Assembly: GCF_003432075.1 (NCBI RefSeq)
Contig: NZ_QWBU01000001.1
Span: 310,001 to 374,000, forward strand
Length of the DNA: 64,000 nt
From: Shinella sp. WSJ-2
Lineage (GTDB): Bacteria > Pseudomonadota > Alphaproteobacteria > Rhizobiales > Rhizobiaceae
Direction: 5' to 3'
Part shown: positions 1-64,000 of the stretch, piece by piece
Layout: the number at the start of each line of letters is the position of its first letter
Position numbering within the stretch: the stretch's first letter is position 1
Program-made: the position numbers and the translations under genes
Notes under the pieces: model-generated
What the model was told of the DNA's origin: nothing
Databases searched by the model: none
What the model saw: only the letters and a program-made list of their open reading frames with translations

Positions 1-2251
1 TGCAGTCGAGCGGGTCAAAGGCTATGTCGCCCAGGGCATCCGCCGCGATCGCCCGCTGCAAGCTCGCTTCACCACCTTCACCAAGACCACGCGGCACGCG
101 GGCGAGCGCCAGCGTCAGGTCGGTGAGCAGCCGGCCCTGCGGCGAGACGCCGAAGACGTGCAGGCCGTCGCGGATCTGCATTTCCTTGAGGTCGCAGAGA
201 TAGGCGTCGAGCTTTTGCAGCGCCGTCTCCTCGCCATCGGACTTGGCGATGCCGGCATCGCTGTCGAGGCCGATATCGCGCACGAGATCGAGGATTTGCT
301 TCGTCAGGAGCTTGATGCGGCGCGGATCGCCGCCGGAGGCATCGTAATATTCGTCGACCAGCGCCTCGAGGTCCTTCAGCGGGCCGTAAGTCTCGGCGCG
401 GGTCAAGGGCGGCGTCAGGTGGTCGATGATGACGGCGGCGGAACGGCGCTTGGCCTGGGTACCCTCGCCGGGATCGTTGACGATGAAGGGATAGAGGTGC
501 GGTATCGGGCCGAGCACGGCCTCGGGATAGCACGCCTCCGACAGCGCCAGCGCCTTGCCGGGTAGCCATTCGAGATTGCCGTGTTTGCCCATATGCACGA
601 TGGCATGCGCGCCGTAGTGCAGACGCAGGAAGGCGTAGAACGCGAGATAGCCGTGCGGCGGCACGAGGTCCGGCGAGTGGTAGGTGTCCTTCGGATCGAT
701 ATTGTAACCGCGCGCCGGCTGGATGCCGACCAGCGTCTCGCCGAAACGGGCGAGCGGCAGGGCGAAGACGTCGCCCATCACGAAGGGATCGTCTTCCGGC
801 GCACCCCAGCAAGCGGTCATTTCGTCCCGAATCGATTTCGGAAGTGACGCGAAGAACGCCTTGTAATGATTCAGCGAAAGCGTTTCGCGAATTTCACGGC
901 CATCGCTCGCCGCATTGGTCGGGCCGGCCATCAGATGGGCAATCAGCGCATCGCCATCTTCGGGCAGACCAGCGACGGCATAACCTTCCGCCGCCATGGC
1001 GCGCAGCACTTCCATGGTGCCGGCGGGCGTATCGAGACCGACACCGTTGCCGAGGCGGCCGTCACGGTTGGGATAATTCGCCATGACCAGAGCGACGCGG
1101 CGCTCGGCCGGCTTCGCCCGACGGAGTTTTGCCCAGCCGGCGGCGAGTTTCGCCACGAAGCGAATGCGGTCTTCGACGGGATCGAGGCTGACGATGTTGG
1201 TTTCGACGCGCTCATCGTAACGCGCGGCGGCCTTGAAGGAAACAGCGCGGGAGAGCACGCGGCCATCGACCTCCGGCAGTGAGACATTCATGCCGAGATC
1301 GCGCGCCGTCAGCCCCTGTCCCGAGGCCTCCCACGCCTCACGCGAGGAGCCGGAGAAGACGACCTGCAACACGGGTGCGCCGGTCTCGTCCAGCACGGTC
1401 GGCTTGCGGCCGGCGCCCGGCGCGGAGACGGCGAAGCTCGTCGCGTTCAGCACGACCTCCGGCTGGATTTCGGCAAAGGCGGCGCGAACCGTTTCGATGG
1501 AAACCGGTTCCTTGAGACTGGAGACGAAGAGCGGCAATGCGCGGATACCCTCGGCCGCCAGCGCCTCGATCAGCATTTCTACCGGGCGGGTTTCGCCGCT
1601 CTGGACATAGGCGCGGTAGAAGGAGATGGCAGCAGTCGGAGGTTCATGACCCGCCGGGCCTGCAACCTTTGTGGTCTCTCGCCACGTCTCGACGTCCACG
1701 ACGCCCCGCCCCGGCCACCAGATGCCGGCCTTTTCCAGCGGCGTCGCGGGCTCGGGCCTGTCGCCTCCGAAGGCGACGGCATCCGCGTAAGCGAGGAAAC
1801 TGTCCGCATTGTCGGCACCACCCTCGTTGAGATAGGCCCAGAGGTTTTGGCGATCGGCATCGTCGATGCGGTTAAAGGGGATGAGGCCTTCGTCGACCCT
1901 GTCATCGCCGGGCAAGGCCACGAGCTTGATACCGTTGGCGACAGCCGTCGCCAGCAGGGCTTCCAGCACATAGCGGAAATAGCTGGCGCCGCCGAGGGCG
2001 CGGATGACGATCAGCTTCGCATGGCGGGCCGTGCGCTCGACATAGGTATCGACCGACATCGGATGTGACAGCGTCGCGAGGCTTGCAAGGCGTAGGCGCG
2101 TGTCGCCGCCACGCGCGCGGTGCGCGGCAGCGATGGCGGCGAGTTCGGTATCGGCGGCAGTGAGGAAGAGGATATCGCCCGGCGTCTGGCCGAGGTCGAT
2201 GGCCTCCTTGCCGTCGGCGATGGTGCCCTTCTGGGCTAGCAGGAGATGCAT
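1..2251 (-). CDS. cobN: Cobaltochelatase subunit CobN, N-terminal part (runs off the window)
   Basis: Large ATP-dependent subunit of the aerobic cobaltochelatase CobNST, which inserts cobalt into hydrogenobyrinate a,c-diamide. The reading frame starts at an ATG at 2251 (protein begins MHLLLAQKGTIADGK) and stays open for 750 codons to the window edge. CobN proteins are about 1270 residues, so roughly the C-terminal 40 percent lies outside. Typical CobN stretches are visible, for example LVALPGDDRVDEGLIPFN near residue 110 and AIVHMGKHGNLEWLPGK near residue 555. It is last in the minus-strand series cbtB-cbtA-cobU-cobW, separated from cobW by 340 bp containing RIME-like palindromes, so it may depend partly on its own promoter. 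Confidence 0.95.
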   Translation of the reverse strand, partial: MHLLLAQKGTIADGKEAIDLGQTPGDILFLTAADTELAAIAAAHRARGGDTRLRLASLATLSHPMSVDTYVERTARHAKLIVIRALGGASYFRYVLEALLATAVANGIKLVALPGDDRVDEGLIPFNRIDDADRQNLWAYLNEGGADNADSFLAYADAVAFGGDRPEPATPLEKAGIWWPGRGVVDVETWRETTKVAGPAGHEPPTAAISFYRAYVQSGETRPVEMLIEALAAEGIRALPLFVSSLKEPVSIETVRAAFAEIQPEVVLNATSFAVSAPGAGRKPTVLDETGAPVLQVVFSGSSREAWEASGQGLTARDLGMNVSLPEVDGRVLSRAVSFKAAARYDERVETNIVSLDPVEDRIRFVAKLAAGWAKLRRAKPAERRVALVMANYPNRDGRLGNGVGLDTPAGTMEVLRAMAAEGYAVAGLPEDGDALIAHLMAGPTNAASDGREIRETLSLNHYKAFFASLPKSIRDEMTACWGAPEDDPFVMGDVFALPLARFGETLVGIQPARGYNIDPKDTYHSPDLVPPHGYLAFYAFLRLHYGAHAIVHMGKHGNLEWLPGKALALSEACYPEAVLGPIPHLYPFIVNDPGEGTQAKRRSAAVIIDHLTPPLTRAETYGPLKDLEALVDEYYDASGGDPRRIKLLTKQILDLVRDIGLDSDAGIAKSDGEETALQKLDAYLCDLKEMQIRDGLHVFGVSPQGRLLTDLTLALARVPRGLGEGGEASLQRAIAADALGDIAFDPLDC

Positions 2252-2283
2252 GCCGTGCCTCCCGTCTTAGGCTGTGCCATGCG

Positions 2284-2516
2284 GGTGGATCCTCGGGTCA
2301 AGCCCGAGGATGACGAAGTGGGGAGGAGCGGGTCTACCCCAAACGATCGCCCTGAGCGCACTCGCGAAGGCGGAACGGAGGGCCTCTCTTGTTCCGTACG
2401 CGCGTTTGCCCCCAGGAACCACCGTTGGTTGCCACGTCGCATGTGGAGCGGTTCATTGTGGGCCGGCAGCCCTTCCTCGCCACCGTCATCCTCGGGCTTG
2501 ACCCGAGGATCCACCG
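2284..2516. repeat. Pair of inverted RIME-like palindromic elements between cobN and cobW
   Basis: Two copies of one unit lie in opposite orientation, at about 2286-2312 and 2488-2516. Each carries a stem of 9 bp (ATCCTCGGG / CCCGAGGAT) around a TCAAG-type loop, flanked by matching gtgg/ccac and gac/gtc bases. Palindromes of this kind are dispersed intergenic repeats in Rhizobiales (RIME family). The sequence between the copies has no convincing gene. The element may act as a transcript-processing or attenuation site between cobW and cobN. Confidence 0.75.
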
Positions 2517-2591
2517 GCGCGGCAGGCCGGTATCGGCCGGGCCGCACCGGAAACGAGGACGAGAGGGACTGCTGCACGCTCATGCCGAAAA

Positions 2592-3641
2592 TCACACCGC
2601 CGCGGCGATGGCGGCGCGCACGGCTTGCTCGTCCATGTCGTGCAGGCCGATGACGACGAGACGGGTGCCGCGGGTCTCGCCGGCTGCCCAAGCGCGCTCG
2701 AAGTAGTTGTCGATGCGGCTGCCGACGGCCTGGATGAGCAGGCGCAGCGGCTTGCCGGGCACATCGGCAAAGCCCTTGACGCGCAGTACGTCATGTTCGG
2801 CGATCACGCCCTTGAGGCGCTCGATGAAGGCGGCGGGTTCGGCGATCGCCGGAAGCTCGACGACAAAGCTGTCGAACTCGTCGTGATCGTGCTCCTCGCC
2901 GTTCTCGTGTTCCAGTTCGTGATGCGACTTGCGGTTCGCAATGTCGTCCTCCGTACCGACGCCGAGGCCGAGCAGGACGGCAGCGGCGACCTCGCCGTTC
3001 TTCGCCTCGATCATCGAGGGCTTGCGGGCGATGCGCGAGGCGACTTCGTCGCGCACGGCAAGCACACCGGCAGCGTCGAGAAGATCCGTCTTGTTGAGGA
3101 CGATCAGGTCGGCGGCAGTGAGCTGGTCTTCGAAAAGTTCCTCCAGCGGGCTTTCGTGGTCGAGGTTGTCGTCCTCGACGCGCAGAGCATCGACCTTGTC
3201 GTGGTCATCGGCAAAACGACCGGCGGCGACGGCGGCGCTGTCGACAACAGTGATGACGCCATCGACCGTAACCTGCGTCTTGATTTCCGGCCAGTTGAAG
3301 GCGGCGATCAGCGGCTGCGGCAAAGCGAGACCCGAGGTTTCGATGACGATATGGTCGGGGCGGTTTTCCCGCTCGAGCAGCTTCGACATGGTGGGGATGA
3401 AGTCATCGGCGACGGTGCAGCAGATGCAGCCGTTGGTCAGCTCGATGATGTCGTCTTCCGTGCAGGCTTCCGCGCCGCAGCCTTTCAGCACGTCGCCGTC
3501 GACGCCGAGATCGCCGAATTCGTTGATGATCAGCGCGATGCGCTTGCCGCCGGCATTCTGCAGGAGGTTGCGGATCATCGTGGTCTTGCCCGCGCCGAGA
3601 AAGCCGGTGATGACGGTGGCGGGGATCTTCTGTTGCAGCAT
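2592..3641 (-). CDS. cobW: CobW, G3E-family GTPase of cobalamin biosynthesis
   Basis: COG0523/G3E metal-chaperone GTPase of 349 residues, thought to supply cobalt to the aerobic cobaltochelatase. The Walker A motif GFLGAGKTTM is near residue 13, the metal-binding CxCC motif (NGCICCTV) near residue 70, an NKTDLL guanine-specificity motif near residue 182, and a histidine-rich segment (HHELEHENGEEHDHDE) near residue 240. The C-terminal CobW_C domain follows. It starts 3 bp after the cobU stop codon and is almost certainly cotranscribed with it under the upstream B12 riboswitch. Confidence 0.96.
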   Translation of the reverse strand: MLQQKIPATVITGFLGAGKTTMIRNLLQNAGGKRIALIINEFGDLGVDGDVLKGCGAEACTEDDIIELTNGCICCTVADDFIPTMSKLLERENRPDHIVIETSGLALPQPLIAAFNWPEIKTQVTVDGVITVVDSAAVAAGRFADDHDKVDALRVEDDNLDHESPLEELFEDQLTAADLIVLNKTDLLDAAGVLAVRDEVASRIARKPSMIEAKNGEVAAAVLLGLGVGTEDDIANRKSHHELEHENGEEHDHDEFDSFVVELPAIAEPAAFIERLKGVIAEHDVLRVKGFADVPGKPLRLLIQAVGSRIDNYFERAWAAGETRGTRLVVIGLHDMDEQAVRAAIAAAV

Positions 3642-3644
3642 GGC

Positions 3645-4169
3645 TCAACCCTTCATTTTCAGCGGCAGTCCGGCCGCAACGAAATACACTTCCGGTACGA
3701 GCGCCGCCACCTGCTGGTGGAGCCGCCCGGCATGGTCGCGAAAATCGCGCGCCATGCGGTTTTCAGGCACGATGCCCAGGCCGACTTCGTTCGATACGAA
3801 GACCAGGCGGCCCGGCGCGTCCTCGATAGCCGACAATAGGCCGGCGAATTCCTGTGCGATATCCCGCTCGTCCAGCATCAGATTGGTCAGCCAGAGCGTC
3901 AGGCAATCGATGAGGACCGCTCGGTCCTCGCGCGCCACATCCTTGATGCAGGCCGCGAGTGCAAGCGGTTCCTCGTGCGTTTCCCAGCCTTTTCCGCGAT
4001 CTTCCCGGTGTTTGGCGATGCGCTCACGCATCTCGTCGTCCCAGGCGCGGCCGGTGGCAATATAATGACGCGAAAGGCCGGTCTCGGCGACCAGCCTTTC
4101 GGCAAAAGCGGATTTTCCGGAACGCGCACCGCCCAGAACCAGGACGGCTCCGGGCGATGTCTGTTTCAT
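3645..4169 (-). CDS. cobU: Bifunctional adenosylcobinamide kinase / GTP:adenosylcobinamide-phosphate guanylyltransferase
   Basis: CobU (CobP in Pseudomonas denitrificans nomenclature), 174 residues, a full-length family member. It phosphorylates adenosylcobinamide and then transfers GMP during nucleotide-loop assembly. The P-loop [12 protein letters not shown] is near residue 12, the guanylylation-histidine region (SRHYIATG) follows near 36, and the conserved [15 protein letters not shown] segment is near 125. The ATG at 4169 was chosen because it follows the cbtA stop by one base and begins right before the P-loop strand; an upstream in-frame extension has no CobU-like sequence. Confidence 0.95.
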
Positions 4170-4170
4170 A

Positions 4171-4956
4171 TCAGGCTGCCTTGGCGATCTTCTCGTTGGC
4201 AAAGCCGAGCGAGAGGCCGAGCACGATCCAGAAGAACAGCGTCGTGGCAAGTGCTGCGACGGCGAACTCCGCGCCGAGAACGGCCGGAACGTTGCTGGAG
4301 ATGTCGGAGGGCTGCGGCGCACCATAGACCTGCGGTGCGGCGAGAAGCACGACACCGACGATCTTGGCGAGGATGCCCGGCTTCAGGAACAGCAGGTAAA
4401 GACCCGCCGCCGAAAGGGCGACCGTCGCAACCCACCAGATCTGGCGCTGGGTCAGATCGGCAGCCGGGAAGCCCGGAAGCTCCGGCGGCAGGCCGATGGC
4501 CGGCAGCATATGCACGGCAAGCCAGCCGGCAGCACCCCACAGCGCACCATTGGCAACGGTGATGGGATTGCCCGAAACGAGGCTGAAGCCGGCGAGCAGC
4601 AGGGCAAAGCCGGTGCCCGTGACGAGGTTTGCCAGAAGTGTGCCGGAGAAGCGGCTCATGCCGAACATGATGCCGCCGTCCTCGTGGTCCTCGCCCTCAT
4701 GGGCATAGGCAACCGAGATCGGCGAGAGCGCCGAGGCGACGTCGAAGATCACAGCGCCGAGCGAGGAGTGTTCCTGCGTCGTGGCAGCGCCATCTGATGT
4801 CGCGGGCGTGGTGCCCTCACCGGCCGGGGCGGCTTCACCCTCGAACTCTTCGGCGTGCAGAATCAACGGCACGACTCTGGCCTCCTGGGCGGCCGTCATG
4901 AGCACGCCGGAGAACAGCCCGGCCACCAGAGCGGCCAGGAGATAACGAACGATCAT
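4171..4956 (-). CDS. cbtA: CbtA, predicted cobalt transporter membrane subunit
   Basis: CbtA-family integral membrane protein of 261 residues, predicted with CbtB to import cobalt. Several hydrophobic segments are visible, starting with an N-terminal one ([17 protein letters not shown]). A loop rich in histidine and acid ([13 protein letters not shown], near residue 88) looks like a metal-binding site. It lies 12 bp after cbtB and one base before cobU, inside the B12-riboswitch-led operon. That setting fits cobalt uptake for corrin synthesis. Confidence 0.92.
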
Positions 4957-4968
4957 GTCGGAAACTCC

Positions 4969-5145
4969 TTAGTGGCAGGGAAAGCCGTAGGAGTGACGCG
5001 TGTCGTGCGCCGTGTCGTGCAGCACGGCCGAATTCGCAAGGCCCGCGCCCAAGACGAGGAAGGCGCCGAGCAGCAGGGCGAAAACGCCGGCAACGAGACG
5101 ATCGTTTGCGGAAAGGACAACAGAAGACGTGGTAGAAACAGCCAT
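4969..5145 (-). CDS. cbtB: CbtB, small cobalt transporter subunit
   Basis: A protein of 58 residues with a single hydrophobic helix (LVAGVFALLLGAFLVLGAGL) and the CbtB-type C-terminal tail with histidines and a final CH (HDTAHDTRHSYGFPCH), which probably coordinates cobalt. The ATG at 5145 has a GGAGG ribosome-binding site 6 bases upstream. Longer in-frame starts would translate the riboswitch leader and are rejected. It is the first gene after the B12 riboswitch. Confidence 0.92.
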   Translation of the reverse strand: MAVSTTSSVVLSANDRLVAGVFALLLGAFLVLGAGLANSAVLHDTAHDTRHSYGFPCH

Positions 5146-5194
5146 GACAACCTCCGTGCAGGCAGCGGGGAAAATTCCCCTGGGCGGGCGATAT

Positions 5195-5412
5195 GCCCTC
5201 ATTGTCTGGCAGGTCTCCTGGCTCGCAGCGTCCGGCGCATAAGCGCCTTCGGTCCGCCCTCGCCTTCCCAGGTTTTCCGGCAATCACGAGAGGCGGACGA
5301 TTCGTAGAAAAAGAGGCGTCCAACCCCGGCTATCGTGATGCCACCCAGTGGCTTTTCCGGCTGGTCATCCTTTCGCGATTTCAGGCACCATTGCCCTTGG
5401 CCGCAAAAATTC
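5195..5412 (-). promoter_or_regulatory. Cobalamin (B12) riboswitch upstream of cbtB
   Basis: On the minus strand the leader contains the conserved B12 box (GAGCCAGGAGACCTGCC) at about 5208-5224 and, 160 bases upstream, the GGTGCCTGAAA 5' element at about 5379-5389. GGGAAGGCGAGGGCGG-type core sequence lies between. This order and spacing are characteristic of adenosylcobalamin riboswitches. A short hairpin (5167-5180, GGGGAA/TTCCCC arms) between the B12 box and the cbtB ribosome-binding site is a candidate expression platform. High adenosylcobalamin should repress cbtBA-cobU-cobW. Confidence 0.93.
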
Positions 5413-5635
5413 TCCCGTCCGGATGGGCGTTCCTCGCTACTCTACAGTCGCGGGGTCGGCCGTGATTGCAGCGCCCTGATTGGGTCCACCGCGTCACATT
5501 CCCATTTACTCCCCGGTCCGTTTCCGGACCAAGGAACCATCCAATATCGCTGATGATTATGCTTCCCGCCCCGGGAAGTCAATCGACCGGCAGCGGCATG
5601 GCCTGTGCCAAAACCGCCGTCCGGCCGTCGCAAAC

Positions 5636-7549
5636 TCAATAGCCGGGGATGATCACCACGCCGCCGCCATCGTTGTAATAGCCGTCGTCGCGATAGTAGG
5701 GGCCGTCATAGTAGCCATCGACGGGGCCTTCAAGCACGTCGTAGTCGCGCTGCTGGTAGCGACGCTGGCGATTCTGTCGGGCCTGCCGCGTCTCGGCATA
5801 TTGTGCGGCTTCGCGCAACGCGCGGAACTGCTGGCGCGGCAGGTAGCCGTCCGCGCGATAGCCGGACGCGCCCTGCCAGGCGGCGATCGCCGCGCGAGAG
5901 CGCGGGCCGAAGACGCCGTCGGCACCATAAGTGTTGTAGCCGAGCAGGCTCAGGTAGCGCTGGGCCTGGGCACGAACGGAGCGATCCATATAGGTCTCGC
6001 GCGGATCGACGACCGGCTCAGCCTTGCGCGTGGTTTCCGCGGTTGCCGTATCCTCGTCCATCTGCGTTTCAGGCTTGGCGCTCAGGGCGGCGATGCGCTT
6101 GCGGGCGTCATCGACATAGCGACCCTGGGGATACTGGTAGAGATAGTCCTTGTAAGCCTTCTCCGAACCATCGGCGACAGCGCCCTGGAATGTCTTGTCT
6201 TCCGCACGTTTCGCGGCCTCCGCCTCTTCGACGGCGCGCGCGCCATTGTCGTTGTCGGCGTCCTGCGGCGCGTTTTCACGCGCAGCCGTCGCATCATCCG
6301 CGCTATCGGCCGGTTCCTGGCTATCCGCGGGCTTCTGGGCAGCGGCGGCCTCTTCGGCGCGCTTCTCTGCCTCATCGGCAAGACGCGCGGCTTCCGCGGC
6401 CTTGGCTTCGGCATCGGCCGCCGCCTTGGCAGCCTCGGCCTTCAGGCGTTCGACTTCCGCAGTCTTCTCTTCGGCGAGCTTGCGGGCAGCGGCTGCCTCC
6501 TCCTCGATCTTGGCCTTCTCGGCGGCGGCAACCTTTTCCGCCTCGATGCGCTTGGCCTCGGCCTCCTGACGGGCAGCCGCTTCCTCTTCGGCACGGGCCT
6601 TCTCAGCCGCAGCAGCCTCTTCGGCCTTCTGGCGATCCGCCTCGGCCTTCAAGCGTGCGGCCTCTTCAGCCTTGGCCTTCTCGGCAGCGGCATCCGCTTC
6701 CGCCTTCAGGCGCTCGGCGTCGGCCGCCTGCTTTTCGGCAACCGCACGGGCTTCCGCTTCCTTCTGCTCGGCTTCAGCCTTCAGGCGGGCAGCCTCTTCA
6801 GCCTTTGCCTTTTCCGCCGCAGCGGCTTCAACCTTGGCCTTTTCTTCCGCCGCAGCCTTTTCTTCGGCGAGCTTGCGGGCGGCGGCGGCTTCCTCGGCCT
6901 GCTTGGCCTCGGCTTCCGCCTTCAGGCGCGCGGCCTCCTGCTCGGCCTTGGCCTTTTCCGCCTCGGCAGCCTTCTGCGCCTCTTCCGCAGCCTTCTTCGC
7001 CTCGGCCGCCTTCAGGGCCTCCTCTTCGGCTTTCTTGGCTTCGGCCGCCTTCTGGGCTTCGTCTGCGGCCTTCTTCGCTTCGGCGGCTTTGCGGGTCTCC
7101 TCTTCAGCCTTGGTCTTTTCAGCCTCAGCGGCTTTCTGCGCCTCTTCCGCCTGCTTGGCCTCGGCCGCCTTCTTCGCCTCTTCGTCCGCCTTCGCCTTCT
7201 CGGCAGCGGCGGCTTCCTCGGCCTTTGCCTTGGCTTCCGCCTCGGCGGTCACGCTCTTGGCGGGCTTCTCCTTGGCGGCTGCCTGCAATTCGGCGATGCG
7301 CAGACGGGCCATGGAGGCGAAGGTGCCGTTGGGATATTGCTTCAGATAGCCCTCATACTGGGCGACATCGCTGCCGGAAGAAACCTTCTGCCAGAGCGAA
7401 AACTCCTCCTCCCAGCGCTTGCCAGCGCTGCCGGCTTCCTTGCCGGTGGCGGCCTGCGCGAAGGCAACGGCGGGCGTGCCGGCCAGCGAGAGCCCGAGAA
7501 GGCCGGCCAGAACGGAGCGTGCGAGAGGTCCAGAACCCATATATCTCAC
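5636..7549 (-). CDS. Periplasmic Ala/Glu/Lys-rich coiled-coil protein with C-terminal peptidoglycan-binding domain
   Basis: A protein of 637 residues with four visible parts. There is a signal peptide (VLAGLLGLSLAGTPAVAFAQA). A short TPR-like unit (WQKVSSGSDVAQYEGYLKQ) occupies residues 45-85, and a similar unit recurs near 455 (YKDYLYQYPQGRYVDDAR). A continuous A/E/K-rich heptad coiled coil runs from about 100 to 420. A PG_binding_1 domain (AQRYLSLLGYNTYGADGVFG) lies near 530-590, followed by a Tyr/Asp/Arg-rich tail ending VVIIPGY. It resembles TolA-like spacers tethering the envelope to peptidoglycan. Its position between the B12 riboswitch and cobQ looks incidental. The exact function is unknown. 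Confidence 0.88.
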   Translation of the reverse strand: MRYMGSGPLARSVLAGLLGLSLAGTPAVAFAQAATGKEAGSAGKRWEEEFSLWQKVSSGSDVAQYEGYLKQYPNGTFASMARLRIAELQAAAKEKPAKSVTAEAEAKAKAEEAAAAEKAKADEEAKKAAEAKQAEEAQKAAEAEKTKAEEETRKAAEAKKAADEAQKAAEAKKAEEEALKAAEAKKAAEEAQKAAEAEKAKAEQEAARLKAEAEAKQAEEAAAARKLAEEKAAAEEKAKVEAAAAEKAKAEEAARLKAEAEQKEAEARAVAEKQAADAERLKAEADAAAEKAKAEEAARLKAEADRQKAEEAAAAEKARAEEEAAARQEAEAKRIEAEKVAAAEKAKIEEEAAAARKLAEEKTAEVERLKAEAAKAAADAEAKAAEAARLADEAEKRAEEAAAAQKPADSQEPADSADDATAARENAPQDADNDNGARAVEEAEAAKRAEDKTFQGAVADGSEKAYKDYLYQYPQGRYVDDARKRIAALSAKPETQMDEDTATAETTRKAEPVVDPRETYMDRSVRAQAQRYLSLLGYNTYGADGVFGPRSRAAIAAWQGASGYRADGYLPRQQFRALREAAQYAETRQARQNRQRRYQQRDYDVLEGPVDGYYDGPYYRDDGYYNDGGGVVIIPGY

Positions 7550-7691
7550 CCTTTTGGATCGCGCGGGGCGCCTGCGCCCGGTCGTCCGGGCGGATTTCCA
7601 TCACTCCTCGCACCGAATTCTGGCGCAACTTTGGTGCGGCAGAGCGGCTGTGGGGAACCTGATGGCTGTACGTTTGAGCGTGCTGATTTAA

Positions 7692-9152
7692 TCAGGCCGG
7701 TTGCAGGAGACCATCGAGCCAGGCGGGATCGAGAACCGATTCCAGCTCCGCCGCCACGCCATCGAGCGCGGCATCGACGCTTGCGCGATAGTCGAAGCCA
7801 CCGCCCTCGATGCCGAAATCGGCGAGAAGCCGGGCGCGATACGCGTCGCTGGACAGGAGCCCGTGCAGATAGGTGCCCATGACCCGCCCATCAGCGGAGA
7901 CCGCGCCATCCGGCCGCCCATCGATGCTGACGGAGGGACGAAGCACATCCGGACCGGTGGTGCGGCCGAGATGGATCTCGTAGCCTTCCAGCGGCACGTC
8001 ATATTGCAGCGAGCGGGCGCTGCTGTTGCGGACGGTCTTTTCCGGCGCCATCTCGGTTTCAACGGCGAGCAGCCCCAGCCCCTCGACTTCGCGCTCGCTT
8101 CCCTCGATGCCGAGCGGATCGGTGACGCGCTGCCCGAGCATCTGGTAGCCGCCGCAAATGCCGATGACACGGCCGCCGCGGCGCATATGAAGCTGAAGGT
8201 CCCTGTCCCAGCCGGCAGCGCGGAAATCGCGCAGGTCGGAAATGGTGGATTTCGAGCCCGGCAGCACGACGAGCCCGGCATCGGCCGGAAGCCGCTCGCC
8301 CGGCCGCACGAAGACGAGATCGACCTGCGGCTCGGCCTTGAGCGGGTCCAGATCGTCGAAATTGGCGATGCGCGGCAGAACGGGTACGGCGACCTTCAAT
8401 GCCCCTGCCCCGCCCTTGGCGAGCCGCTCCAGCACGACGGAATCCTCCGCCGGCAGATGGGCCGCCTGCTTCAGCCACGGCACGACGCCGAAACAGGGCC
8501 AGCCGGTAAAGCGGGCGATCTCGGAAATGCCGCTGTCGAACAGAGTGACGTCACCACGGAACTTGTTGATGAGATATCCCGTCACCATGCGCCGGTCTTC
8601 CTCCGGCAGGATGGCATGGATGCCGACCAGCGAGGCGATGACGCCGCCGCGATCGATATCGCCGACCAGCACGACCGGCACATTCGCCCGCGTCGCAAAG
8701 CCCATATTGGCGATATCGCCGGCACGCAGGTTTATTTCCGCCGGCGATCCCGCCCCTTCCACGACGACGAGATCGGCACCGTCGCTGACGATCCCGAAAC
8801 TTTCCATCACCGCGCCCATAAGCTTCGGCTTCAGCGCCTGATAGTCGCGCCCCTTGGCCTGCCCGAACACATGGCCTTGCAGGATAATCTGGCTGCCGAC
8901 ATCCGACTGCGGCTTCAATAGCACAGGGTTCATGTGCACGGAGGACGGCACGCGGGCGGCGAGCGATTGCAACCATTGCGCCCGGCCGATCTCGCCGCCA
9001 TCGGCCGAAACGGCGGCGTTGTTGGACATGTTCTGCGGCTTGAAGGGGCGCACCTTCAGCCCGCGATTGGCGGCGATGCGGCAGAGCCCTGCCACCAATA
9101 CCGTTTTTCCGACATCCGAGCCGGTGCCCTGAAGCATGATCGTTCTCACCAT
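7692..9152 (-). CDS. cobQ: Cobyric acid synthase CobQ
   Basis: Glutamine-dependent amidotransferase of 486 residues that amidates carboxylates b, d, e and g of adenosylcobyrinic acid a,c-diamide. The N-terminal dethiobiotin-synthetase-like ATPase domain opens with [18 protein letters not shown]. The C-terminal class I glutaminase domain has the nucleophile cysteine in [10 protein letters not shown] near residue 332 and the catalytic histidine in GTYLHGLL near 427. Length and motifs are complete. It is oriented like the other cob genes but separated from them by the coiled-coil gene. Confidence 0.97.
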
Positions 9153-9397
9153 GACGCCCTCCTAGCATTCGGCTCCGCCGCCGAAAAGCCCTGATTTACC
9201 GCAATCTTGCCGCAATTGGCGGCTGCGCTCCGATGTATTTCCGCAACAGACCGCCATGCAAAACAGGCATGGCTGACCTGCTGATCCGTTTGCGACATTT
9301 TGCGCCGTGAACGATCGTGACTTTCGGGCTGATCGCACCTATATCACCACCATCAGACAGCCGAGGCGCGTGGCTTCGGATTTTTAGGACAAAGACC

Positions 9398-9541
9398 ATG
9401 CTGTTCATCTTCAGCAAGCCGAACTTCGTACAGATCGCCTGGAACGGCGTCGCCCCCAAGAGCCAGTCCCGCGTGCGCAACGTCGTCATGGATGCGCCGT
9501 TCGGCCCGCTCGGCTTCATCCGCACGCGCAACGTCGGCTGA
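9398..9541 (+). CDS. Small hypothetical protein (47 aa)
   Basis: A 47-codon frame starting MLFIFSKPNFVQIAWNGV and ending FGPLGFIRTRNVG. It is not a family I recognise. A weak purine-rich stretch (GGACAAAG) precedes the ATG at 9398, and a strong intrinsic terminator begins 38 bases after the stop. That combination supports a short monocistronic mRNA, so either a real small protein or the coding part of a dual-function RNA. A longer in-frame start at 9317 exists but has no ribosome-binding site. Confidence 0.5.
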   Translation: MLFIFSKPNFVQIAWNGVAPKSQSRVRNVVMDAPFGPLGFIRTRNVG

Positions 9542-9580
9542 TCCTTCGAGCGCGACGTCAGGTCCGCTCGCATATGACGT

Positions 9581-9610
9581 CGCCTCTCTCCGGGAGGCGG
9601 CGTTTTTCTT
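9581..9610 (+). terminator. Intrinsic terminator after the 47-aa small gene
   Basis: An 8-bp stem (CGCCTCTC pairing with GGGAGGCG, including one G-T pair) with a 3-base loop is followed by a T-rich tail (cgtttttctttg). Confidence 0.8.
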
Positions 9611-9646
9611 TGTCTGCAATCGGAAAACGGCGCCCTGAAACGGCGA

Positions 9647-9723
9647 AAGCCGTGCATCCCTTTCGGTGATGCACGGCTTGCCAAAATACGCATGGCGGCT
9701 TTCGACAAACACACGTCGAAGCC
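9647..9723. other. Two consecutive strong hairpins in a gene-free region
   Basis: The first hairpin (9647-9679) has 12-bp perfect arms (AAGCCGTGCATC / GATGCACGGCTT) and a 9-base loop. The second (9695-9723) has arms GGCTTTCGAC / GTCGAAGCC with one bulge. Neither is followed by a T tract on either strand, so they are not ordinary terminators. They may be part of a small RNA, an RNA processing site or a protein-binding palindrome. Confidence 0.55.
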
Positions 9724-10312
9724 CAGTCACCCCGGTACGCAATACCTTTCCGGAGCAAGCGGCGGTGTCCCCCGCCGTGAGGAAACCAATAGCGGCACAT
9801 TCTTACCGGACCGTTATCGGGAGCTTAAGCAAAGATGAATCGCGAGTTTTTTTGAAAAATTCCGGAAAATTTTTTTGGACGGCAAAACGGCGCAGACAAG
9901 ACAGGATATGTCCGCATTCAACGACCATCCCGCACCACCCGTTAAAGCACTCCTCGAACATTTGCCCGAATGCGAGCAAACGCCCAAATTTTCCACCGTG
10001 CGGTTGCCGGATTTCCAGCATCGCGGCGGGCCGACGGGTCTGTCCGCGCCACCAGGCGGCGCGCAGGAGGTTGATTTCTCAATAAGAACCCGTAGGCTAC
10101 CCCTGTAGCGCACGATAAGATGTCTCCGGCGACAGGGTTCCGCCGGTGAACAAAAAACAGGGATCGGCGCTTTTCAGCAGGGGGATTGGCTCGCCTCACT
10201 GGCATCGAACCTCCGTGGCTGTCGCTAGACTTTCGGGCAGACAGGACAACGCAGTAGCCTGCGCTGCCTTCCGGGTTGATTGCTGCATCCAAGACTGGGA
10301 GGTCTTAACCTA
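9724..10312. other. Long leader / intergenic region before the betaine transporter genes
   Basis: No convincing gene is seen on either strand. The short frames here lack ribosome-binding sites. The downstream part (10130-10312) should contain the promoter and leader of the substrate-binding-protein gene, including a TGTCGC hexamer at 10220-10225 that recurs upstream of other betaine-related genes. An untranslated small RNA cannot be excluded. Confidence 0.5.
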
Positions 10313-11311
10313 ATGAAGAAGCTCCTTGCTTCCACTATCATTGCCGCCGGCCTTTATGGCTTTGCCGGTTCTGCCCAGGCGGCAGAATGCGGCGAAGTTT
10401 CCATGGCCGAAATGAACTGGGCGTCGGCCGGCGTCGCCGCGCATGTCGATAAGATCATTCTCGAAAGCGGCTATGGCTGCACCGTGACGCTGGTCACCGG
10501 TGACACCATGCCGACCTTCACCTCCATGAACGAAAAGGGCGAGCCGGACGTCGCGCCCGAAATGTGGGTGAACGCCGTGCGCACGCCGCTCGACGCCGCC
10601 ATTAAGGAAGGCCGCCTCATCCAGCTCGCGCCCCTTCTCTCGGAAGGTGGCGTGGAAGGCTGGTGGATCCCGAAATTCCTCGCCGACGAGCATCCCGACA
10701 TCAAGACCGTTCAGGATGCGCTGAAGCATCCGGAACTGTTCCCGGCACCGGAAGACCCGTCCAAGGGCGCCGTGCACAATTGCCCGTCGGGCTGGAACTG
10801 CCAGGTCTCGACCGACAACCTTTACCGCGCGCTCGATGCCGACAAGGATGGCTTCACGCTCGTCGATACGGGCTCGGCTGCCGGCCTCGACGGCTCGATT
10901 GCCAACGCCTTCGAAAAGAAGACCGGCTGGCTCGGTTATTATTGGGCGCCGACGGCCATTCTGGGCAAGTACGAGATGACCAAGCTCTCCTTCGGCGTCG
11001 ACCACGATAAGGCCGACTGGGATGCCTGCACTGCCGTGCCGGATTGCCCGAACCCCAAGGTCAACTCCTATCCGACCTCCGACGTCTTTACCGTCGTGAC
11101 CAAGGCCTTTTCCGAAAAGGCCGGCGTTGCCATGGACTACATGAAGACCCGCCAATGGGATAACGGCACGGTCGGCAAGGTTCTGGCCTGGATGGACGCC
11201 AACCAGGGCACGAACGAGGATGCCGCCAAGTACTTCCTCGAAAACTATCCCGACATGTGGACCAAGTGGGTTTCCCCCGAGGTCGCCGAGAAGGTCAAGG
11301 CCGCTCTCTAA
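10313..11311 (+). CDS. ABC transporter substrate-binding protein, glycine betaine/choline/proline betaine class
   Basis: Periplasmic OpuAC-family receptor of 332 residues. The signal peptide ends GSAQAAEC, and the type II binding-protein fold follows with the typical VTLVTGDTMPTFTSM and WGYYWAPTAILGKY-like aromatic segments used to cage quaternary amines. The ATG at 10313 has a GGAGG site 10 bases upstream; the longer start at 10280 is rejected. It is the first gene of an importer with the permease and ATPase that follow. Neighbouring bmt and corrinoid methyltransferase genes make a methylated amine such as glycine betaine, proline betaine or choline the likely ligand. Confidence 0.92.
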   Translation: MKKLLASTIIAAGLYGFAGSAQAAECGEVSMAEMNWASAGVAAHVDKIILESGYGCTVTLVTGDTMPTFTSMNEKGEPDVAPEMWVNAVRTPLDAAIKEGRLIQLAPLLSEGGVEGWWIPKFLADEHPDIKTVQDALKHPELFPAPEDPSKGAVHNCPSGWNCQVSTDNLYRALDADKDGFTLVDTGSAAGLDGSIANAFEKKTGWLGYYWAPTAILGKYEMTKLSFGVDHDKADWDACTAVPDCPNPKVNSYPTSDVFTVVTKAFSEKAGVAMDYMKTRQWDNGTVGKVLAWMDANQGTNEDAAKYFLENYPDMWTKWVSPEVAEKVKAAL

Positions 11312-11316
11312 GCCGA

Positions 11317-11347
11317 TAGCCGGCAGCCCTTCCCGGGCTGCCGGCTA
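11317..11347 (+). other. Stable stem-loop between binding-protein and permease genes
   Basis: A perfect 13-bp stem (TAGCCGGCAGCCC and its complement) with a 5-base loop lies right after the binding-protein stop codon, with no T tract. Such stem-loops often block 3' exonuclease and keep the binding-protein mRNA more abundant than the permease/ATPase mRNA. It could also be a weak terminator. Confidence 0.65.
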
Positions 11348-11561
11348 CTTCCGCGACCTGAACGAGCGGCATTCGTAACGCCGCGCATCAAGAAACTGCA
11401 GAGGTCGCAAACAGCACAGTATCATGCAGTGGTTCGTGTCATGACGAACTGCAAGCCGGGAACCAGAACAAGAATATCCCTGTGCGCACCGTCTCGTTCG
11501 CAGTTGCAACAAAATTACATTGCGACACGAGACAATAACTTCCGGTAGAGAGGGGACAGGA

Positions 11562-12473
11562 ATGGCAGGTCTATGCGAATCGTTGCCAGACTTTCTTTGT
11601 AAATTTCCGGCCTTCAGTGACGTCAGCATCCGTGCAGTCCGAAAAAGTGTCGACGATGGCTTCAAGGCCCTCGTTCGAAGCTATGTCAACGCCATCGACG
11701 CGATGGTGCAGCCGCTGCAATGGTTTCTGAACTATCTCGAGCGGCTCTTCGTGAGTTCGCCCTGGCCGATCATCCTTCTGATCATGCTGGCGATCGTTTA
11801 TTTCGGCAGCCGCAACATCAAGATCACCATTGGGACCGCCCTCTCGATGCTTGCCATCGGCTTGCTGGGTCTTTGGAACGACACGATGGTGACGCTCGCC
11901 ATGGTGACGGTCTGTACGTTGATCGCCATCCTGGTGGGCATTCCGATCGGCATTCTCATGGCCCGGTCCGACCGGGTGCAGGGTATCGTCAACCCGATCC
12001 TCGACGTGATGCAGACGATGCCGAGCTTCGTCTATCTCATCCCTGTCGTCATGATCTTCGGCATCGGCAAGGTGCCGGGCCTGATCGCCGTCGTCATCTA
12101 CGCCGTCCCGCCGATGATCCGGCTCACCAATCTCGGCATCCGGCTCGTCGACAAGGAAGTTTTGGAAGCGGCCGACGCCTTCGGCTCCTCCGGCTGGCAG
12201 AAGCTGAAGAACGTGCAGATGCCGCTGGCGCTGCCCACCATCATGGCCGGCATCAATCAGACCATCATGATGTCACTCGCCATGGTCGTCGTCGCCTCCA
12301 TGGTCGGCGTCGGCGGTCTCGGCAAGAACGTGCTTCAGGCCATCAACAACCAGTTCTTCACGGTCGGGTTCCTCAACGGATTCGCGCTCGTGGCCATCGC
12401 CATCATTTTCGACCGCACAAGCCAGGCCTATGGCAAGCGGCTGCAGAAGCATTCGGAGGTAATTCATGGTTAG
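11562..12473 (+). CDS. ABC transporter permease, ProW/OpuAB type
   Basis: BPD_transp_1 inner-membrane permease of 303 residues. It has an N-terminal non-conserved region, then helices (WPIILLIMLAIVYFG, MVTLAMVTVCTLIAILVGIPIG) and the cytoplasmic coupling EAA loop (EVLEAADAFGSSGWQKL) near residue 200. The start at 11562 has a GAGAGGGGA site; an in-frame ATG at 11520 has none. It overlaps the ATPase gene by 8 bases, which indicates translational coupling. It is separated from the binding-protein gene by 250 bp with a stem-loop. Confidence 0.93.
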   Translation: MAGLCESLPDFLCKFPAFSDVSIRAVRKSVDDGFKALVRSYVNAIDAMVQPLQWFLNYLERLFVSSPWPIILLIMLAIVYFGSRNIKITIGTALSMLAIGLLGLWNDTMVTLAMVTVCTLIAILVGIPIGILMARSDRVQGIVNPILDVMQTMPSFVYLIPVVMIFGIGKVPGLIAVVIYAVPPMIRLTNLGIRLVDKEVLEAADAFGSSGWQKLKNVQMPLALPTIMAGINQTIMMSLAMVVVASMVGVGGLGKNVLQAINNQFFTVGFLNGFALVAIAIIFDRTSQAYGKRLQKHSEVIHG

Positions 12474-13509
12474 TCATGCAATCGAGGTCCGCAATCTCTA
12501 CAAGATCTTCGGGCCCCGTGGCGGCGACTATGTCGATGCCGTGAAAAACGGTCTCGGCAAAGCCGAACTCAACCAGAAATACGGCCATGTTCTCGGCCTG
12601 CGCGATATCAACATCTCCATGCCCGCCGGCGGTATCATGGTGGTGATGGGGCTTTCGGGCTCCGGCAAGTCGACGCTGATCCGCCACATCAACCGGTTGA
12701 TCGACCCGACAGCCGGCGAAGTGCTGTATGACGGCGTCGATGTCTGCAAGATGAGCGAGAACGACCTTCGCGAATTCCGCCGCCACAAAACGGCGATGGT
12801 GTTCCAGAAGTTCGCGCTCTTGCCGCATCGCACGGTTCTCGAAAACACCGTTTATGGCCTGGAAATCCAAGGTGTGGGACAGGCGGAACGCGAGAAGCGG
12901 GCAACGCAGTGGATCGCCCGCGTCGGCCTGTCCGGCTTCGAGAACCACTATCCGAACCAGCTTTCCGGCGGCATGCAGCAGCGCGTGGGCCTCGCTCGTG
13001 CACTCACCAACGATGCCGACATCCTTCTGATGGACGAAGCCTATTCGGCGCTCGACCCGCTCATCCGCGTCGACATGCAGACCGTGCTTCTCGATCTCCA
13101 AAAGGAACTGAAGAAGACCGTGGTCTTCATCACGCACGATCTCGACGAGGCGCTACGCCTCGGCGACAAGATCGCCATCCTGCGCGACGGCATGGTCGTG
13201 CAGCAGGGCACCGGCCAGGAAATCGTGCTCAACCCGGCGGACGAGTACATCACGGCCTTCGTCAAGGAAGTGAACCGCGGCCGCGTGGTCAATGTCGAGA
13301 CCATCATGGCGCCGCTCTCGGGCAACCCCGAGGGCATGCCCATTGCCAAGGGCACGGTGTTGGAAATGGCCGCCCGCGCCATGACATCAGCCAACCAGAC
13401 ACTCGCCCACGTGGTGGACGAGAACAACCGCCCGGTCGGCGCCATCAGCCTCAGCGCGATCATATCCTCAATGGTGACACCGACGAGCCACGAGGCGAAA
13501 GCGGCCTGA
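12466..13509 (+). CDS. ABC transporter ATP-binding protein, ProV/OpuAA type
   Basis: ATPase of 347 residues that energises the quaternary-amine importer. The Walker A motif GLSGSGKSTLIRHINRL is near residue 61, the signature LSGGMQQRVGLARAL near 165, Walker B ILLMDEAYSALDP near 186 and the H-loop VVFITHDLDEALRLGD near 220. A C-terminal CBS-like regulatory segment follows, as in ProV/OpuAA proteins that sense ionic strength. It overlaps the permease gene and ends just before a terminator. Confidence 0.95.
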   Translation: MVSHAIEVRNLYKIFGPRGGDYVDAVKNGLGKAELNQKYGHVLGLRDINISMPAGGIMVVMGLSGSGKSTLIRHINRLIDPTAGEVLYDGVDVCKMSENDLREFRRHKTAMVFQKFALLPHRTVLENTVYGLEIQGVGQAEREKRATQWIARVGLSGFENHYPNQLSGGMQQRVGLARALTNDADILLMDEAYSALDPLIRVDMQTVLLDLQKELKKTVVFITHDLDEALRLGDKIAILRDGMVVQQGTGQEIVLNPADEYITAFVKEVNRGRVVNVETIMAPLSGNPEGMPIAKGTVLEMAARAMTSANQTLAHVVDENNRPVGAISLSAIISSMVTPTSHEAKAA

Positions 13510-13533
13510 GCCGATCCTTCATCTGCATCTTTC

Positions 13534-13560
13534 TGGGCGTCCTTCGGGGCGCCCTTTCTT
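13534..13560 (+). terminator. Intrinsic terminator of the betaine transporter operon
   Basis: A GC-rich hairpin (GGGCGTCC, TTC loop, GGGGCGCCC with one bulge) is followed by tttcttttg. It lies 25 bases after the ATPase stop codon. Confidence 0.75.
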
Positions 13561-13582
13561 TTGCAGGCAATGCATCGTTGCA

Positions 13583-13608
13583 ATCACATAAAGAAATCTT
13601 TATATGAT
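13583..13608. promoter_or_regulatory. Near-perfect 26-bp palindrome (putative operator) before bmt
   Basis: The core is ATAAAGA-AA-TCTTTAT with perfect 7-bp arms. Allowing one mismatched pair, the symmetry extends outward to ATCA at the left edge and TGAT at the right edge, giving 26 bp. It ends 23 bp before the bmt start, where a repressor would overlap the promoter or leader. From memory it resembles operators of ArsR-type SAM/SAH-responsive regulators found before methionine-cycle genes in Rhizobiales; that assignment is an inference. Confidence 0.7.
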
Positions 13609-13631
13609 GCGACAAACAGAAGGATCGCTCC

Positions 13632-14648
13632 ATGACCGCCACGAACCCGCTTGCCGCCCTGCTCGCCGAAAAGCCATTCCTGCTCGCCGATGGTGCAACG
13701 GGCACCTCGCTGTTCGCCATGGGCCTGGAAGCCGGTGAAGCGCCGGAACTGTGGAACGAGGCGAAGCCTGAGAACATCACGAAGCTGCACCAGGACTTCG
13801 TCGATGCCGGCGCCGATATCATCCTTACCAACACCTTCGGCGGCACGCGCCATCGCCTTAAGCTGCACCACGCGCAGGACCGCGTCCACGAACTCAACAG
13901 GAAAGCCGCCGAAATTGCCCGCGCCGTCGCCGACAAGGCGCCGCGCAAGGTGATCGTCGCCGGCTCCGTCGGCCCGACAGGCGAACTGCTCGTGCCGCTC
14001 GGCGCGATGACCTATGACGATGCCGTGTCGGCCTTCGTCGAGCAGATCGAGGGCTTGAAGGCCGGTGGCGCCGATGTGGCCTGGATCGAGACCATGTCCT
14101 CGCCGGAAGAAATCCGCGCCGCCGCGGAAGCCGCCACCAAGGTCGGCATGCCCTTCGTCTATACCGGCTCCTTCGATACCGCCGGCAAGACGATGATGGG
14201 CCTGCATCCGCGCGATATCCACGGCGTTGCCGGCGATATCGGTGCCGGCCCGCTCGCCGTCGGCGCCAATTGCGGCGTCGGCGCCTCCGACATCCTGTCC
14301 TCGCTGCTCGACATGACCGGTGCCGATCCCTCGGCGACCGTCGTCGTCAAGGGCAATTGCGGCATCCCCGAATTCCGCGGCTCGGAAATCTACTATTCCG
14401 GCACGCCGCCGCTGATGGCCGAATATGCCCGCCTCGCCCGTGATGCCGGCGCGCGCATCATCGGCGGCTGCTGCGGCACCTCCTGCGAGCACCTCGCCGC
14501 CATGCGCGTGGCGCTCGATGCACACGAGAAGCGCGAACGCCCGACGCTTGAGACGATCGTCGAGAAGATCGGCCCGTTGCGCAACAAGACCGCAGACGAA
14601 AGTGCTGCCGCTCCCGGCCGCGAACGCGGCGGTCGCCGCCGCGGCTAA
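13632..14648 (+). CDS. bmt: Betaine-homocysteine S-methyltransferase
   Basis: Zinc-dependent homocysteine methyltransferase of 338 residues. It transfers a methyl group from glycine betaine to homocysteine, giving methionine and dimethylglycine. The N-terminal LADGATGTSLFAMGLE starts the barrel, and the zinc ligands are the cysteines of NCGVGASD (near residue 213) and GGCCGTSCEH (near 278). An AGAAGGA site precedes the ATG. A basic Arg/Gly tail (RERGGRRRG) resembles the tails on MttB, the DHPS-fold methyltransferase and the reactivase of the corrinoid cluster downstream. It has its own promoter region with the palindromic operator. Confidence 0.93.
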   Translation: MTATNPLAALLAEKPFLLADGATGTSLFAMGLEAGEAPELWNEAKPENITKLHQDFVDAGADIILTNTFGGTRHRLKLHHAQDRVHELNRKAAEIARAVADKAPRKVIVAGSVGPTGELLVPLGAMTYDDAVSAFVEQIEGLKAGGADVAWIETMSSPEEIRAAAEAATKVGMPFVYTGSFDTAGKTMMGLHPRDIHGVAGDIGAGPLAVGANCGVGASDILSSLLDMTGADPSATVVVKGNCGIPEFRGSEIYYSGTPPLMAEYARLARDAGARIIGGCCGTSCEHLAAMRVALDAHEKRERPTLETIVEKIGPLRNKTADESAAAPGRERGGRRRG

Positions 14649-14673
14649 GACCGCTCCCTTTCGGTCCAAGATC

Positions 14674-14707
14674 AGCCGCCTCGGCTTTCGCCGCAGGCGG
14701 CTTTTTC
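14674..14707 (+). terminator. Intrinsic terminator of bmt
   Basis: Arms AGCCGCCT / AGGCGGCT flank a 13-base loop and are followed directly by ttttcg. Confidence 0.82.
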
Positions 14708-14803
14708 GTGCACGTAGCCATGGCCATTACCTGCAAGGTAATCGATCCGCCGCATGGCACCGCCTAGGGTCCTCTCACCGAAACAGTTTCACAGGAGAGC
14801 CCG

Positions 14804-15241
14804 ATGACCACCTACGCAATCGCCCACCTTCGCAACGTTGCCTTCGGCCCCGAGATCATCGCCTATCTCGAAGGCATCGACGCTACAATGACGCCCTATG
14901 GTGGGACGTTCGTGCTGCATGGCGACGGCAACAGACATGTGCTGGAGGGCGCCTTTGCCGACGATATCATCATGCTGTCCTTTCCGGACCGCAAGGCGGC
15001 GGAAGAATGGTACGCGTCGCCGGCCTATCAGGCCATCCTGCCGCTGCGCACCCGCAATTCCGATGGCGATGTCTTGCTGATCGATGGCGTCGAGGACGGC
15101 CACAAAGCCACCGATATCCTGCGCAAGGATAGCGGCATAACGAAGGACGAAACCGATGAAGACCATGGATATCGCGGGCACGAAGGCCCTGCTCCTGCCC
15201 GCAGACGGCCCGCTGATTGCGGTGGAAGCCGACGGCAATGA
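14804..15241 (+). CDS. DUF1330 family protein with out-of-family C-terminal tail
   Basis: The first ~105 residues match the DUF1330 ferredoxin-like fold (MTTYAIAHLRNVAFGPEI at the start, AAEEWYASPAYQAILPLRT near residue 66). Members are usually about 95-110 residues. Here the frame runs on to 145 residues, with an Arg/Pro-rich tail that overlaps the start of the next gene by 86 bases. A stop codon (TAA at about 15137) exists in the +1 frame just where the family would end, so a single-base indel is likely to have extended the protein. Function of the family is unknown. Confidence 0.8.
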   Translation: MTTYAIAHLRNVAFGPEIIAYLEGIDATMTPYGGTFVLHGDGNRHVLEGAFADDIIMLSFPDRKAAEEWYASPAYQAILPLRTRNSDGDVLLIDGVEDGHKATDILRKDSGITKDETDEDHGYRGHEGPAPARRRPADCGGSRRQ

Positions 15242-15524
15242 CGTGATCGGCGAGGCCTTTTCGGCGGATGCGCAGTTCATCGTCATCCCGGTGGAGCGTC
15301 TCGGGCCGGATTTCCTTCGGCTCGAAACGCGCCTTGCCGGCACCATCCTTCAGAAATTCGTCAACTACCATCTGCGCTGCGCGATCGTCGGCGATATTTC
15401 CGCCGAACTCGACGCCAGCAAGGCCTTGCGGGATTTCGTGCGCGAGACGAATAAGGGGCGCGCGATCTGGTTAGTCGAGAGCCTCGAAGACGTGCGGGAA
15501 AAGCTCGCCCGCGAGGCTGCCTGA
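15156..15524 (+). CDS. DUF4180 family protein
   Basis: A protein of 122 residues matching the DUF4180 pattern (NDVIGEAFSADAQFIVIPVE, FLRLETRLAGTILQKFVNYH, VGDISAELDASKALRDFVRE). No catalytic function is established. Its start lies inside the tail of the DUF1330 gene, so the two are cotranscribed. A convergent aminotransferase gene begins 3 bases after its stop. Confidence 0.82.
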   Translation: MKTMDIAGTKALLLPADGPLIAVEADGNDVIGEAFSADAQFIVIPVERLGPDFLRLETRLAGTILQKFVNYHLRCAIVGDISAELDASKALRDFVRETNKGRAIWLVESLEDVREKLAREAA

Positions 15525-15527
15525 CGC

Positions 15528-16661
15528 TCAGGCTTCCGACAGGAATTCCCGCCAGGCTGCAAGGCCGGCCTCGATGTTGCTGCGCCCGACACCCACCCGG
15601 AAACGATCCGTTGGTACGGGCAGAAGATCGGAGACGAAGAGACTCGAGGGGAGCAGCAAGACGCCCTTCTCCTCGACCAGCCGGCGGCAATGCTCTTCCA
15701 CGCCGTCCTTGCCGAGATAGCGCGTGAAGGCGACGCAGCCGCCGTCAGGTGCGACCCATTCATAGAGATCCGGGTAATCGGCGAAGAAGGCACCGATCTT
15801 GGCGATATTCTCCGCGCAGAGTGCCCGGTTGCGGGCGAAAATGGTCTCACGAGCCTTGATCGCGATGCCGGCCAGCACCTCGGAGGGGCGTGCATTGCAG
15901 ATCGAAAGATAGTGTTTCATCTTCTCCATGCGCTCGAGAGGCGCATGATCCCGGCAGGCGATCCAGCCGATGCGTAGGCCCGGCAGGCCGTAGGCCTTGG
16001 ACATGACATTGAGCGAAATGCCCTTGTCGAAGAGATCGGCCGCCTGCGGCAGGCGCTTGCCGGCATCGAGTTCCAGGCCGCGATAGACCTCGTCAGAGAA
16101 GAGATGGATGCCGCGCTCGGCGCAGAGCGCGACGAGATCCCGGAAAATCGCCTGATCGGCGATCGTGCCGGTCGGGTTGTTCGGGAAATTGACGGCAATG
16201 AGCTTGGTTTCCGGGCGAAGGGCCGCGCGCACGTCATCGAGATCGAGCTGCCAGCGATTTTCCGGCCGTAGCGCGATGCCCGTCACCTTGCCGGCAATAG
16301 TGACCGGCATGGTCTCCATCGACTGATAGTTCGGCACGGTGACGATGGCGTGGTCATCGGGCCCGAGCAGGGCGAGCATGGCGCAATAAAGCCCCTCCTC
16401 CGCGCCGGCGAAGGTAAGAATGTCGGCGCCCGAGAGCGTTTCATAGGTCGAGGCGATCGTTTCACGCAGAGCCGGCGCGCCCCAGGTCTCGGTATAGCCG
16501 AGGGAGACGCGCTCCCAGGCCTCGCGATCCTCAGGACCTGCAAGCGCCAGGAGGTCGGACATCGTCATGGTCTCGGCATCGCTTGCCGTCATATGGTGGC
16601 GCGCCTTGAACTCCCAGCGCGAAAAATGGGTTTCGAGACGGAAATCCGGCAAGGTGGTCAT
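15528..16661 (-). CDS. PLP-dependent class I/II aminotransferase
   Basis: Fold-type I aminotransferase of 377 residues. The conserved NNPTGT motif is near residue 160, the aspartate in FSDEVYRGLE near 194, the PLP-binding lysine in NVMSKAYGLPGLRIGW near 226 and a phosphate/carboxylate-binding arginine in FRVGVGRSN near 355. The substrate is unknown. It overlaps the upstream regulator gene by 4 bases (ATGA), so the regulator probably governs amino-acid catabolism through this enzyme. Confidence 0.9.
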   Translation of the reverse strand: MTTLPDFRLETHFSRWEFKARHHMTASDAETMTMSDLLALAGPEDREAWERVSLGYTETWGAPALRETIASTYETLSGADILTFAGAEEGLYCAMLALLGPDDHAIVTVPNYQSMETMPVTIAGKVTGIALRPENRWQLDLDDVRAALRPETKLIAVNFPNNPTGTIADQAIFRDLVALCAERGIHLFSDEVYRGLELDAGKRLPQAADLFDKGISLNVMSKAYGLPGLRIGWIACRDHAPLERMEKMKHYLSICNARPSEVLAGIAIKARETIFARNRALCAENIAKIGAFFADYPDLYEWVAPDGGCVAFTRYLGKDGVEEHCRRLVEEKGVLLLPSSLFVSDLLPVPTDRFRVGVGRSNIEAGLAAWREFLSEA

Positions 16662-17305
16662 GACGTCATGTCCTTCGGGTTCTGGCGCCGCGCATCGGCG
16701 AGATAGTTGTAGATCGAGGCGCGCGAGGCGCCGATGAGGCCGGCGAGATGATCGACGGCGTTGCGGGTCTGGAAAAGGCCGCGCGCATCGAGAGCGGCGA
16801 CCAGCGCCACGCGGTCGCCCTTCCTGAGGGCGGAGAGCGCGAGACCATGGCCTCGCAGCCAGTCGTGCAGTGTCGTATTAATTTCCTCTCGCCAGTCACC
16901 GGCGAACAGCGACGGCGGGCGCGGCGCGGCGGCACCCGAAAAGGCGGCGAGCAGCTTCGCCGCCGCCTCGAAATACGAGACATCCATATTGATGCAGAGC
17001 AGGCCTAGGGCCTGCCCATACTCGTCCTTCAGCACCGACGTCACGGACTTCAGACGCCGGCCATCCTCGCCGGTCTTTTCATAGGGGCCGTAAATCCCGT
17101 CCTCGCCTACCTCCGAAAGCGTCTCGCCGACGAGCGATTCCATGCCCGGCTTGCGGCCGGAAAAGGCATTCCAAATGCCAGCGATCAGACCCGTTTCGAG
17201 GTCGTGCAGCACGACCTCGGCATGGGGATAGAGAAGCGTCGAGATGGCCGCAGCCGTCGCGGCGTGCTGGCGAAGCAGCATATCGGCATTTGAGGAATCG
17301 AACAT
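16658..17305 (-). CDS. YheO/DauR-like transcriptional regulator (PAS-like plus HTH)
   Basis: A protein of 215 residues. The N-terminal half matches the YheO-like PAS domain (LYPHAEVVLHDLETGLIAGIW, LGLLCINMDVSYFEAAAKLL), and the C-terminal half is a helix-turn-helix (FQTRNAVDHLAGLIGASRAS, IYNYLAD). The ATG at 17305 fits the family start; 33 further in-frame codons upstream are possible but atypical. Translationally coupled to the aminotransferase. A 15-bp palindrome lies just upstream and may be its own operator. Confidence 0.87.
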   Translation of the reverse strand: MFDSSNADMLLRQHAATAAAISTLLYPHAEVVLHDLETGLIAGIWNAFSGRKPGMESLVGETLSEVGEDGIYGPYEKTGEDGRRLKSVTSVLKDEYGQALGLLCINMDVSYFEAAAKLLAAFSGAAAPRPPSLFAGDWREEINTTLHDWLRGHGLALSALRKGDRVALVAALDARGLFQTRNAVDHLAGLIGASRASIYNYLADARRQNPKDMTS

Positions 17306-17327
17306 GGCGACACAAGATCCAAAAATG

Positions 17328-17372
17328 GAAATATTGTCAATATTGGATTTTACGTCCAAATTTATTTCACCC
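17328..17372. promoter_or_regulatory. Palindromic A/T-rich operator-like sites upstream of the PAS/HTH regulator
   Basis: A perfect 15-bp palindrome, AATATTGTCAATATT (17329-17343), is followed by the inverted repeat TTGGA-N7-TCCAA. Both sit in a short A/T-rich stretch between the regulator start (17305) and the plus-strand gene at 17432. This suggests binding of the regulator at a shared divergent promoter. Confidence 0.55.
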
Positions 17373-17431
17373 GCTTGCGGGGGCTTTGGCCGCGTCCTAT
17401 CCAAGCGAAGGACGATTCTGAGGGGATGACC

Positions 17432-17779
17432 ATGAGCGCCGACCTTGCCGCTTTTCCCGACCGCGACACCGTGGCCGACAAGCTTTCCGCCCTTGGTGAC
17501 GGCGAGAAAGCCTATCTGCGCCTTCTCATGGAAAACGCCCAGCAGGACGAGAACCTGCTGGAAGGCTTGAACGTCTGCCTCAACCGCGCGGCGGCCGCCC
17601 CCTTCCTCAACTCACTGAAGCTGGAAAAGCTCGGACAATGGCTGGGCGAAACCGCGCCTGTTCGCTTACAGATGCGCCTGACGGAAACCGCACGCTCAAG
17701 CCAGCACGCCGCCTATGCCGCGTTCCGCGCCGGCCTGACCCGCTCCGGCGGCCTTGAAAAAGCCTATCCGAAAGCCTGA
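17432..17779 (+). CDS. Hypothetical protein (115 aa)
   Basis: A soluble, mostly helical protein of 115 residues, not recognised as a named family (LSALGDGEKAYLRLLMENAQ near the start). The ATG at 17432 has GAGGGG 6 bases upstream; the in-frame ATG at 17426 would abut that site. It is divergent from the PAS/HTH regulator and converges on the LysR gene, overlapping its end by 16 bases. Confidence 0.72.
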   Translation: MSADLAAFPDRDTVADKLSALGDGEKAYLRLLMENAQQDENLLEGLNVCLNRAAAAPFLNSLKLEKLGQWLGETAPVRLQMRLTETARSSQHAAYAAFRAGLTRSGGLEKAYPKA

Positions 17780-18681
17780 TCGCTATTCGCCGCCAGCGGC
17801 GCGAAGGATTTGCGGATGAGGTTCGCCATGCTGTCGATGGCGGGCCCGCCGCGCCGCGGATTGCGCTTCAACACGACACGCGAGGAATCCACCACCGGAA
17901 ACCCCTCCGCGGACGTGAGTTCCCGCGCACCCGGCGGAATATTGCTGCGCGCCAGCGGAGCGATGGCGAGCCCGCTTTCCACGGCAGAGCGCAGGCCGCC
18001 GCTCGTGTCGCTGGTAAAGGAGACGCGATAGGGCACCGAATGGCGCTCTAGCGAGCGCTGCGCGAACTCCCGGCACCAGACCGATCGCCGATAGAAGGCG
18101 ACCGGCACGGGGCGCTCCAGATGCAGGTTATGGGCGACCGACGCTACCCAGACCGTCGGATCGATCGCCAGAAGCTCACCGGAAATGCCGCCGTCCCATT
18201 CGAAGATGACGGCCAGATCGAGCTCGTCCGCCTCCAGCGCCTCCATCTGCTGGGCCGTATAGCCGCAGAACACCGTCACCTCAGTACCCGGATGGGCCTC
18301 CGCAAAACCAGCCAGCGCATTGGGCAGGACGGTCTGATTGTATTCCTCGGGGATGCCGACCCGCACTGGCCCATCCAGCGGCAGGGTGCGCATTGCCGCC
18401 GTCGTCTCGTCGACCAGCCCGACGATGCGCTTGGCGTAAGGCAGCAGCCGCTGCCCCTCCATCGTCAAGCCGACACCACGTGGCCCCCGCTCGAACAGTT
18501 TCGCCCCGACGGATTCCTCCAGCTTGCGCACCTGCATGCTGATCGCCGATTGCGTGCGCGCGAGCTTGTCGGCGGCATGGGTGACATTGCCCGCCTGGGC
18601 GACGGCGACAAAAATCCTGAGCAGGTCGCTTTCGAGAGGTGGATACATGGCGCCATCGCTTTTTCTGATGTCAGCCATCAT
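17764..18681 (-). CDS. LysR-family transcriptional regulator
   Basis: LTTR of 305 residues with the N-terminal winged HTH (LLRIFVAVAQAGNVTHAADK, LARTQSAISMQVRKLEE) and a C-terminal effector domain. An alternative start at 18648 (MYPPLESD) would remove 11 weakly conserved residues; no strong ribosome-binding site separates the two. It is divergent from a small DUF1127-like gene. Target genes and ligand are unknown. Confidence 0.9.
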   Translation of the reverse strand: MMADIRKSDGAMYPPLESDLLRIFVAVAQAGNVTHAADKLARTQSAISMQVRKLEESVGAKLFERGPRGVGLTMEGQRLLPYAKRIVGLVDETTAAMRTLPLDGPVRVGIPEEYNQTVLPNALAGFAEAHPGTEVTVFCGYTAQQMEALEADELDLAVIFEWDGGISGELLAIDPTVWVASVAHNLHLERPVPVAFYRRSVWCREFAQRSLERHSVPYRVSFTSDTSGGLRSAVESGLAIAPLARSNIPPGARELTSAEGFPVVDSSRVVLKRNPRRGGPAIDSMANLIRKSFAPLAANSDQAFG

Positions 18682-18745
18682 CGCTATTCGTTTGTGAAAT
18701 GTCTACGGGTTTGCTTGGCTCTGCGCAGAAGGAAAGGCGCAGAGC

Positions 18746-19024
18746 ATGGGTATTTTCGAAACATTACGGTTGATCTGGGTGCATCACCGCCGGAAGCGGA
18801 CGGAGCGGGAAGCCTTGCGTTTGCTCATCGCGCGCGGCGACCGGCGCCTGTTGCGGGATGCGGGCCTCGATCTGGTCGAAGGAAGCCGGCTGGGCTGCGA
18901 ACCGTTGCCACAAGCGAAAGAGAGGCGCTGGACAGCGCCCCTCATCCGCCTGCCCGTCCCTGCCGCCCGAAGGCGGAATGAGACGGATGGCGCGACTTCT
19001 TCAAGCAACCGGCCTGCCGCTTAG
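18746..19024 (+). CDS. Small DUF1127-like protein (92 aa)
   Basis: Residues 1-45 resemble the DUF1127/YjiS pattern: basic helix, then RRLLRDAGLDL in place of the usual DIG motif. The remaining C-terminal half is Pro/Arg-rich and unlike the family. A GGAAAGG site lies upstream of the ATG. It is divergent from a LysR gene, the same layout as the DUF1127 pair at 35.3-35.8 kb, and the intergenic region contains TTCGTTTG (18688-18695), part of the motif found there. Confidence 0.55.
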   Translation: MGIFETLRLIWVHHRRKRTEREALRLLIARGDRRLLRDAGLDLVEGSRLGCEPLPQAKERRWTAPLIRLPVPAARRRNETDGATSSSNRPAA

Positions 19025-19029
19025 CCGCC

Positions 19030-21090
19030 TCACTTTCCGCCGGAAAGGCCCTGTGCCAGCTGCACCAGCTTCACGAACTCCGCCCTGTAGCCGAAGGGAT
19101 CGTTGCCCTTGGCAGCTTCGGCGAGGCCGAGGATCGAGCCGTAGGCATAGTCCTGCAGGGCGGAAACGCCCTTGAGCTTCTGACCGAAAGCCGCGACCGC
19201 GACGGAGAAGCGGATATCGGTCGAAGCGGCGTTCACGTCGGCCACAGCATTGGCATCCGTTACCGGCATCGTCACAAGCTCGCTCTTGTCGCCATCCGGC
19301 TTCTTCCACCGCATCTTCAGGAAGGCGAGTTCGCTGCTACCTGCGGCCGCTGTCGTCGCGGCATCCGCCTTGCCGTAGCGCAGGGGATCGTTCAGCACGG
19401 CGGGGCTGCCCTTCGGCGTCACCTCGTAGATCGCGGTCACCCGGTGGCCGGAGCCGATATCGCCGGCATCGACCTTGTCATTGTTGAAATCCTCGCGGTT
19501 GAGAATGCGGGTCTCGTAGCCGATCAGGCGATATTCGGCGACGCGCTCCGGATTGAACTCGATCTGGAATTTTACATCCTTGGCAATGGGGAACAGCGAG
19601 GATCCCGCCTCCTCCACCAGCGTCTTCTGCGCCTCGGCCAGCGTGTCGATATAGGCGGCCGTGCCGTTGCCGTTCTGGGCCAGCGTCTGCATCATGCCGT
19701 CATTGTAGTTGCCGCGGCCGAAGCCGAGCACGGAAAGGAAGATGCCGGATTTGCGGCGCTCCTCGATGATACGCTTCAGGTCCTCGTCGCTTGCCGGGCC
19801 GACATTGAAGTCGCCGTCCGTCGCCAGCATGACGCGGTTGACACCATCCTTCTTGAACGCCTTTTCCGCCAGCTTGTAGGCCGCCTCGATGCCCTGAGCA
19901 CCCGCCGTCGAACCACCGGGCTGGAGATTGTCGATGGCGTCGAGAATCTTCTGACGATCCTTGGCCGCCGTCGGCTCCAGCACCACGCCGGCATCGCCGG
20001 CATAGGTGACGATCGACACCGTATCCGTCTCCTTCAGCTTGCCGACCAGCAGGCGGAAGGCGCTTTTCAGGAGCGGCAGCTTGTCGTCCTCGTCCATCGA
20101 GCCGGAGACATCGATCAGGAAGACGAGGTTGGCCGAGGGTTGTTCCGTCGCCACGGTCTCGAAACCCTTGATGCCGATATGCAGGAGCTCGGTGTCCTTG
20201 TTCCACGGCGTCGGCATGACGGTGACGGTGGCATTGAACGGCTTCTCCGCCGTCTCCGGCCCCTTCCAGTCATAGGGGAAGTAGTTCACCAGTTCCTCGA
20301 CACGCACCGAATCCGGCTCCGGCAGGCTGCCTCCAAGCAGTTCGCGGCGCATATAGGAATAGGAGGCCGTATCGACATCCGCCGAGAAGGTCGAGACCGG
20401 ATCGGTGGCGACGCTCTTGACCGGGTTGGGATCAGCGGACGCGAAGCGCTCTCGGTTCTCTTCCGGCATCGGCATGGCGATGGAATCGGCGGCGGCCAAG
20501 GGCTGCGTCACCGTGCGGCTGAGCGCCTGCATATCGGCCGCCCCACCGACGGCAAGCGCTTCAGGCATGGACTCAGCCATTTCCTCGTCACGGCTTTCGG
20601 CAAGCGGCGCGGGTTCCGAGGCAATCACCTCTCCATTCGCATCGGACTTCGAGCGCTTTGCGGCACCACTAGAAGCCTGCTCGGCGCGTAAAAGATCCTG
20701 AATCTCCTTAGCGTCAAAGTCTTCCGCCTTCTTTTTATCTACGCGTGCACGAAAATCGCCCTCCACAGGCTTTGCGGCGATCTCCGTCTCCGTCGTCAAC
20801 GGCACTGTGCCGTTGCGCACGATTTCATAGGTGACGAGGCCTGCGACGGGCACGACGAGCAGGGTGGCCAGGGCCGAGCCGGCCAGAAATTTGCGGTTCA
20901 TGATGGGGCTCCATATCCGGTTGAAGATGGAGGTTTGACGTCCGCCCGCAGTCGATCCTTGGGGGGCACCGGCATTTTTTTCCGCATCGTCGAAAGCCTG
21001 CATGGCGGCGGCGAGTGCGGCCGTGCGCGCCGAGGCATCGGCGGCCGGGGGCGTACGGCGGGCGAGTTTTTCGAGGTCGAGATCGGTCAT
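19030..21090 (-). CDS. Membrane-anchored von Willebrand factor A (YfbK-type) protein, partner of an ECF sigma factor
   Basis: A protein of 686 residues. It has a cytoplasmic N-terminal region of about 60 residues, a transmembrane helix (FLAGSALATLLVVPVAGLVT near 70-90), a linker, a VWF_N region (ATADVDTASYSYMRRELLGG-like, near 245), a VWA domain with an intact MIDAS motif (DVSGSMDED near residue 325) and a DUF3520-type C-terminus. The ATG at 21090 lies 14 bp after the ECF sigma stop codon. Its topology (short cytoplasmic N-terminus, one helix, large external sensor) and position resemble an anti-sigma factor, although no zinc anti-sigma motif is seen. Confidence 0.9.
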   Translation of the reverse strand: MTDLDLEKLARRTPPAADASARTAALAAAMQAFDDAEKNAGAPQGSTAGGRQTSIFNRIWSPIMNRKFLAGSALATLLVVPVAGLVTYEIVRNGTVPLTTETEIAAKPVEGDFRARVDKKKAEDFDAKEIQDLLRAEQASSGAAKRSKSDANGEVIASEPAPLAESRDEEMAESMPEALAVGGAADMQALSRTVTQPLAAADSIAMPMPEENRERFASADPNPVKSVATDPVSTFSADVDTASYSYMRRELLGGSLPEPDSVRVEELVNYFPYDWKGPETAEKPFNATVTVMPTPWNKDTELLHIGIKGFETVATEQPSANLVFLIDVSGSMDEDDKLPLLKSAFRLLVGKLKETDTVSIVTYAGDAGVVLEPTAAKDRQKILDAIDNLQPGGSTAGAQGIEAAYKLAEKAFKKDGVNRVMLATDGDFNVGPASDEDLKRIIEERRKSGIFLSVLGFGRGNYNDGMMQTLAQNGNGTAAYIDTLAEAQKTLVEEAGSSLFPIAKDVKFQIEFNPERVAEYRLIGYETRILNREDFNNDKVDAGDIGSGHRVTAIYEVTPKGSPAVLNDPLRYGKADAATTAAAGSSELAFLKMRWKKPDGDKSELVTMPVTDANAVADVNAASTDIRFSVAVAAFGQKLKGVSALQDYAYGSILGLAEAAKGNDPFGYRAEFVKLVQLAQGLSGGK

Positions 21091-21104
21091 AACAGGTCCT
21101 TCCG

Positions 21105-21626
21105 TCACGCGGCGGCATCGCGCAAAAGCACCTTCAGGCGCTTGCGGGCTTCGTGCACATGCCAGGAAATCGTCGTTTCGGCGCAGCCGAGCACATCGGC
21201 CGCCGCAGCGTGGCTCAGGCCCTCGCCATAGATAAGCAACACGGCGTCGCGCTGCTTGTCCGGCAGTTGCCGCACGGCCTGCCACAGGTCCTCGCTGCCC
21301 TCTTCCGGCGGACCACCGTCCAGCACCGCCTGCTCGCGCAGATAGGCCGCATCGCGCCATTCGGCGCGGCGACGCTTGCGCATCTGGTCACGCGCGGCAT
21401 TCAGCGTCACCGTATAGAGCCAGGTACCGAAGCGGCTCGTGCCCTTGAAGCCGCGGATGGCATTGGCGAGGCGTATGCACACCTCCTGCGCCACGTCCTC
21501 GGCATCCTGCCGGTCGCCGCACCATCGCCAGGCAACGGCATGAATGAAATCATAGCGGCTTTCGATCAGGGCGGCGAAGGCCTGCCTGTCTCCCAAAGCC
21601 GCCTTTTCGACGAGTTCTGTTTCCAC
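21105..21626 (-). CDS. ECF-family RNA polymerase sigma factor
   Basis: A group IV sigma factor of 173 residues. Region 2 is YDFIHAVAWRWCGDRQDAED followed by VAQEVCIRLANAIRGFKG, and region 4 includes LPDKQRDAVLLIYGEGLSHA and the recognition helix ETTISWHVHEARKRLK. It is 14 bp upstream of the membrane VWA gene and very probably cotranscribed with it. The target regulon is unknown. Confidence 0.93.
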   Translation of the reverse strand: METELVEKAALGDRQAFAALIESRYDFIHAVAWRWCGDRQDAEDVAQEVCIRLANAIRGFKGTSRFGTWLYTVTLNAARDQMRKRRRAEWRDAAYLREQAVLDGGPPEEGSEDLWQAVRQLPDKQRDAVLLIYGEGLSHAAAADVLGCAETTISWHVHEARKRLKVLLRDAAA

Positions 21627-21705
21627 GGGTCCATCCCGATTGCGTGCACTATCCCTTCAGACGTGCCTCACAGGGCGATCCTTGGGTGCTTCCGCGAAAA
21701 AAATC

Positions 21706-22458
21706 TCACCAGGGCAGATTTTTTACGACCGCGATGATCGTGCCCATCACCGCATCCCGGTCACGCCGCCGGATTTCCGGGGCATAGAGGCTGGAAATGC
21801 TGCCATCGAGGAACAGCGCATTCTTGCTCTGAAGCCGATCTCGAAACAGCGTCGCGAAATCATGGAAGCGCACCGGATCGTTGGAAATCGCAAAGGCGAC
21901 GTGTCCGTCGGGCAGGATGCCGACGCCGTTGCGGATCTGCAGGCTCGTCGCATCCGGCAGGAAACGCGGATGGATCTGTCCGTCAATCACCAGCATCGGC
22001 CCCGACTGCGTCGCCTCGCGCGGAGAAATACCGGCCTTTGCGAAGGCTTCGGTCTCCATCACGCCGGCCTTGCCGTCCGCCACCCAGAACACGCCGTTCG
22101 GCTTCATGAAAAAATTGCCGAAGGCATCGGCCTGATTGAGAGCGCCCGTCTCCCGCCCCTGCTCGATCAGCAGTCCCACCGGCCCATAATCCGGATGATA
22201 CATGCCGCCATTCATGGCGAAGCTCATGTGCTGGCCGTTGCGCAGCAGATGCGTGTTGAGCTGGTCATAGGTCGCGCCCCGCGTCTCCAGCGTCCCGGCA
22301 CCGAAGAGACGGATCGTATCCTTGGCGGGATCGAAGGTGCAGACCGTGTAGCGGCCGGAGAGATGCTCGATCTCGGCGCAATGGGGCGGTTCGGCCATGG
22401 CAAGGCTCCGAAAGGCGAGTGTGACGGTCAGGACGGAAAAGAACAGGAGCGCGCGCAT
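21706..22458 (-). CDS. Secreted phosphodiester glycosidase-family (NAGPA-like) protein
   Basis: A protein of 250 residues with a signal peptide (MRALLFFSVLTVTLAFRSLAMA). It matches the NAGPA/phosphodiester glycosidase family (SFAMNGGMYHPDYGPVGLLI near residue 80, QSGPMLVIDG near 150, NALFLDGSISSLYAPE near 215, with the conserved GG and DG motifs). A longer start at 22479 is possible, but the signal peptide fits the ATG at 22458. Substrate is unknown; bacterial homologues are linked to cell-envelope glycans. Confidence 0.85.
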   Translation of the reverse strand: MRALLFFSVLTVTLAFRSLAMAEPPHCAEIEHLSGRYTVCTFDPAKDTIRLFGAGTLETRGATYDQLNTHLLRNGQHMSFAMNGGMYHPDYGPVGLLIEQGRETGALNQADAFGNFFMKPNGVFWVADGKAGVMETEAFAKAGISPREATQSGPMLVIDGQIHPRFLPDATSLQIRNGVGILPDGHVAFAISNDPVRFHDFATLFRDRLQSKNALFLDGSISSLYAPEIRRRDRDAVMGTIIAVVKNLPW

Positions 22459-22506
22459 CTCTCTTGGCTCAGGGGGCAATGCGGCGAATTTAGCGACGGA
22501 CCGTGA

Positions 22507-23199
22507 TCAAAGAGACAGCGCCGCCATGTGGAAACGAAGTTGCGCCTCGTTGTAGCGAAAGTCGCGGCCGGCAGGACAGGCTGCACGGGCGAGACATCCA
22601 CCGGCCATGCAGCCGCCTTGCCCCTCCGGCGTGCGCAAATGCGAACGGCAGGCGGGCACATCGAATGTTTCCAGATGCACAGCACCCGCGGGACAGGTCG
22701 TGAGGCAGGGCTTGTCCGGACAGTGGTCACAGGGATGCGCGGCATGCGCTGCCGGTACGTCGACGATCGGCTCCGCAAAGCCGAGAGCGCCGCGGTAGCC
22801 ATGCCACAGACCATAGACGGGGTGGATGAGGATGCCAAGCGGCGAGGCTTTTAGGCCCTCGGCGCGCATCGCCCATTGCTGGAAGGGCTGCCAGGGCGGA
22901 TCGGAGGGAAACCACGCCGTCGCATCTGCCAAGGCGGCGATGGGGCGGATGACAGCTTTCGACCAGGTGTCGAGTGGATCGCTGCCGCCGCGATCCGCCT
23001 CGGTTTCCCGCCAGTGGGAAAAGGCGGGCCACAGGGAACTGCCGATGTTGCCGATGAGGGCGACGCTTCTCGCCGAGCCGCCGCCCGCCAGATGCGGAGC
23101 CGCCTCGCATTCCGCGAAACTCACAAAACCGCGCAAAAAAAGACCGTGCGGCTGAAGAGCCGCACGGATCGTTTCGAGATCGGGAGGACGCGGCCTCAC
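22507..23199 (-). CDS. 4Fe-4S ferredoxin-domain protein (QueG C-terminal-like)
   Basis: A protein of 230 residues if translation begins at the GTG at 23199. The N-terminal part (LETIRAALQPHGLFLRGFVS) resembles QueG-type proteins without a cobalamin domain. Near residues 160-205 are cysteine sets CDHCPDKPCLTTCPAGA and CMAGGCLARAACP, enough for two clusters. It follows mttB in the same orientation and probably supplies low-potential electrons to the corrinoid reactivase, comparable to small ferredoxin partners of RamA/RACo systems; this is an inference. The ATG-initiated upstream extension is poor coding sequence and was rejected. Confidence 0.78.
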   Translation of the reverse strand: MRPRPPDLETIRAALQPHGLFLRGFVSFAECEAAPHLAGGGSARSVALIGNIGSSLWPAFSHWRETEADRGGSDPLDTWSKAVIRPIAALADATAWFPSDPPWQPFQQWAMRAEGLKASPLGILIHPVYGLWHGYRGALGFAEPIVDVPAAHAAHPCDHCPDKPCLTTCPAGAVHLETFDVPACRSHLRTPEGQGGCMAGGCLARAACPAGRDFRYNEAQLRFHMAALSL

Positions 23200-23264
23200 T
23201 TGGTCACGTCCCCTTTGAGTTCGTAGTGGGGACGCCAGACTTCCTTCTGGATCATGTCCGCCAC
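23196..23264 (-). CDS. Possible 22-aa leader or coupling peptide between mttB and the ferredoxin gene
   Basis: A short frame (GTG at 23264, or ATG at 23255 reading MIQKEVWRPHYELKGDVTK) with GGAG 8 bases before the GTG. Its TGA overlaps the ferredoxin GTG as GTGA, suggesting translational coupling. It is also in the same frame as mttB, which reads open for 36 sense codons beyond its own TGA to this stop. It could be a coupling peptide, a readthrough extension or a chance frame. Confidence 0.35.
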   Translation of the reverse strand: MADMIQKEVWRPHYELKGDVTK

Positions 23265-23306
23265 CCGTGTTGCTCCGCCTTGCTCCCTGGCGCGATCGGG
23301 ACCCTT

Positions 23307-24890
23307 TCAGGTGAAGGCGTCCGGCATCGAGTCCTTGCGCGCCTTGATATAGGCGAGCAGCGCGTCGTCGATGGCCGGATCGAGATAGGGTGCCTCGTAG
23401 TTTTCCAGCCAGACACGGCAAAGTGCGTTGGCGCGGTCTTCGATGCGCTTCTGCCCCTCGATTTCCCACTGCTCGAACGAATTGTTGTCAGCGAGCGGCG
23501 AGCGGTAGAAGGCGGTCTGGAAGTTGGCCTGGGTATGGGCGCAGCCGAGATAGTGGCTGCCCGGACCGACTTCGCGGATGGCATCGAGTGCCTGCGCGTT
23601 CTCCGAGAGGTCGATACCCTCGGCGAACTTCTGCTGCATGCCGAGCTGGTCCTGGTCGATCATGAACTTTTCGTAGGACGCAACGAGCCCGCCTTCGAGC
23701 CAGCCGGCGGCGTGCAGCACGAAGTTGGTGCCGGCAAGCAGCGTCATGTTCAGCGTGTTGGCCGATTCATGGGCAGCCTGTGCGTCCGGGATCTTCGAGC
23801 CGCAGAGCGAACCGCCCGTACGGAACGGAATGCCGAGGCGACGGGCGAGCTGCGCCGCGCCGTAGGAGACGAGCGACGGCTCCGGCGAACCGAAGGTCGG
23901 CGCGCCCGACTGCATGGAGATCGAGGCGGCAAACGTGCCGAACAGCACCGGCGCACCCTTGCGGATGAGCTGGGTGAAGGAGGCGCCGGCGAGAACTTCG
24001 GCGAGGATCTGCGTCAGCGTGCCGGCGACCGTGACCGGGCTCATGGCACCCGACAGGATGAACGGCGAGACGACGCAGGCCTGGTTATGACGAGCATAGA
24101 CCTTCAGCGCGCCCACCATGGTCTCGTCGAAGACCATCGGCGAGTTGGCGTTGATGAGGTTCATCATGACGGTGTTGTTTTCGACGAACTCGTCGCCGAA
24201 GACGAGCTTGGCCATGGCGATCGAATCTTCCGCGCGTTCCGGCGCGGTGACGGAGCCCATGAAAGGCTTGTCGGAATATTTCAGGTGCGTATAGACCATG
24301 TCCAGGTGACGCTTGTTCACCGGAATGTCCACGGGCTCGCAGACCGTGCCGCCCGACGAATGCATGGACGGCGCCATATAGGCGAGCTTCACGAAATTGC
24401 GGAAGTCCTCGATTGTTGCATAACGGCGGTTACCTTCCAGGTCACGCACAAAGGGCGGGCCGTAGACCGGCACGAACACGGTGGCCTTGCCGCCGATATG
24501 CACGCTGCGCTCGGGATTGCGGGCATGCCAGGTGAAGTTCGACGGCGCGGTCTTCAGCAGCTCGCGGCAGAGCCCTTTGGGGAAATGCACGCGCTCGCCG
24601 CGCACATCGGCGCCGGCTTCGCGCCAGAGCTGGAGCGCTTCAGCGTCGTCGCGGAATTCGATGCCGATTTCCTCGAGCACGCGGTCGGCATTGTTTTCGA
24701 TGAGCTGCAGGCCCTCTTCATCGAGGACTTCGTATTCCTTGATCTTGCGGGTGATGTAGGGCAGCGACGGACCCGGACCACCGCCCGTGCGCGATGCGCG
24801 CCGTGCAGCGGCACCCCGACCCTCACGCGAACGGCGACCACCGCCTTCGCTGGCGCCCTCGCCTGCCACCTGCTGAATATCGTCGCTCAT
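23307..24890 (-). CDS. mttB: MttB-family corrinoid-dependent methyltransferase (non-pyrrolysine)
   Basis: Trimethylamine-methyltransferase superfamily TIM barrel of 527 residues. Homologues demethylate quaternary amines and pass the methyl group to a cognate corrinoid protein. There is no in-frame TAG; the region around GGSLCGSKIPDAQAAHE, where archaeal MttB carries pyrrolysine, is read with ordinary codons, so this is an MtgB-like enzyme. A basic Gly/Arg-rich N-terminal 40 residues (GGGRRSREGRGAAARRASR) precedes the conserved barrel. It is divergent from the corrinoid-protein gene. Glycine betaine, proline betaine or carnitine are candidate substrates. Confidence 0.92.
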   Translation of the reverse strand: MSDDIQQVAGEGASEGGGRRSREGRGAAARRASRTGGGPGPSLPYITRKIKEYEVLDEEGLQLIENNADRVLEEIGIEFRDDAEALQLWREAGADVRGERVHFPKGLCRELLKTAPSNFTWHARNPERSVHIGGKATVFVPVYGPPFVRDLEGNRRYATIEDFRNFVKLAYMAPSMHSSGGTVCEPVDIPVNKRHLDMVYTHLKYSDKPFMGSVTAPERAEDSIAMAKLVFGDEFVENNTVMMNLINANSPMVFDETMVGALKVYARHNQACVVSPFILSGAMSPVTVAGTLTQILAEVLAGASFTQLIRKGAPVLFGTFAASISMQSGAPTFGSPEPSLVSYGAAQLARRLGIPFRTGGSLCGSKIPDAQAAHESANTLNMTLLAGTNFVLHAAGWLEGGLVASYEKFMIDQDQLGMQQKFAEGIDLSENAQALDAIREVGPGSHYLGCAHTQANFQTAFYRSPLADNNSFEQWEIEGQKRIEDRANALCRVWLENYEAPYLDPAIDDALLAYIKARKDSMPDAFT

Positions 24891-25259
24891 GATCCGTCTT
24901 TCCTTGTTATTCCGGTGCCGGAAGGCACCTTATCGCTTTTGTTCCGGCGCCCGAACCGCGCCTCTTTTTCTATGCTAGCAAGCCGCGAAGGCGGGGCGGG
25001 TCTCAATGCGCCAAGCGATGGCGCACGCTGGACACCGATCCGGCGAAGACTATAGCGGGATTGCGACGGACATCATAACAGCATTCACGTGTTTGCACTG
25101 TCAATTCACGGCTTTACGGGCTATGCATGGAAGAAGCGGAAGGCGGGTCGCTTTTCGCCATATGCGACGTCGCTTTCAAAATCAGGTTCGCGCAAGAGGA
25201 AGGATATTCCTTGTGGTGAGAGCCTGCCGCCGCAGCGCCACTGGAGACGAGGAACCAAC
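24891..25259. promoter_or_regulatory. Divergent promoter region between mttB and the corrinoid-protein gene
   Basis: No gene is seen in these 369 bp. The region must contain both promoters. A GCGAC-N-rich stretch near 25155-25175 (catatgcgacgtcgcttt) has short inverted symmetry (GCGAC/GTCGC) and is a candidate binding site for the GlxA/AraC regulator, but no site can be proved by eye. Confidence 0.45.
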
Positions 25260-25955
25260 ATGTCTGACGACGAAATCATTCTCGCCGATCTCTCCGACGA
25301 AGAGCTTGTGCAGCAGATGCACGACGACCTCTACGACGGCCTCAAGGAGGAGATCGAAGAGGGCACCAATATCCTGCTCGAGCGCGGCTGGGCTCCCTAT
25401 GACGTGCTGACGCAGGCGCTCGTCGAAGGCATGCGCATTGTCGGCGTCGACTTCCGCGACGGCATTCTCTTCGTTCCGGAAGTCCTGCTTTCGGCCAACG
25501 CCATGAAGGCCGGCATGTCGATCCTGCGTCCGCTTCTCGCCGCCACCGGCGCGCCAAAGCAGGGCAAGATGGTCATCGGCACCGTCAAGGGCGACATCCA
25601 CGACATCGGCAAGAACCTCGTCGGCATGATGATGGAAGGTGCGGGCTTCGACGTCATCGACCTCGGCATCAACAATCCGGTCGAAAACTACCTGGAAGCC
25701 ATCGAGCGCGAACAGCCCGACATTCTCGGCATGTCCGCCCTGCTCACGACCACCATGCCCTACATGAAGGTCGTCATCGACACGATGAAGGAAAAGGGCC
25801 TGCGCGACGACTACGTCGTTCTCGTCGGCGGCGCGCCGCTCAACGAGGAATTCGGCAAGGCCGTCGGTGCCGACGCCTACTGCCGCGACGCGGCCGTAGC
25901 GGTGGAAACCGCCAAGGAATTCATGAAGCGCAAGCACAACATGCTTGCCGGCTGA
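25260..25955 (+). CDS. Corrinoid (B12-binding) protein, MttC/MtbC type
   Basis: Methyl-carrier protein of 231 residues. The N-terminal B12-binding_2 cap helical domain covers about residues 1-95 (LVQQMHDDLYDGLKEEIEEG). The Rossmann-like B12 domain has the base-off signature GDIHDIGKN near residue 111, whose histidine is the lower axial cobalt ligand, and a GGAP motif near 200. It would accept methyl groups from the divergent MttB and donate them to the DHPS-fold methyltransferase. The ATG has a GAGGAACC site. Confidence 0.95.
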   Translation: MSDDEIILADLSDEELVQQMHDDLYDGLKEEIEEGTNILLERGWAPYDVLTQALVEGMRIVGVDFRDGILFVPEVLLSANAMKAGMSILRPLLAATGAPKQGKMVIGTVKGDIHDIGKNLVGMMMEGAGFDVIDLGINNPVENYLEAIEREQPDILGMSALLTTTMPYMKVVIDTMKEKGLRDDYVVLVGGAPLNEEFGKAVGADAYCRDAAVAVETAKEFMKRKHNMLAG

Positions 25956-25966
25956 TAGGGAAATCG

Positions 25967-25999
25967 ACGGCGCCGGTCTTGAATCGGCGCCGTTTCTTC
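25967..25999 (+). terminator. Terminator between the corrinoid-protein gene and the entericidin gene
   Basis: Nine-bp perfect arms (ACGGCGCCG / CGGCGCCGT) with a 9-base loop, followed by ttctt. It separates convergent genes; the T-rich side favours plus-strand transcripts. Confidence 0.72.
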
Positions 26000-26006
26000 A
26001 CGACGT

Positions 26007-26165
26007 TTAGTTCGCGGCCTTTTCGACGCTCCTGCCGGCATCCTGCGTCGCATCCACCGCATTGGCGGTATCCTTGCCCATGCCGCGAATGGTATTGCCG
26101 CAGGCGCTGAGCGCGACAAGCGCGGCGAGAACGATGCTGATCTTGGTCAGGTGTGTCCCAGTCAT
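26007..26165 (-). CDS. Entericidin A/B-family small lipoprotein
   Basis: A peptide of 52 residues with a lipoprotein signal (SIVLAALVALSACGNT, lipobox LSAC) and the entericidin pattern GNTIRGMGKDTANAVD. GAGGG lies about 10 bases before the ATG. Homologues are small outer- or inner-membrane stress lipoproteins. It sits antisense to and between the corrinoid-protein and DUF1638 genes, a break in an otherwise functional cluster. Confidence 0.85.
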   Translation of the reverse strand: MTGTHLTKISIVLAALVALSACGNTIRGMGKDTANAVDATQDAGRSVEKAAN

Positions 26166-26182
26166 GGTTGGAGTCCCTCTTC

Positions 26183-26824
26183 ATGGATGTGGTTGACGCA
26201 GAACTTCGGCTTGGAAGTCCAAGCCCAGAACGCACGAAAGCCGAAAAGGTTCGCGTGATCGCCTGCGGCGCCATCGCCCGCGAAATCATCGCCATCCGCG
26301 ATGCGAGCGGACTGTCCCACATCGATCTCCAGTGTCTTCCCGCCATCTGGCATGCCCATCCGGAAAAGATCGCGCCCGGCGTCGAGCAGGCGATCGCGGA
26401 GGCGCGGACGGAAGGATTTTCACGCATCTTCGTCGGCTATGCCGATTGCGGCACGGGCGGCCTGCTCGACAAGGTCTGCGAACGCGAGGGTGTCGAGCGC
26501 ATTGCCGGGCCGCACTGTTATTCCTTCTTTGCCGGCAACGCAGCCTTTGCGGCGAAGAACGACGACGTCACCTCCTTCTTCCTCACGGATTTCCTCGCCC
26601 GACAGTTCCGCGCCTTCGTCATCGAGCCGCTCGGCCTCGACCGGCATCCGCAGCTGAAGGACATGTATTTCGGCAATTACACCAAAGTCGTCTATCTCTC
26701 GCAAATCGAGGACGAGGGTCTACAGCAGAAGGCGAAGGACGCCGCCGATTATCTCGGCCTGACCTATGAATACCGCTTCACCGGCTATGGCGACTTGACG
26801 GGCGAGCTGCTCCGGGCGCGCTGA
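26183..26824 (+). CDS. DUF1638 family protein
   Basis: A protein of 213 residues matching DUF1638 (VRVIACGAIAREIIAIRDAS, ALPAIWHAHPEKIAP-like, YADCGTGGLLDKVCEREGVE). In many genomes DUF1638 genes lie beside MttB-family methyltransferases and corrinoid proteins, but no biochemical role is established; corrinoid loading or cofactor handling is often suspected. The ATG at 26183 has GGAG 9 bases upstream. Confidence 0.88.
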   Translation: MDVVDAELRLGSPSPERTKAEKVRVIACGAIAREIIAIRDASGLSHIDLQCLPAIWHAHPEKIAPGVEQAIAEARTEGFSRIFVGYADCGTGGLLDKVCEREGVERIAGPHCYSFFAGNAAFAAKNDDVTSFFLTDFLARQFRAFVIEPLGLDRHPQLKDMYFGNYTKVVYLSQIEDEGLQQKAKDAADYLGLTYEYRFTGYGDLTGELLRAR

Positions 26825-26926
26825 CTTACCAATCCTTAGCCTTGGGCGAAAAAACCTGTCTTCGGTTACGGCTTCCTAAGCCCTGGCCGGCATGATCGCG
26901 CCAAAGAATGGCGGGGGCCTGCAGGC

Positions 26927-27709
26927 ATGACTGACTTGAAGACGCGGACGGAACCGGTGGCGATGCTGATCCAGTCCGGCCACAATCCGGAAATCATCGT
27001 CAATGCCGTCAGGGCCACCTTCCCTAACCTCGTCGTCATCGTCGAGCAGCCCGAGTCGAAAAAGCTTTTCGTCACGCGGCGGGCGAAAAAGCTCGGCTGG
27101 GTGCAGGCGATCGGCCAGCTCGGCACCATGGTCGTTTCGCGGTACGGCAAGCGCTTCACCCGGAAAAGAGCTGCGGAAATTTGTGAGGAATTCGGCGTAA
27201 GCGCCGAGATCGACAAGACAATTCCCCGGATCGACATCTCGTCGGCCAACAGCCCTGAACTTTTCAAGGCGCTCGACGAAATTCGCCCGGCGGCGCTGCT
27301 GCTCTTCAGCTGCCGCATGGTGAAGGCGGAAACGCTCGCCCGCATTACCTGCCCCGTCCTCAATTTCCACGCCGGCATCATCCCCCAATATCGCGGCCTG
27401 CAGGGCGGCTACTGGTCTCGCATCCATCGCGACGAGGAGAATTTCGGCGGCACGGTGCATCTCGTCGATGCCGGCGTCGACACCGGAGACACGCTCTACC
27501 AGCAGCGTCTCAAACCTTCCAAACGCGACACGATGCACACCTATCCGCTGCTCCAGGTGGCAGCTTCGACCGGTATCATCGTCAAAGCCATGGAAGACGC
27601 CGTCACCGACAACCTCAAGCCCTTGAAAATAGCCGCCCCCTCGCGACAATGGTATCATCCGCCAATCTGGACGTGGCTCTGGAACGGCGTGACCCGCGGC
27701 ATCTGGTAA
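26927..27709 (+). CDS. Formyltransferase-family protein
   Basis: A protein of 260 residues with the formyl-transferase catalytic pattern: LNFHAGIIPQYRGLQGG (Asn, His, then PxYRG) and FGGTVHLVDAGVDTGDTL near residues 145-190, which contains the catalytic aspartate. The N-terminal 100 residues are less typical. Such enzymes move or hydrolyse formyl groups of 10-formyl-THF. Beside MetF and the methyl-THF methyltransferase it may drain oxidised one-carbon units to formate or formylate an amine; the acceptor is unknown. Confidence 0.85.
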   Translation: MTDLKTRTEPVAMLIQSGHNPEIIVNAVRATFPNLVVIVEQPESKKLFVTRRAKKLGWVQAIGQLGTMVVSRYGKRFTRKRAAEICEEFGVSAEIDKTIPRIDISSANSPELFKALDEIRPAALLLFSCRMVKAETLARITCPVLNFHAGIIPQYRGLQGGYWSRIHRDEENFGGTVHLVDAGVDTGDTLYQQRLKPSKRDTMHTYPLLQVAASTGIIVKAMEDAVTDNLKPLKIAAPSRQWYHPPIWTWLWNGVTRGIW

Positions 27710-27817
27710 ATCCTCTGGACAGTCAAATCCCGCGTCGTTTTTAAGCATGGGGCAGTCGTGGCGGGTGCAGCCCGCGACGCAGCAAGATCGCATTGTCAGC
27801 GCGAGGAGAATTTTGAC

Positions 27818-28120
27818 ATGGCAGACCGCATCATCGTCTACTGGCGCGACATCCCCGCCCAGGTCATCATCAAGAAGGGCCGCACGAACGCCAAGCGGGA
27901 GCTCTCCCTGCGCTTCACCGAGGCGATCGACATGTGCGCCATGCGCACAGGTGCGGCCGAGACGGACGACTACCTCGCCGAATGGCGCAAGGCCGAACCG
28001 ACGCCGGTTTCCGACGACCTCGAAGCCGAGGCCGACAAGGCCGCCGCCGAACTCGAGGCCGCCTATGATCGCGAGCGGCTGGTCGCCCTCGTGAAAGCCG
28101 GAGGCCGCGAGAATGGCTGA
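27818..28120 (+). CDS. Virulence-factor-family small protein (DUF/PF13769-like)
   Basis: A protein of 100 residues (MADRIIVYWRDIPAQVIIKK at the start) of a family annotated as virulence factor in alphaproteobacteria without experimental basis that I know of. It has a strong GAGGAG site and overlaps the next gene, the MetV-like protein, by 8 bases. Tight coupling to MetV/MetF suggests a structural or assembly role in the one-carbon module rather than virulence. Confidence 0.8.
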   Translation: MADRIIVYWRDIPAQVIIKKGRTNAKRELSLRFTEAIDMCAMRTGAAETDDYLAEWRKAEPTPVSDDLEAEADKAAAELEAAYDRERLVALVKAGGRENG

Positions 28121-28727
28121 TCCGAAACTGGGAGAGCCGAAACTTGAAGGCGTCCAGAAGCCTGGCAATGCCGCGCCCGCCAAGAAGGCTACCACCGGCG
28201 CTTTCACACCGGCCGGCGTCTCGCCCAACCGCCGTTCCCGCCACAAATACACGATCCGCCTTTGGGCCGTGCGCAACTCCCGCTTCTTCGAGTGGTTCTA
28301 CCACCGCTTTGCGGAAGTTTTCCTTCTCCTGCATCCGGTCTGGAAGCTCCTCGGCTACCAGCGCGTCGAGCGTCCCATCACCTTCGTCGAAAAGCATGTG
28401 AAGGGCTTCCTCTTCGACTGTCGCATGTGCGGCCAGTGCGCGCTGTCGTCCACGGGCATGTCATGCCCGATGAACTGTCCCAAGCAGCTGCGCAACGGCC
28501 CCTGCGGCGGCGTGCGCGCCAACGGCAATTGCGAAGTCGAACCGGATATGCCCTGCGTCTGGGTCCAGGCCTGGAAGGGCTCCCAGAACATGGCGAAGGG
28601 CGATGCCATCATGAACGTACAGAAGCCGGTGAACCAGTCGCTGCGCGAAACCTCCTCCTGGCTGCGCGTGACGGCTGAGGCCGCCGCCGCCAGGGAAGCG
28701 GCCGCCAATGCCGGAAAGGACGCCTGA
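28113..28727 (+). CDS. MetV-like methylene-THF reductase C-terminal-domain protein
   Basis: A protein of 204 residues with the MTHFR_C / MetV cysteine pattern: FDCRMCGQCALSSTGMSCPM followed by NCPKQLRNGPCGGVRANGNC near residues 100-140. In acetogens MetV is the partner of MetF and binds zinc or an Fe-S cluster. The N-terminal ~80 residues are basic and Pro-rich. It overlaps the gene before it and is separated from metF by 3 bases, so the three genes are translated from one mRNA. Confidence 0.9.
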   Translation: MADPKLGEPKLEGVQKPGNAAPAKKATTGAFTPAGVSPNRRSRHKYTIRLWAVRNSRFFEWFYHRFAEVFLLLHPVWKLLGYQRVERPITFVEKHVKGFLFDCRMCGQCALSSTGMSCPMNCPKQLRNGPCGGVRANGNCEVEPDMPCVWVQAWKGSQNMAKGDAIMNVQKPVNQSLRETSSWLRVTAEAAAAREAAANAGKDA

Positions 28728-28730
28728 TCC

Positions 28731-29825
28731 ATGGCGCATATCGATGAAAACCCGCTGGGCCCGCACCTGCCGCTCGATCCTCTGCCCGGCCACTCCTCCA
28801 TGGGCCGGCTGGAGCGCGTGCTGCGCCGCGGCGAATTTGCCGTCACGACGGAGCTGAACCCGCCGGACAGCGCGAACCCTGAAGACGTTTACGAGCGCGC
28901 TGCGATCTTCGACGGCTGGGTGGACGGCATTAACGCGGTCGATGCCTCCGGCGCCAATTGCCACATGTCTTCGGTCGGCATCTGTGCACTTCTGACCCGC
29001 ATGGGCTATGCGCCGATCATGCAGATTGCCTGCCGCGACAAGAACCGCATCGCCATTCAGGGCGACGTTCTCGGCGCCGCCGCCATGGGCGTGTGCAACA
29101 TCATGTGCCTGACCGGCGACGGCGTGCAGGCCGGCGACCAGCCTGGCGCCAAGCCGGTCTTCGACCTCGACTGCATGTCGCTGCTCGAAACCGTGCGCAT
29201 CATGCGCGACAATTCGAAATTCCTCTCCGGCCGCAAGCTCACCTCGCCGCCGAAAGTGTTCCTTGGTGCCGCGATCAATCCCTTCGCACCGCCTTACGAT
29301 TTCCGCCCCTACCGCCTCGCCAAGAAGATCGAGGCCGGCGCGCAGTTTGTGCAGAGCCAGTACTGCTTCGACGTACCGATGTTCCGCGAATATATGAAAA
29401 AGGTCCGCGACCTCGGCCTGCACGAAAAATGCTACATCCTCGTCGGCGTCGGCCCGATGGCGTCCGCCAAGACGGCGAAATGGATCCGCTCCAACGTGCC
29501 GGGCATCCATATTCCCGATTCCGTCATCGCCCGCCTCGAAGGCGCGCAGGACCAGAAGAAGGAAGGCAAGCAGCTCTGCATCGACATCATCAACGAGGTG
29601 AAGGAGATCGAGGGTGTTTCCGGCATTCACGTCATGGCCTACCGCCAGGAAGAATATGTCGCAGAGATGGTGCATGATTCCGGCGTGTTGAAGGGCCGCC
29701 AGCCCTGGAAGCGCGAGCCGAACCCGGTCGACCAGATGGTTGCCGAACGCATTGAGGCGGCCCGCACCGGCCAGGAACAGGACCAGCAGCAGATGGCGGA
29801 AAAAGCCGCCCATCACCCCCATTGA
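28731..29825 (+). CDS. metF: Methylenetetrahydrofolate reductase, MetF family (acetogen-like pairing with MetV)
   Basis: A TIM-barrel protein of 364 residues that interconverts methylene-THF and methyl-THF. Conserved MetF elements include FAVTTELNPPDSANPEDVYE near residue 38, NIMCLTGDGVQAGDQPGAKP near 123 and GAQFVQSQYCFDVPMFREYM near 205. In this context it probably runs in the oxidative direction, turning methyl-THF made by the corrinoid pathway into methylene-THF. A hydrophilic, Gln/Glu/His-rich C-terminal extension is present. Confidence 0.92.
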   Translation: MAHIDENPLGPHLPLDPLPGHSSMGRLERVLRRGEFAVTTELNPPDSANPEDVYERAAIFDGWVDGINAVDASGANCHMSSVGICALLTRMGYAPIMQIACRDKNRIAIQGDVLGAAAMGVCNIMCLTGDGVQAGDQPGAKPVFDLDCMSLLETVRIMRDNSKFLSGRKLTSPPKVFLGAAINPFAPPYDFRPYRLAKKIEAGAQFVQSQYCFDVPMFREYMKKVRDLGLHEKCYILVGVGPMASAKTAKWIRSNVPGIHIPDSVIARLEGAQDQKKEGKQLCIDIINEVKEIEGVSGIHVMAYRQEEYVAEMVHDSGVLKGRQPWKREPNPVDQMVAERIEAARTGQEQDQQQMAEKAAHHPH

Positions 29826-29916
29826 TTTCGCTTGCCGGCGCCCGCCGGCAGGCCGCTTGTAACACCGGAAATCGCGCGCTAGATCAAACCTAGCGCCACG
29901 CCCCAGAGGATCTTAC

Positions 29917-30885
29917 ATGACCCGCACCATCGTCGCCTCGGCCACCCGCGAAATCGTCATCGGTTTCGACCAGCCCTTCTGCGTCATCGGCGAACGCATT
30001 AACCCGACCGGCCGCAAGAAGCTGGCCGCGGAAATGCAGGCCGGCAACTTCGATACCGTCATCAAGGATGCGCTGGAACAGGTCGCGGCAGGCGCGACGA
30101 TGCTCGACATCAATGCGGGCGTGACCTCGGTCAACCCGAACGAGACCGAACCGGGCCTGCTCGTGCAGACGCTCGAAATCGTCCAGGGCCTCGTCGATAT
30201 CCCGCTCGCGATCGACAGCTCCGTGACGGCCGCCATCGAGGCCGGCCTGAAGGTCGCCAAGGGCCGTCCGCTGGTCAACTCGGTCACGGGTGAAGAGGAA
30301 AAGCTCGAAGCGATCCTGCCGCTCGTCAAGAAGTACAACGTGCCCGTCGTCGCCATCTCCAACGACGAGACCGGCATTTCGATGGACCCGGACGTGCGCT
30401 TTGCCGTCGCCAAGAAGATCGTCGAGCGCGCCGCCGATTACGGCATCCCGGCGCATGACATCGTCGTCGACCCGCTTGTCATGCCGATCGGCGCGCTGGG
30501 CGATGCCGGTCGCCAGGTCTTCCAGCTGCTCTACCGCCTGCGCAACGAGCTGAAGGTCAACACGACCTGCGGCCTCTCCAACATCTCCTTCGGCCTGCCG
30601 CATCGCCACGGCATCAATGCCGGCTTCATTCCGATGGTCATCGGCGCCGGCATGACCTCCGCCATCATGAACCCCTGCCGCCCGCAGGAAATGGAAGCCG
30701 TGCGCGCCGCAAACGTGCTGAACGGTACGGACTCCAACTGCACCAACTGGATCATGACCTACCGCGACCACAAGCCCGCCGAAGGCGGCGCACCGGTTGC
30801 CGCTGCGGCAGCAGCGCCTGCTGCAGGTGGCGGCCGCCGTGGCGGTCGTGCAGCCCGCGCCGGTGCCGGCGCGAAGGCGGAATAA
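29917..30885 (+). CDS. DHPS-fold methyltetrahydrofolate:corrinoid methyltransferase (MtgA/MtvA/AcsE-like)
   Basis: Pterin-binding TIM barrel of 322 residues. Motifs include IGERINPTGRKKLAAEMQAG near residue 26, MLDINAGVTSVNPNETEP near 63 and LAIDSSVTAAIEAGLKVAKG near 90. It lacks the other domains of MetH. It would take the methyl group from the corrinoid protein and form methyl-THF. An Ala/Gly/Arg-rich tail (GGGRRGGRAARAGAGAKAE) resembles the basic tails of neighbouring proteins. GAGGATC precedes the ATG. Confidence 0.93.
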   Translation: MTRTIVASATREIVIGFDQPFCVIGERINPTGRKKLAAEMQAGNFDTVIKDALEQVAAGATMLDINAGVTSVNPNETEPGLLVQTLEIVQGLVDIPLAIDSSVTAAIEAGLKVAKGRPLVNSVTGEEEKLEAILPLVKKYNVPVVAISNDETGISMDPDVRFAVAKKIVERAADYGIPAHDIVVDPLVMPIGALGDAGRQVFQLLYRLRNELKVNTTCGLSNISFGLPHRHGINAGFIPMVIGAGMTSAIMNPCRPQEMEAVRAANVLNGTDSNCTNWIMTYRDHKPAEGGAPVAAAAAAPAAGGGRRGGRAARAGAGAKAE

Positions 30886-30886
30886 G

Positions 30887-31210
30887 GTGGCCGGCGGGCG
30901 TCAGCTTCGCCGCGATGCCTTCAGCCTCTGGCTGGAGGCGCCCCTCGTAATCGCCATGCGTTGTCAGGAGATGGGGTTTGCGGCGCTGACGGGCTCGACG
31001 CAGAACACGACCGAGATGACCCGGATGGTCACCGAAAAGATGGCTGCTGCGACGGAAAGCGTCGTGGCGGCCAATTTTGCTTTGGCGAAGGCCGTGATGA
31101 CGGCCGCCTCGCCGGAGACGACCGCGCGGGCCGTATCGACGGCTGCGCTGAAACCCTACGGGAAGCGCGTGCGCAGCAATGTGCGCCGGCTTGCCAAGAA
31201 GAAGACGTAA
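30887..31210 (+). CDS. Hypothetical protein of the corrinoid cluster (107 aa)
   Basis: A GTG start at 30887 directly follows the methyltransferase TAA (30883-30885) and has GGCGGAATAAG upstream. The helical protein (LRRDAFSLWLEAPLVIAMRC, TEMTRMVTEKMAAATESVVA) looks like a phasin-type amphipathic helical bundle with a basic C-terminus (RVRSNVRRLAKKKT). I do not recognise a named family. Position inside the operon implies a part in methyl transfer or protein organisation. Confidence 0.7.
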   Translation: MAGGRQLRRDAFSLWLEAPLVIAMRCQEMGFAALTGSTQNTTEMTRMVTEKMAAATESVVAANFALAKAVMTAASPETTARAVSTAALKPYGKRVRSNVRRLAKKKT

Positions 31211-31243
31211 GGCGGCCTTGCCGCCAGTGGAAAGAGCGATCCG

Positions 31244-33316
31244 ATGCGCATTGAAGGTGAGAGCGAGACCAATATGACGGAAGCTTCGGCAAAGGAACCG
31301 CTTGTCCTCTTCATGCCCTCCGGCAAGCGCGGCCGTTTCCCGGTCGGCACGCCCGTGCTGGAGGCTGCGCGAAAACTCGGCGTCTATGTCGAGAGCGTCT
31401 GCGGCGGTCGCGCGACCTGCGGGCGCTGTCAGATCGAGGTGCAGGAAGGCAATTTCGCCAAGCACAAGATCGTCTCCTCCAACGACCACATCTCGCCCCG
31501 CGGCCCGAAGGAGGAGCGCTACGACAAGGTGCGCGGCCTGCCGGAGAACCGCCGCCTGTCCTGCTCGGCGCTCATCCAGGGCGACCTCGTCATCGACGTG
31601 CCGCAGGACACCGTGGTCAATGCGCAGGTCGTGCGCAAGGCCGCGACCGACCGCGTCATCGAGCGCAATGCCGCCGTCCAGCTCTGCTATGTTGAGGTGG
31701 ACGAGCCCGACATGCACAAGCCGCTCGGCGATCTCGACCGCCTGAAGGTCATGCTGGAAAAGGACTGGGGCTGGAAGGATCTGCTGGTCGCGCCGCACCT
31801 CATCCCGCAAATCCAGTCGATCCTGCGCAAGGGCAACTGGGGCGTCACCGCCGCGATCCACCGCGATATGGACAGTTCGCGTCCCTTCATCGTCGGCCTC
31901 TGGCCGGGCCTGAAGAACGAAGCCTATGGTATCGCCTGCGATATCGGCTCGACGACCATCGCCATGCATCTCGTCTCGCTGCTCTCGGGCCGCATCGTCG
32001 GCTCCTCCGGCACCTCGAATCCGCAGATCCGCTTCGGCGAAGACCTGATGAGCCGCGTCTCCTATGTCATGATGAATCCGGACGGCCGGGAAGCGATGAC
32101 CAAGGCGGTGCGCGAGGCCGTCAACGGCCTGATCGGCAAGGTCTGCGCCGAGGGCGAGGTCGACCGGCACGATATTCTCGACATGGTCTTCGTCGCCAAC
32201 CCGATCATGCACCATCTCTTCCTCGGCATCGACCCGACGGAACTCGGCCAGGCGCCCTTCGCGCTCGCCGTCTCGGGTGCCCTGCAATATTGGGCGCATG
32301 AACTCGATATCGAGGTGAACCGCGGCGCACGGCTCTATACGCTCCCCTGCATCGCCGGCCATGTTGGCGCGGATGCGGCGGGTGCGACGCTTTCGGAAGG
32401 CCCCTACCGCCAGGATCGCATGATGCTGCTCGTCGATGTCGGGACCAATGCGGAAATCGTCCTCGGCAATCGCCAGCGCGTCGTTGCCGCCTCCTCGCCG
32501 ACCGGCCCGGCTTTCGAAGGTGCCGAAATATCTTCCGGCCAGCGCGCCGCCCCGGGCGCCATCGAGCGCGTGCGCATCGATCCGGTCACGCTTGAGCCGC
32601 GCTTCCGCGTCATCGGCGTGGAAAAATGGTCAGATGAAGAAGGTTTTGCCGAACAGGCCGCCAGCGTCGGCGTTACCGGCATCTGCGGCTCGGCGATCAT
32701 CGAGGTCGTTGCGGAAATGTATCTCTCGGGCATCATTTCCGAGGATGGCGTGGTCGACGGCGCGATGGCGGAGAGGAGCCCGCGCATCCTGCAGAACGGC
32801 CGCACCTTCTCCTACCTGCTGCATGACGGCGAGCAGCGCATCACGGTGACACAGAACGACATCCGCGCCATCCAGCTCGCCAAGTCGGCGCTCTATGCCG
32901 GCATCAAGCTCTTGATGGAAAAGCAGGGCGTCGACCATGTCGATACGATCCGCTTTGCCGGCGCCTTCGGCTCCTTCATCGATCCGAAATACGCCATGGT
33001 GCTCGGCCTCATCCCGGACTGCAACCTTGATGAGGTGAAGGCGGTCGGTAATGCCGCCGGCACCGGCGCGCTGATGGCGCTGCTCAACCGCGATCACCGC
33101 CGTGAGATCGAACGGACTGTCGCCCATATCGAGAAGATAGAGACCGCGCTGGAACCCAACTTCCAGCAGCTCTTCGTCAATGCCATGGCGATGCCGAACA
33201 AGGTCGATCCCTTCCCGGAGCTCGCCAAGGTCGTCACCTTGCCCGAGCGCAAGGTGCTTTCCGACGATGGCGGCGGCGAAGGTGGCGGCCGTCGCCGACG
33301 CCGTAGCCGGGAATAG
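31244..33316 (+). CDS. RACo-like reductive activator of corrinoid protein ([2Fe-2S] plus ASKHA, DUF4445)
   Basis: A protein of 690 residues. The N-terminal plant-type [2Fe-2S] domain has ligands in CGGRATCGRC (near 53-62) and C in RLSCSALIQ (near 106). A linker is followed by ASKHA ATPase motifs DIGSTTIAMHLVSLLSG near 234 and VDVGTNAEIVLGNRQR near 396. Such proteins use ATP to reduce inactive cob(II)alamin to cob(I)alamin in methyl-transfer systems. The C-terminus ends with a Gly/Arg-rich tail. A second start at 31274 is possible; GGAAAGAG favours 31244. It is last in the operon. Confidence 0.92.
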   Translation: MRIEGESETNMTEASAKEPLVLFMPSGKRGRFPVGTPVLEAARKLGVYVESVCGGRATCGRCQIEVQEGNFAKHKIVSSNDHISPRGPKEERYDKVRGLPENRRLSCSALIQGDLVIDVPQDTVVNAQVVRKAATDRVIERNAAVQLCYVEVDEPDMHKPLGDLDRLKVMLEKDWGWKDLLVAPHLIPQIQSILRKGNWGVTAAIHRDMDSSRPFIVGLWPGLKNEAYGIACDIGSTTIAMHLVSLLSGRIVGSSGTSNPQIRFGEDLMSRVSYVMMNPDGREAMTKAVREAVNGLIGKVCAEGEVDRHDILDMVFVANPIMHHLFLGIDPTELGQAPFALAVSGALQYWAHELDIEVNRGARLYTLPCIAGHVGADAAGATLSEGPYRQDRMMLLVDVGTNAEIVLGNRQRVVAASSPTGPAFEGAEISSGQRAAPGAIERVRIDPVTLEPRFRVIGVEKWSDEEGFAEQAASVGVTGICGSAIIEVVAEMYLSGIISEDGVVDGAMAERSPRILQNGRTFSYLLHDGEQRITVTQNDIRAIQLAKSALYAGIKLLMEKQGVDHVDTIRFAGAFGSFIDPKYAMVLGLIPDCNLDEVKAVGNAAGTGALMALLNRDHRREIERTVAHIEKIETALEPNFQQLFVNAMAMPNKVDPFPELAKVVTLPERKVLSDDGGGEGGGRRRRRSRE

Positions 33317-33491
33317 TGCAATCCGCGACCACCGGCCGCGGTTACCATGTCCATAAACCACACCAACAAAATCCGTTTTGTTTCCGGCGGTTTATCGGCA
33401 AGGTGCGCGAATAGGCCGAGGGTGTCGCCCGTCGATAACACGATCGATCGCGTGATCCCTCGCCATCCCTCCAGCGCACGAAAGCCGCTCC

Positions 33492-33800
33492 ATGCCGCTC
33501 GCCCGCCTTGTCACCGCCAGCCTCTTCCTTCTAGCCGCCGCTACGGCCGTGCAGGCGCAGGAGGACTATCCCTTTACCGGCGAATGGGAATGCGACGGAG
33601 CGCCCTTCGTCTTCACCTCGACCGTCTACAGCGTCGGCGACGACAGCTATGACGTGCAGGAGGTGCAGGAAGGTTCTGACGGCTCCTATTCGCTGTTCCT
33701 GTCGGACGACGTCTACATCACGCTTTCGGATATCACGTCGGATACGCTGGACTTCTCCTCCTCGGAGAGTGACCGTACCCTGAGCTGCCGCCGCTATTAA
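33492..33800 (+). CDS. Small secreted protein (102 aa), hypothetical
   Basis: The signal peptide MPLARLVTASLFLLAAATAVQAQ is followed by an acidic 79-residue mature domain rich in Ser, Asp and Tyr, with two cysteines (GEWECDG near the start, LSCRRY at the end) that could form one disulphide. Not a recognised family. It is 12 bp upstream of another small secreted protein, likely the same transcript. Confidence 0.75.
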   Translation: MPLARLVTASLFLLAAATAVQAQEDYPFTGEWECDGAPFVFTSTVYSVGDDSYDVQEVQEGSDGSYSLFLSDDVYITLSDITSDTLDFSSSESDRTLSCRRY

Positions 33801-33812
33801 GGATCACGCGCC

Positions 33813-34217
33813 ATGAACCGCTCCAGCCTTCTCGCCCTCGCCCTTTCGCTTGGCCTCGCCTCGCCGGCGCTGGCCGACAGCTACGCCGCCATCAGCAACA
33901 CCGCGATGTCGATTACCGGCGATATCGAATTCGACGACTTCGGGATCACCTTCGAAAACGGCAAGAAAATCGAGTTCGACGATCTCATCGGCGATACGTT
34001 CGTCGTGGATGGAAAATCGGTGCCGGCGTCGGTCTATAGCGTGGCGGACCCGAAGGATCCGGTACTGCTCAACGGCAACCGCCTGTGCGGTGCGCCCGTC
34101 ACCTATGTCGCCTCCTGGAGCGGAGCAACGGAGAACGACACGGTCGTTGCGGTCTTCTCGACGGAAGACGCGCCTGAAAGCAGCGACGAGATGTGCGCGT
34201 CCTATACCTATGAATAA
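33813..34217 (+). CDS. Secreted protein (134 aa), hypothetical
   Basis: A signal peptide (SSLLALALSLGLASPALADS) and a mature acidic domain of about 113 residues with two cysteines (NRLCGAPV, EMCASYTYE). No family recognised. It follows the other secreted protein by 12 bp and ends before the convergent LysR gene. Confidence 0.75.
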   Translation: MNRSSLLALALSLGLASPALADSYAAISNTAMSITGDIEFDDFGITFENGKKIEFDDLIGDTFVVDGKSVPASVYSVADPKDPVLLNGNRLCGAPVTYVASWSGATENDTVVAVFSTEDAPESSDEMCASYTYE

Positions 34218-34250
34218 TGGAAAGCCGGGCAAACACCTGGCTCCCTGATA

Positions 34251-35168
34251 TCAGCAGGCGACCTGCAGCATGTCCATCGGCCGGCGCTCCATACGGGCGA
34301 AGACTGTACGGATATAGTCAGCGACGGCCTGGGCCGGCGCTTCCGCCTCGTCATTGACGACGAGGCCGATATGGTAGTGCCCGAGATCCGGCAGGCCGTC
34401 CTTTTCCCCCAGCGCCACCATGTCGTCGCCGATGAGGAAGCGGGCAAGCGGGGCGACGGCGAGATCGGCGCGGATGGCGGCGCGCTGGCCCATATGGTGG
34501 GCGCAGAAATAGGCGACGCGGAAATCGCGGCCTGACCGGCTCAGCTCCTCAAGCGCCTTGGCGCGCCAGATGCAGCCCTCTTCCCAGACGGAGACCGGCA
34601 GCGGCGTTTTCAGATGCGCGTTGCCGCAGTTCTTGCCGGCCCAGACGAGCTGTTCCTTGAGCAGGATTTCACCCGGAACCGGGATCGTGCCGTCGGTCGC
34701 ATTGAAGATCGCGAGATCGAGCCGCCGCTCGGCGACGGCACGGCGCAGATTGGCGCTGTTTTCGATCGAGACATTGACGGCGATGGACGGATAGCTCTCG
34801 GCAAAGCGCTTCAGCACCTCCGGCAGGATCAGCTCGCCCACGTCATCGGGCGCACCCAGCCGCACGACGCCGTTCATCTCCGGCATCATGAAGCGCGAGA
34901 CAGCCTCGTTGCTGAGCGCGATGAGGCGGCGCGCATAGGACAGCAGCACCTCGCCGTGATGAGTCAGCACCACCGAGCGGGCGTCACGGCGAAAGAGCGA
35001 GCAGCCGAGCAGTTCCTCCAGCTTCTTGATCTGCATGGAGACCGCCGATGGCGTGCGATGCACCGTCTCGGCCGCCGTGGTGAAGTTTCCGGTCTCGGCG
35101 ATCGCCACGAAGGTCTTGAGGATATCGAGTTCCAAGAGCGGGAGCGTCTGGCGCATCAGCAGGTTCAT
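34251..35168 (-). CDS. LysR-family regulator next to DUF1127 genes (VtlR-like arrangement)
   Basis: LTTR of 305 residues: HTH FVAIAETGNFTTAAETVHRT with TPSAVSMQIKKLEELLG, then an effector domain. The ATG at 35168 has GGAG 7 bases upstream. It is divergent from two DUF1127 genes and shares a promoter region containing a LysR-type TTCA-N11-TGAA box (35211-35229). In Brucella and Agrobacterium the LysR protein VtlR activates small DUF1127 genes and AbcR small RNAs; the layout here makes a similar role plausible, but orthology is an inference. Confidence 0.9.
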   Translation of the reverse strand: MNLLMRQTLPLLELDILKTFVAIAETGNFTTAAETVHRTPSAVSMQIKKLEELLGCSLFRRDARSVVLTHHGEVLLSYARRLIALSNEAVSRFMMPEMNGVVRLGAPDDVGELILPEVLKRFAESYPSIAVNVSIENSANLRRAVAERRLDLAIFNATDGTIPVPGEILLKEQLVWAGKNCGNAHLKTPLPVSVWEEGCIWRAKALEELSRSGRDFRVAYFCAHHMGQRAAIRADLAVAPLARFLIGDDMVALGEKDGLPDLGHYHIGLVVNDEAEAPAQAVADYIRTVFARMERRPMDMLQVAC

Positions 35169-35210
35169 GACGGATCTCCATGGATCAGAAATTCTGAAGC
35201 AAACTGTCAC

Positions 35211-35229
35211 TTCATTTCGTTTGATTGAA
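35211..35229 (+). promoter_or_regulatory. LysR-type box upstream of the first DUF1127 gene
   Basis: TTCA and TGAA arms are separated by exactly 11 bases, the T-N11-A arrangement of LTTR sites. The interior contains TTCGTTTGATTGA (35216-35228), which is repeated exactly at 35522-35534 before the second DUF1127 gene. Confidence 0.65.
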
Positions 35230-35284
35230 ATACAGGATGGGCGGATAGTCAATCTGCAAGCACACGAATGGAAGGAAAAACGCC

Positions 35285-35503
35285 ATGAAAACGCAGAAAA
35301 CCCATGCTGGCGGCGCCGATCTTGCCGTTCTCGCCCGTGGAAACGGATTCTACTACGCAATACGGCGCTTCGTTGGCGATGCGATCGAGGCCCGACGCCG
35401 GCGTGCCCTCGCCCATCACACCGCCGAGGAACTGGCCCACCTGCCCGACTATCTCAAGCAGGACATCGGCTGGCCCACGCTTATCAAACATGAAGAACGC
35501 TGA
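35285..35503 (+). CDS. DUF1127 small protein, first of a pair
   Basis: A protein of 72 residues with a basic helix (YAIRRFVGDAIEARRRRALA) and the DUF1127 C-terminal motif (LPDYLKQDIGW). Proteins of this family act in small-RNA turnover, phosphate and nutrient responses in related bacteria. A GGAAGGAAAA site precedes the ATG. Expression is probably set by the LysR regulator through the box 56 bp upstream. Confidence 0.85.
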   Translation: MKTQKTHAGGADLAVLARGNGFYYAIRRFVGDAIEARRRRALAHHTAEELAHLPDYLKQDIGWPTLIKHEER

Positions 35504-35509
35504 TTGATC

Positions 35510-35534
35510 CAATCAAATATATTCGTTTGATTGA
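35510..35534 (+). promoter_or_regulatory. Second copy of the LysR-site motif, before the second DUF1127 gene
   Basis: CAATCAAA and TTTGATTG form perfect 8-bp inverted arms around an 8-base spacer, and the right half contains the same TTCGTTTGATTGA 13-mer as the first site. Confidence 0.65.
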
Positions 35535-35610
35535 TGCATAAGGCCGCGGCATAGTGACGATCAAGGTCGCGACCTTTCGAAACCTCCCAAGCTCGAAAGG
35601 AACCCTGAAA

Positions 35611-35814
35611 ATGGCAATAGCACTAGATCACCGCCCGGTTCGGCGTGCTGCCGGCACCGCTGAAGCCGGCAGCCTGTCGCATCTCGTCCGTGACATCGTC
35701 GAGCGGATCGCTTCCGCCTGGCAGCGCTATCGCGTGGAACGCGAATTGGAAAGCATGCCCTTCGATCTGCGCAAGGACATCGGTTTCCGTTCGTCGAACA
35801 AGATCACACGATGA
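35611..35814 (+). CDS. DUF1127 small protein, second of a pair
   Basis: A protein of 67 residues ending in the family motif (LESMPFDLRKDIGF). GAAAGGAACC lies upstream of the ATG at 35611. It is followed by a strong terminator. It differs enough from the first copy to be an old paralogue, while the 13-bp promoter motif is identical. Confidence 0.86.
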   Translation: MAIALDHRPVRRAAGTAEAGSLSHLVRDIVERIASAWQRYRVERELESMPFDLRKDIGFRSSNKITR

Positions 35815-35860
35815 CGGACGACTGTAACGGCGACATGCCGAACGACCACGACGCCACAAA

Positions 35861-35904
35861 CCGCCGGACATGACCTTCAAAAGTCTCTCCGGCGGTTTTC
35901 TTTT
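35861..35904 (+). terminator. Terminator after the DUF1127 pair
   Basis: Eight-bp arms CCGCCGGA / TCCGGCGG followed by ttttctttt. It also lies next to the end of the convergent acetyltransferase gene. Confidence 0.85.
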
Positions 35905-35908
35905 GGGC

Positions 35909-36502
35909 TCAGATCATCGGGATTGCGGGCGCTACATTTTCCGGCAGGATGCCCGTCAGCCGCGGATCGTCGAAGACCTCGATCTGGCGCCGCACCGGCG
36001 TGAAGCCCGAGCGGATATAGAAATCCAGCGCCTGCGGTGAGTCGAGCGTGCAGGTATGCACCCAGAACCGCGTAAGCCCCTGCCGCGACCATGCGCGCGC
36101 GATCGCCCGGTTCATCAGCCAGCGGCCGGTTCCCTTGCCGATGACCGCAGCCGTCAGGCCGAAGAAGGCGAGTTCGCCCACTCTTTCCTCACGGAAATCG
36201 AGCTCCATGAGCCCCTCGCCGCGCCCATCCTTCATGACGGCATAGACCTCGACATCCGGGTGATGGATGATGGCGGCAAGGTCGCTTTCCGGCATGGCAA
36301 GGCGCGAGGCCCACAGCCACTCGGTACCAATCCGCCTGTAGAGATCGCGATACCAGGCGAGATCGACATTCTCCATTCGCTCCAGACTTATGCCCGGTTG
36401 CTCGGAATCCGCGCGACCGGCCGGCGGCGCCAGCATTTCAAGACAGGTCACCACGGCGGCGAGCTTGCCCGCCGGCACATCCGAATATCCATCTGGCAGC
36501 AT
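35909..36502 (-). CDS. GNAT-family N-acetyltransferase
   Basis: A protein of 197 residues with the GNAT fold. The acetyl-CoA-binding region AAVIGKGTGRWLMNRAIARA is near residue 125, followed by LDSPQALDFYIRSGFTPVRR. The start at 36502 has an AAGGA site with 8-base spacing; longer in-frame starts lack one. The substrate is unknown. Confidence 0.87.
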   Translation of the reverse strand: MLPDGYSDVPAGKLAAVVTCLEMLAPPAGRADSEQPGISLERMENVDLAWYRDLYRRIGTEWLWASRLAMPESDLAAIIHHPDVEVYAVMKDGRGEGLMELDFREERVGELAFFGLTAAVIGKGTGRWLMNRAIARAWSRQGLTRFWVHTCTLDSPQALDFYIRSGFTPVRRQIEVFDDPRLTGILPENVAPAIPMI

Positions 36503-36799
36503 TGCAATCATCCTTCGAAAATCCGCTCCGTATCTGGCCGCCCGGACGCCTCTTGTCAAACGGGAACATCAGCGCGTTGCACGCGATGCCACCTGTCGCA
36601 ATCCGACGATGCCAAAGTTGAAGTCGCAAATGTGCTGCAATGCACAATCGACATACACTCGGCGGAAGGTCCTGACATTTCAGCGATACGCTGCCCCTAT
36701 CAGTCGTAACCGTCCTCTTTCTTGTCGCAAAAGTACTAGCGCGACGACTGTTCTCCCTGCGACCATTGTGACATTCCGGCCTCCAGCATGGACAGAGTG
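36503..36799 (+). promoter_or_regulatory. Promoter region of the GlxA/AraC regulator with repeated TGTCGC-type sites
   Basis: No gene seen. TGTCGC occurs at 36594-36599 and 36723-36728, each followed by AA, with AGTCGCAAA between them near 36631. The same hexamer in either orientation occurs upstream of the betaine binding-protein gene, permease gene and bmt. These are candidate half-sites of the GlxA/AraC protein. Confidence 0.4.
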
Positions 36800-37807
36800 A
36801 TGAACAAGCAAAACGTCAAGAAGCGCTCTCTCGTTTTCTTCCTCGTGCCCAACTTCTCCATGCTGCCCTTCTCGGCGGCCATCGAGACGCTGCGCATCGC
36901 CAACCGCATGCTCGGCTACGAGGCCTATACCTGGCGCCTCGCCTCGACGGATGGCCAGCAGGTGCTCTCCTCCAGCGGCATCGGCATTGAGGTGAACTCG
37001 TCGCTTGCCGACGAGCGCAAATATCTCGGCGGCGAAAACCGCCCTTCCATGGTGCTCGTCTGTTCGGGCATCTATGTCGAGGATTTCTCGAATAAGTCGG
37101 TCAACGCCTGGCTGCGCGAAGTCTATAATCGCGGCATTGCAGTCGGCTCGCTTTGCACCGGCGCCCACGTTCTCGCCCAGGCCGGCCTGCTCTCGGGCAA
37201 GCGTTGCGCCATCCATTGGGAGAACCTGCCCGGTTTCGCCGAGGCCTATCCGCAGGCCGATGTCTATGCCGACCTCTACGAAATTGACAGCAACATCTAC
37301 ACCTGTGCCGGCGGCACCGCGTCGCTCGACATGATGCTGAACCTGATCGACCAAGATTTCGGCGAAAACCTCGTCAATCGCGTCTGCGAACAGGCCCTGA
37401 CCGACCGCGTGCGCGGGCCGCACGATCGCCAGCGCCTGCCGCTGCGCGCCCGCCTCGGCGTACAGAACGCCAAGGTGCTGTCGATCATCGAACTGATGGA
37501 AGGCAATCTGTCCGAACCGCTGTCGCTTCTCGAGATCGCCGACAGTGCCGATCTCTCGCGCCGCCAGATCGAGCGCCTGTTCCGCCAGGAAATGGGCCGC
37601 TCGCCCGCCCGTTACTATCTCGAAATCCGGCTCGACCGGGCGCGCCACCTGCTCGTCCAGTCCTCCATGCCGGTGGTGGAAGTGGCGGTCGCCTGCGGCT
37701 TCGTCTCCGCGTCGCACTTCTCCAAGTGTTATCGCGAACTCTACAACCGCTCGCCCCAACAGGAGCGCGCCGAGCGTAAGCTGACGCTTTCGGCCATTGC
37801 TCGCTGA
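36800..37807 (+). CDS. GlxA-family AraC-type transcriptional regulator (candidate quaternary-amine sensor)
   Basis: A protein of 335 residues. A DJ-1/PfpI-like ligand domain covers residues 10-190 (VGSLCTGAHVLAQAGLLSGK contains the cysteine nucleophile-like position), and a C-terminal AraC HTH covers about 230-325 (EPLSLLEIADSADLSRRQIE, VVEVAVACGFVSASHFSKCY). GbdR, SouR and CdhR, which sense glycine betaine, sarcosine and carnitine in Pseudomonas, have the same architecture. It may therefore control the transporter and corrinoid genes nearby. The start at 36800 was preferred over 36788 because of the purine-rich GGACAGAG. Confidence 0.9.
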   Translation: MNKQNVKKRSLVFFLVPNFSMLPFSAAIETLRIANRMLGYEAYTWRLASTDGQQVLSSSGIGIEVNSSLADERKYLGGENRPSMVLVCSGIYVEDFSNKSVNAWLREVYNRGIAVGSLCTGAHVLAQAGLLSGKRCAIHWENLPGFAEAYPQADVYADLYEIDSNIYTCAGGTASLDMMLNLIDQDFGENLVNRVCEQALTDRVRGPHDRQRLPLRARLGVQNAKVLSIIELMEGNLSEPLSLLEIADSADLSRRQIERLFRQEMGRSPARYYLEIRLDRARHLLVQSSMPVVEVAVACGFVSASHFSKCYRELYNRSPQQERAERKLTLSAIAR

Positions 37808-37849
37808 TCGAATGGGAAAAATCCAGCGTCCCCGCCCGTCCGGCGGGGA

Positions 37850-39178
37850 TCAGCTTGCCAGGGCGCTCATCAGTGAAAGTTCAGAGAACACGCGGTTCCG
37901 ACCGGCATGTTTGGCCATGTAGAGGAACTGGTCGGCGGCATTCAGATAATTGTCGAAGGTTTCCCGTTCGGCTATGACGGCAAGGCCGGCCGAAACGGTG
38001 ATGGTCAATGCCTCGCCATCGGCGATGATCGGCTGAGCCGCAAGCTCCTTGCGCAAATGCTCGCAGCAATCGAGCGCGGCTTCCAATGACAGACCGTGGA
38101 AGATGATCCCGAACTCCTCGCCGCCGAGCCGCGCCAGCAGATGCCGGTCGTTGAGCCGGTGCTTGAGACGACGGGCAACAGCCTTCAGCACGACATCGCC
38201 GACCTCATGGCCATAGGTGTCGTTGAGACGCTTGAAATGGTCGATGTCGAGAATGGCGATCGACATGGGTTCGCCACGTCGCACCGCCTGGTCAACAAGC
38301 CGGGGGCCGGCCTCGAAGAAGTAGCGCCTGTTGTAGATATCGGTGAGATAGTCCCGCGCGGCGATGCGATGCAGCGACTGAACGCGCTTCTGAATCGCGG
38401 CGACATGGAAGATGCGGCTGTTGAACTCTTCCTCCAGGAAGGGTTTCTGAATGTATTCATCGCCACCGGCCCGCAGGAAACGCGCCGCGACCATGCGGTC
38501 CGTTGCGGTGGAAAGGCCCACAACCCGCACGGTGTCGTCGCCATGACGCTGGCGGATTTCCTGCAGCAACGCGAAGCCGTCCATATCGGCAAGATCGAGA
38601 TCGCAGACCACCATGTCGATGCCGCTGTTGGAATCGAGAGCTTCAAGCGCCGCCGCCCCGCTTTCGACCGCCGTGATCTGGAAGCGCTGCTTGGCAATCA
38701 GACCGACATGCTTATGAAGGCTGTCCAAATCCGAATCGACGACGAGCACGCGCGTTTTGCCGCTGGTCAGGATGCGATCCACCGCCAGCACCAGCTGTTG
38801 CATGGCGGCCGGGCTGTCCTTCACCACATAATCCAGCACGTTCTTGGCGAGGATCTGGTCGCGCGTCGCATCGCTGAACGAGCCGGTGAAGACCAAGGGC
38901 GCGATACCTTTGGAGATCACATAATCAAGCGCCTCGCAGTTGGGCGCATCGGGAAGATTGAGATCGAGAACGGCGAGCGCGAATTCCGGCGCGTCAGTCT
39001 GGAAGATGGTGCGCACTGCCGCCATACTGGGGCAATGGATTACCGAAAGGCCGAGCTCTTTTTCCAGGCGATATTTGAGCGCCGTGGAAAACATGCGGGA
39101 ATCTTCCACGAGCAGCACATGCTGGCCGGAATGGCGCAGAAATGCTGGTCCTCGCTGCGGATTTGAGTCCACGTCCAC
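37850..39178 (-). CDS. Diguanylate cyclase with two receiver domains (PleD-like)
   Basis: A protein of 442 residues. The first REC domain covers 18-130 with a phosphoacceptor-like aspartate in AVLDLNLP. The second covers about 145-260 with D in VVCDLDLADMDG. The C-terminal GGDEF domain has an active-type GGEEF motif (LLARLGGEEFGIIF near 375). It should synthesise c-di-GMP after phosphorylation. The upstream gene is a related double-REC protein in the same orientation, so they are probably one signalling unit. Confidence 0.93.
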   Translation of the reverse strand: MDVDSNPQRGPAFLRHSGQHVLLVEDSRMFSTALKYRLEKELGLSVIHCPSMAAVRTIFQTDAPEFALAVLDLNLPDAPNCEALDYVISKGIAPLVFTGSFSDATRDQILAKNVLDYVVKDSPAAMQQLVLAVDRILTSGKTRVLVVDSDLDSLHKHVGLIAKQRFQITAVESGAAALEALDSNSGIDMVVCDLDLADMDGFALLQEIRQRHGDDTVRVVGLSTATDRMVAARFLRAGGDEYIQKPFLEEEFNSRIFHVAAIQKRVQSLHRIAARDYLTDIYNRRYFFEAGPRLVDQAVRRGEPMSIAILDIDHFKRLNDTYGHEVGDVVLKAVARRLKHRLNDRHLLARLGGEEFGIIFHGLSLEAALDCCEHLRKELAAQPIIADGEALTITVSAGLAVIAERETFDNYLNAADQFLYMAKHAGRNRVFSELSLMSALAS

Positions 39179-39316
39179 CCGTTCACTATCCTGATATTAT
39201 TGTTCCCGTCGGCACGCATTACAAACCACTGGTTTTACCAAGTGGTTAATCTCGCGAGAAATATCTTACGCTACGTAAGGGACAGATCTGGGTGGAGTTT
39301 GGATCGGTTTGGGGTT

Positions 39317-40144
39317 TCAGGCTTTCTGCCGCTGCTGCGCCGTTCTGATCTGGGTCAACGTATCGAGGTTCTGATTCACGCGGCAGTAGAATTCCTCGTC
39401 GATGAAAGGCCGCATGATAAAGTCGTTGCCGCCGGCCTTCAGGAAGCGGGCGGAGAGCAGTCGGTCCGTCGAAGAGGATACGCCAATGATGCGCAGCTGG
39501 TGCGAGCCAACCGTCCCGCGAATGCGCCGCGTCAGCTCGAAACCGTCGATATCGGGCATGTTGTAATCGGTGATCATCAGCGCGATGTCGGGATTGGTTT
39601 TGAGCAGTGCGAGCGCCGTCGAGCCGTTCTCCGCCACGCTGACACGGAAATTGTAGCGCTTCAGCCGCGTCGATAGCAAGGCGCGGGCGGTGGCACTGTC
39701 ATCGACGATCAGCACGTGGTGCTGGTGATTGGTCAGGAACCGACAGACGGATTCCGCCAGCATATCGACTGCGAAGACATTGTCTTTCAGAATATAGTCG
39801 ACTATCTCCTTGGACATCAACTGATCGCGCGTCGTCTGCTGGAAGGTTCCCGTAAAGACGATCGTGGGAATACTAAGGTCAACAAGATAGTTAAGCGCCT
39901 CCCCCTTCTCCGCACCTGGAAGATTGATGTTGGAAATCGCCAGCGTGATCTTTTCGGAAGACTTGTCGTAAGCCAGTTCAAGCTCTTCAAAGCTGCGGCA
40001 AATTTCGACATCGATGTCAAAAAGCTCTTTGAGCCTCTTTGAAATCATGGAAGTGAAGACATTTGAGTCCTCCGCAACAAGAATACGATGATGCGAGAGA
40101 GACGCGCCGGAATACTGCATCCCGGAAATGCCGATAAACGCCAT
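39317..40144 (-). CDS. Double receiver-domain response regulator
   Basis: A protein of 275 residues. REC1 covers residues 18-130 and REC2 about 140-265. In REC2 the phosphoacceptor D is present (ALMITDYNMPDIDG). In REC1 the equivalent position is asparagine (TLAISNINLPGAEKG), where the related diguanylate cyclase has VLDLNLP, so REC1 is probably not phosphorylated. There is no output domain. The ATG at 40144 has GAAGG upstream. It may act as a phosphate sink or adaptor for the diguanylate cyclase. Confidence 0.88.
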   Translation of the reverse strand: MAFIGISGMQYSGASLSHHRILVAEDSNVFTSMISKRLKELFDIDVEICRSFEELELAYDKSSEKITLAISNINLPGAEKGEALNYLVDLSIPTIVFTGTFQQTTRDQLMSKEIVDYILKDNVFAVDMLAESVCRFLTNHQHHVLIVDDSATARALLSTRLKRYNFRVSVAENGSTALALLKTNPDIALMITDYNMPDIDGFELTRRIRGTVGSHQLRIIGVSSSTDRLLSARFLKAGGNDFIMRPFIDEEFYCRVNQNLDTLTQIRTAQQRQKA

Positions 40145-40273
40145 GATATGCCTTCGTAATTTGAGTGTTCCCCAAGCTAAGGCGTAACCACAACCCTTTG
40201 CGAAAGCGTTAAATTTAGAGAGCATGAAAAAGCGTAGCGATGTTCCTTTCCCCGCTCCGTTTGTTCTCCGCGC

Positions 40274-40304
40274 AAAGGAAAAAGGCGCGGAATTGCTTCC
40301 GCGC
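40274..40304 (-). terminator. Terminator of the small secreted-protein gene
   Basis: Eight-bp arms GGCGCGGA / TCCGCGCC with a 6-base loop, followed on the minus strand by TTTTTCCTTT. Confidence 0.85.
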
Positions 40305-40332
40305 CACTCTCGAAAAAATCGTCGTCCAATGT

Positions 40333-40596
40333 TTACTTGACCGACGCAGAGCCACCCTGGATTTCGACATCCTCACCGCCGTTCAGAGCGATACGGTCGC
40401 CGTTGGGCAGGGTGACGAAGCAGCCCGACGGGCAGATCGTCTCCGTGGAACCGGGTTCCAACGCGATCTCCGCGCGGTTTCCGTCTTCCACGACCACCAG
40501 AACCTGGGTATCGGCGTCCTTGTTGGTGACGGTGGCAGCCATGGCCGGAGCGGTCATCGCAGCCGACACGAGCAGCATCATGATCATTCGCTTCAT
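40333..40596 (-). CDS. Small secreted protein (87 aa), hypothetical
   Basis: The signal peptide MKRMIMMLLVSAAMTAPAMA precedes a 67-residue mature part (VLVVVEDGNRAEIALEPGST) with two cysteines (TICPSGCFVTLPNGD). No family recognised, but small periplasmic proteins of this kind are common in Rhizobiaceae. The start at 40596 matches the signal peptide; a longer frame starts at 40632. It has its own terminator. Confidence 0.75.
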   Translation of the reverse strand: MKRMIMMLLVSAAMTAPAMAATVTNKDADTQVLVVVEDGNRAEIALEPGSTETICPSGCFVTLPNGDRIALNGGEDVEIQGGSASVK

Positions 40597-40730
40597 TATC
40601 GCCCGGCGCCCGGCGCCGCCCCTGTTCAACAAGCCCGGGAGAAACAGTACCGTTCCTCAATCGGATTTGCATCACGTTTTATGCGGGGACGGCTGAATGC
40701 AGCGTGAATGCGGCATTCATGTGCCGGAAA

Positions 40731-43241
40731 TCAGGCCTCGGGCTCTTCCTCCGCCCTCGGGCGGCGCATGCGCGCCGCGGGCTTGGCAAGCTTTTCGGTC
40801 GCCTGATCAAGCAGAGCGGTAATGATCTCGGCCCCCTCGGGCGAAATCTTGATCGGCACTTCCGGCGCGGCCGGGCCCCCAAGCGGGATCTCTTCCGCAC
40901 GGAAGCGTTCAAGAATGGCGGTGCGAAGCTCCGATTTTACGGCCGTACCATTCAGGATATCGGCCAGATAACCCCTCACCTCGAAATCCAGCGTGGCCGA
41001 GGAAAACGCCTGGAAGACGATCACGGGTTCGGGATTGCGCAAGAGGCCCTGCTGGGCCCGGACAACCTCCGTCAGGACCTCCTGAATGCGGCGCGGATCG
41101 TTACCGGCGTGAACGCTGAGCACAATCTCTACGCGACCTAGCTTGTTGCGGTGCGTCCAGTTGCCGACCTGACCGTTGATGAGCACTGAATTCGGCACGA
41201 TGACCGTCTGGCGCTGAAAGGTCTCGATTTCGGTGGCGCGCACAGAGATGCGGCGCACGAATCCCTCAGTCGTGCCGGCCACCACCCAGTCCCCCACCTT
41301 GAAGGGGCGTTCGGCAAGCAGAATGAGGCCGGAGACGAAGTTTGATACGATGTTCTGGAGACCAAAACCGATACCGAGGGAAAGCGCACCGGCAACGAGG
41401 GCAAGGCTGGAGAGATTGATGCCGGCCGCCGATATGCCGACGAGGCCGGCAATGGCGACACCGGCATACCCCACCGCCGTGCGCACGGAATTGCGCACGC
41501 CGGCATCGACCTGACTGCGCGCCAGCACATTGCCGTCGATCCATTTCTGAAACCATCGTGTGACGATGAAACCGAGCGCAAAGAGCGCTATACCAGCAAG
41601 GATGCCGATCAGAGAAATCGTAATGCTGCCGATGCGGATTTCCGTGAAAATCCGATAGGCCCAGGATTCGATATCGGCGACCTGAAAGCCCCATTGCAGC
41701 AATACCAGCGGCACGAAGCAGACGAAGATCAGCAGATAGATCGCAAGGCCGGCGGCAAGACCGATTTGGTCGAGCGCCACCGGGCCAAGACCAAAGCGCT
41801 GTTCCAGCCGCTTGCCGACATTCGTCGCACCGAAGGCATCCGGCGCGGAAACGGCGCGCCCGGAAAGGAACCCGATATAGGCCGTCACGACGATCGCACC
41901 GGTCACCACGATCTGCGTCGCGACGAAACGCGCCATGCCGACATAGCCGAGCAGCGAGGAGAAGATCAGACCGAGCCCCGTCAGGATGAGCAGCACGAAG
42001 ATCGAGCGTGGCCACGGCCGGCCCGGCGCATTCGGCGCCTCGCCCTGATGCAGGACGGGCCGGATGAAGGCGGTCATGACCAGGAGCACGCCGATGATCA
42101 GCGAGGCGAAGAAGCTCTTGACGACCGTCAAAACGACCGGAGACCCCAGCACTTCGCTGATCGAGCCGAGGAAGTAATCGGCACCGTTGACGAGCGCCAT
42201 GCTGAAGATCGAGAGCCACAACAGCTGCGCGCCGCGGTCGGAAACCCGGATCAGGCGCCAGTGCCCGTCGGCGGGCGAAAGGACGGCATTCGCGAGCTGC
42301 GCGACGAAATAGATGGCGACCATCACACCCAGCGCAGTGGCCACCAGCGGTGCAATGTCCGAACGCAGAACGTTGAACGTATCCAGGAAGAAGTAACTGG
42401 CTCCAGCAAAGGCACTTGCCGCCATGGTCGGCAGGATGGTCGACCAGAAGGCGACGGAGAGACGCGTGATGTAGTGCGGCTTTTCCTGCTGCGCGACGCG
42501 GGTGATGTAGGGCGAGAACAGCCGATAGCTACCGGACAGCAGCACGAGTGCGGCCATCAGCGAAAGGGCCACGGCACCGAACAGCTGGGTCCGCTTGAAC
42601 TTCCAGACAAACTGCAGCCAGGCCGTTACGGTTCGGCCAAGCGTCGCTGTCTCGTCCATGACAGCGCCTGAGGCCTCGCTAAACAGTTCCGTGTTGATGT
42701 CGGTGCGCTTCAGGATCGCGTCGGTGAAAAGCTGCCGGCGAATTTCCGTGATGCGATTGGAAAGCTTCGTCGCCTCGATGGAGAGATTTTCGGCCTCGCC
42801 GGTCAGCGCGTTGATCTCGTTGCGCTCCGCGGTGAGTTTCTTGCGTTCCTCCTTGACGACATCAGCCTCGGGCGGTGCACCTTCGGCCGGCGGATCGCCG
42901 AGTTCCGCCTGGCGGGCCTTGATCGCTTCGAGACGGGGACGGGTCGCAACCGAGGTCGCAAGGATCGCCCGGTTCAGCGTCTCGGCCTCGACCTTCAGCG
43001 CAACGAGCCGGGCATCGTCATCCTGCGCCTTGTCGACCCGCTCGCGAATGCTGTTCAGCTGCGCACTCGCCTTGTCGAGATCGGCGCTGGCCTGTTCGAG
43101 CTGCGTCGTGTCGGTCGCCGGTACCGCCGGCGTCTGGGCGACAGCCGGCGGTGCAGCAAGCAGCAGAACGGTAAGAAGGATGGAAACGATACGGGAGATC
43201 GGCAAGAGGCCATCCTCGATGAACAAAAACAGGCGACGCAT
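40731..43241 (-). CDS. DUF3772-containing mechanosensitive ion channel (MscS superfamily)
   Basis: A protein of 836 residues with a signal peptide (RIVSILLTVLLLAAPPAVAQ), a periplasmic coiled-coil DUF3772 region (residues 40-180), about ten membrane helices and a C-terminal MscS core (SLALVAGALSLGIGFGLQNI near 620, then VSGLILLAERPFKVGDWV). It would release solutes after osmotic downshift, in keeping with compatible-solute transport elsewhere in the window. The tail is acidic (RMRRPRAEEEPEA). A longer start at 43325 is possible; the signal peptide supports 43241. Confidence 0.9.
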   Translation of the reverse strand: MRRLFLFIEDGLLPISRIVSILLTVLLLAAPPAVAQTPAVPATDTTQLEQASADLDKASAQLNSIRERVDKAQDDDARLVALKVEAETLNRAILATSVATRPRLEAIKARQAELGDPPAEGAPPEADVVKEERKKLTAERNEINALTGEAENLSIEATKLSNRITEIRRQLFTDAILKRTDINTELFSEASGAVMDETATLGRTVTAWLQFVWKFKRTQLFGAVALSLMAALVLLSGSYRLFSPYITRVAQQEKPHYITRLSVAFWSTILPTMAASAFAGASYFFLDTFNVLRSDIAPLVATALGVMVAIYFVAQLANAVLSPADGHWRLIRVSDRGAQLLWLSIFSMALVNGADYFLGSISEVLGSPVVLTVVKSFFASLIIGVLLVMTAFIRPVLHQGEAPNAPGRPWPRSIFVLLILTGLGLIFSSLLGYVGMARFVATQIVVTGAIVVTAYIGFLSGRAVSAPDAFGATNVGKRLEQRFGLGPVALDQIGLAAGLAIYLLIFVCFVPLVLLQWGFQVADIESWAYRIFTEIRIGSITISLIGILAGIALFALGFIVTRWFQKWIDGNVLARSQVDAGVRNSVRTAVGYAGVAIAGLVGISAAGINLSSLALVAGALSLGIGFGLQNIVSNFVSGLILLAERPFKVGDWVVAGTTEGFVRRISVRATEIETFQRQTVIVPNSVLINGQVGNWTHRNKLGRVEIVLSVHAGNDPRRIQEVLTEVVRAQQGLLRNPEPVIVFQAFSSATLDFEVRGYLADILNGTAVKSELRTAILERFRAEEIPLGGPAAPEVPIKISPEGAEIITALLDQATEKLAKPAARMRRPRAEEEPEA

Positions 43242-43412
43242 CGCAGACAGGCGATTCTGTTCCCCTTCTAGCCATGATTGCGGCCATTTTAAACCGGTCA
43301 GGCCGCGTTGCCGCTGCATCGCCAATGAACTCAGGCGTGTCGACCGTACACCAAAGCCTCGCCTTGCAGCATTTTCCGACGCCGACGTGGCGCCGCTTCG
43401 GCTTGAAACGCG

Positions 43413-43970
43413 TTAGAAGCCGGACCCAGGTTCGGCGAGATAGGCAACTTCCGCCGGCGTCGAAACGCGCCCGACGAAGCCGTTGCGATGCGGAAAACGG
43501 CCGTAGGTCGCAATCACCTCGCGGTGGCGCATCGCATAGTCCAGATACATCTCGTCGCCATGCGCTTCGAAGAGCTTCACCGAAAGATCCTGATCAGCGA
43601 GATCTTCCGAATGCTCAAATGGCATGTAGAAGAAATGCCGGCGATCATATGCGACCCCCTTGTCAGCCCCCGCCTCCACCGCCAGACGCGCCTCACGCAA
43701 TGCGATCCAGTCCGTCGCAAAGGCCATCGGCGATGCGCGGTACATATTGCGCGGAAACTGGTCGAGCACGATCAACGCGGCAAGCCGCGCCTCAGGATCT
43801 GCCCGCCATTCCGGCGTCACTTCGCGGGAAAGCGCCAGATGGGTGGCAGCGAACTGCTCATGCACACGCGCATCCAGCTCCGGCGTCGACTGAAACCAGT
43901 CCTTGGCGGTCAGCACCCCGCACCAATAGCCGACCACCTCCTGCGGCGTCCTGATCCTGCCGTCACTCAT
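43413..43970 (-). CDS. DUF924 family protein
   Basis: A helical protein of 185 residues of the DUF924 family (LAALIVLDQFPRNMYRASPM, FFYMPFEHSEDLADQDLSVK), full length. Function unknown; family members have a TPR-like fold. It is the last clearly core-chromosomal gene before the accessory region. Confidence 0.88.
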   Translation of the reverse strand: MSDGRIRTPQEVVGYWCGVLTAKDWFQSTPELDARVHEQFAATHLALSREVTPEWRADPEARLAALIVLDQFPRNMYRASPMAFATDWIALREARLAVEAGADKGVAYDRRHFFYMPFEHSEDLADQDLSVKLFEAHGDEMYLDYAMRHREVIATYGRFPHRNGFVGRVSTPAEVAYLAEPGSGF

Positions 43971-44215
43971 GCGCTTTCACTCCGTTTTCTTGAGTTGAGA
44001 TATGGCGACAGGAAGGAGCATGACAAGAGCAAAACATTACCGTCAACAACGTCTGCGGTGCCGACGATTTCCGGTCCCCTGGTCGGGTTGCGCGACCAAC
44101 CTTTTTTGCCTTGTTCTCCCTACAGGCACCATCCTTCTTGGACTGGCACCGTTGTTTCAAAAGCTCTTTCCCGGGCGAGAGGCGAAAAGGACGACATCTA
44201 CAATCCGGAGCAAGA

Positions 44216-44482
44216 ATGCCAGCCGACATTGAAACGGACGCAACACGCACAGCGCTCAAGGCACTCGATACCACAAGCGTCAAGCTGCATTCCTATGGAA
44301 CGCACCGTCGCCGGCGAAGGCCAAATGGGAACCTTCGTGTGGGAGGATGGGATTACGCTGCACAGATCACAGCCAACATGCAGGAAGGTCTTCTTTTCAA
44401 AGCTGGGGGCGTAATCAGCGACAATGGCGCCTGGGTGCACCAGTTAGAAGGCGAGCCGCACATCGGCATGTGGGCGCAATGA
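44216..44482 (+). CDS. Hypothetical protein (88 aa)
   Basis: The ATG at 44216 has GGAG 5 bases upstream. The protein starts MPADIETDATRTALKALDTT and ends EGEPHIGMWAQ. No family recognised. Its codon use is less GC-rich than the upstream genes. It begins the accessory stretch. Confidence 0.5.
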   Translation: MPADIETDATRTALKALDTTSVKLHSYGTHRRRRRPNGNLRVGGWDYAAQITANMQEGLLFKAGGVISDNGAWVHQLEGEPHIGMWAQ

Positions 44483-45174
44483 CCTCGGCCGCAGACAACA
44501 AAACGGCAATTGAGGCCGCGATCAATTGCTTTGCGGCAATTTATCCGACCCGAGCGAGAACGCTGCGAATCCCGCAAGACGTTTTCAGTTTCAGCTCTCT
44601 GTCGATCCCCGTGATAGCCACCGTTTTCTCTTTTCGGGGAGAACTTCTGGAACGGCCATCTTCACTGCACGGACGTAACGGCAACGCCCGCGACTAGCGT
44701 TCTTTGCCAAGTGGTCAAAATGATAGGCATCAGCCCGGCTTCCGATGTCGCATACACGAGCGTCAAGAAGGTTGGCGTAGAGCTCGACAAGGGCCTTCGG
44801 AAACGCTCGACGTTGCTCCGTGCGGACGTTTGGATGGTTAGGTAGCGCGAAATGTTTCCAAATCAGCCAGTTGGCGCGGCATGAGGAAGACCTATCAAAA
44901 AGCTAAGTCTGGAGTAATCCACTTCGTGATCGCGACATTCATTATTGGGATGGTTTTGCTGACGCACATGATGTTCTGGACGCCAGGCGAGACGAACTTC
45001 GCACAACGACAGCCAAGCATGATAGCCGGTTCCGCGCGGCGAACGTCAAATGACCTTATTTCATTTCTTGCTAATGCCGCGACATGCGCGCATGATTGAT
45101 TTTCCAGCAGCCATCGAAACGGGCGCTGCTGTTTGAGGGCTTGCTACCCTGGCCCCAAGCGAGAGGAGGACTAC
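44483..45174. other. Gene-poor accessory stretch
   Basis: No supported gene. A 72-codon frame at 44881-45099 with a possible membrane helix has no ribosome-binding site. Other frames are short. This is probably decayed sequence between island modules. Confidence 0.5.
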
Positions 45175-45297
45175 ATGTCTTCCGACTTCATTCTTCGCCA
45201 AAATCGATATCTCATTGCTACGACTGTGTCGCAAATCGTTGTTGCGGCGAGCATCATGATGATCGTCTACGTTCTTGCGGATGGTTGGCTTTGGTAG
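45175..45297 (+). CDS. Small single-pass membrane protein (40 aa)
   Basis: A 40-codon gene starting MSSDFILRQNRYLIATTVSQ and ending VLADGWLW, with one hydrophobic helix (residues 13-36). AGGAGG lies 5 bases before the ATG, the best ribosome-binding site in this stretch, which makes it credible despite its length. Function unknown. Confidence 0.6.
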   Translation: MSSDFILRQNRYLIATTVSQIVVAASIMMIVYVLADGWLW

Positions 45298-45416
45298 GCC
45301 TGCGGCTGGCCAGCCGGAAAGCAGCCGCGAGATTTCGAAGCGCTGCCTATCGGCCACTCCCGACCGCCGCGAATGGCATTGCAACAGAGGCCGGTAAGCT
45401 TCCGGACGAGTGTCTC

Positions 45417-45701
45417 ATGAGAACGACCGAAACCGAAATCACATTCATCAAGCCGTTCCAGCTTGAACCGCTCGTTGAACTACAGGAGGCCGGAACCTAC
45501 CGGCTTATCGTAGATGAAGAACTCATCGCCGGTTTAAGCTTCCCCGCATACAAGCGTGTTGCCACCCACCTTGAAATACCACGCATCTCGGCGTCTACCG
45601 TCGTCCGGCAACGCCTTCAGGTTTCCTATAACGAGATCCATCGGGCTCTAGCCCTTGATGCCAGCAACGCTGCTGCCTCGGGGCGTGAACCGTCTGCCTA
45701 A
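45417..45701 (+). CDS. Hypothetical protein (94 aa)
   Basis: Starts MRTTETEITFIKPFQLEPLV, followed by a mixed alpha/beta-looking region (YRLIVDEELIAGLSFPAYKR). A GGACGAG stretch precedes the ATG. Similar conserved hypothetical proteins occur in rhizobia, to my recollection, without known function. The next gene follows closely on the same strand. Confidence 0.6.
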   Translation: MRTTETEITFIKPFQLEPLVELQEAGTYRLIVDEELIAGLSFPAYKRVATHLEIPRISASTVVRQRLQVSYNEIHRALALDASNAAASGREPSA

Positions 45702-45738
45702 CATTCGGGCGAATACCGCCCTGCGAAAGGATAAACTC

Positions 45739-45966
45739 ATGTCTTACGTGATTTCCAACGTGAACTTTAGCCCGGCAAGCAACCGCATAATAAATCAGAT
45801 GCTTCAAAAGGCTGGGTACGTCACAGGGAGGATGACACCCCTCGTCGGCCCGTTAGCAGAGCAATCCCGCGTCGTACTGCAACGCTTCATGGCTGGCGTT
45901 CTGGATCGCGATGATAAGCATTATCCATCAGGTCCGATTGCCGGAGCAAAATACGGACGCCCCTGA
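45739..45966 (+). CDS. Hypothetical protein (75 aa)
   Basis: Starts MSYVISNVNFSPASNRIINQ with AAAGGA before the ATG at 45739. Basic, soluble, no recognised domain. It lies 37 bp after the previous small gene and is probably cotranscribed. Confidence 0.58.
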   Translation: MSYVISNVNFSPASNRIINQMLQKAGYVTGRMTPLVGPLAEQSRVVLQRFMAGVLDRDDKHYPSGPIAGAKYGRP

Positions 45967-46031
45967 TTAACGCGCACCTCTTGCCTCGACCCACCTGAAC
46001 TCAGCGTAAGGGTCCTTACCGCATCAAGCGC

Positions 46032-46277
46032 CTACGCCACGTGGAGGCGATAGTTCGCCCAGACGCTACGACCAATCGCCATCTCGGTTGCCCATTCGGC
46101 ATCGGATTCGTTGAGTAGCGTCAGAAAACCACTGTTAGCCTCGATCTCATCCGGGCTACGAAACCCTTGCTCGCACTCCTCGCAGTGTCCGTAGACATCG
46201 CCTGTATCGACCTCGCGGAACAGGAACAGCCGACCATTTCGACAAGCTGGGCAATCGCCAACATGATACTTAGCCAT
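46032..46277 (-). CDS. Zinc-ribbon hypothetical protein (81 aa)
   Basis: The protein begins MAKYHVGDCPACRNGRLFLF and has a second pair of cysteines in HCEECEQGFR, giving a CxxC...CxxC zinc-ribbon layout in the first 40 residues. The frame remains open upstream, but that part is unlike protein. Similar small zinc-ribbon proteins occur in phage and island regions. Function unknown. Confidence 0.62.
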   Translation of the reverse strand: MAKYHVGDCPACRNGRLFLFREVDTGDVYGHCEECEQGFRSPDEIEANSGFLTLLNESDAEWATEMAIGRSVWANYRLHVA

Positions 46278-46488
46278 GAGGCTATCGTGGATGGATCGGC
46301 CAGGAAAGTCTAGGCACGTAGACCCGGCTACGTCCTGGCTTGGCCGCTGGGCTTTGGCGACGTCACCCTCAGATGGCTTTGGAATGGGTACGACGGGGAT
46401 TTCGCTCCATCCAGTTGAGCTACGTCGCGAACGCTCGATCAAGGCGCTCGTCCGATTCCAGACTTGTTGGGATTTTTGGCCGTGCCTG

Positions 46489-46626
46489 TCATCCGCACGT
46501 CTCCCGCCGAAGCGCGGCAAGCTGCTCTTTTTTCTTCTGCCGATACTCGCGGAAATATGCGCGGCGCTGGTCGGCCTGGACGCTTGTGGGCTTAATGCCG
46601 AGATCAAGGTCAGCACGGGCAGCCAT
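46489..46626 (-). CDS. Small basic phage-type protein (45 aa or longer), possibly 5'-frameshifted
   Basis: The frame reads MAARADLDLGIKPTSVQADQ then RRAYFREYRQKKKEQLAALR and stops at 46489. Upstream it stays open without a start codon through GIDEGEAYN. An ATG at about 46688 (MAETAQQQ) is in another frame, so a single-base indel may have split a longer gene. No ribosome-binding site favours the internal ATG. Confidence 0.4.
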   Translation of the reverse strand: MAARADLDLGIKPTSVQADQRRAYFREYRQKKKEQLAALRRETCG

Positions 46627-46861
46627 GAGGTTATAGGCCTCGCCCTCGTCGATGCCGCATGCCTGTGCTGTTGCTGCGCTGTCTCAGCCATGAAGGGCTT
46701 AGGCTTCGAGGAACGTAATGGCCATGCCGCCACCTCCTCAATTTTTTCAACGGCAATCACCTGGCTGATCTTGAAACCGGAAAAACTCAAAAATAAATCT
46801 CCGACCGGCGCTCGATTTCGGCGCCCCCTTGTTGATCACCAACGTTTTCAGTGAGGTAGAA

Positions 46862-47164
46862 ATGAACTCGAAGGTATTTGATAAGCCTGTCTATCTGAAG
46901 GAACGCAGGGACCTGATCAGAGAGATAACGTGCTTGGAAGACGCCATCGACTTTCTGGAAGAATGGCCTGAACGGGACCGTGACATAGTGCACGATGCTA
47001 CCTTGAAGAGCTGCTACATGGCTTTCGACGGCCACAAGCCCGTAAAAATCGGTCGCGATGCCATCCGCGCCTTCGGGGAAAAGAAGGGCATTCTCGCGAA
47101 GTCTCCCGGCATTCAGCCGTGGATGATCCGCTCGCGCTCTGGAGGGGAGCGCGTTTCGCCCTAA
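46862..47164 (+). CDS. DUF982 family protein
   Basis: A protein of 100 residues with the DUF982 pattern: FDKPVYLKERRDLIREITCL, AIDFLEEWPERDRDIVHDAT and a C-terminal AIRAFGEKKGIL. DUF982 proteins are abundant and largely restricted to Rhizobiales; their function is unknown. GAGGTAG precedes the ATG at 46862. Confidence 0.85.
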   Translation: MNSKVFDKPVYLKERRDLIREITCLEDAIDFLEEWPERDRDIVHDATLKSCYMAFDGHKPVKIGRDAIRAFGEKKGILAKSPGIQPWMIRSRSGGERVSP

Positions 47165-47254
47165 ATCGGTTGGGCCCAGGCCGGAGGTCGCCGCTGCGGC
47201 CTCCGCGCCATATGCGCTCGTCCGAAAGCAAGAGAATGGATATGAGCCGACATT

Positions 47255-47420
47255 ATCTGGCAAGACGATATGTCGTCGAACAGACCCCACTCATCGCTGG
47301 GCAACGTCACTCCCAGCGAGTTCGCGATAAAAATGGCTCTGGAAAACAGGCCGCATGAGTCCAGATTGAAAACCAAGACTTTCCTGAAATCTGGAGGGAA
47401 TTGGGGGCTCAGGTCAATTT
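47255..47420 (+). mobile_element. IS3-family insertion sequence remnant (3' end of transposase OrfB)
   Basis: The frame from about 47276 encodes NRPHSSLGNVTPSEFAIKMA, the C-terminal hallmark of IS3-group OrfB transposases, followed by KTFLKSGGNWG. The DNA after it (ctggagggaattggggg) looks like an IS3 right end. The catalytic DDE domain and left end are missing, so only about 165 bp remain. Confidence 0.72.
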
Positions 47421-47485
47421 ATTTATTTCATAGAAAAAATGCGGCAAAAGGCCGCCTTTACGCGACCGCTCGTACCACTGTAAAG

Positions 47486-47734
47486 TTATATATTGGCCGA
47501 CGCAGCACGAATTACCTCCTTTATATCACGCGATAGATTGCGCGCCACTTCCTTGTCAACGCCGGCAAGCAGGACGAGAGCCCACCGTGCCGCGTTTAGA
47601 TGGATTTCTCGGACAGGCGCCTCACCGCGCTCAACTTTCAAGTATACCATCGGAGATGACCCAATTTCTTTTGCAAATTCCTCAATCGAAAGCGTCGAAA
47701 CTTCTCTCATCCACTTTAAAGATTTAGCGGTCAT
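47486..47734 (-). CDS. Small HTH/XRE-like protein (82 aa), copy A
   Basis: A protein of 82 residues. The centre resembles an XRE-type helix-turn-helix (TLSIEEFAKEIGSSPMVYLK), and the C-terminal half is HLNAARWALVLLAGVDKEVA. It is about 68 percent identical by eye (56 of 82) to the protein at 52805-53053, with the same length and alignment start. It lies next to a pyruvyltransferase-like gene, while the paralogue lies next to glycosyltransferase genes. A regulatory role for surface-glycan genes is possible but unproved. Confidence 0.72.
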   Translation of the reverse strand: MTAKSLKWMREVSTLSIEEFAKEIGSSPMVYLKVERGEAPVREIHLNAARWALVLLAGVDKEVARNLSRDIKEVIRAASANI

Positions 47735-47772
47735 TTCAGAATGACGCCTTCATTAGTACTCTCCTCAAAATA

Positions 47773-48900
47773 TCACTCACGAACCATACTCTCTTGGAGA
47801 GTTTTCAAATTCTTCTTTGTCACCTCCCACAGCATGTCTCGGCGCTCCGCAATTTTAGACCGAAGCCTACTTTCCTCTTTGATAAAAGTTTTCAATACCG
47901 ATATCATTCGATCAACGGACTCCTCCGGTTTTTTGCGGTCGAACGGCGCGGACATGCTCTCTTCCCCGAAATACTGAAAAGCGAGAGGACGACGAACCGG
48001 CCTCGTGTTTAAAAAACTTGCAGGCGTGTCAAAAGACGTGAATGGCAAGAAGCCGTGTAGGCGATTTCCGAAGGCAAAGCGGTATCCGCTGAAGTCACGC
48101 GCCAGATCGGCATCTTGGTGCAGCCTGTTAGGAAACGACTTCGTCCGATTCGCTCGGATCGCCTTTAATCGTCCGTCTTCAGAATATTTCGGAGAATTGA
48201 AGCATCCCTCCCCTCGAAAGAGGTCGGCCGCCGCCTCGTTCACATCCGTTGCGTGATTAGCGAACAGGACCGGAGTCAAACCCTCCGCCCTGACTGCTTT
48301 GACGAAACGCTTGATGGGATGGATGGCTATTTCCTCGGCCGTCAACTTGCCAAAGCCTAAATTTATGGCCACTCTATCCGACGCCTGATGCTTCATGCCG
48401 TAGACGCGATCCAGAAAAATCGATGGACACGGTTGGAAAATCAGCTTTCGGTGATCTTCATGCGCGATATGCCCTGATATTTTCTTTATGTCAGCATCGC
48501 CACGGAGGAACAACCATCTGCTCACTGTCGCAAGATGGGCCAACAGTTTTTCGGAAGCGCCGAAAAAATCTCTATAGCCGGGGGCTGCGTTTGTCCCGCT
48601 GCCGAAAAAGAACACGCGCCTATCCTGTCTCGACCAATCGTCCAGGAGTTTATGCGTTACGTGCTGCGCAAATATTCGGCCTGGCTCATTGGAATCGTCG
48701 GATCCGGAGACGATTCCGCCAGGTCCGAAGATAATGTTCCGGCTGAAACATATTTCATCGTATTTTTGATTCTTGATATGGCATACCGTGGGTGGAACAG
48801 ATGGCTCAATATAACCGCAAAGCAGGCGCTGTGCTGTGTAGCCGATCAGGTTGTCTCCCGCGTTTCCTGCGTCTCGGAATGTTATGTAATCGAAATGCAT
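47773..48900 (-). CDS. Polysaccharide pyruvyltransferase-family protein
   Basis: A protein of 375 residues matching the PS_pyruv_trans family: DAGNAGDNLIGYTAQRLLCG at the start, IIFGPGGIVSG near residue 70 and FAFGNRLHGFLPF near 290 (the conserved G-x-R-L-H-G). These enzymes add ketal pyruvate to exopolysaccharides or wall glycans. The start is uncertain: ATG at 48900 has AGGAA too close; longer alternatives exist. Base composition is A/T-richer than the core chromosome, which suggests transfer. Confidence 0.82.
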   Translation of the reverse strand: MHFDYITFRDAGNAGDNLIGYTAQRLLCGYIEPSVPPTVCHIKNQKYDEICFSRNIIFGPGGIVSGSDDSNEPGRIFAQHVTHKLLDDWSRQDRRVFFFGSGTNAAPGYRDFFGASEKLLAHLATVSRWLFLRGDADIKKISGHIAHEDHRKLIFQPCPSIFLDRVYGMKHQASDRVAINLGFGKLTAEEIAIHPIKRFVKAVRAEGLTPVLFANHATDVNEAAADLFRGEGCFNSPKYSEDGRLKAIRANRTKSFPNRLHQDADLARDFSGYRFAFGNRLHGFLPFTSFDTPASFLNTRPVRRPLAFQYFGEESMSAPFDRKKPEESVDRMISVLKTFIKEESRLRSKIAERRDMLWEVTKKNLKTLQESMVRE

Positions 48901-49303
48901 TTCCTGTGACACCCTGCTCTGAGCTATAGTTTGTAGTCCTCTATAACTGTGACCGCGGCCTTGAGCCAAGCTTAAAATCGACGATCTATCGTCAAATGCC
49001 CTTAACGGATCGAGACATAGCACTAGGTAATGCCATAGTCGGCGTCGTCAGATATCTGACCGCCAGCGCTCCGCAGATCGACAAGGCCACCAGTTCCCGA
49101 ATCTTGTGGGAGCGCCACGACAATGTCGACAGGACGACATCCGATAGGGAGATCGTCATGAAGGGCAGACTGGAAGAGCCGAAGGCGGGTCACACCTTGG
49201 TCGCTGCGGGCGCTTTGGCCGTCGCCGGGCTGCTTATCTCGACATCCCGACTTGGATCTTGTTTGGGTTTTGAGGCCTATGGCGCTTGGGTAAGCGGTCG
49301 CAT
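48901..49303. other. Gap without a supported gene
   Basis: A plus-strand frame of 109 codons (48996-49325) has no ribosome-binding site and unlikely composition. Nothing else is seen. Confidence 0.45.
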
Positions 49304-50080
49304 ATGTCGATCTCGCTTAATGTAGCAACTGTTGAACTAGGCTTTGCCCGTGCGTTTGATTTAGGCCTTCTTCCGTCCTATATGGAGTACGCGCCAATTT
49401 TCGTTGAACCCTCCATGGATATCTACCCAGATTATTTGGCGCCTGTCGTCCGAAACAACAACGGGGTTAGAGAACTGGCGCGCGTCCGATGGGGCATGCC
49501 GAGCTCGAGCCAAGCCATTTTCCAGGCCGCCACGAAGCGAGCGGACAAGCTCCGTGCAAAGGGCAAGGATTTCGATTTAAACGATCTTTTGAAGGTAGAG
49601 CCGGACGGCGGAACCACAAACGTTCGAAACACCAGCTCGAAGCATTGGAAACGCTGGCTCGGTGTCGAACACAGGTGCGTTGTGCCATTTACCCGATTTG
49701 CAGAACCAGATCCGGCAATGAAGCCGGACGGAGGCAGGACTCCCAACGCATGGTTCGCTCTCGATGCTACCGAGCCGCTTGCGTGGTTTGCTGGAATATG
49801 GGTGCCGCAGTGGGAAAGTGTGCGGAAAGTGAAGGAAGGACTGATCAAGGCCGATCTCTTCGCGTTCCTGACGACTGACGCCAACGGTATTGTTGGCCCT
49901 ATCCATGAGAAGGCAATGCCGGCGATCCTCCGCAATCAGCAAGAGGTCGAACTGTGGCTGACTGCTGATTGGCCGGAGGCGAGCGCATTGCAGCGGCCGT
50001 TACCCAATAACGATTTAGTAATCGTTGAGAGAGCGGTACCAGTCGGCGCCGCCGAAACTACTCAACCGAACCTGCTATGA
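49304..50080 (+). CDS. SRAP (YedK/HMCES-like) protein lacking the N-terminal catalytic cysteine
   Basis: Most of the SOS-response-associated peptidase fold is present: PDYLAPVVRNNNGVRELARV near residue 44, EHRCVVPFTRFAEP near 125, WFAGIW near 160 and IHEKAMPAIL with the catalytic-site histidine near 205. SRAP proteins need Cys2 directly after the start methionine to bond to abasic sites. Here the start reads MSISLNVATVEL, with no cysteine. The 5' end is therefore probably replaced or frameshifted and the protein inactive, or the true start is elsewhere. Confidence 0.78.
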   Translation: MSISLNVATVELGFARAFDLGLLPSYMEYAPIFVEPSMDIYPDYLAPVVRNNNGVRELARVRWGMPSSSQAIFQAATKRADKLRAKGKDFDLNDLLKVEPDGGTTNVRNTSSKHWKRWLGVEHRCVVPFTRFAEPDPAMKPDGGRTPNAWFALDATEPLAWFAGIWVPQWESVRKVKEGLIKADLFAFLTTDANGIVGPIHEKAMPAILRNQQEVELWLTADWPEASALQRPLPNNDLVIVERAVPVGAAETTQPNLL

Positions 50081-50346
50081 ACGACCTCGACACGGCACAC
50101 TTTGCCGGTGAACGTGCTGATCGCAGACAGGCTTGATACAAACTTAGGCCCGCAAGAACCCGCACATTGACCTATTAATGCCCATCATCCAATTTTAAGC
50201 TTCGCTAAAACGTCGACGGATGAATTATGCCACATCGCAGTAAGTATGTTGGTCGCCAGTGTACCGCTTGTTCTCGATAAACTTGAGAGAGGCGTGCATC
50301 CAACTGCGGCAATCCGCTCGGAAGCCTCATCAACTTCTGACGATGC

Positions 50347-50646
50347 CTAAGGCGCGAAGCCGCCTCTTACCAAGAAGGCGACAATGCCGGTAACGATCCC
50401 GCCGACAATCAGCCGGTTGATCCATGTGAGCGACGTCTGAATATCGTGCACGGACTTTTCGAGGCCGGAGAAGCGGTTGTCGATGCGGGTCTCCATCGCG
50501 TTCCACTTCTCGTCATGGCGTGCCGATTCGATGTCGCGCTGCTGCTTCCAGGTTTCCAGCAACGTCAGACGTTGGAGCAATCCTTGAAGCGAGTGTTCGG
50601 CGCTCACCATCCGGCTGCGGAGGTCGGGCTCATCCGATGGGCTCAT
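50347..50646 (-). CDS. Phage small membrane protein with coiled coil (XhlA/holin-like)
   Basis: A protein of 99 residues: a coiled-coil N-terminal half (LQGLLQRLTLLETWKQQRDI) and a C-terminal transmembrane helix (LIVGGIVTGIVAFLVRGG), the layout of hemolysin XhlA-type accessory lysis proteins. Its ATG at 50646 overlaps the stop of the preceding gene as ATGA. Last gene of the lysis cassette. Confidence 0.75.
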   Translation of the reverse strand: MSPSDEPDLRSRMVSAEHSLQGLLQRLTLLETWKQQRDIESARHDEKWNAMETRIDNRFSGLEKSVHDIQTSLTWINRLIVGGIVTGIVAFLVRGGFAP

Positions 50647-50837
50647 GTGGCCCATCCGAGGCGTTTGGCGACGGCATAGAGGCTTTCCACGCCGGCCGAG
50701 ATCAGAGCGCCGATGCCGGCGGCAATCTCGGGGTCATTTTCGATCATATGGGCGATGTCTTCGGGCAGGATGCCCTTGAGAATGAGATACCCCGCGAGAT
50801 AGCGCAGGAGGATTCGAGCTGTAACGGCAGAGGTCAT
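50643..50837 (-). CDS. Phage holin-like small protein
   Basis: A protein of 64 residues with hydrophobic segments (RILLRYLAGYLILKGILPED, IAAGIGALISAGVESLYAVA). The ATG at 50837 overlaps the endolysin TGA (ATGA), and GGATGG lies upstream, so it is preferred over an ATG 9 bases earlier. Size, topology and position after the endolysin indicate a holin. Confidence 0.7.
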   Translation of the reverse strand: MTSAVTARILLRYLAGYLILKGILPEDIAHMIENDPEIAAGIGALISAGVESLYAVAKRLGWAT

Positions 50838-51613
50838 TTGCGCCATCCTGTGATGATGTTGAGAAGAACGGTGAGCAGAGCCGATAGCCAGCCGCCGGAC
50901 GGCACCGGGCCTTGGGCAATGACAGGGGGCTTCTCGGGTTCGGCGGGCTTGGGCTTTGACTCAGGGATCGGGATTGCGGAGGACGCGGCTCCCCCGGCAT
51001 AGCCAGCATCGCGCAGGGCCTTTTCGAACGCTTTGGCATAGCCGGCGATCAGCGCGGCCCTGTCCGTCCCGTTGACGATCCGGCGAGCGCCCTCGTAGTC
51101 GGCCCGGCCGTCGCTGATATAGTCGGACAGCGATTTGCCGGTGAAGCTGCCAAGCTCCATGCCGACGAAGAGGATTTTCACCGCAGTCGAAAGCTCCAGC
51201 GCCTTCGAAGGGTCCTTGACGAGATCGACGCCGATCAGCAGCCCGAGCTTCGAGTAATTCGGGTGATGCGTGATCTGGACGAGGCCGCGGCCGAACCACG
51301 ATTTTCCGTTCGCGTCCTTCCGCCAGTAAGGCGTCTTCACCCACGGCAGCTTTCCGCGCTTCCACGCGCTCTCCAGCGCCCGGATTGCGTCGTCGTCGGT
51401 CGTCGCGAGGGTTTCGCGGACGGCCTGCATGGTGTGCGCGCTCTCGTGATAGGCCGTGGCGAGGATGTAGGCGAGATGCCGGAGCGGCGTCCCTCGCCTC
51501 TCCGCCTCGTCAAGGATGGCTTCGACACCCTGCGCCTGGCTTTGAGAAATAGACGTGCCTAAGATGCCGGACGCGCGAGCGCGCGCCGACTCATAGAATG
51601 CGCTGCGGTTCAT
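50834..51613 (-). CDS. Phage endolysin (GH19/chitinase-like)
   Basis: A protein of 259 residues. The catalytic domain covers residues 1-200: LAYILATAYHESAHTMQAVR contains a likely catalytic Glu, and WFGRGLVQITHHPNYSKLG is the typical GRGxxQxT motif of GH19-like lysins. After a Pro/Lys/Glu-rich linker it ends with a hydrophobic helix (GGWLSALLTVLLNIITG), possibly a membrane anchor or signal-arrest-type tether. It heads the three-gene lysis cassette, which overlaps by ATGA twice. Confidence 0.86.
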   Translation of the reverse strand: MNRSAFYESARARASGILGTSISQSQAQGVEAILDEAERRGTPLRHLAYILATAYHESAHTMQAVRETLATTDDDAIRALESAWKRGKLPWVKTPYWRKDANGKSWFGRGLVQITHHPNYSKLGLLIGVDLVKDPSKALELSTAVKILFVGMELGSFTGKSLSDYISDGRADYEGARRIVNGTDRAALIAGYAKAFEKALRDAGYAGGAASSAIPIPESKPKPAEPEKPPVIAQGPVPSGGWLSALLTVLLNIITGWRK

Positions 51614-51634
51614 GAGCGAATTCCTCTTGTTGGA

Positions 51635-51685
51635 TTAGTAGCCGAGCGTAATCAAGCGCTCCTGCACCTGCAGGGTCGTGGTCAT
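51635..51685 (-). pseudogene. Fragment of a peptidoglycan-binding domain (16 codons)
   Basis: A short frame beginning with ATG reads MTTTLQVQERLITLGY and then stops. It is the start of a PG_binding_1 motif (VQxRLxxLGY), as at the N-terminus of many phage lysins, cut off after 16 codons. It lies just upstream of the endolysin. Confidence 0.5.
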
Positions 51686-51710
51686 GGGAACTCCTTTTGG
51701 GATTGGTTTT

Positions 51711-51925
51711 TCAGCCCGCCGGGATCGACGGGAAAACGTCATTGACGTAGGCCTTGAGTGCATTGCCCGGCGCAGCGTTTTCCGCGGCGGATGCGCTCGC
51801 GATGGCGACCATGGGAAGGCCCTTACCGACACCTTCCCCGTGGTCCCGTCGACCAGGTCAGGGGTGCGGCGGGCGACGAGGAGACGGTGCACAACACAAG
51901 ATTGGGGCAGCCTGCCGCCGGACAC
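51711..51925 (-). pseudogene. Remnant of the 3' end of a phage tail or structural gene, frameshifted
   Basis: Two frames of the minus strand contain protein-like sequence: LVDGTTGKVSV in one and, after a shift near 51815, MVAIASASAAENAAPGNALK then AYVNDVFPSIPAG to a stop at 51711. This looks like the C-terminus of a structural gene next to a lysis cassette, with an indel. The rest of the gene is absent. Confidence 0.4.
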
Positions 51926-51964
51926 CTTGACCGGCAGCCCTTAAAATGAGACGTCGAGGTTCCG

Positions 51965-52654
51965 ATGAGACGGAGTGAGCAAGTGCCAGTTGATACTGTT
52001 GACCTTTGCCCAGGCGTACGCGTTCTGAAGCACTCGGCCGCAACAGCAAACGTTGTCGCCTTTGGTGGTCTCAGGCCGCAAGGCGGGTTTGGAGCGCCAG
52101 CCTTCGAGTTCGTCAGGACACTATCCGAGCTTTCGTACAACGTCGTTTTCGTTCGAGACCTCACCCAGAGATGGTTCAATTTTGGGATCGATAATTTTTC
52201 GTCCGATATGGACGACACGGCAACACAGATCACTGCCGTCATACAAAGGTCTTTGGACCCAAGCTTACCGCTTTATACCATCGGGAACTCTGCCGGAGGG
52301 TACGCCTCAATCTTCTACGGCGAGGCATTAGCGGCGCATGTCGCGCTGGCAATATGCCCACAAACCCTGATTTCCATGCCAACGTTGCAGCGATTTGGAG
52401 ACAAAGGCTGGCCACAACTAACGAAGTTCGAGCCGACCGTCCCAGATCTCCGCGCACATGTGACGGGAAGGGCAAGGAAGATTCACATCGCCAGCGGATG
52501 GGAGAAACCTGCTGACATGGTGCACGCGGGGAATCTCGCAGGATGCGCAAACGTTGCGATAGAACCCATCAGAGCCAAGCACGACGTTGCGACGAAGTGG
52601 CAGGCCACCGAAGGTGGACTTGCCATGAGAGTCAAAGAGCGATTTGAGTCTTAG
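51965..52654 (+). CDS. Alpha/beta-hydrolase-like protein of the glycan cargo region
   Basis: A protein of 229 residues with a nucleophile-elbow-like motif YTIGNSAGGYASIF near residue 105 (GxSxG). The C-terminal histidine in IRAKHDVATKW could complete a triad. GAGG lies 5 bases before the ATG at 51965. Similar short hydrolase-like proteins occur in capsule and exopolysaccharide clusters. The function is not established. Confidence 0.65.
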   Translation: MRRSEQVPVDTVDLCPGVRVLKHSAATANVVAFGGLRPQGGFGAPAFEFVRTLSELSYNVVFVRDLTQRWFNFGIDNFSSDMDDTATQITAVIQRSLDPSLPLYTIGNSAGGYASIFYGEALAAHVALAICPQTLISMPTLQRFGDKGWPQLTKFEPTVPDLRAHVTGRARKIHIASGWEKPADMVHAGNLAGCANVAIEPIRAKHDVATKWQATEGGLAMRVKERFES

Positions 52655-52674
52655 GTTCAAGTAAGACTCAAATC
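52641..52674. terminator. Perfect 13-bp hairpin over the end of the hydrolase-like gene
   Basis: GATTTGAGTCTTA and its exact complement flank an 8-base loop. The hydrolase stop codon TAG is within the left arm/loop border. There is no T tract on the plus strand, so termination may be Rho-assisted, or the element may be recognised by another factor. Confidence 0.6.
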
Positions 52675-52804
52675 ACAGACTTGCGCTTGCGCTCGCGCTA
52701 GACTGCTAAAGCGCGCATCGCGCCTTGGATACCGCTCTGGTTTCGCACTTGCGTATGTCGCGATGAAGAGCGTCTCCTATTGTAACTAGAATCATGCTGT
52801 AAGA

Positions 52805-53053
52805 TCATAAATTGGCCATCGCAGCGCGAATTACTTCTTTGATATCCTGCGGGAGCTGGCGCGCTACTTCCTTGTCAACTCCAGCAAGCATTATGAGGGC
52901 CCACCGCGCCGCATTTAGATGCACGTCACGTGCGACTGCTTCGCCGCGTTCCATTTTCAAATATGCTTGTGGCGATGAACCAATTTCTTTAGCAAAATCT
53001 TCCGCGGACAGCGAGGACGACTCTCTCAATTCAATTAAGTGGTGATTACTCAC
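52805..53053 (-). CDS. Small HTH/XRE-like protein (82 aa), copy B
   Basis: GTG start at 53053 chosen because the protein then aligns end to end with the 82-residue protein at 47486-47734 (about 56 identities of 82). It includes SLSAEDFAKEIGSSPQAYLK and HLNAARWALIMLAGVDKEVA. It is divergent from the GT4 glycosyltransferase operon and so well placed to regulate it. Unrecognised at family level. Confidence 0.7.
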   Translation of the reverse strand: MSNHHLIELRESSSLSAEDFAKEIGSSPQAYLKMERGEAVARDVHLNAARWALIMLAGVDKEVARQLPQDIKEVIRAAMANL

Positions 53054-53382
53054 TCTACATTGCCTCACGCTTTCGCAGAATTCGCTTCTATCATGCAGTG
53101 CGGGGAACAAGCAATCGTCCGTCAATCAACCCCACCATAAACGCTGGGCGACGAAACTCACCATATTACGCCCGTTGAGTATTTGCCACTAGATTGGCGC
53201 ACACCCAAATAATCGTTGGTCTCGGTCGATCATGAATCTCGGATTCAGGCGTCGCAGATGAATTCGGTGGAACGCGAACTTCGTCGACGTACAACGTCAA
53301 CTCCCTCTGTCTTGTAATCCCGTTTGAGAGCAGATACGCAACATACTAATTGATCGCTAGACTGCTTTCGCGTGAGGAATTT
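53054..53382. promoter_or_regulatory. Divergent intergenic region before the glycosyltransferase operon
   Basis: About 330 bp, A/T-richer than average, without a supported gene. It must hold the promoter of the GT4/GT52-like operon and that of the small HTH gene. No clear palindrome is seen. Confidence 0.4.
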
Positions 53383-54579
53383 ATGAGAATTGCGCTATTG
53401 AACTCGCTTTTCCCCAAGCTCGGAATTGGTGGCTCCGAGATGTCAACGTTTTACCTCGCTCAGGGATTGAAGAAACTCGGACATACCGTGCAAGTTTTCA
53501 CTCAAAGCGCTTCCGCTGAAGACGTAGAAGAAATACACGAGGGCATCGACGTTTACCGCTGCGGTTCTCCCCTAGGGCATGGGCCCAACATCTTAGCGGA
53601 GCCGCGTCTGCAGCGTATGTATTCCGCCAATCCAACGAAGCCGAAAAGCCTATCATCAAGGATGGCGCCCACCATTCTTGAATTCCAGCCAAACATCATC
53701 CACACAAATGTCATCGGTGATCTGCCGGGATTCTGGAAATTGGCTTCAGACTACGGAATTCCAGCGATCCACACTCTAAGGTCCTACACGCTCCTTTGCC
53801 ACCGTCGCATGCTCAGGGGAGAAGCGCCTTGTGCGCGCCAATGCTCAAATTGTCTCACTTCGTCCCGCGCCGAAGGACGCGGCCGGTCCGACGCTGTCAC
53901 CGGCGTTGTGGCCATTAGCAAGCACGTTATGGATGTACATAGACAAGCCGGCTGGTTCTCGAATGTCCCGGTGAGGAGCATTATTGCCAATAGCTATGAG
54001 CAGGTGGCCGCTGAAACTGATCAACAGTCCAGCGGACGCGAATACGAATTCGGCTATATCGGTCGCATACATGAAACCAAGGGCGTTGACATTTTCCTCG
54101 ATGCGCTTTCCGCGGTGACCACAACATTGGGGAGACCGATCCGCGCCCTCATTGCCGGAGACGGCAATCCGGGATACGTCGCCAATCTAAGATCCCGATA
54201 TGAGACAGATGCTATCCACTTTGGCGGATATATGCCGCAAGACAACTTCTTTTCGAGGGTGAAATTCTGTGTAGTTCCATCCGTCTGGTATGAGCCATTC
54301 GGCCGCGTTTTCATAGAAGCCTTGCACCACGGCGTTCCGGTGGTTGGCTCGAAGCGGGGAGGCGGCGCGGAAGTCCTTAGTGCGTCCACCGGCTGGCTGT
54401 TCGATCCCGGACAACGCTCGCACTTGCAGGAGGCCTTGATAAAGGCATCGACCTTGTCGTCTTCACGCTACGACGCTATGGCTATAGCTTGTCTCAAGAG
54501 CGCTGAATCCTACTCCGTAGAGGCTATCGCAGAAGCGTATACCGATTTTTACCTCAAATGCTTGGGAATATCGAAGTGA
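53383..54579 (+). CDS. GT4-family glycosyltransferase
   Basis: GT-B fold glycosyltransferase of 398 residues. The N-terminal Rossmann domain begins MRIALLNSLFPKLGIGGSEM. A C-x3-C-x2-C segment (CARQCSNC near 147) is typical of a GT4 subgroup. The C-terminal donor-binding domain has GRIHETKGVDIF near 227 and WYEPFGRVFIEALHHGVPVV near 305 (the E-x7-E region). GAGGAATTT is a good ribosome-binding site for 53383. It probably extends a capsule, O-antigen or exopolysaccharide repeat unit. Confidence 0.88.
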   Translation: MRIALLNSLFPKLGIGGSEMSTFYLAQGLKKLGHTVQVFTQSASAEDVEEIHEGIDVYRCGSPLGHGPNILAEPRLQRMYSANPTKPKSLSSRMAPTILEFQPNIIHTNVIGDLPGFWKLASDYGIPAIHTLRSYTLLCHRRMLRGEAPCARQCSNCLTSSRAEGRGRSDAVTGVVAISKHVMDVHRQAGWFSNVPVRSIIANSYEQVAAETDQQSSGREYEFGYIGRIHETKGVDIFLDALSAVTTTLGRPIRALIAGDGNPGYVANLRSRYETDAIHFGGYMPQDNFFSRVKFCVVPSVWYEPFGRVFIEALHHGVPVVGSKRGGGAEVLSASTGWLFDPGQRSHLQEALIKASTLSSSRYDAMAIACLKSAESYSVEAIAEAYTDFYLKCLGISK

Positions 54580-56645
54580 AGGTACTCGTAGTCGCAACAT
54601 CTCCCCTTCAGGTTCAGAACGGTATTCAGTACATTAGGCAAACAAATGGAGACTTCTCCCGATCAGTTCTGGCCCACGTGGGTTCTGCCCGCGATGAGGA
54701 CAACGAACGTGCATTGACAATAGCTAATCGTGAGGCATGGGCAAGGATCGGCCGCTTTCCTCCATTTAGACCACTGAGGAGTAAGGACTTCGTCACGGTC
54801 GAAGATTGGCGCCGCGAGGAAACCTCTAACCGAGCTATATTCATCGAGGAAATCGCGCGTTTCTTCACCGAAGTAGGCACATCTCATTTTGAGACCGTTC
54901 TGCTTGGGGATTATCGCCCGATGTCCTTCAGGCAGTTCTTGCAGGCCACTGAGCACGGACGTCCTGAGGTTGTCTTGCTGGATGACGGGTCCGTATCACG
55001 GTATGTCATGCGCTTTCGCGAGACGGGGGCGGGTAAAGAGGAAGCGACTCGCGGAATCTTGCCTCACCTCGGGGCGGAGGATCCATTCAGGATTATGGAG
55101 CCGACCTCCCTCACCTACTTCACCATCTACGACGAACCGATCGCGCAAAGTGATAAAATACTGCTGAATAAACAGTATGAGGGTGCCGCATACCAAGATC
55201 TCCGTCTCCTTGACAATGAGGTTTGGATATGCGGCGCTAATCATGTCGAAGCTCGCCTAGCAAAGCAGAATGAATACATCGCCATTTGTGCCGCCGTCCG
55301 ATCATGGTTTCCCGATAAAGTCGTTCGATATTTCCCTCATCGCCGCGAGCAAGCCGAAAAGCTCGAGATCATTCAGTCAAAAATTTCCGCAAATATCGAA
55401 GGATACAAATACGGAATCGAAGAGTACGTAAGGGAAACCAAGACGAGACCGCACCGCTTGGTCGTATTTGGCTCGACGGTGGCAGACACCCTCAGCCGAG
55501 CGTTCGCCCCTTCAGATACCGTCGTCGTTGCTACACCCAGCGAGCAATACTTCGTGAAAAAGGAACGCTCAGATCACATTAGGAATGTAATTCGCGACAA
55601 CCTCCGTTCGAACACGCATGTCACCGGGATTTCACCGAGTACAAGCAATGTCGGGAGATGGTTTTCCGCAGAGAGCCATATGGAACGTGTTGGCCGTTCG
55701 ATTCAATCCCCTGGCCACCTTCCCGACAAGCCTATGTATGAACAGTTGGATGGATTGAAGCGTGTCACTACCAAAGCTGGTTGGGCACGCCTCTGTGAAC
55801 AAAAATCCGCTCATGTTCACAGAGCCATCCTTGGGAGCTTCCCCGGAGCGGAGCAAGACACCGCATTTCTACACGTCTTCAAGATAAGGACCGAGGAGCG
55901 CTACGCATTCAAACTACGATTGGCTGATGCGGGCGAGGGCGGGGACTTCGTTGAGGCTTCCGCAATGTTTGATGTACCAGGTACACACAAGCGTGAGAAC
56001 GACTTTGGCCGAATTGTGCTGGAAATCGAGGTAAATTCTGAACGTATATCCACGGTATCGGTGTTCTTCAAAGCGCAGAAAAGTGTCCCAACCAAATTGC
56101 TACTGATAGCGCTGCAAGGCCATGGAGAGAGAGTGTCTCGTCACCGGGGCATCGTTCAAAACGGCTTCTCATTAGCGAGACTGCTGCCGAGGGAAGTCGA
56201 GACGCTGTCTCTGCCGACATCGCGGCAACCATGCTCAGTTCAAACCCGCCTTACACCCGGCGAATCTATATTCCTTGTCACAAGAGGACACGGGAGCGAG
56301 AAAGCCACACTCATCTGCATACATTCCGGTCATTTGACTACGCTGACGGCAACGAGCCTGAAAATGCCCATCTTCGGCGACTTCATTATACCGATCGTGC
56401 ATGCGCAGAAGGCCGACGGTTTATCGGACCTTCTACACGGGGTATCAATGTCACGGCCGATCGTAATAGCAAGCCAAGATGAGAAAATGCTCACTTGCCA
56501 TGGCTCGGATGGAGTGTTTGCTGAGATTGGTCTCGGGCCTGACATTGATGTGGCATTGCTCGATTTTCGATCGTTCAAGCCAATCGTCCTTCACGCCCAT
56601 GAAAGCACTTCACCCTCGCGCGAACGGTTTGGCCTTACTTATTAA
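54558..56645 (+). CDS. Long GT52/sialyltransferase-like protein with unknown C-terminal half
   Basis: A protein of 695 residues. The first ~330 resemble GT52/polysialyltransferase-type GT-B enzymes: KVLVVATSPLQVQNGIQYIR at the start, an acidic motif VVLLDDGSVSRYV near 137 and VRYFPHRREQAEKLE near 255, matching the bacterial sialyltransferase D/E-D/E-G and HP-like motifs. Residues 350-695 are not recognised and look beta-rich. It overlaps the GT4 gene by 22 bases; a GTG at 54576 forming GTGA with the GT4 stop is an alternative start. The acceptor and donor sugars are unknown. Confidence 0.75.
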   Translation: MLGNIEVKVLVVATSPLQVQNGIQYIRQTNGDFSRSVLAHVGSARDEDNERALTIANREAWARIGRFPPFRPLRSKDFVTVEDWRREETSNRAIFIEEIARFFTEVGTSHFETVLLGDYRPMSFRQFLQATEHGRPEVVLLDDGSVSRYVMRFRETGAGKEEATRGILPHLGAEDPFRIMEPTSLTYFTIYDEPIAQSDKILLNKQYEGAAYQDLRLLDNEVWICGANHVEARLAKQNEYIAICAAVRSWFPDKVVRYFPHRREQAEKLEIIQSKISANIEGYKYGIEEYVRETKTRPHRLVVFGSTVADTLSRAFAPSDTVVVATPSEQYFVKKERSDHIRNVIRDNLRSNTHVTGISPSTSNVGRWFSAESHMERVGRSIQSPGHLPDKPMYEQLDGLKRVTTKAGWARLCEQKSAHVHRAILGSFPGAEQDTAFLHVFKIRTEERYAFKLRLADAGEGGDFVEASAMFDVPGTHKRENDFGRIVLEIEVNSERISTVSVFFKAQKSVPTKLLLIALQGHGERVSRHRGIVQNGFSLARLLPREVETLSLPTSRQPCSVQTRLTPGESIFLVTRGHGSEKATLICIHSGHLTTLTATSLKMPIFGDFIIPIVHAQKADGLSDLLHGVSMSRPIVIASQDEKMLTCHGSDGVFAEIGLGPDIDVALLDFRSFKPIVLHAHESTSPSRERFGLTY

Positions 56646-56665
56646 TCGTTTTTGGCATGAACTTG

Positions 56666-57559
56666 TTAGTCCTGCACCAAGAACGACCTCGAAAAAACCG
56701 TCATAATTTTGTCCGTCGCCGCTTCTTCAAGGTGGCGATTGTCGTCTTGCCACGGGTTCTCACGAGCATTCATTATCATTTCATAAGACGGGAAATAGAA
56801 GAATCGCTCATCAGCGCCCATTTCCAGATGAAACTCGCCAATGGCTGCCCGTAATATTGCTTTAGAAAATGTGCTCGCCGGTATTACCGGCCTTCCGCTG
56901 TAGGTCCCCAGGAGAGGAATTGGTGAAAGCGTGAATATAATCGTGGCATCAGCTCTGTTTTTGCGAATGATTGAATAAATTCTACGGATGTTTTCCAAAT
57001 TCTCCGCGTAAGAGATGATCCGGTTTTCAAAACGCTCGGAATTCAAACGCCTGTTTGGAACGAACTTCCAGAGGTAATCATCATTCTCTTTGTCGTACCA
57101 CGCCTCCGTAAGTCCGAATGTCACGATGAAAACATCAGAGTCTCGTATAATGGATTTTACGCTATCTTCATCATGGTAGCTTTTTGCATCTTCTTGTTTC
57201 CCATCAATGATGATTTCACCTAGTTGCCTGTTTTCAAACGCCCACTCAAACTGCTTCAGCAGAGCGGGAGTGTGTACCATGATTTCATCAATTCGGATGA
57301 AATCGGAATTCGCATGCTTCCATTGGTGAGCATTTACGGTGTAGCCGCGCTTCGCGAGGTATCTGGAAACGTTCCCTGCAAAACAACTGCCAAATGCAGT
57401 TATCCTGTTACCTTTTGTGATGAAGGGCTCGGATGGAGCAAAATTACCCAGTATGTACCGCTCAGCTCCACCATCAGCCGAGATCGAAGATTTCGACGGC
57501 CACCGACTAATGCCGGCGAATCCGTGCTTCTCTAAAACTGAAAGCTTTTCTTCTGTCAT
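56666..57559 (-). CDS. GSCFA-domain protein
   Basis: A protein of 297 residues with the family-defining ITAFGSCFAGNVSRYLAKRG near residue 53, FIVTFGLTEAWYDKEN near 145 and FTLSPIPLLG near 210. The GSCFA domain is an SGNH-hydrolase-like fold often found in capsule and exopolysaccharide clusters, possibly an acetylesterase or transferase. The ATG at 57559 was preferred over one 21 bases upstream. It converges on the GT52-like gene. Confidence 0.86.
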   Translation of the reverse strand: MTEEKLSVLEKHGFAGISRWPSKSSISADGGAERYILGNFAPSEPFITKGNRITAFGSCFAGNVSRYLAKRGYTVNAHQWKHANSDFIRIDEIMVHTPALLKQFEWAFENRQLGEIIIDGKQEDAKSYHDEDSVKSIIRDSDVFIVTFGLTEAWYDKENDDYLWKFVPNRRLNSERFENRIISYAENLENIRRIYSIIRKNRADATIIFTLSPIPLLGTYSGRPVIPASTFSKAILRAAIGEFHLEMGADERFFYFPSYEMIMNARENPWQDDNRHLEEAATDKIMTVFSRSFLVQD

Positions 57560-57691
57560 TTTCCCACCCCGTTTTGGCAACGCTACAGCGATGAAACAGA
57601 GCGAAGCTATTTAGTCAAGATGGCGCAGGGAAGCCACGCGGCGATGGTGGGTCTGGCGCCATGCCTAGCGAGTGTTTTCCAGATTGCTACA

Positions 57692-58045
57692 TTACACGCT
57701 GCGCCCGATCGCCTCTGCCAGCCCGACATGGCCGGGCCGCTCTTCGGCTGGAACGTACTCCATCCGGTATCCGCCAGGATAATGCCCCTGGAAATCGTCT
57801 TGCCGCTCCGGCCAGCAGCCGGGCAGAATGGCAAGATCCTGGCGCTGGAAGGTTTCCGTGGAGCTATAATGTGCGCCCAGCGTCGTACCGTCCTGCGCGA
57901 TCAGCTTGCCGAGCATATAGCGCTCATCGAGGAGTTCGCCGGTGTTGTATCCGTAGATGAACGGCAGTTCCTCGATCGGCTTTTCGTCAGGGTTGAACGC
58001 CACATAGCCGTTCTCGCCCCAGATGATCATTCCTTCCGTCTGCAT
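57692..58045 (-). CDS. Hypothetical protein (117 aa)
   Basis: The ATG at 58045 has GGGAG 7 bases upstream. The protein begins MQTEGMIIWGENGYVAFNPD and includes LPFIYGYNTGELLDERYMLG. No recognised family. It occupies the position where the 5' part of the Bet/RecT-like gene would be expected and is in the opposite orientation, so it may belong to the segment that replaced it. Confidence 0.6.
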   Translation of the reverse strand: MQTEGMIIWGENGYVAFNPDEKPIEELPFIYGYNTGELLDERYMLGKLIAQDGTTLGAHYSSTETFQRQDLAILPGCWPERQDDFQGHYPGGYRMEYVPAEERPGHVGLAEAIGRSV

Positions 58046-58155
58046 AGACTTGCTCCCTAGATGCGATAACGATCGCGTCTTTCCATGACCCCGACAAAGA
58101 ACCGGCCGCTGGCGAGAGCGCCGGAGATACGGAACTCAACGCCGCTAAGCGGAAG

Positions 58156-58890
58156 ATGACGATTATCGTTAGCCGAGACGGCCAGCGCGTCATTGCGCAG
58201 CGCTGCGGCGACTACCGCCCTGCTTCCAAGCCTCCGCTCTACGAAGCCGACAAGAGCATGATTTCGCCCCTCAACCCGCAGGGCATCATTTCCGCGACGG
58301 TCTATCTCTGGAAACAGGATCCGAAGACCAGCGACTGGTACGAGGTCACCGGTCAGGCGTTTTGGGAAGAGTTCGCGCCGGTAAAGGACGAATGGACCGA
58401 AGGAGACGACGGCCGGAGCCGCAAAACCGGAAAGCAGAAGCTGGACGATTCTGGAAATTGGTGCCGCATGCCTCGCCTGATGATTTCGAAGTGCGCCGAA
58501 ATGCAGGCGCTGCGCGCCGGCTGGCCAGAACAGTTCACCGGCCTTTATGATGAAGCCGAGATGGATCGCGCCAAGGTGCTCGACCTGTCCGCCACCGAGA
58601 TCGTCGAGCACGACAAGCAGGAAAGCCGCCTCAAGGCCGTCGGCGCCAAGGATGCCATCACCGTGACATGAGGCGACGGCTGGACGCTCGAAAACGTCCC
58701 GCTTGGCCAGTTCGCTGATCGGGCTCTAGAGTTCGTCAAGAACGAGACCCCCGATACCGTCGCCAAGTGGCGCGACGCGAACCGTGAGCCGCTGCGCGAG
58801 TTCTGGGCACGCAGCCCCGGCGACGCTGTTTCGGTGAAGAAGGCAATCGAGGCCAAGATCGCCGGCCACCATGTGCTGATGGCAGGCTGA
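58156..58890 (+). pseudogene. bet: Phage recombinase Bet/RecT-like gene, 5'-truncated and with an in-frame TGA
   Basis: The frame encodes the central and C-terminal part of a Bet/RecT single-strand-annealing protein: VSRDGQRVIAQRCGDYRPAS, TVYLWKQDPKTSDWYEVTGQ and RMPRLMISKCAEMQALRAGW. The usual ~100 N-terminal residues are missing upstream. At 58669-58671 a TGA interrupts the frame, which then continues for 72 codons (GDGWTLENVPLGQFADRALE to a TGA at 58888). TGG to TGA is the simplest origin. Translation of the first part alone would give 171 residues. Confidence 0.7.
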
Positions 58891-58893
58891 GCG

Positions 58894-59225
58894 ATGGCGA
58901 CCTTTCTAATCCGAGACGAAACGGTTCACGCGGCGTTCGACACGCTCGAATTGCAAGCGCGACCGGCCGCGGCCGCAAAAGCCATGCGCGAACGCCGCGA
59001 AGATCAGCGCAAGCCCGCGCCTTTCTCAAGGCCTCCGGGAGTGTCGCCGAACGCGAGGCAAACGCCTTGCTATCCGAAGAGTACCAGATCGCTTGCGAGT
59101 CATACTACGCGGCTGTCGAGGCCGACGAAGAATATCGCAACACGCGCGGCAAGTGCGAGGCGATCATCGAAGCATGGCGGACTTGCCAGTCCAATTTCAG
59201 AGCTATGGGGAGGGTTGCATCGTGA
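58894..59225 (+). pseudogene. Phage early protein gene with a frameshift
   Basis: The first 40 codons read MATFLIRDETVHAAFDTLEL to REDQRK in one frame. From about 59013 a different frame continues with protein-like sequence (ARAFLKASGSVAEREANALL to AWRTCQSNFRAMGRVAS) and stops at 59223-59225, overlapping the next gene as GTGA. Together they form a coherent protein of about 110 residues, so a single-base indel near 59010 is likely. No classical slippery heptamer is seen there. Confidence 0.65.
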
Positions 59226-59419
59226 CCAGCACCATCCGCGTCAAAGGCTACGAGCGCCGCAAGCCCGAGAAGACACCCGACCCGTTCGCCGACAAGATCA
59301 GCGCGCGCCTCCATCAGATTCGCCGCCATCAGGCGAAGGCACCGCAACGCCAGTCCATGCCTACGATCATCGAAGGCCTTCGGAGCCTCGCCACGCTCAT
59401 GCAGAAGGTGGGCCGGTGA
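59222..59419 (+). CDS. Phage hypothetical protein (65 aa)
   Basis: GTG start at 59222 overlaps the previous stop (GTGA). The protein is very basic: VTSTIRVKGYERRKPEKTPD, then a helix MPTIIEGLRSLATLMQKVGR at the end. Unrecognised; composition suggests nucleic-acid binding. Confidence 0.55.
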   Translation: MTSTIRVKGYERRKPEKTPDPFADKISARLHQIRRHQAKAPQRQSMPTIIEGLRSLATLMQKVGR

Positions 59420-59437
59420 TGGCGGCGCGCTTGAACG

Positions 59438-59698
59438 TTACAACTCGCCCGGCGTCACCTTCGGCGGAACGCGGCCGGTATGGTGCACGGGGTTATCATT
59501 GCTCGCACTCTCGGTCGGCTTTTCGCGGCGCTCGGACTGGCCGGACCGCGCCGGCGGCGCGTCAGCATCTTCCGTGCCGCTTTCGTCGGCCTGATCGGGC
59601 AGCGACTGCGGGTCCATATCCATTTCCTGCGGTTCCGGCTTCCACGTCGGCGACGGCATCGGCTGGTTGGTCAGGTCTTCGTTTTTGGGATCGCTCAT
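59438..59698 (-). CDS. Acidic hypothetical protein (86 aa), antisense within the phage operon
   Basis: The protein starts MSDPKNEDLTNQPMPSPTWK and is Pro/Glu/Asp-rich and probably disordered. AGGAG lies 7 bases before the ATG, a strong site. It lies on the strand opposite all the surrounding phage genes, in the only gap of that operon (59420-59791). Its opposite strand has a long frame of shadow composition. Confidence 0.58.
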   Translation of the reverse strand: MSDPKNEDLTNQPMPSPTWKPEPQEMDMDPQSLPDQADESGTEDADAPPARSGQSERREKPTESASNDNPVHHTGRVPPKVTPGEL

Positions 59699-59791
59699 CG
59701 TCTTGCTCCTGTTGGGTACAGACGATCAACCCGGCGTGTGAGCCAAGGTTCCTTCTCAGAGCGACGGCCTTCATGGGCATGGAGGGCTGAG

Positions 59792-60220
59792 ATGGCTATG
59801 CGCATCAACACCGCGGCCTTCCGCACAGATCACGAGCCACCGAAGCGCCGGCCGAAGAAGCGCAGCGACTATCTCGCGTTCCTCCACGAACTTCCGTGCG
59901 TTGTCACGGGCCGGACGGGCGTTCAGGCTGCACACCTCTCCTACGCCAACATCTTCCACGGCCATTTCGGTCGCGGCAAGCAGACCAAGGCGCCGGATAG
60001 GTTCGCCCTGCCCCTCCGCCCGGAAGAACACGCCGCCCAGCACGCCATGAACGAGCGGGAATACTGGGCGTCCAAGGGCATCGAGCCGCACGCGCTGGCG
60101 AACACCCTCTTTGGTCTCTGGAACGACTACGACGAGCCCGAGGCCATCACCCACTGCACCAACCGCATCATGCAGGGCCTGGCTGTCGCCGGCCGGCTGC
60201 CTTCGAGGGATTCGATATGA
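59792..60220 (+). CDS. Phage DUF968-like / HNH-type protein
   Basis: A protein of 142 residues: FLHELPCVVTGRTGVQAAHL then SYANIFHGHFGRGKQTKAPD and LPLRPEEHAAQHAMNEREYW. The single cysteine region, the AAH motif and the C-terminal HxxQH resemble DUF968 and HNH-like phage recombination proteins (Orf/Rap type). GGAGG is 6 bases from the ATG. Its stop overlaps the next start (ATGA). Confidence 0.7.
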   Translation: MAMRINTAAFRTDHEPPKRRPKKRSDYLAFLHELPCVVTGRTGVQAAHLSYANIFHGHFGRGKQTKAPDRFALPLRPEEHAAQHAMNEREYWASKGIEPHALANTLFGLWNDYDEPEAITHCTNRIMQGLAVAGRLPSRDSI

Positions 60221-60471
60221 CCTATTTCGAAGACAAAGCGCAGCGCTTAGGCGCGCGAGTTGGTCGCGAGATACCTCGCAATGATCATCTGCTCCACTTT
60301 CAGGGTGGCGCGATGAAAAGCGACGGCCCCCACGACGGCCTTTTTCATGAGCCAGCCGGTGATATTATTTCGGATTTTCATCAGGCTGCCTCCATCTCGC
60401 TCCGCGGACAATCTGTTGAGGAAATGCCGATCACGCATTTTGGTTCCCGCTCAACCTCTGGTGACGCATGA
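60217..60471 (+). CDS. Phage hypothetical protein (84 aa)
   Basis: Starts MTYFEDKAQRLGARVGREIP and is linked by ATGA overlaps to genes on both sides, which favours a true gene. The opposite strand also has a plausible 63-codon frame, so the assignment is not certain. No family recognised. Confidence 0.5.
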   Translation: MTYFEDKAQRLGARVGREIPRNDHLLHFQGGAMKSDGPHDGLFHEPAGDIISDFHQAASISLRGQSVEEMPITHFGSRSTSGDA

Positions 60472-60908
60472 CCGACCTTACCTCACTCATAGAGAAGCTG
60501 GAGAAGGCGGAAGGCGCGAGCCGAGGGCTTGATGCCGAGATTTCTGCGGTCGTTGAACCGCACCTTTTCGATGCACCGGGCTTCACGCCCATCCGGCCAA
60601 TCCCGAACTTCCGGTACGATTCTGGGGAGAACGTCATTCGCTTTGAAGGCGGTGGTCTCATGGACGTTCACTTCTTCCCGCCGGCGACCTCCTCCATCGA
60701 CGCCGCCGTATCTCTGGCGGAGCGGCTTCTTCCGGGGTGGATGCGTTCTATGTTGACCGGCCTCGGGAAGACGTCCGCATATGTGCGCGACAAGTCAATC
60801 TTGGCTCCCGACAAGATCGAAGGCGAAGGCTATCACGCCACGCCGGCAATCGCCCTCGTCCTCGCCACCCTCCGCGCCCTCCAGCAGAAAGACTCCTCCA
60901 ATGGGTGA
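60468..60908 (+). CDS. Phage hypothetical protein (146 aa)
   Basis: Starts MTDLTSLIEKLEKAEGASRG with an amphipathic helix, and ends ATPAIALVLATLRALQQKDS. Proteins with this start and end are common in rhizobial prophages to my recollection; no function known. ATGA overlap upstream and an 8-base overlap downstream. Confidence 0.68.
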   Translation: MTDLTSLIEKLEKAEGASRGLDAEISAVVEPHLFDAPGFTPIRPIPNFRYDSGENVIRFEGGGLMDVHFFPPATSSIDAAVSLAERLLPGWMRSMLTGLGKTSAYVRDKSILAPDKIEGEGYHATPAIALVLATLRALQQKDSSNG

Positions 60909-61212
60909 GAACCAGGAATCCGTCAACAAATGGATCGAGCATACCTTTGGCCCGGCCGGTAGCAACTTGTCCGTTGCGGCGCGCGCCAATGAAGAAATGG
61001 CAGAGCTTTTGATGGGGCTTGCCGTGAATGATCGGCACCCCTTGGCGCTCGAAGAGTGCGCCGACATCGTCATCATTCTATATCGTCTGGCTCATCGCCT
61101 CGGCGGAGATTTGCATGCGGCAGTAGACGCCAAGATGGCCGTTAATCGTCAGCGGACTTGGAAGATTGCGAACGGCCATGGGTACCACGTCAAAATGGAG
61201 GCCCGCCCATGA
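60901..61212 (+). CDS. MazG-like nucleotide pyrophosphohydrolase-type phage protein
   Basis: A helical protein of 103 residues with the MazG/DUF550 pattern of paired acidic motifs: ANEEMAELLMGLAVNDRHPL then EECADIVIILYRLAHRLGGD and KMAVNRQRTW. Such enzymes hydrolyse nucleoside triphosphates or ppGpp-like nucleotides and are frequent in phage early regions. It overlaps both neighbours. Confidence 0.75.
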   Translation: MGENQESVNKWIEHTFGPAGSNLSVAARANEEMAELLMGLAVNDRHPLALEECADIVIILYRLAHRLGGDLHAAVDAKMAVNRQRTWKIANGHGYHVKMEARP

Positions 61213-61742
61213 CCTCCCCCGTATCCCCCTCAGAGACCATAGCGAAGGCAATGGAAGGCGTGACGCCGCCGGATAAGCTCCATGTCGTTTTCTCCACGTG
61301 GAAAGAAGATGGGAGCATCAACATCCGTCGCTGGTCCACATTCATGGAATTCGACGGAAGCACAGCTTACATCGCCGAGCCATCCGTCAACGCTGTCACA
61401 AAAGAGCGAGACGCCCTCGCCCTCCAGCTAGAGGCGATGCAGCGAGAGATGGCGGAGAAGGACGAGCGGATTGCCGCGCTGGAAGGCGCCCTTGACGAGT
61501 CGCAAAGCATGCATCTTTCGGCGCTACGCCGGAACTGTGTTTCCCGTGATGTCGTCAATTCCGTTCTGACGTGGGCCGAGCAGCGCTGCCCCTGCCATAA
61601 CGAACAGCCCAACCCGTGCCCGCTCTGCGGAGCCAGCGTCGAAAACCTTGAGCCATGCAAATCGGCCGAGAACACCATCCCTCGCCATCTGCTGGCTGAC
61701 CTCCGCCGCGCCCGCACCCTCATCCAGGGAGAGAAGAAATGA
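61209..61742 (+). CDS. Phage hypothetical protein with coiled coil and zinc-finger-like cysteines (177 aa)
   Basis: Residues 60-100 form a coiled coil (LQLEAMQREMAEKDERIAAL). A cysteine cluster CPCHNEQPNPCPLCGAS near 130 and PCKSAEN after it could bind zinc. It overlaps the previous stop as ATGA. Function unknown. Confidence 0.65.
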   Translation: MTSPVSPSETIAKAMEGVTPPDKLHVVFSTWKEDGSINIRRWSTFMEFDGSTAYIAEPSVNAVTKERDALALQLEAMQREMAEKDERIAALEGALDESQSMHLSALRRNCVSRDVVNSVLTWAEQRCPCHNEQPNPCPLCGASVENLEPCKSAENTIPRHLLADLRRARTLIQGEKK

Positions 61743-62125
61743 AGATCACGACCGACTTCGTGCCATCGTGGGATTCAAACCATGAAGGCTATCGCGCGAT
61801 ATTCAACGCGGCCATCACCGGCATCTGCGCGAACCCAAACTTCTTTGGCTCCACCATGCAGGGTTCTCCCGAGGCTGCGGTCCATTTCGCAAATGAGGTC
61901 ACGCTGGCCGCGATTTACGGCGACAAGTATGTGCCCGTCCATGCGCGGCAGGAGGCGAAGGCGCAAGTCGATGCCCTAGGGCGGCCTGTCGCCTGCGGCA
62001 TTGCCGCCCCAAGCACCCGAGATTGCGAAAACATGAAGGAAGTCGGCGGCGGCATGGACGGCGAGCGCTATCGCTGCGACGTTTGCGGCAAGGGCTACTT
62101 CCTCGACTACGAGGAGATGAAATGA
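61739..62125 (+). CDS. Phage hypothetical protein (128 aa) with C-terminal zinc-ribbon-like motif
   Basis: Starts MKITTDFVPSWDSNHEGYRA; the end has RYRCDVCGKGYFLDYEEMK with a CxxC pair, and a further cysteine in RDCENMK. ATGA overlaps on both sides. No named family recognised. Confidence 0.62.
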   Translation: MKITTDFVPSWDSNHEGYRAIFNAAITGICANPNFFGSTMQGSPEAAVHFANEVTLAAIYGDKYVPVHARQEAKAQVDALGRPVACGIAAPSTRDCENMKEVGGGMDGERYRCDVCGKGYFLDYEEMK

Positions 62126-62871
62126 TGGCCGACCTAGCGGATATCCTACGGGAAACCACGGAAGCCATGGCCTGCTTTGCCAGCGTCGATATGGATCTTT
62201 GGGGCCGCCATTCAAACGCATGCCTCCAAGCTGCCGCCGCTCTTGCTGTACAGACGCAGCAGGGGGTGGAGGTGAAGCGGTATCGCCACAAGAAGCGTGG
62301 GACCGAATACGTGCTGATCGGCATAGGTAAAATGCAGGCGGAAGACTGGAGCGTGCAAACCCTCGGCCAAGATGATGATGGCCGGAACACATGGGTTCAC
62401 GAGAGCGTCGATATGCGCGATGTCGCAATTTACCGCAGCATTGATGACGGATCGCTATGGGTTCGCCCGCGCGAAGAATTCGAAGATGGGCGATTTGAGC
62501 CTATTCCCTCCGCCCTTGTCGATGTCCCGGCGGTAGAGAGCGAGCCGGTTGGATACGTCAATGCCGACTTTCGGAAAGAGCTTTCCTGCTACGACGCAGC
62601 AGAGTTGGTCCCGAATGACCGATCGACCGAAAACTTCAAATACATCCCTCTCTACGCCCACTCTCCCCGTTCCCTCTCCAACGATTTGGCTGAGAAAGGC
62701 GCGGCCCTAGCAAAGGTGTTCCTTGCCAACTACAGCGGCATGGAGGACGGCGACGGCAACGAGGCCCCCGAATTGGCACTTGCCCGCGACATTCTCGCCC
62801 TCTCCACCCGTAAGGGCTCCGCAGGGGATGGAGCCGCCACAGGTACGAGCGGAGGCCAGGACAATGGCTGA
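62122..62871 (+). CDS. Phage hypothetical protein (249 aa)
   Basis: The ATG at 62122 overlaps the previous TGA; a second ATG follows at 62125. The first part (DILRETTEAMACFASVDMDL) is helical, the middle beta-rich (RYRHKKRGTEYVLIGIGKMQ), and the tail low-complexity (GDGAATGTSGGQDNG). Unrecognised. The end overlaps the next gene by 8 bases. Confidence 0.62.
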   Translation: MMADLADILRETTEAMACFASVDMDLWGRHSNACLQAAAALAVQTQQGVEVKRYRHKKRGTEYVLIGIGKMQAEDWSVQTLGQDDDGRNTWVHESVDMRDVAIYRSIDDGSLWVRPREEFEDGRFEPIPSALVDVPAVESEPVGYVNADFRKELSCYDAAELVPNDRSTENFKYIPLYAHSPRSLSNDLAEKGAALAKVFLANYSGMEDGDGNEAPELALARDILALSTRKGSAGDGAATGTSGGQDNG

Positions 62872-63580
62872 TCGCCCGATCCTTTTCAGCAGGCCAATGG
62901 TCCTCGCGCTGCTCGACGGCCGGAAGACCCAGACACGGCGCATCATCAAGCCTCGCAGCAAGAACCGCCCGAGCCTCTTCGACGGCAGCTGGTCCGATAG
63001 TTACGTTCTCGACCCCGGCAATGAAAGCTGGAGGCAGGACGATATCCTGATCAAGGTCGGCGACCGGCTCTGGGTTCGGGAAACTTTGACTTGCTGCACC
63101 GACTGGGGGCTTTTCTACGATGCTCATGGCGGCATCGGTCCGAGCGAAGAACATTTCCTGCGAGATGATCGAGCTGAGCCCATTGTCGACCGGTATTCGA
63201 GGGATGACGAAACGCTTTGGAACGTCCCCTCGATATTCATGCCCCGCTGGGCCTCCCGCCTGACGCTGACCGTCACAGACGTGCGCGTCGAGCGGCTGTG
63301 CTCGATCACCGATGAGGACGCGATCGCTGAAGGCATCCTTCCCGATCCAGATCGACCAGGATGGTGGATGGCCAGCACAGATGAAGCGGACCGCTGCCCG
63401 ACGCCGCGCGATGCCTATCTCGACCTATGGAATTCAATCAACGGCGACGGTGCATCACGGCTCGACCCGTGGGTTGTTGCCGACACGTTCACCGTCGAGC
63501 GCCGGAACATTGACGCGCCCGCCAACACCGCAACTGGCTCCTCCCCCTCCTCCACCGATGGAGGTAAGAATGGCGGGTGA
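62864..63580 (+). CDS. Phage ASCH-like protein
   Basis: A protein of 238 residues beginning MADRPILFSRPMVLALLDGR then KTQTRRIIKP, a hallmark start of phage-encoded ASCH-like proteins. GDRLWVRETL follows near residue 67. The ASCH fold is RNA/nucleotide-base related. The C-terminus is Ser/Pro/Gly-rich. Part of the overlapping early operon. Confidence 0.78.
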   Translation: MADRPILFSRPMVLALLDGRKTQTRRIIKPRSKNRPSLFDGSWSDSYVLDPGNESWRQDDILIKVGDRLWVRETLTCCTDWGLFYDAHGGIGPSEEHFLRDDRAEPIVDRYSRDDETLWNVPSIFMPRWASRLTLTVTDVRVERLCSITDEDAIAEGILPDPDRPGWWMASTDEADRCPTPRDAYLDLWNSINGDGASRLDPWVVADTFTVERRNIDAPANTATGSSPSSTDGGKNGG

Positions 63581-63923
63581 ACTGGTAGAGCGAAACACAC
63601 TGATCGCAATTCTCTGCCGGCTGACGACAAAGCCCGGCCGTGATCATAGGTCGGGACAGGAGTTCGTCGTTGCCGGCTCCTCGCAAGAGACAGTCGATGC
63701 ATTGCGTCAAGCAGCCGTGATTCTGCGACGCGACAATTCCCGCATCGAAGCGCTCGAACGCGCGAACGCCACCCTACGCGCAGAGAGGGGTGAGGCGAGG
63801 AAGGCGCTGGAGCATGCGCGCGAGTTTGTCCAGGCTTACGACACCCCGGCAATGAACCCTGACCAGGACCGTTGCCTCGCGCAAATTGATGCTGCCATCC
63901 GCAATATGGGAGGGGAAGGATGA
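63570..63923 (+). CDS. Phage hypothetical protein (117 aa)
   Basis: The ATG at 63570 follows a GGAGG site by 5 bases. The protein has a central coiled coil (IEALERANATLRAERGEARK). Unrecognised. It overlaps the previous gene by 11 bases and the next by ATGA. Confidence 0.65.
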   Translation: MAGELVERNTLIAILCRLTTKPGRDHRSGQEFVVAGSSQETVDALRQAAVILRRDNSRIEALERANATLRAERGEARKALEHAREFVQAYDTPAMNPDQDRCLAQIDAAIRNMGGEG

Positions 63924-64000
63924 AGCTCAACGACCTGAGCCCGAACGCCCTAAAAGCGGCGATGGAAAGTGGAACCGCGTCTTGGGGCGAATGGGGAAAC
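63920..64000 (+). CDS. Start of a further phage gene (runs off the window)
   Basis: The ATG at 63920 overlaps the previous TGA. Twenty-seven codons are visible (MKLNDLSPNALKAAMESGTA), open to the window end. It continues the early-gene operon. Confidence 0.55.
   Translation, partial: MKLNDLSPNALKAAMESGTASWGEWGN

What the first reader, a model, noticed from the sequence alone, without database searches (positions are those of the whole stretch)
22507..33316. Acetogen-style corrinoid methyl-transfer pathway in what looks like an aerobic rhizobium
The cluster contains each step of a B12-dependent demethylation route: non-Pyl MttB, corrinoid protein, DHPS-fold methyl-THF:corrinoid methyltransferase, MetV/MetF, RACo-like reactivase and a ferredoxin, plus DUF1638, a formyltransferase-like protein and small unknown genes. 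The known MttB/MtgB systems I recall work in strict anaerobes because cob(I)alamin is easily oxidised. This host encodes the aerobic (CobN-type) cobalamin pathway, so the system may operate, and be reactivated, under oxygen.
Basis: partly seen in the sequence, partly recalled or inferred. Interest (0 to 1): 0.88.

Follow-up and report, generated by a model that had tools for sequence, protein, structure and literature searches.

The report
Leaky stop codon in betaine demethylase
The cluster is a known aerobic, vitamin-B12-based route for stripping methyl groups from glycine betaine, but its key enzyme gene ends in a stop codon that relatives across the bacterial family seem to read through on purpose, adding a conserved tail for which I found no earlier report.

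Summary
Observation confirmed: at 22507-33316 a Shinella-like rhizobium carries mtgB, mtgC, DUF1638, a formyltransferase-like gene, PF13769, metV/metF2, mtgD, a RACo-type reactivase and a ferredoxin-like gene; mtgE, a betaine ABC transporter and cobalamin genes lie upstream. The headline is not new: aerobic MtgBCDE glycine-betaine demethylation was shown in Ruegeria (mtgC and mtgD knockouts, proteomics), and that paper names the S. meliloti cluster (PMC12478193).

The unexpected result is at the end of mtgB. Its UGA stop (23307-23309, minus strand) is followed in frame by a tail (23199-23306) under purifying selection. Of 149 Rhizobiaceae sequences (141 distinct), 140 (132 distinct) have the tail, all with UGA followed by A; 8 of the 9 tail-less ones break that context. 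The tail is coding in frame 0 only (omega 0.18; about 2 in the other frames). 58 of 139 have no in-frame ATG/GTG/TTG before the tail core. The residue after the stop varies, but its codon always starts with A. A second family shows the same pattern in 7 of 8. SelB and a UCA suppressor tRNA were not found.

Best reading: programmed UGA readthrough makes short and long MtgB. No protein-level evidence yet.

The parts
23307..24890 (-). mtgB, non-pyrrolysine MttB-family methyltransferase (527 aa), stop TGA at 23307-23309
   Evidence: PF06253 771.6 bits; PDB relatives 4yyc (1073.6 bits) and D. hafniense-type MtgB 2qne/9yce (about 419 bits); 91-97% identity to Shinella orthologues
23199..23306 (-). 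conserved in-frame tail (36 codons) after the UGA; own stop TGA at 23196-23198; candidate readthrough extension of MtgB
23277..23291 (-). nucleotide-level constrained stretch in the tail (GCC AGG GAG CAA GGC identical in 75 of 75 sequences that encode AREQGG, out of 81 examined)
   Evidence: the 17-nt form occurs once without mismatch in the genome, other matches have 2 mismatches
22507..23199 (-). ferredoxin-like protein, two cysteine clusters, GTG start overlapping the tail stop (GTGA)
   Evidence: Fer4_11 weak, E 0.016; 78 of 80 loci; invariant Cys in 23 aligned; only weak PDB matches, mostly ferredoxin-type
25260..25955 (+). mtgC corrinoid protein (DIHDIG motif)
   Evidence: B12-binding and B12-binding_2; MtgC model is the best NCBIfam match but below cut-off, 212 vs 370
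26153..26824 (+). DUF1638, proposed B12 reactivation factor; only copy found in the genome
   Evidence: co-occurrence; published mutant phenotype in Phaeobacter
26927..27709 (+). formyltransferase-like protein, function unknown
   Evidence: PF00551 43.8 bits
27758..28120 (+). PF13769 'Virulence factor' family small protein, here a conserved pathway partner
   Evidence: 52 of 54 class genomes with it also have MtgB
28113..28727 (+). metV (DUF5981)
28731..29825 (+). metF2, methylene-H4F reductase family
   Evidence: PF02219 112.4 bits
29917..30885 (+). mtgD, methyl-H4F:corrinoid methyltransferase, Gly/Arg-rich C-terminus
31244..33316 (+). RACo/RamA-type corrinoid reactivase with N-terminal 2Fe-2S domain, Gly/Arg-rich C-terminus
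13632..14648 (+). mtgE/bmt homocysteine methyltransferase
   Evidence: PF02574 216.5 bits; PRK07534 573.6 vs cut-off 338
10280..11311 (+). glycine-betaine-type ABC substrate-binding protein
   Evidence: OpuAC 191.8 bits
12466..13509 (+). ProV-type ABC ATPase
   Evidence: TIGR01186 357.1 vs 326.6
5191..5556 (-). cobalamin riboswitch upstream of cbtA/cobU/cobW
   Evidence: RF00174 47.5 bits; CobW, CobU, CbtA, CobQ

Best explanation
The cluster encodes an aerobic MtgBCD(E)-type system. MtgB moves a methyl group from glycine betaine (most likely) to cob(I)alamin on MtgC, MtgD passes it to tetrahydrofolate, MetF2/MetV oxidises methyl-H4F, and the RACo-type ATPase with DUF1638 (possibly also PF13769 and the ferredoxin-like protein) re-reduces cobalamin that has been oxidised. 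MtgE upstream can take the methyl group from MtgC for methionine. On top of this, mtgB uses programmed readthrough of its UGA stop codon: most ribosomes stop and make the 527-residue enzyme, and a fraction insert an amino acid at UGA (probably Trp from ordinary tRNA-Trp) and add a conserved 36-residue tail, giving two isoforms. Shown by sequence: gene content, synteny, coding selection on the tail, fixed UGA-A context, lack of start codons in many relatives. From published work on relatives: betaine demethylation and reactivation roles. Inferred: that the tail is made as part of MtgB, the amino acid inserted, the readthrough rate, and what the tail does (perhaps docking to a partner).
For: Pathway: and PMC12478193. 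Readthrough: (1) family survey with MtgB+tail: of 199 genomes 139 have an orthologue at E <= 1e-240; 130 align through a TGA to position 550 or beyond of 564, and 9 do not. (2) Extracted sequences: 140 of 149 have the tail, all TGA followed by A; the 9 tail-less (the same 9) are TGA-T 3, TGA-C 2, TGA-G 1, TGA-A 1, TAA-G 1, TAG-G 1; 141 are distinct, 132 with and 9 without tail. (3) The stop-to-core distance takes 7 values, always in frame; a profile trained on 77 tails hits 51 of 72 test sequences, all in frame 0 of six. (4) Sister pairs: tail 320 synonymous/153 non-synonymous vs 128/345 expected; frame 0 omega 0.18, other frames 2.1 and 2.0 with stops in 90 and 86 of 140. (5) 58 of 139 have no in-frame ATG/GTG/TTG before the core, and there omega is 0.12 from the stop to the core. 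(6) First codon after the stop, 132 distinct: Arg 52 of 52 AGR vs 50 of 371 elsewhere in the tail (ARE Arg left out), Ser 7 of 7 AGY vs 38 of 104. (7) Controls in the 80 named loci: after the stops of 11 neighbouring genes omega is 0.56-1.82 (the lowest, metV, runs into metF2 in the same frame); their next base varies, and most have mixed stop codons, while mtgC, metV, metF2 and PF13769 are also mostly TGA. (8) Second family f83: 7 of 8 orthologues have TGA-A plus an in-frame tail; the tail-less one is TGA-G.
Against: No protein, ribosome-profiling or reporter evidence. 9 of 149 orthologues do without the tail, so it is not essential to the enzyme. The tail is limited: of 29 loci from other families (the best of the class survey) only the two f83 loci showed it, judged by eye. 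In f83 the two between-genus comparisons gave 1 synonymous vs 9 non-synonymous changes, i.e. no purifying signal at that distance. TGA is a common stop in these genomes, so UGA alone is weak evidence; the next base is the stronger sign. 48 of 81 tails, the window included, do contain an ATG/GTG/TTG. No conserved RNA structure was evident in 11 folded examples. The structure prediction of the long form failed (pLDDT 33). The E cut-off favours tailed orthologues. The S. meliloti small-protein Ribo-seq paper does not mention readthrough or methyltransferase in its main text (supplements not readable). Substrate: 4 MttB-family proteins in the genome, a GbcB-like reductase below cut-off, and a report that Phaeobacter Bmt itself uses betaine in vitro (PMC12366255, passages) leave the route of betaine demethylation in this host open.
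Confidence: 0.8

Rival explanations
1. The tail is a separate small protein, translated from its own (often non-canonical) start just after mtgB and coupled to the downstream ferredoxin gene.
For: 48 of 81 tails, including the window, have an ATG/GTG/TTG before VW; the tail stop overlaps the ferredoxin GTG start in the window; the constrained stretch contains AGGGAG, which resembles a ribosome-binding site.
Against: 58 of 139 have no ATG/GTG/TTG before the core; coding selection starts directly at the stop (omega 0.29 for all and 0.17 in the no-start set, upstream of the last 8 codons before VW); the distance to mtgB varies but stays in its frame; fixed UGA-A is unexplained.
Confidence: 0.1
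2. UGA in mtgB is a dedicated sense codon (selenocysteine or another special residue) and the long form is the main product.
For: UGA is not replaced by a sense codon in any of the 140 tailed sequences.
Against: No SelB above cut-off in the draft genome rated 100% complete (best 132.6 vs 242.25); no UCA-anticodon tRNA among the 49 tRNA genes found (the set is incomplete, no tRNA-Ile was seen); an orthologue is solved as the short form (4yyc ends at the residue before the stop); tail-less orthologues exist. No bacterial SECIS search was made.
Confidence: 0.06
3. The tail is not translated; the conservation is a nucleotide element or a relic.
For: A 15-nt stretch is identical in 75 of 75 sequences that encode AREQGG.
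Against: Strong synonymous excess in frame 0 only, no frame-0 stops in 140 tails (by construction tails end at the first stop, but 90 and 86 of them hold stops in the other frames), region after the tail stop looks neutral.
Confidence: 0.03
4. The pathway demethylates another quaternary amine (proline betaine, carnitine, gamma-butyrobetaine) rather than glycine betaine.
For: MttB family members have varied substrates (PMC12478193; PMC8604678, search listing and passages); four family members in this genome.
Against: Betaine transporter genes and mtgE upstream; a GbdR-like regulator at 36788-37807, below cut-off 354.7 vs 480; the characterised relatives in the PDB are MtgB proteins.
Confidence: 0.25

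Closest known systems
MtgBCDE of Ruegeria pomeroyi (Mausz et al. 2025, PMC12478193)
   Same: MttB-family protein, corrinoid protein, pterin methyltransferase, MetF2, RamA-type reactivase, DUF1638, homocysteine methyltransferase; aerobic alphaproteobacterium
   Different: Here clustered, MetH is also present, and mtgB carries the UGA-plus-tail, which is not mentioned in parts 1-4 of 6 that I read
MtgBCA of Desulfitobacterium hafniense
   Same: MtgB family and corrinoid chemistry; 2qne/9yce match
   Different: Anaerobe; the PDB sequence matches only to residue 518 of the window protein; the NCBIfam MtgC models are not reached
Pyrrolysine MttB of methanogens
   Same: MttB superfamily; a stop codon is given meaning
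   Different: Pyrrolysine is UAG within the enzyme (recalled); here UGA lies at the very C-terminus and only adds a tail
Known stop-codon readthrough extensions (fungi, plants, insects, mammals; search listing and abstract starts)
   Same: Leaky stop with a conserved C-terminal extension under coding selection
   Different: Here a chromosomal bacterial metabolic enzyme; a 2007 scan of 191 prokaryotes (PMC1914089: abstract, passages and two sections) names no rhizobial genus in its main text, and its rule that drops candidates with hits not covering the stop would exclude this one
Split methionine synthase of Phaeobacter inhibens (Price et al. 2018, PMC5764234, passages)
   Same: Corrinoid, pterin, homocysteine-methyltransferase, RamA-like and DUF1638 parts
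   Different: That host has no single-protein methionine synthase of the MetH kind by that report; this one has full MetH (2156 bits)

Membership tests
Aerobic MtgBCDE glycine betaine methyltransferase | MttB-family protein without in-frame UAG | tested here: met
Aerobic MtgBCDE glycine betaine methyltransferase | Corrinoid protein, pterin methyltransferase, RamA/RACo and DUF1638 in the genome | tested here: met
Aerobic MtgBCDE glycine betaine methyltransferase | MtgE homologue | tested here: met
   13632-14648
Aerobic MtgBCDE glycine betaine methyltransferase | Corrinoid protein reaches the NCBIfam MtgC models | tested here: not met
   212.3 vs 370 and 178.5 vs 310; the Ruegeria MtgC was not scored, and the paper calls it distinct from that of D. 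hafniense
Aerobic MtgBCDE glycine betaine methyltransferase | Demethylates glycine betaine | not testable with these tools
   no assay
Pyrrolysine trimethylamine methyltransferase | TIGR02369 cut-off and in-frame UAG | tested here: not met
   287.9 vs 525; no internal stop
Programmed stop-codon readthrough | Downstream frame under coding selection, only in frame with the upstream gene | tested here: met
Programmed stop-codon readthrough | Stop codon and its next base conserved beyond those of neighbouring genes | tested here: met
Programmed stop-codon readthrough | No independent start codon for the tail | tested here: inconclusive
   absent in 58 of 139, present in the others including the window
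Programmed stop-codon readthrough | Extended protein detected | not testable with these tools
   no proteomics or ribosome profiling at hand
Selenoprotein | SelB in the genome | tested here: not met
   best 132.6 vs 242.25
Selenoprotein | SECIS element after the UGA | not tested
   only general folding
UGA suppressor tRNA decoding | tRNA with UCA anticodon, or tRNA-Trp with 4-bp anticodon stem | tested here: inconclusive
   49 tRNA matches, none with UCA anticodon, but the set lacks tRNA-Ile and so is incomplete; tRNA-Trp stem is normal, GCGGT/ACCGC

The most novel reading that the evidence does not exclude
mtgB of Rhizobiaceae and one further alphaproteobacterial family is a bacterial chromosomal gene with a fixed, regulated UGA recoding: the ratio of short to long MtgB is set at the stop codon (for example by release-factor, tryptophan or cobalamin state) and tunes docking or reactivation of the corrinoid enzyme under oxygen. 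It would be a second, pyrrolysine-independent stop-codon recoding in the MttB superfamily.
Probability: 0.25. Interest if true: 0.92.

Novelty: new variant of a known kind. Interest (0 to 1): 0.75.

Why it matters
Conserved readthrough extensions of chromosomal genes are, as far as I recall, hardly documented in bacteria. This case is deep, cheap to test and sits in the enzyme superfamily that gave pyrrolysine. The solved structure 4yyc stops at the residue before the UGA, so the long form would have been missed. It also bears on how an oxygen-sensitive corrinoid pathway is organised in aerobes. Separately, PF13769 ('virulence factor') emerges as a likely unrecognised partner of this pathway.

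Tried and rejected
Rejected: 'new aerobic corrinoid pathway' (published, PMC12478193); selenocysteine (no SelB); suppressor tRNA as the likely mechanism (tRNA set incomplete); separate small ORF as main reading; translation in frame +1 or +2; general habit of the locus (controls). Led nowhere: AlphaFold2 of the extended MtgB (pLDDT 33); DUF1638 model (pLDDT 75) without a fold match at E <= 0.001; no shared RNA structure in 11 folded examples; DUF1638, PF13769 and MetV have no credible PDB relative by sequence. A GbcB-like reductase (380 vs cut-off 500) leaves open a second betaine route. Errors of mine: the 'fdx' entries and the fdx proteins used a wrong frame; corrected. Choices: the tail was scored present by VW, IW or VRR in frame 0 (L167 counts by VRR only). 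The 68 family loci were the 29 best that the search returned plus 39 that I chose to include all 9 exceptions and diverged orthologues, one genome twice (L157, L198); the other orthologues were not extracted. The Gly/Arg threshold was set after seeing the window proteins. Within f83 the two between-genus pairs (compared without gaps) gave 1 synonymous vs 9 non-synonymous; three closer pairs gave 10 vs 5.
Full report
What is there. The window is part of a draft rhizobial genome (G000, 5.14 Mb in 29 contigs, rated 100% complete); its MtgB is 97% identical to that of Shinella sp. SUS2. Upstream lie betaine-type ABC transporter genes, mtgE/bmt and cobalamin genes with a cobalamin riboswitch. The order is largely conserved across 80 named relatives (except its void 'fdx' entries). 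The ferredoxin-like gene follows mtgB in 78 of 80.

What it does. The characterised proteins closest in the PDB are glycine betaine methyltransferases (2qne, 9yce). A near-identical orthologue has a solved structure, 4yyc (1073.6 bits; from S. meliloti by my recall). Mausz et al. 2025 (PMC12478193; parts 1-4 of 6 read) showed in Ruegeria that MtgC and MtgD are needed for growth on glycine betaine and for methionine synthesis, found MtgB homologues, RamA, DUF1638 and MetF2 more abundant on such substrates, and named the S. meliloti cluster. The pathway is therefore known. In this genome a full MetH exists (2156 bits), so the split synthase is not the only one; [quoted passage not shown] The genome has four MttB-family proteins, so the substrate of this copy is inferred. 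Another paper (PMC12366255, abstract and passages) reports that Phaeobacter Bmt, the MtgE homologue, uses betaine directly in vitro, which disagrees with Mausz et al. on that subunit.

The stop codon. In 80 of 80 named orthologues mtgB ends in TGA followed by A, and the same frame continues for 29-42 codons with a shared sequence. A survey of 199 genomes of the family with the extended protein found 139 orthologues at E <= 1e-240 (60 genomes without one at that cut-off). 130 align through TGA to position 550 or beyond and 9 do not. Three of the 130 show one more stop, which is the tail's own stop (loci L168, L187, L188). The cut-off favours tailed proteins somewhat.

Extraction of 149 sequences (window, 80 named loci, 68 family loci chosen as told under Tried and rejected; 141 distinct) gives 140 with tail, all TGA-A, and 9 without; of those 9 only one has TGA-A. 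They are the same 9 that fail in the survey. The distance from the stop to the VW core takes seven values from 17 to 26 codons, always in frame (139 sequences). A profile trained on 77 tails hits 51 of the other 72 at E < 0.01, all in frame 0 of six; the 21 without a hit are the 9 tail-less and 12 diverged ones.

Selection. In 70 disjoint sister pairs the tail shows 320 synonymous and 153 non-synonymous single-base codon changes against 128 and 345 expected. The last 30 codons of mtgB show 434/138 (expected 157/415). The 30 codons after the tail stop show 72/243 (expected 94/221; 42 pairs). By frame (65 pairs): omega 0.18, 2.1 and 2.0; tails holding a stop in frames +1 and +2: 90 and 86 of 140. 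58 of 139 tails have no in-frame ATG, GTG or TTG before the core, and in those the stretch from the stop to the core has omega 0.12 (27 pairs). The same test after the stops of 11 other genes of the locus gives omega 0.56 to 1.82; metV (0.56) runs into metF2 in the same frame. Most of those genes use mixed stop codons; mtgC, metV, metF2 and PF13769 are mostly TGA, but the next base varies in every one.

Context. The residue after the stop varies (K 62, R 52, S 7, N 6, T 4, I 1 of 132 distinct), yet its codon always begins with A: Arg is AGR in 52 of 52 there but in 50 of 371 elsewhere in the tail (the Arg of ARE left out), and Ser AGY in 7 of 7 against 38 of 104. This points to selection for UGA-A itself. 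I recall that A after UGA favours readthrough by tRNA-Trp in E. coli; that is not from a call. A 15-nt stretch in the tail is identical in the 75 sequences (of 81) that encode AREQGG, while the codons of VWRPHY vary at silent sites.

A second family. In family f83, 8 of 9 genomes have an orthologue (E <= 1e-200); 7 have TGA-A and an in-frame tail, and the tail-less one has TGA-G. Two tail types occur there. Three close pairs show mostly silent changes (10 vs 5; expected 4.4 vs 10.6); two distant pairs, compared without gaps, do not (1 vs 9), so this is support, not proof. Of 29 loci from other families inspected by eye, only the two f83 loci have a tail of this kind.

Decoding. No SelB above cut-off, no UCA anticodon among 49 tRNA genes (no tRNA-Ile was seen, so the set is incomplete), and tRNA-Trp has a normal five-pair anticodon stem. 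Ordinary near-cognate readthrough is the simplest mechanism. The absence of sense codons and of TAA/TAG in 140 tailed sequences suggests that both forms are wanted.

Literature. Searches for MttB + UGA + readthrough, readthrough + trimethylamine methyltransferase, stop codon readthrough + bacteria + C-terminal extension + UGA + conserved (12 of 42 listed) and rhizobial readthrough (12 of 31 listed) show no report of this in their listings. The 2007 scan of 191 prokaryotes (PMC1914089; [quoted passage not shown] The S. meliloti small-protein paper (PMC10117765, passages) does not use the word readthrough in its main text. Only the open library was searched.

Partners. Across 289 genomes of the class, MtgB-type proteins (E <= 1e-60) occur in 60, PF13769 in 54 and DUF1638 in 53; 52 of each of the latter two share a genome with MtgB. 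PF13769 lies within 1 kb downstream of DUF1638 on the same strand in 33 of 48 genomes with both. MtgB (N-terminus, 78 of 80), MtgD (C-terminus, 70 of 72), RACo (C-terminus, 56 of 66) and MtgE (C-terminus, 22 of 67) carry Gly/Arg-rich ends; the other ends tested scored none.

Verdict. The reported cluster is real and its pathway known. The UGA-plus-tail of mtgB is, by comparative evidence, a strong candidate for programmed readthrough in a bacterial metabolic enzyme. Protein evidence is missing.

Noticed in passing
27758-28120 and relatives: PF13769, annotated 'Virulence factor', co-occurs with MtgB in 52 of 54 class genomes that carry it and lies just downstream of DUF1638 in 33 of 48 with both: likely an unrecognised part of corrinoid methyl transfer.
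   Followed up: partly
24741-24890, 30733-30882, 33164-33313, 14496-14645: MtgB (N-terminus), MtgD, RACo and some MtgE (C-termini) share Gly/Arg-rich ends, not seen in MtgC and other cluster proteins; a possible common docking or localisation tag.
   Followed up: partly
G000:C28:220326-220397 (L248 46-120): tRNA-like gene with anticodon TTA (would read UAA stop), about 500 bp from a tRNA-Ser; could be a mobile-element or decayed tRNA.
   Followed up: no
2482-2559: ARAGORN calls a tRNA-Gly here, but Rfam reports no tRNA in the window nor at this place in the genome search: probably false.
   Followed up: partly
30797-31210: Phasin-like ORF between mtgD and RACo, below the Pfam cut-off, with a homologue in 33 of 87 loci.
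   Followed up: no
36788-37807 and 34251-35360: A GbdR-like AraC regulator (354.7 vs cut-off 480) and a LysR regulator downstream of RACo; the LysR gene gives hits in 46 of 87 loci, some of them weak: candidate regulators.
   Followed up: no
L052, L058, L059, L060, L065, L066 and others: In several relatives no metV/metF2 hit (E <= 1e-10) lies between PF13769 and mtgD, so the dedicated methyl-H4F oxidation genes are not universal at this place.
   Followed up: no
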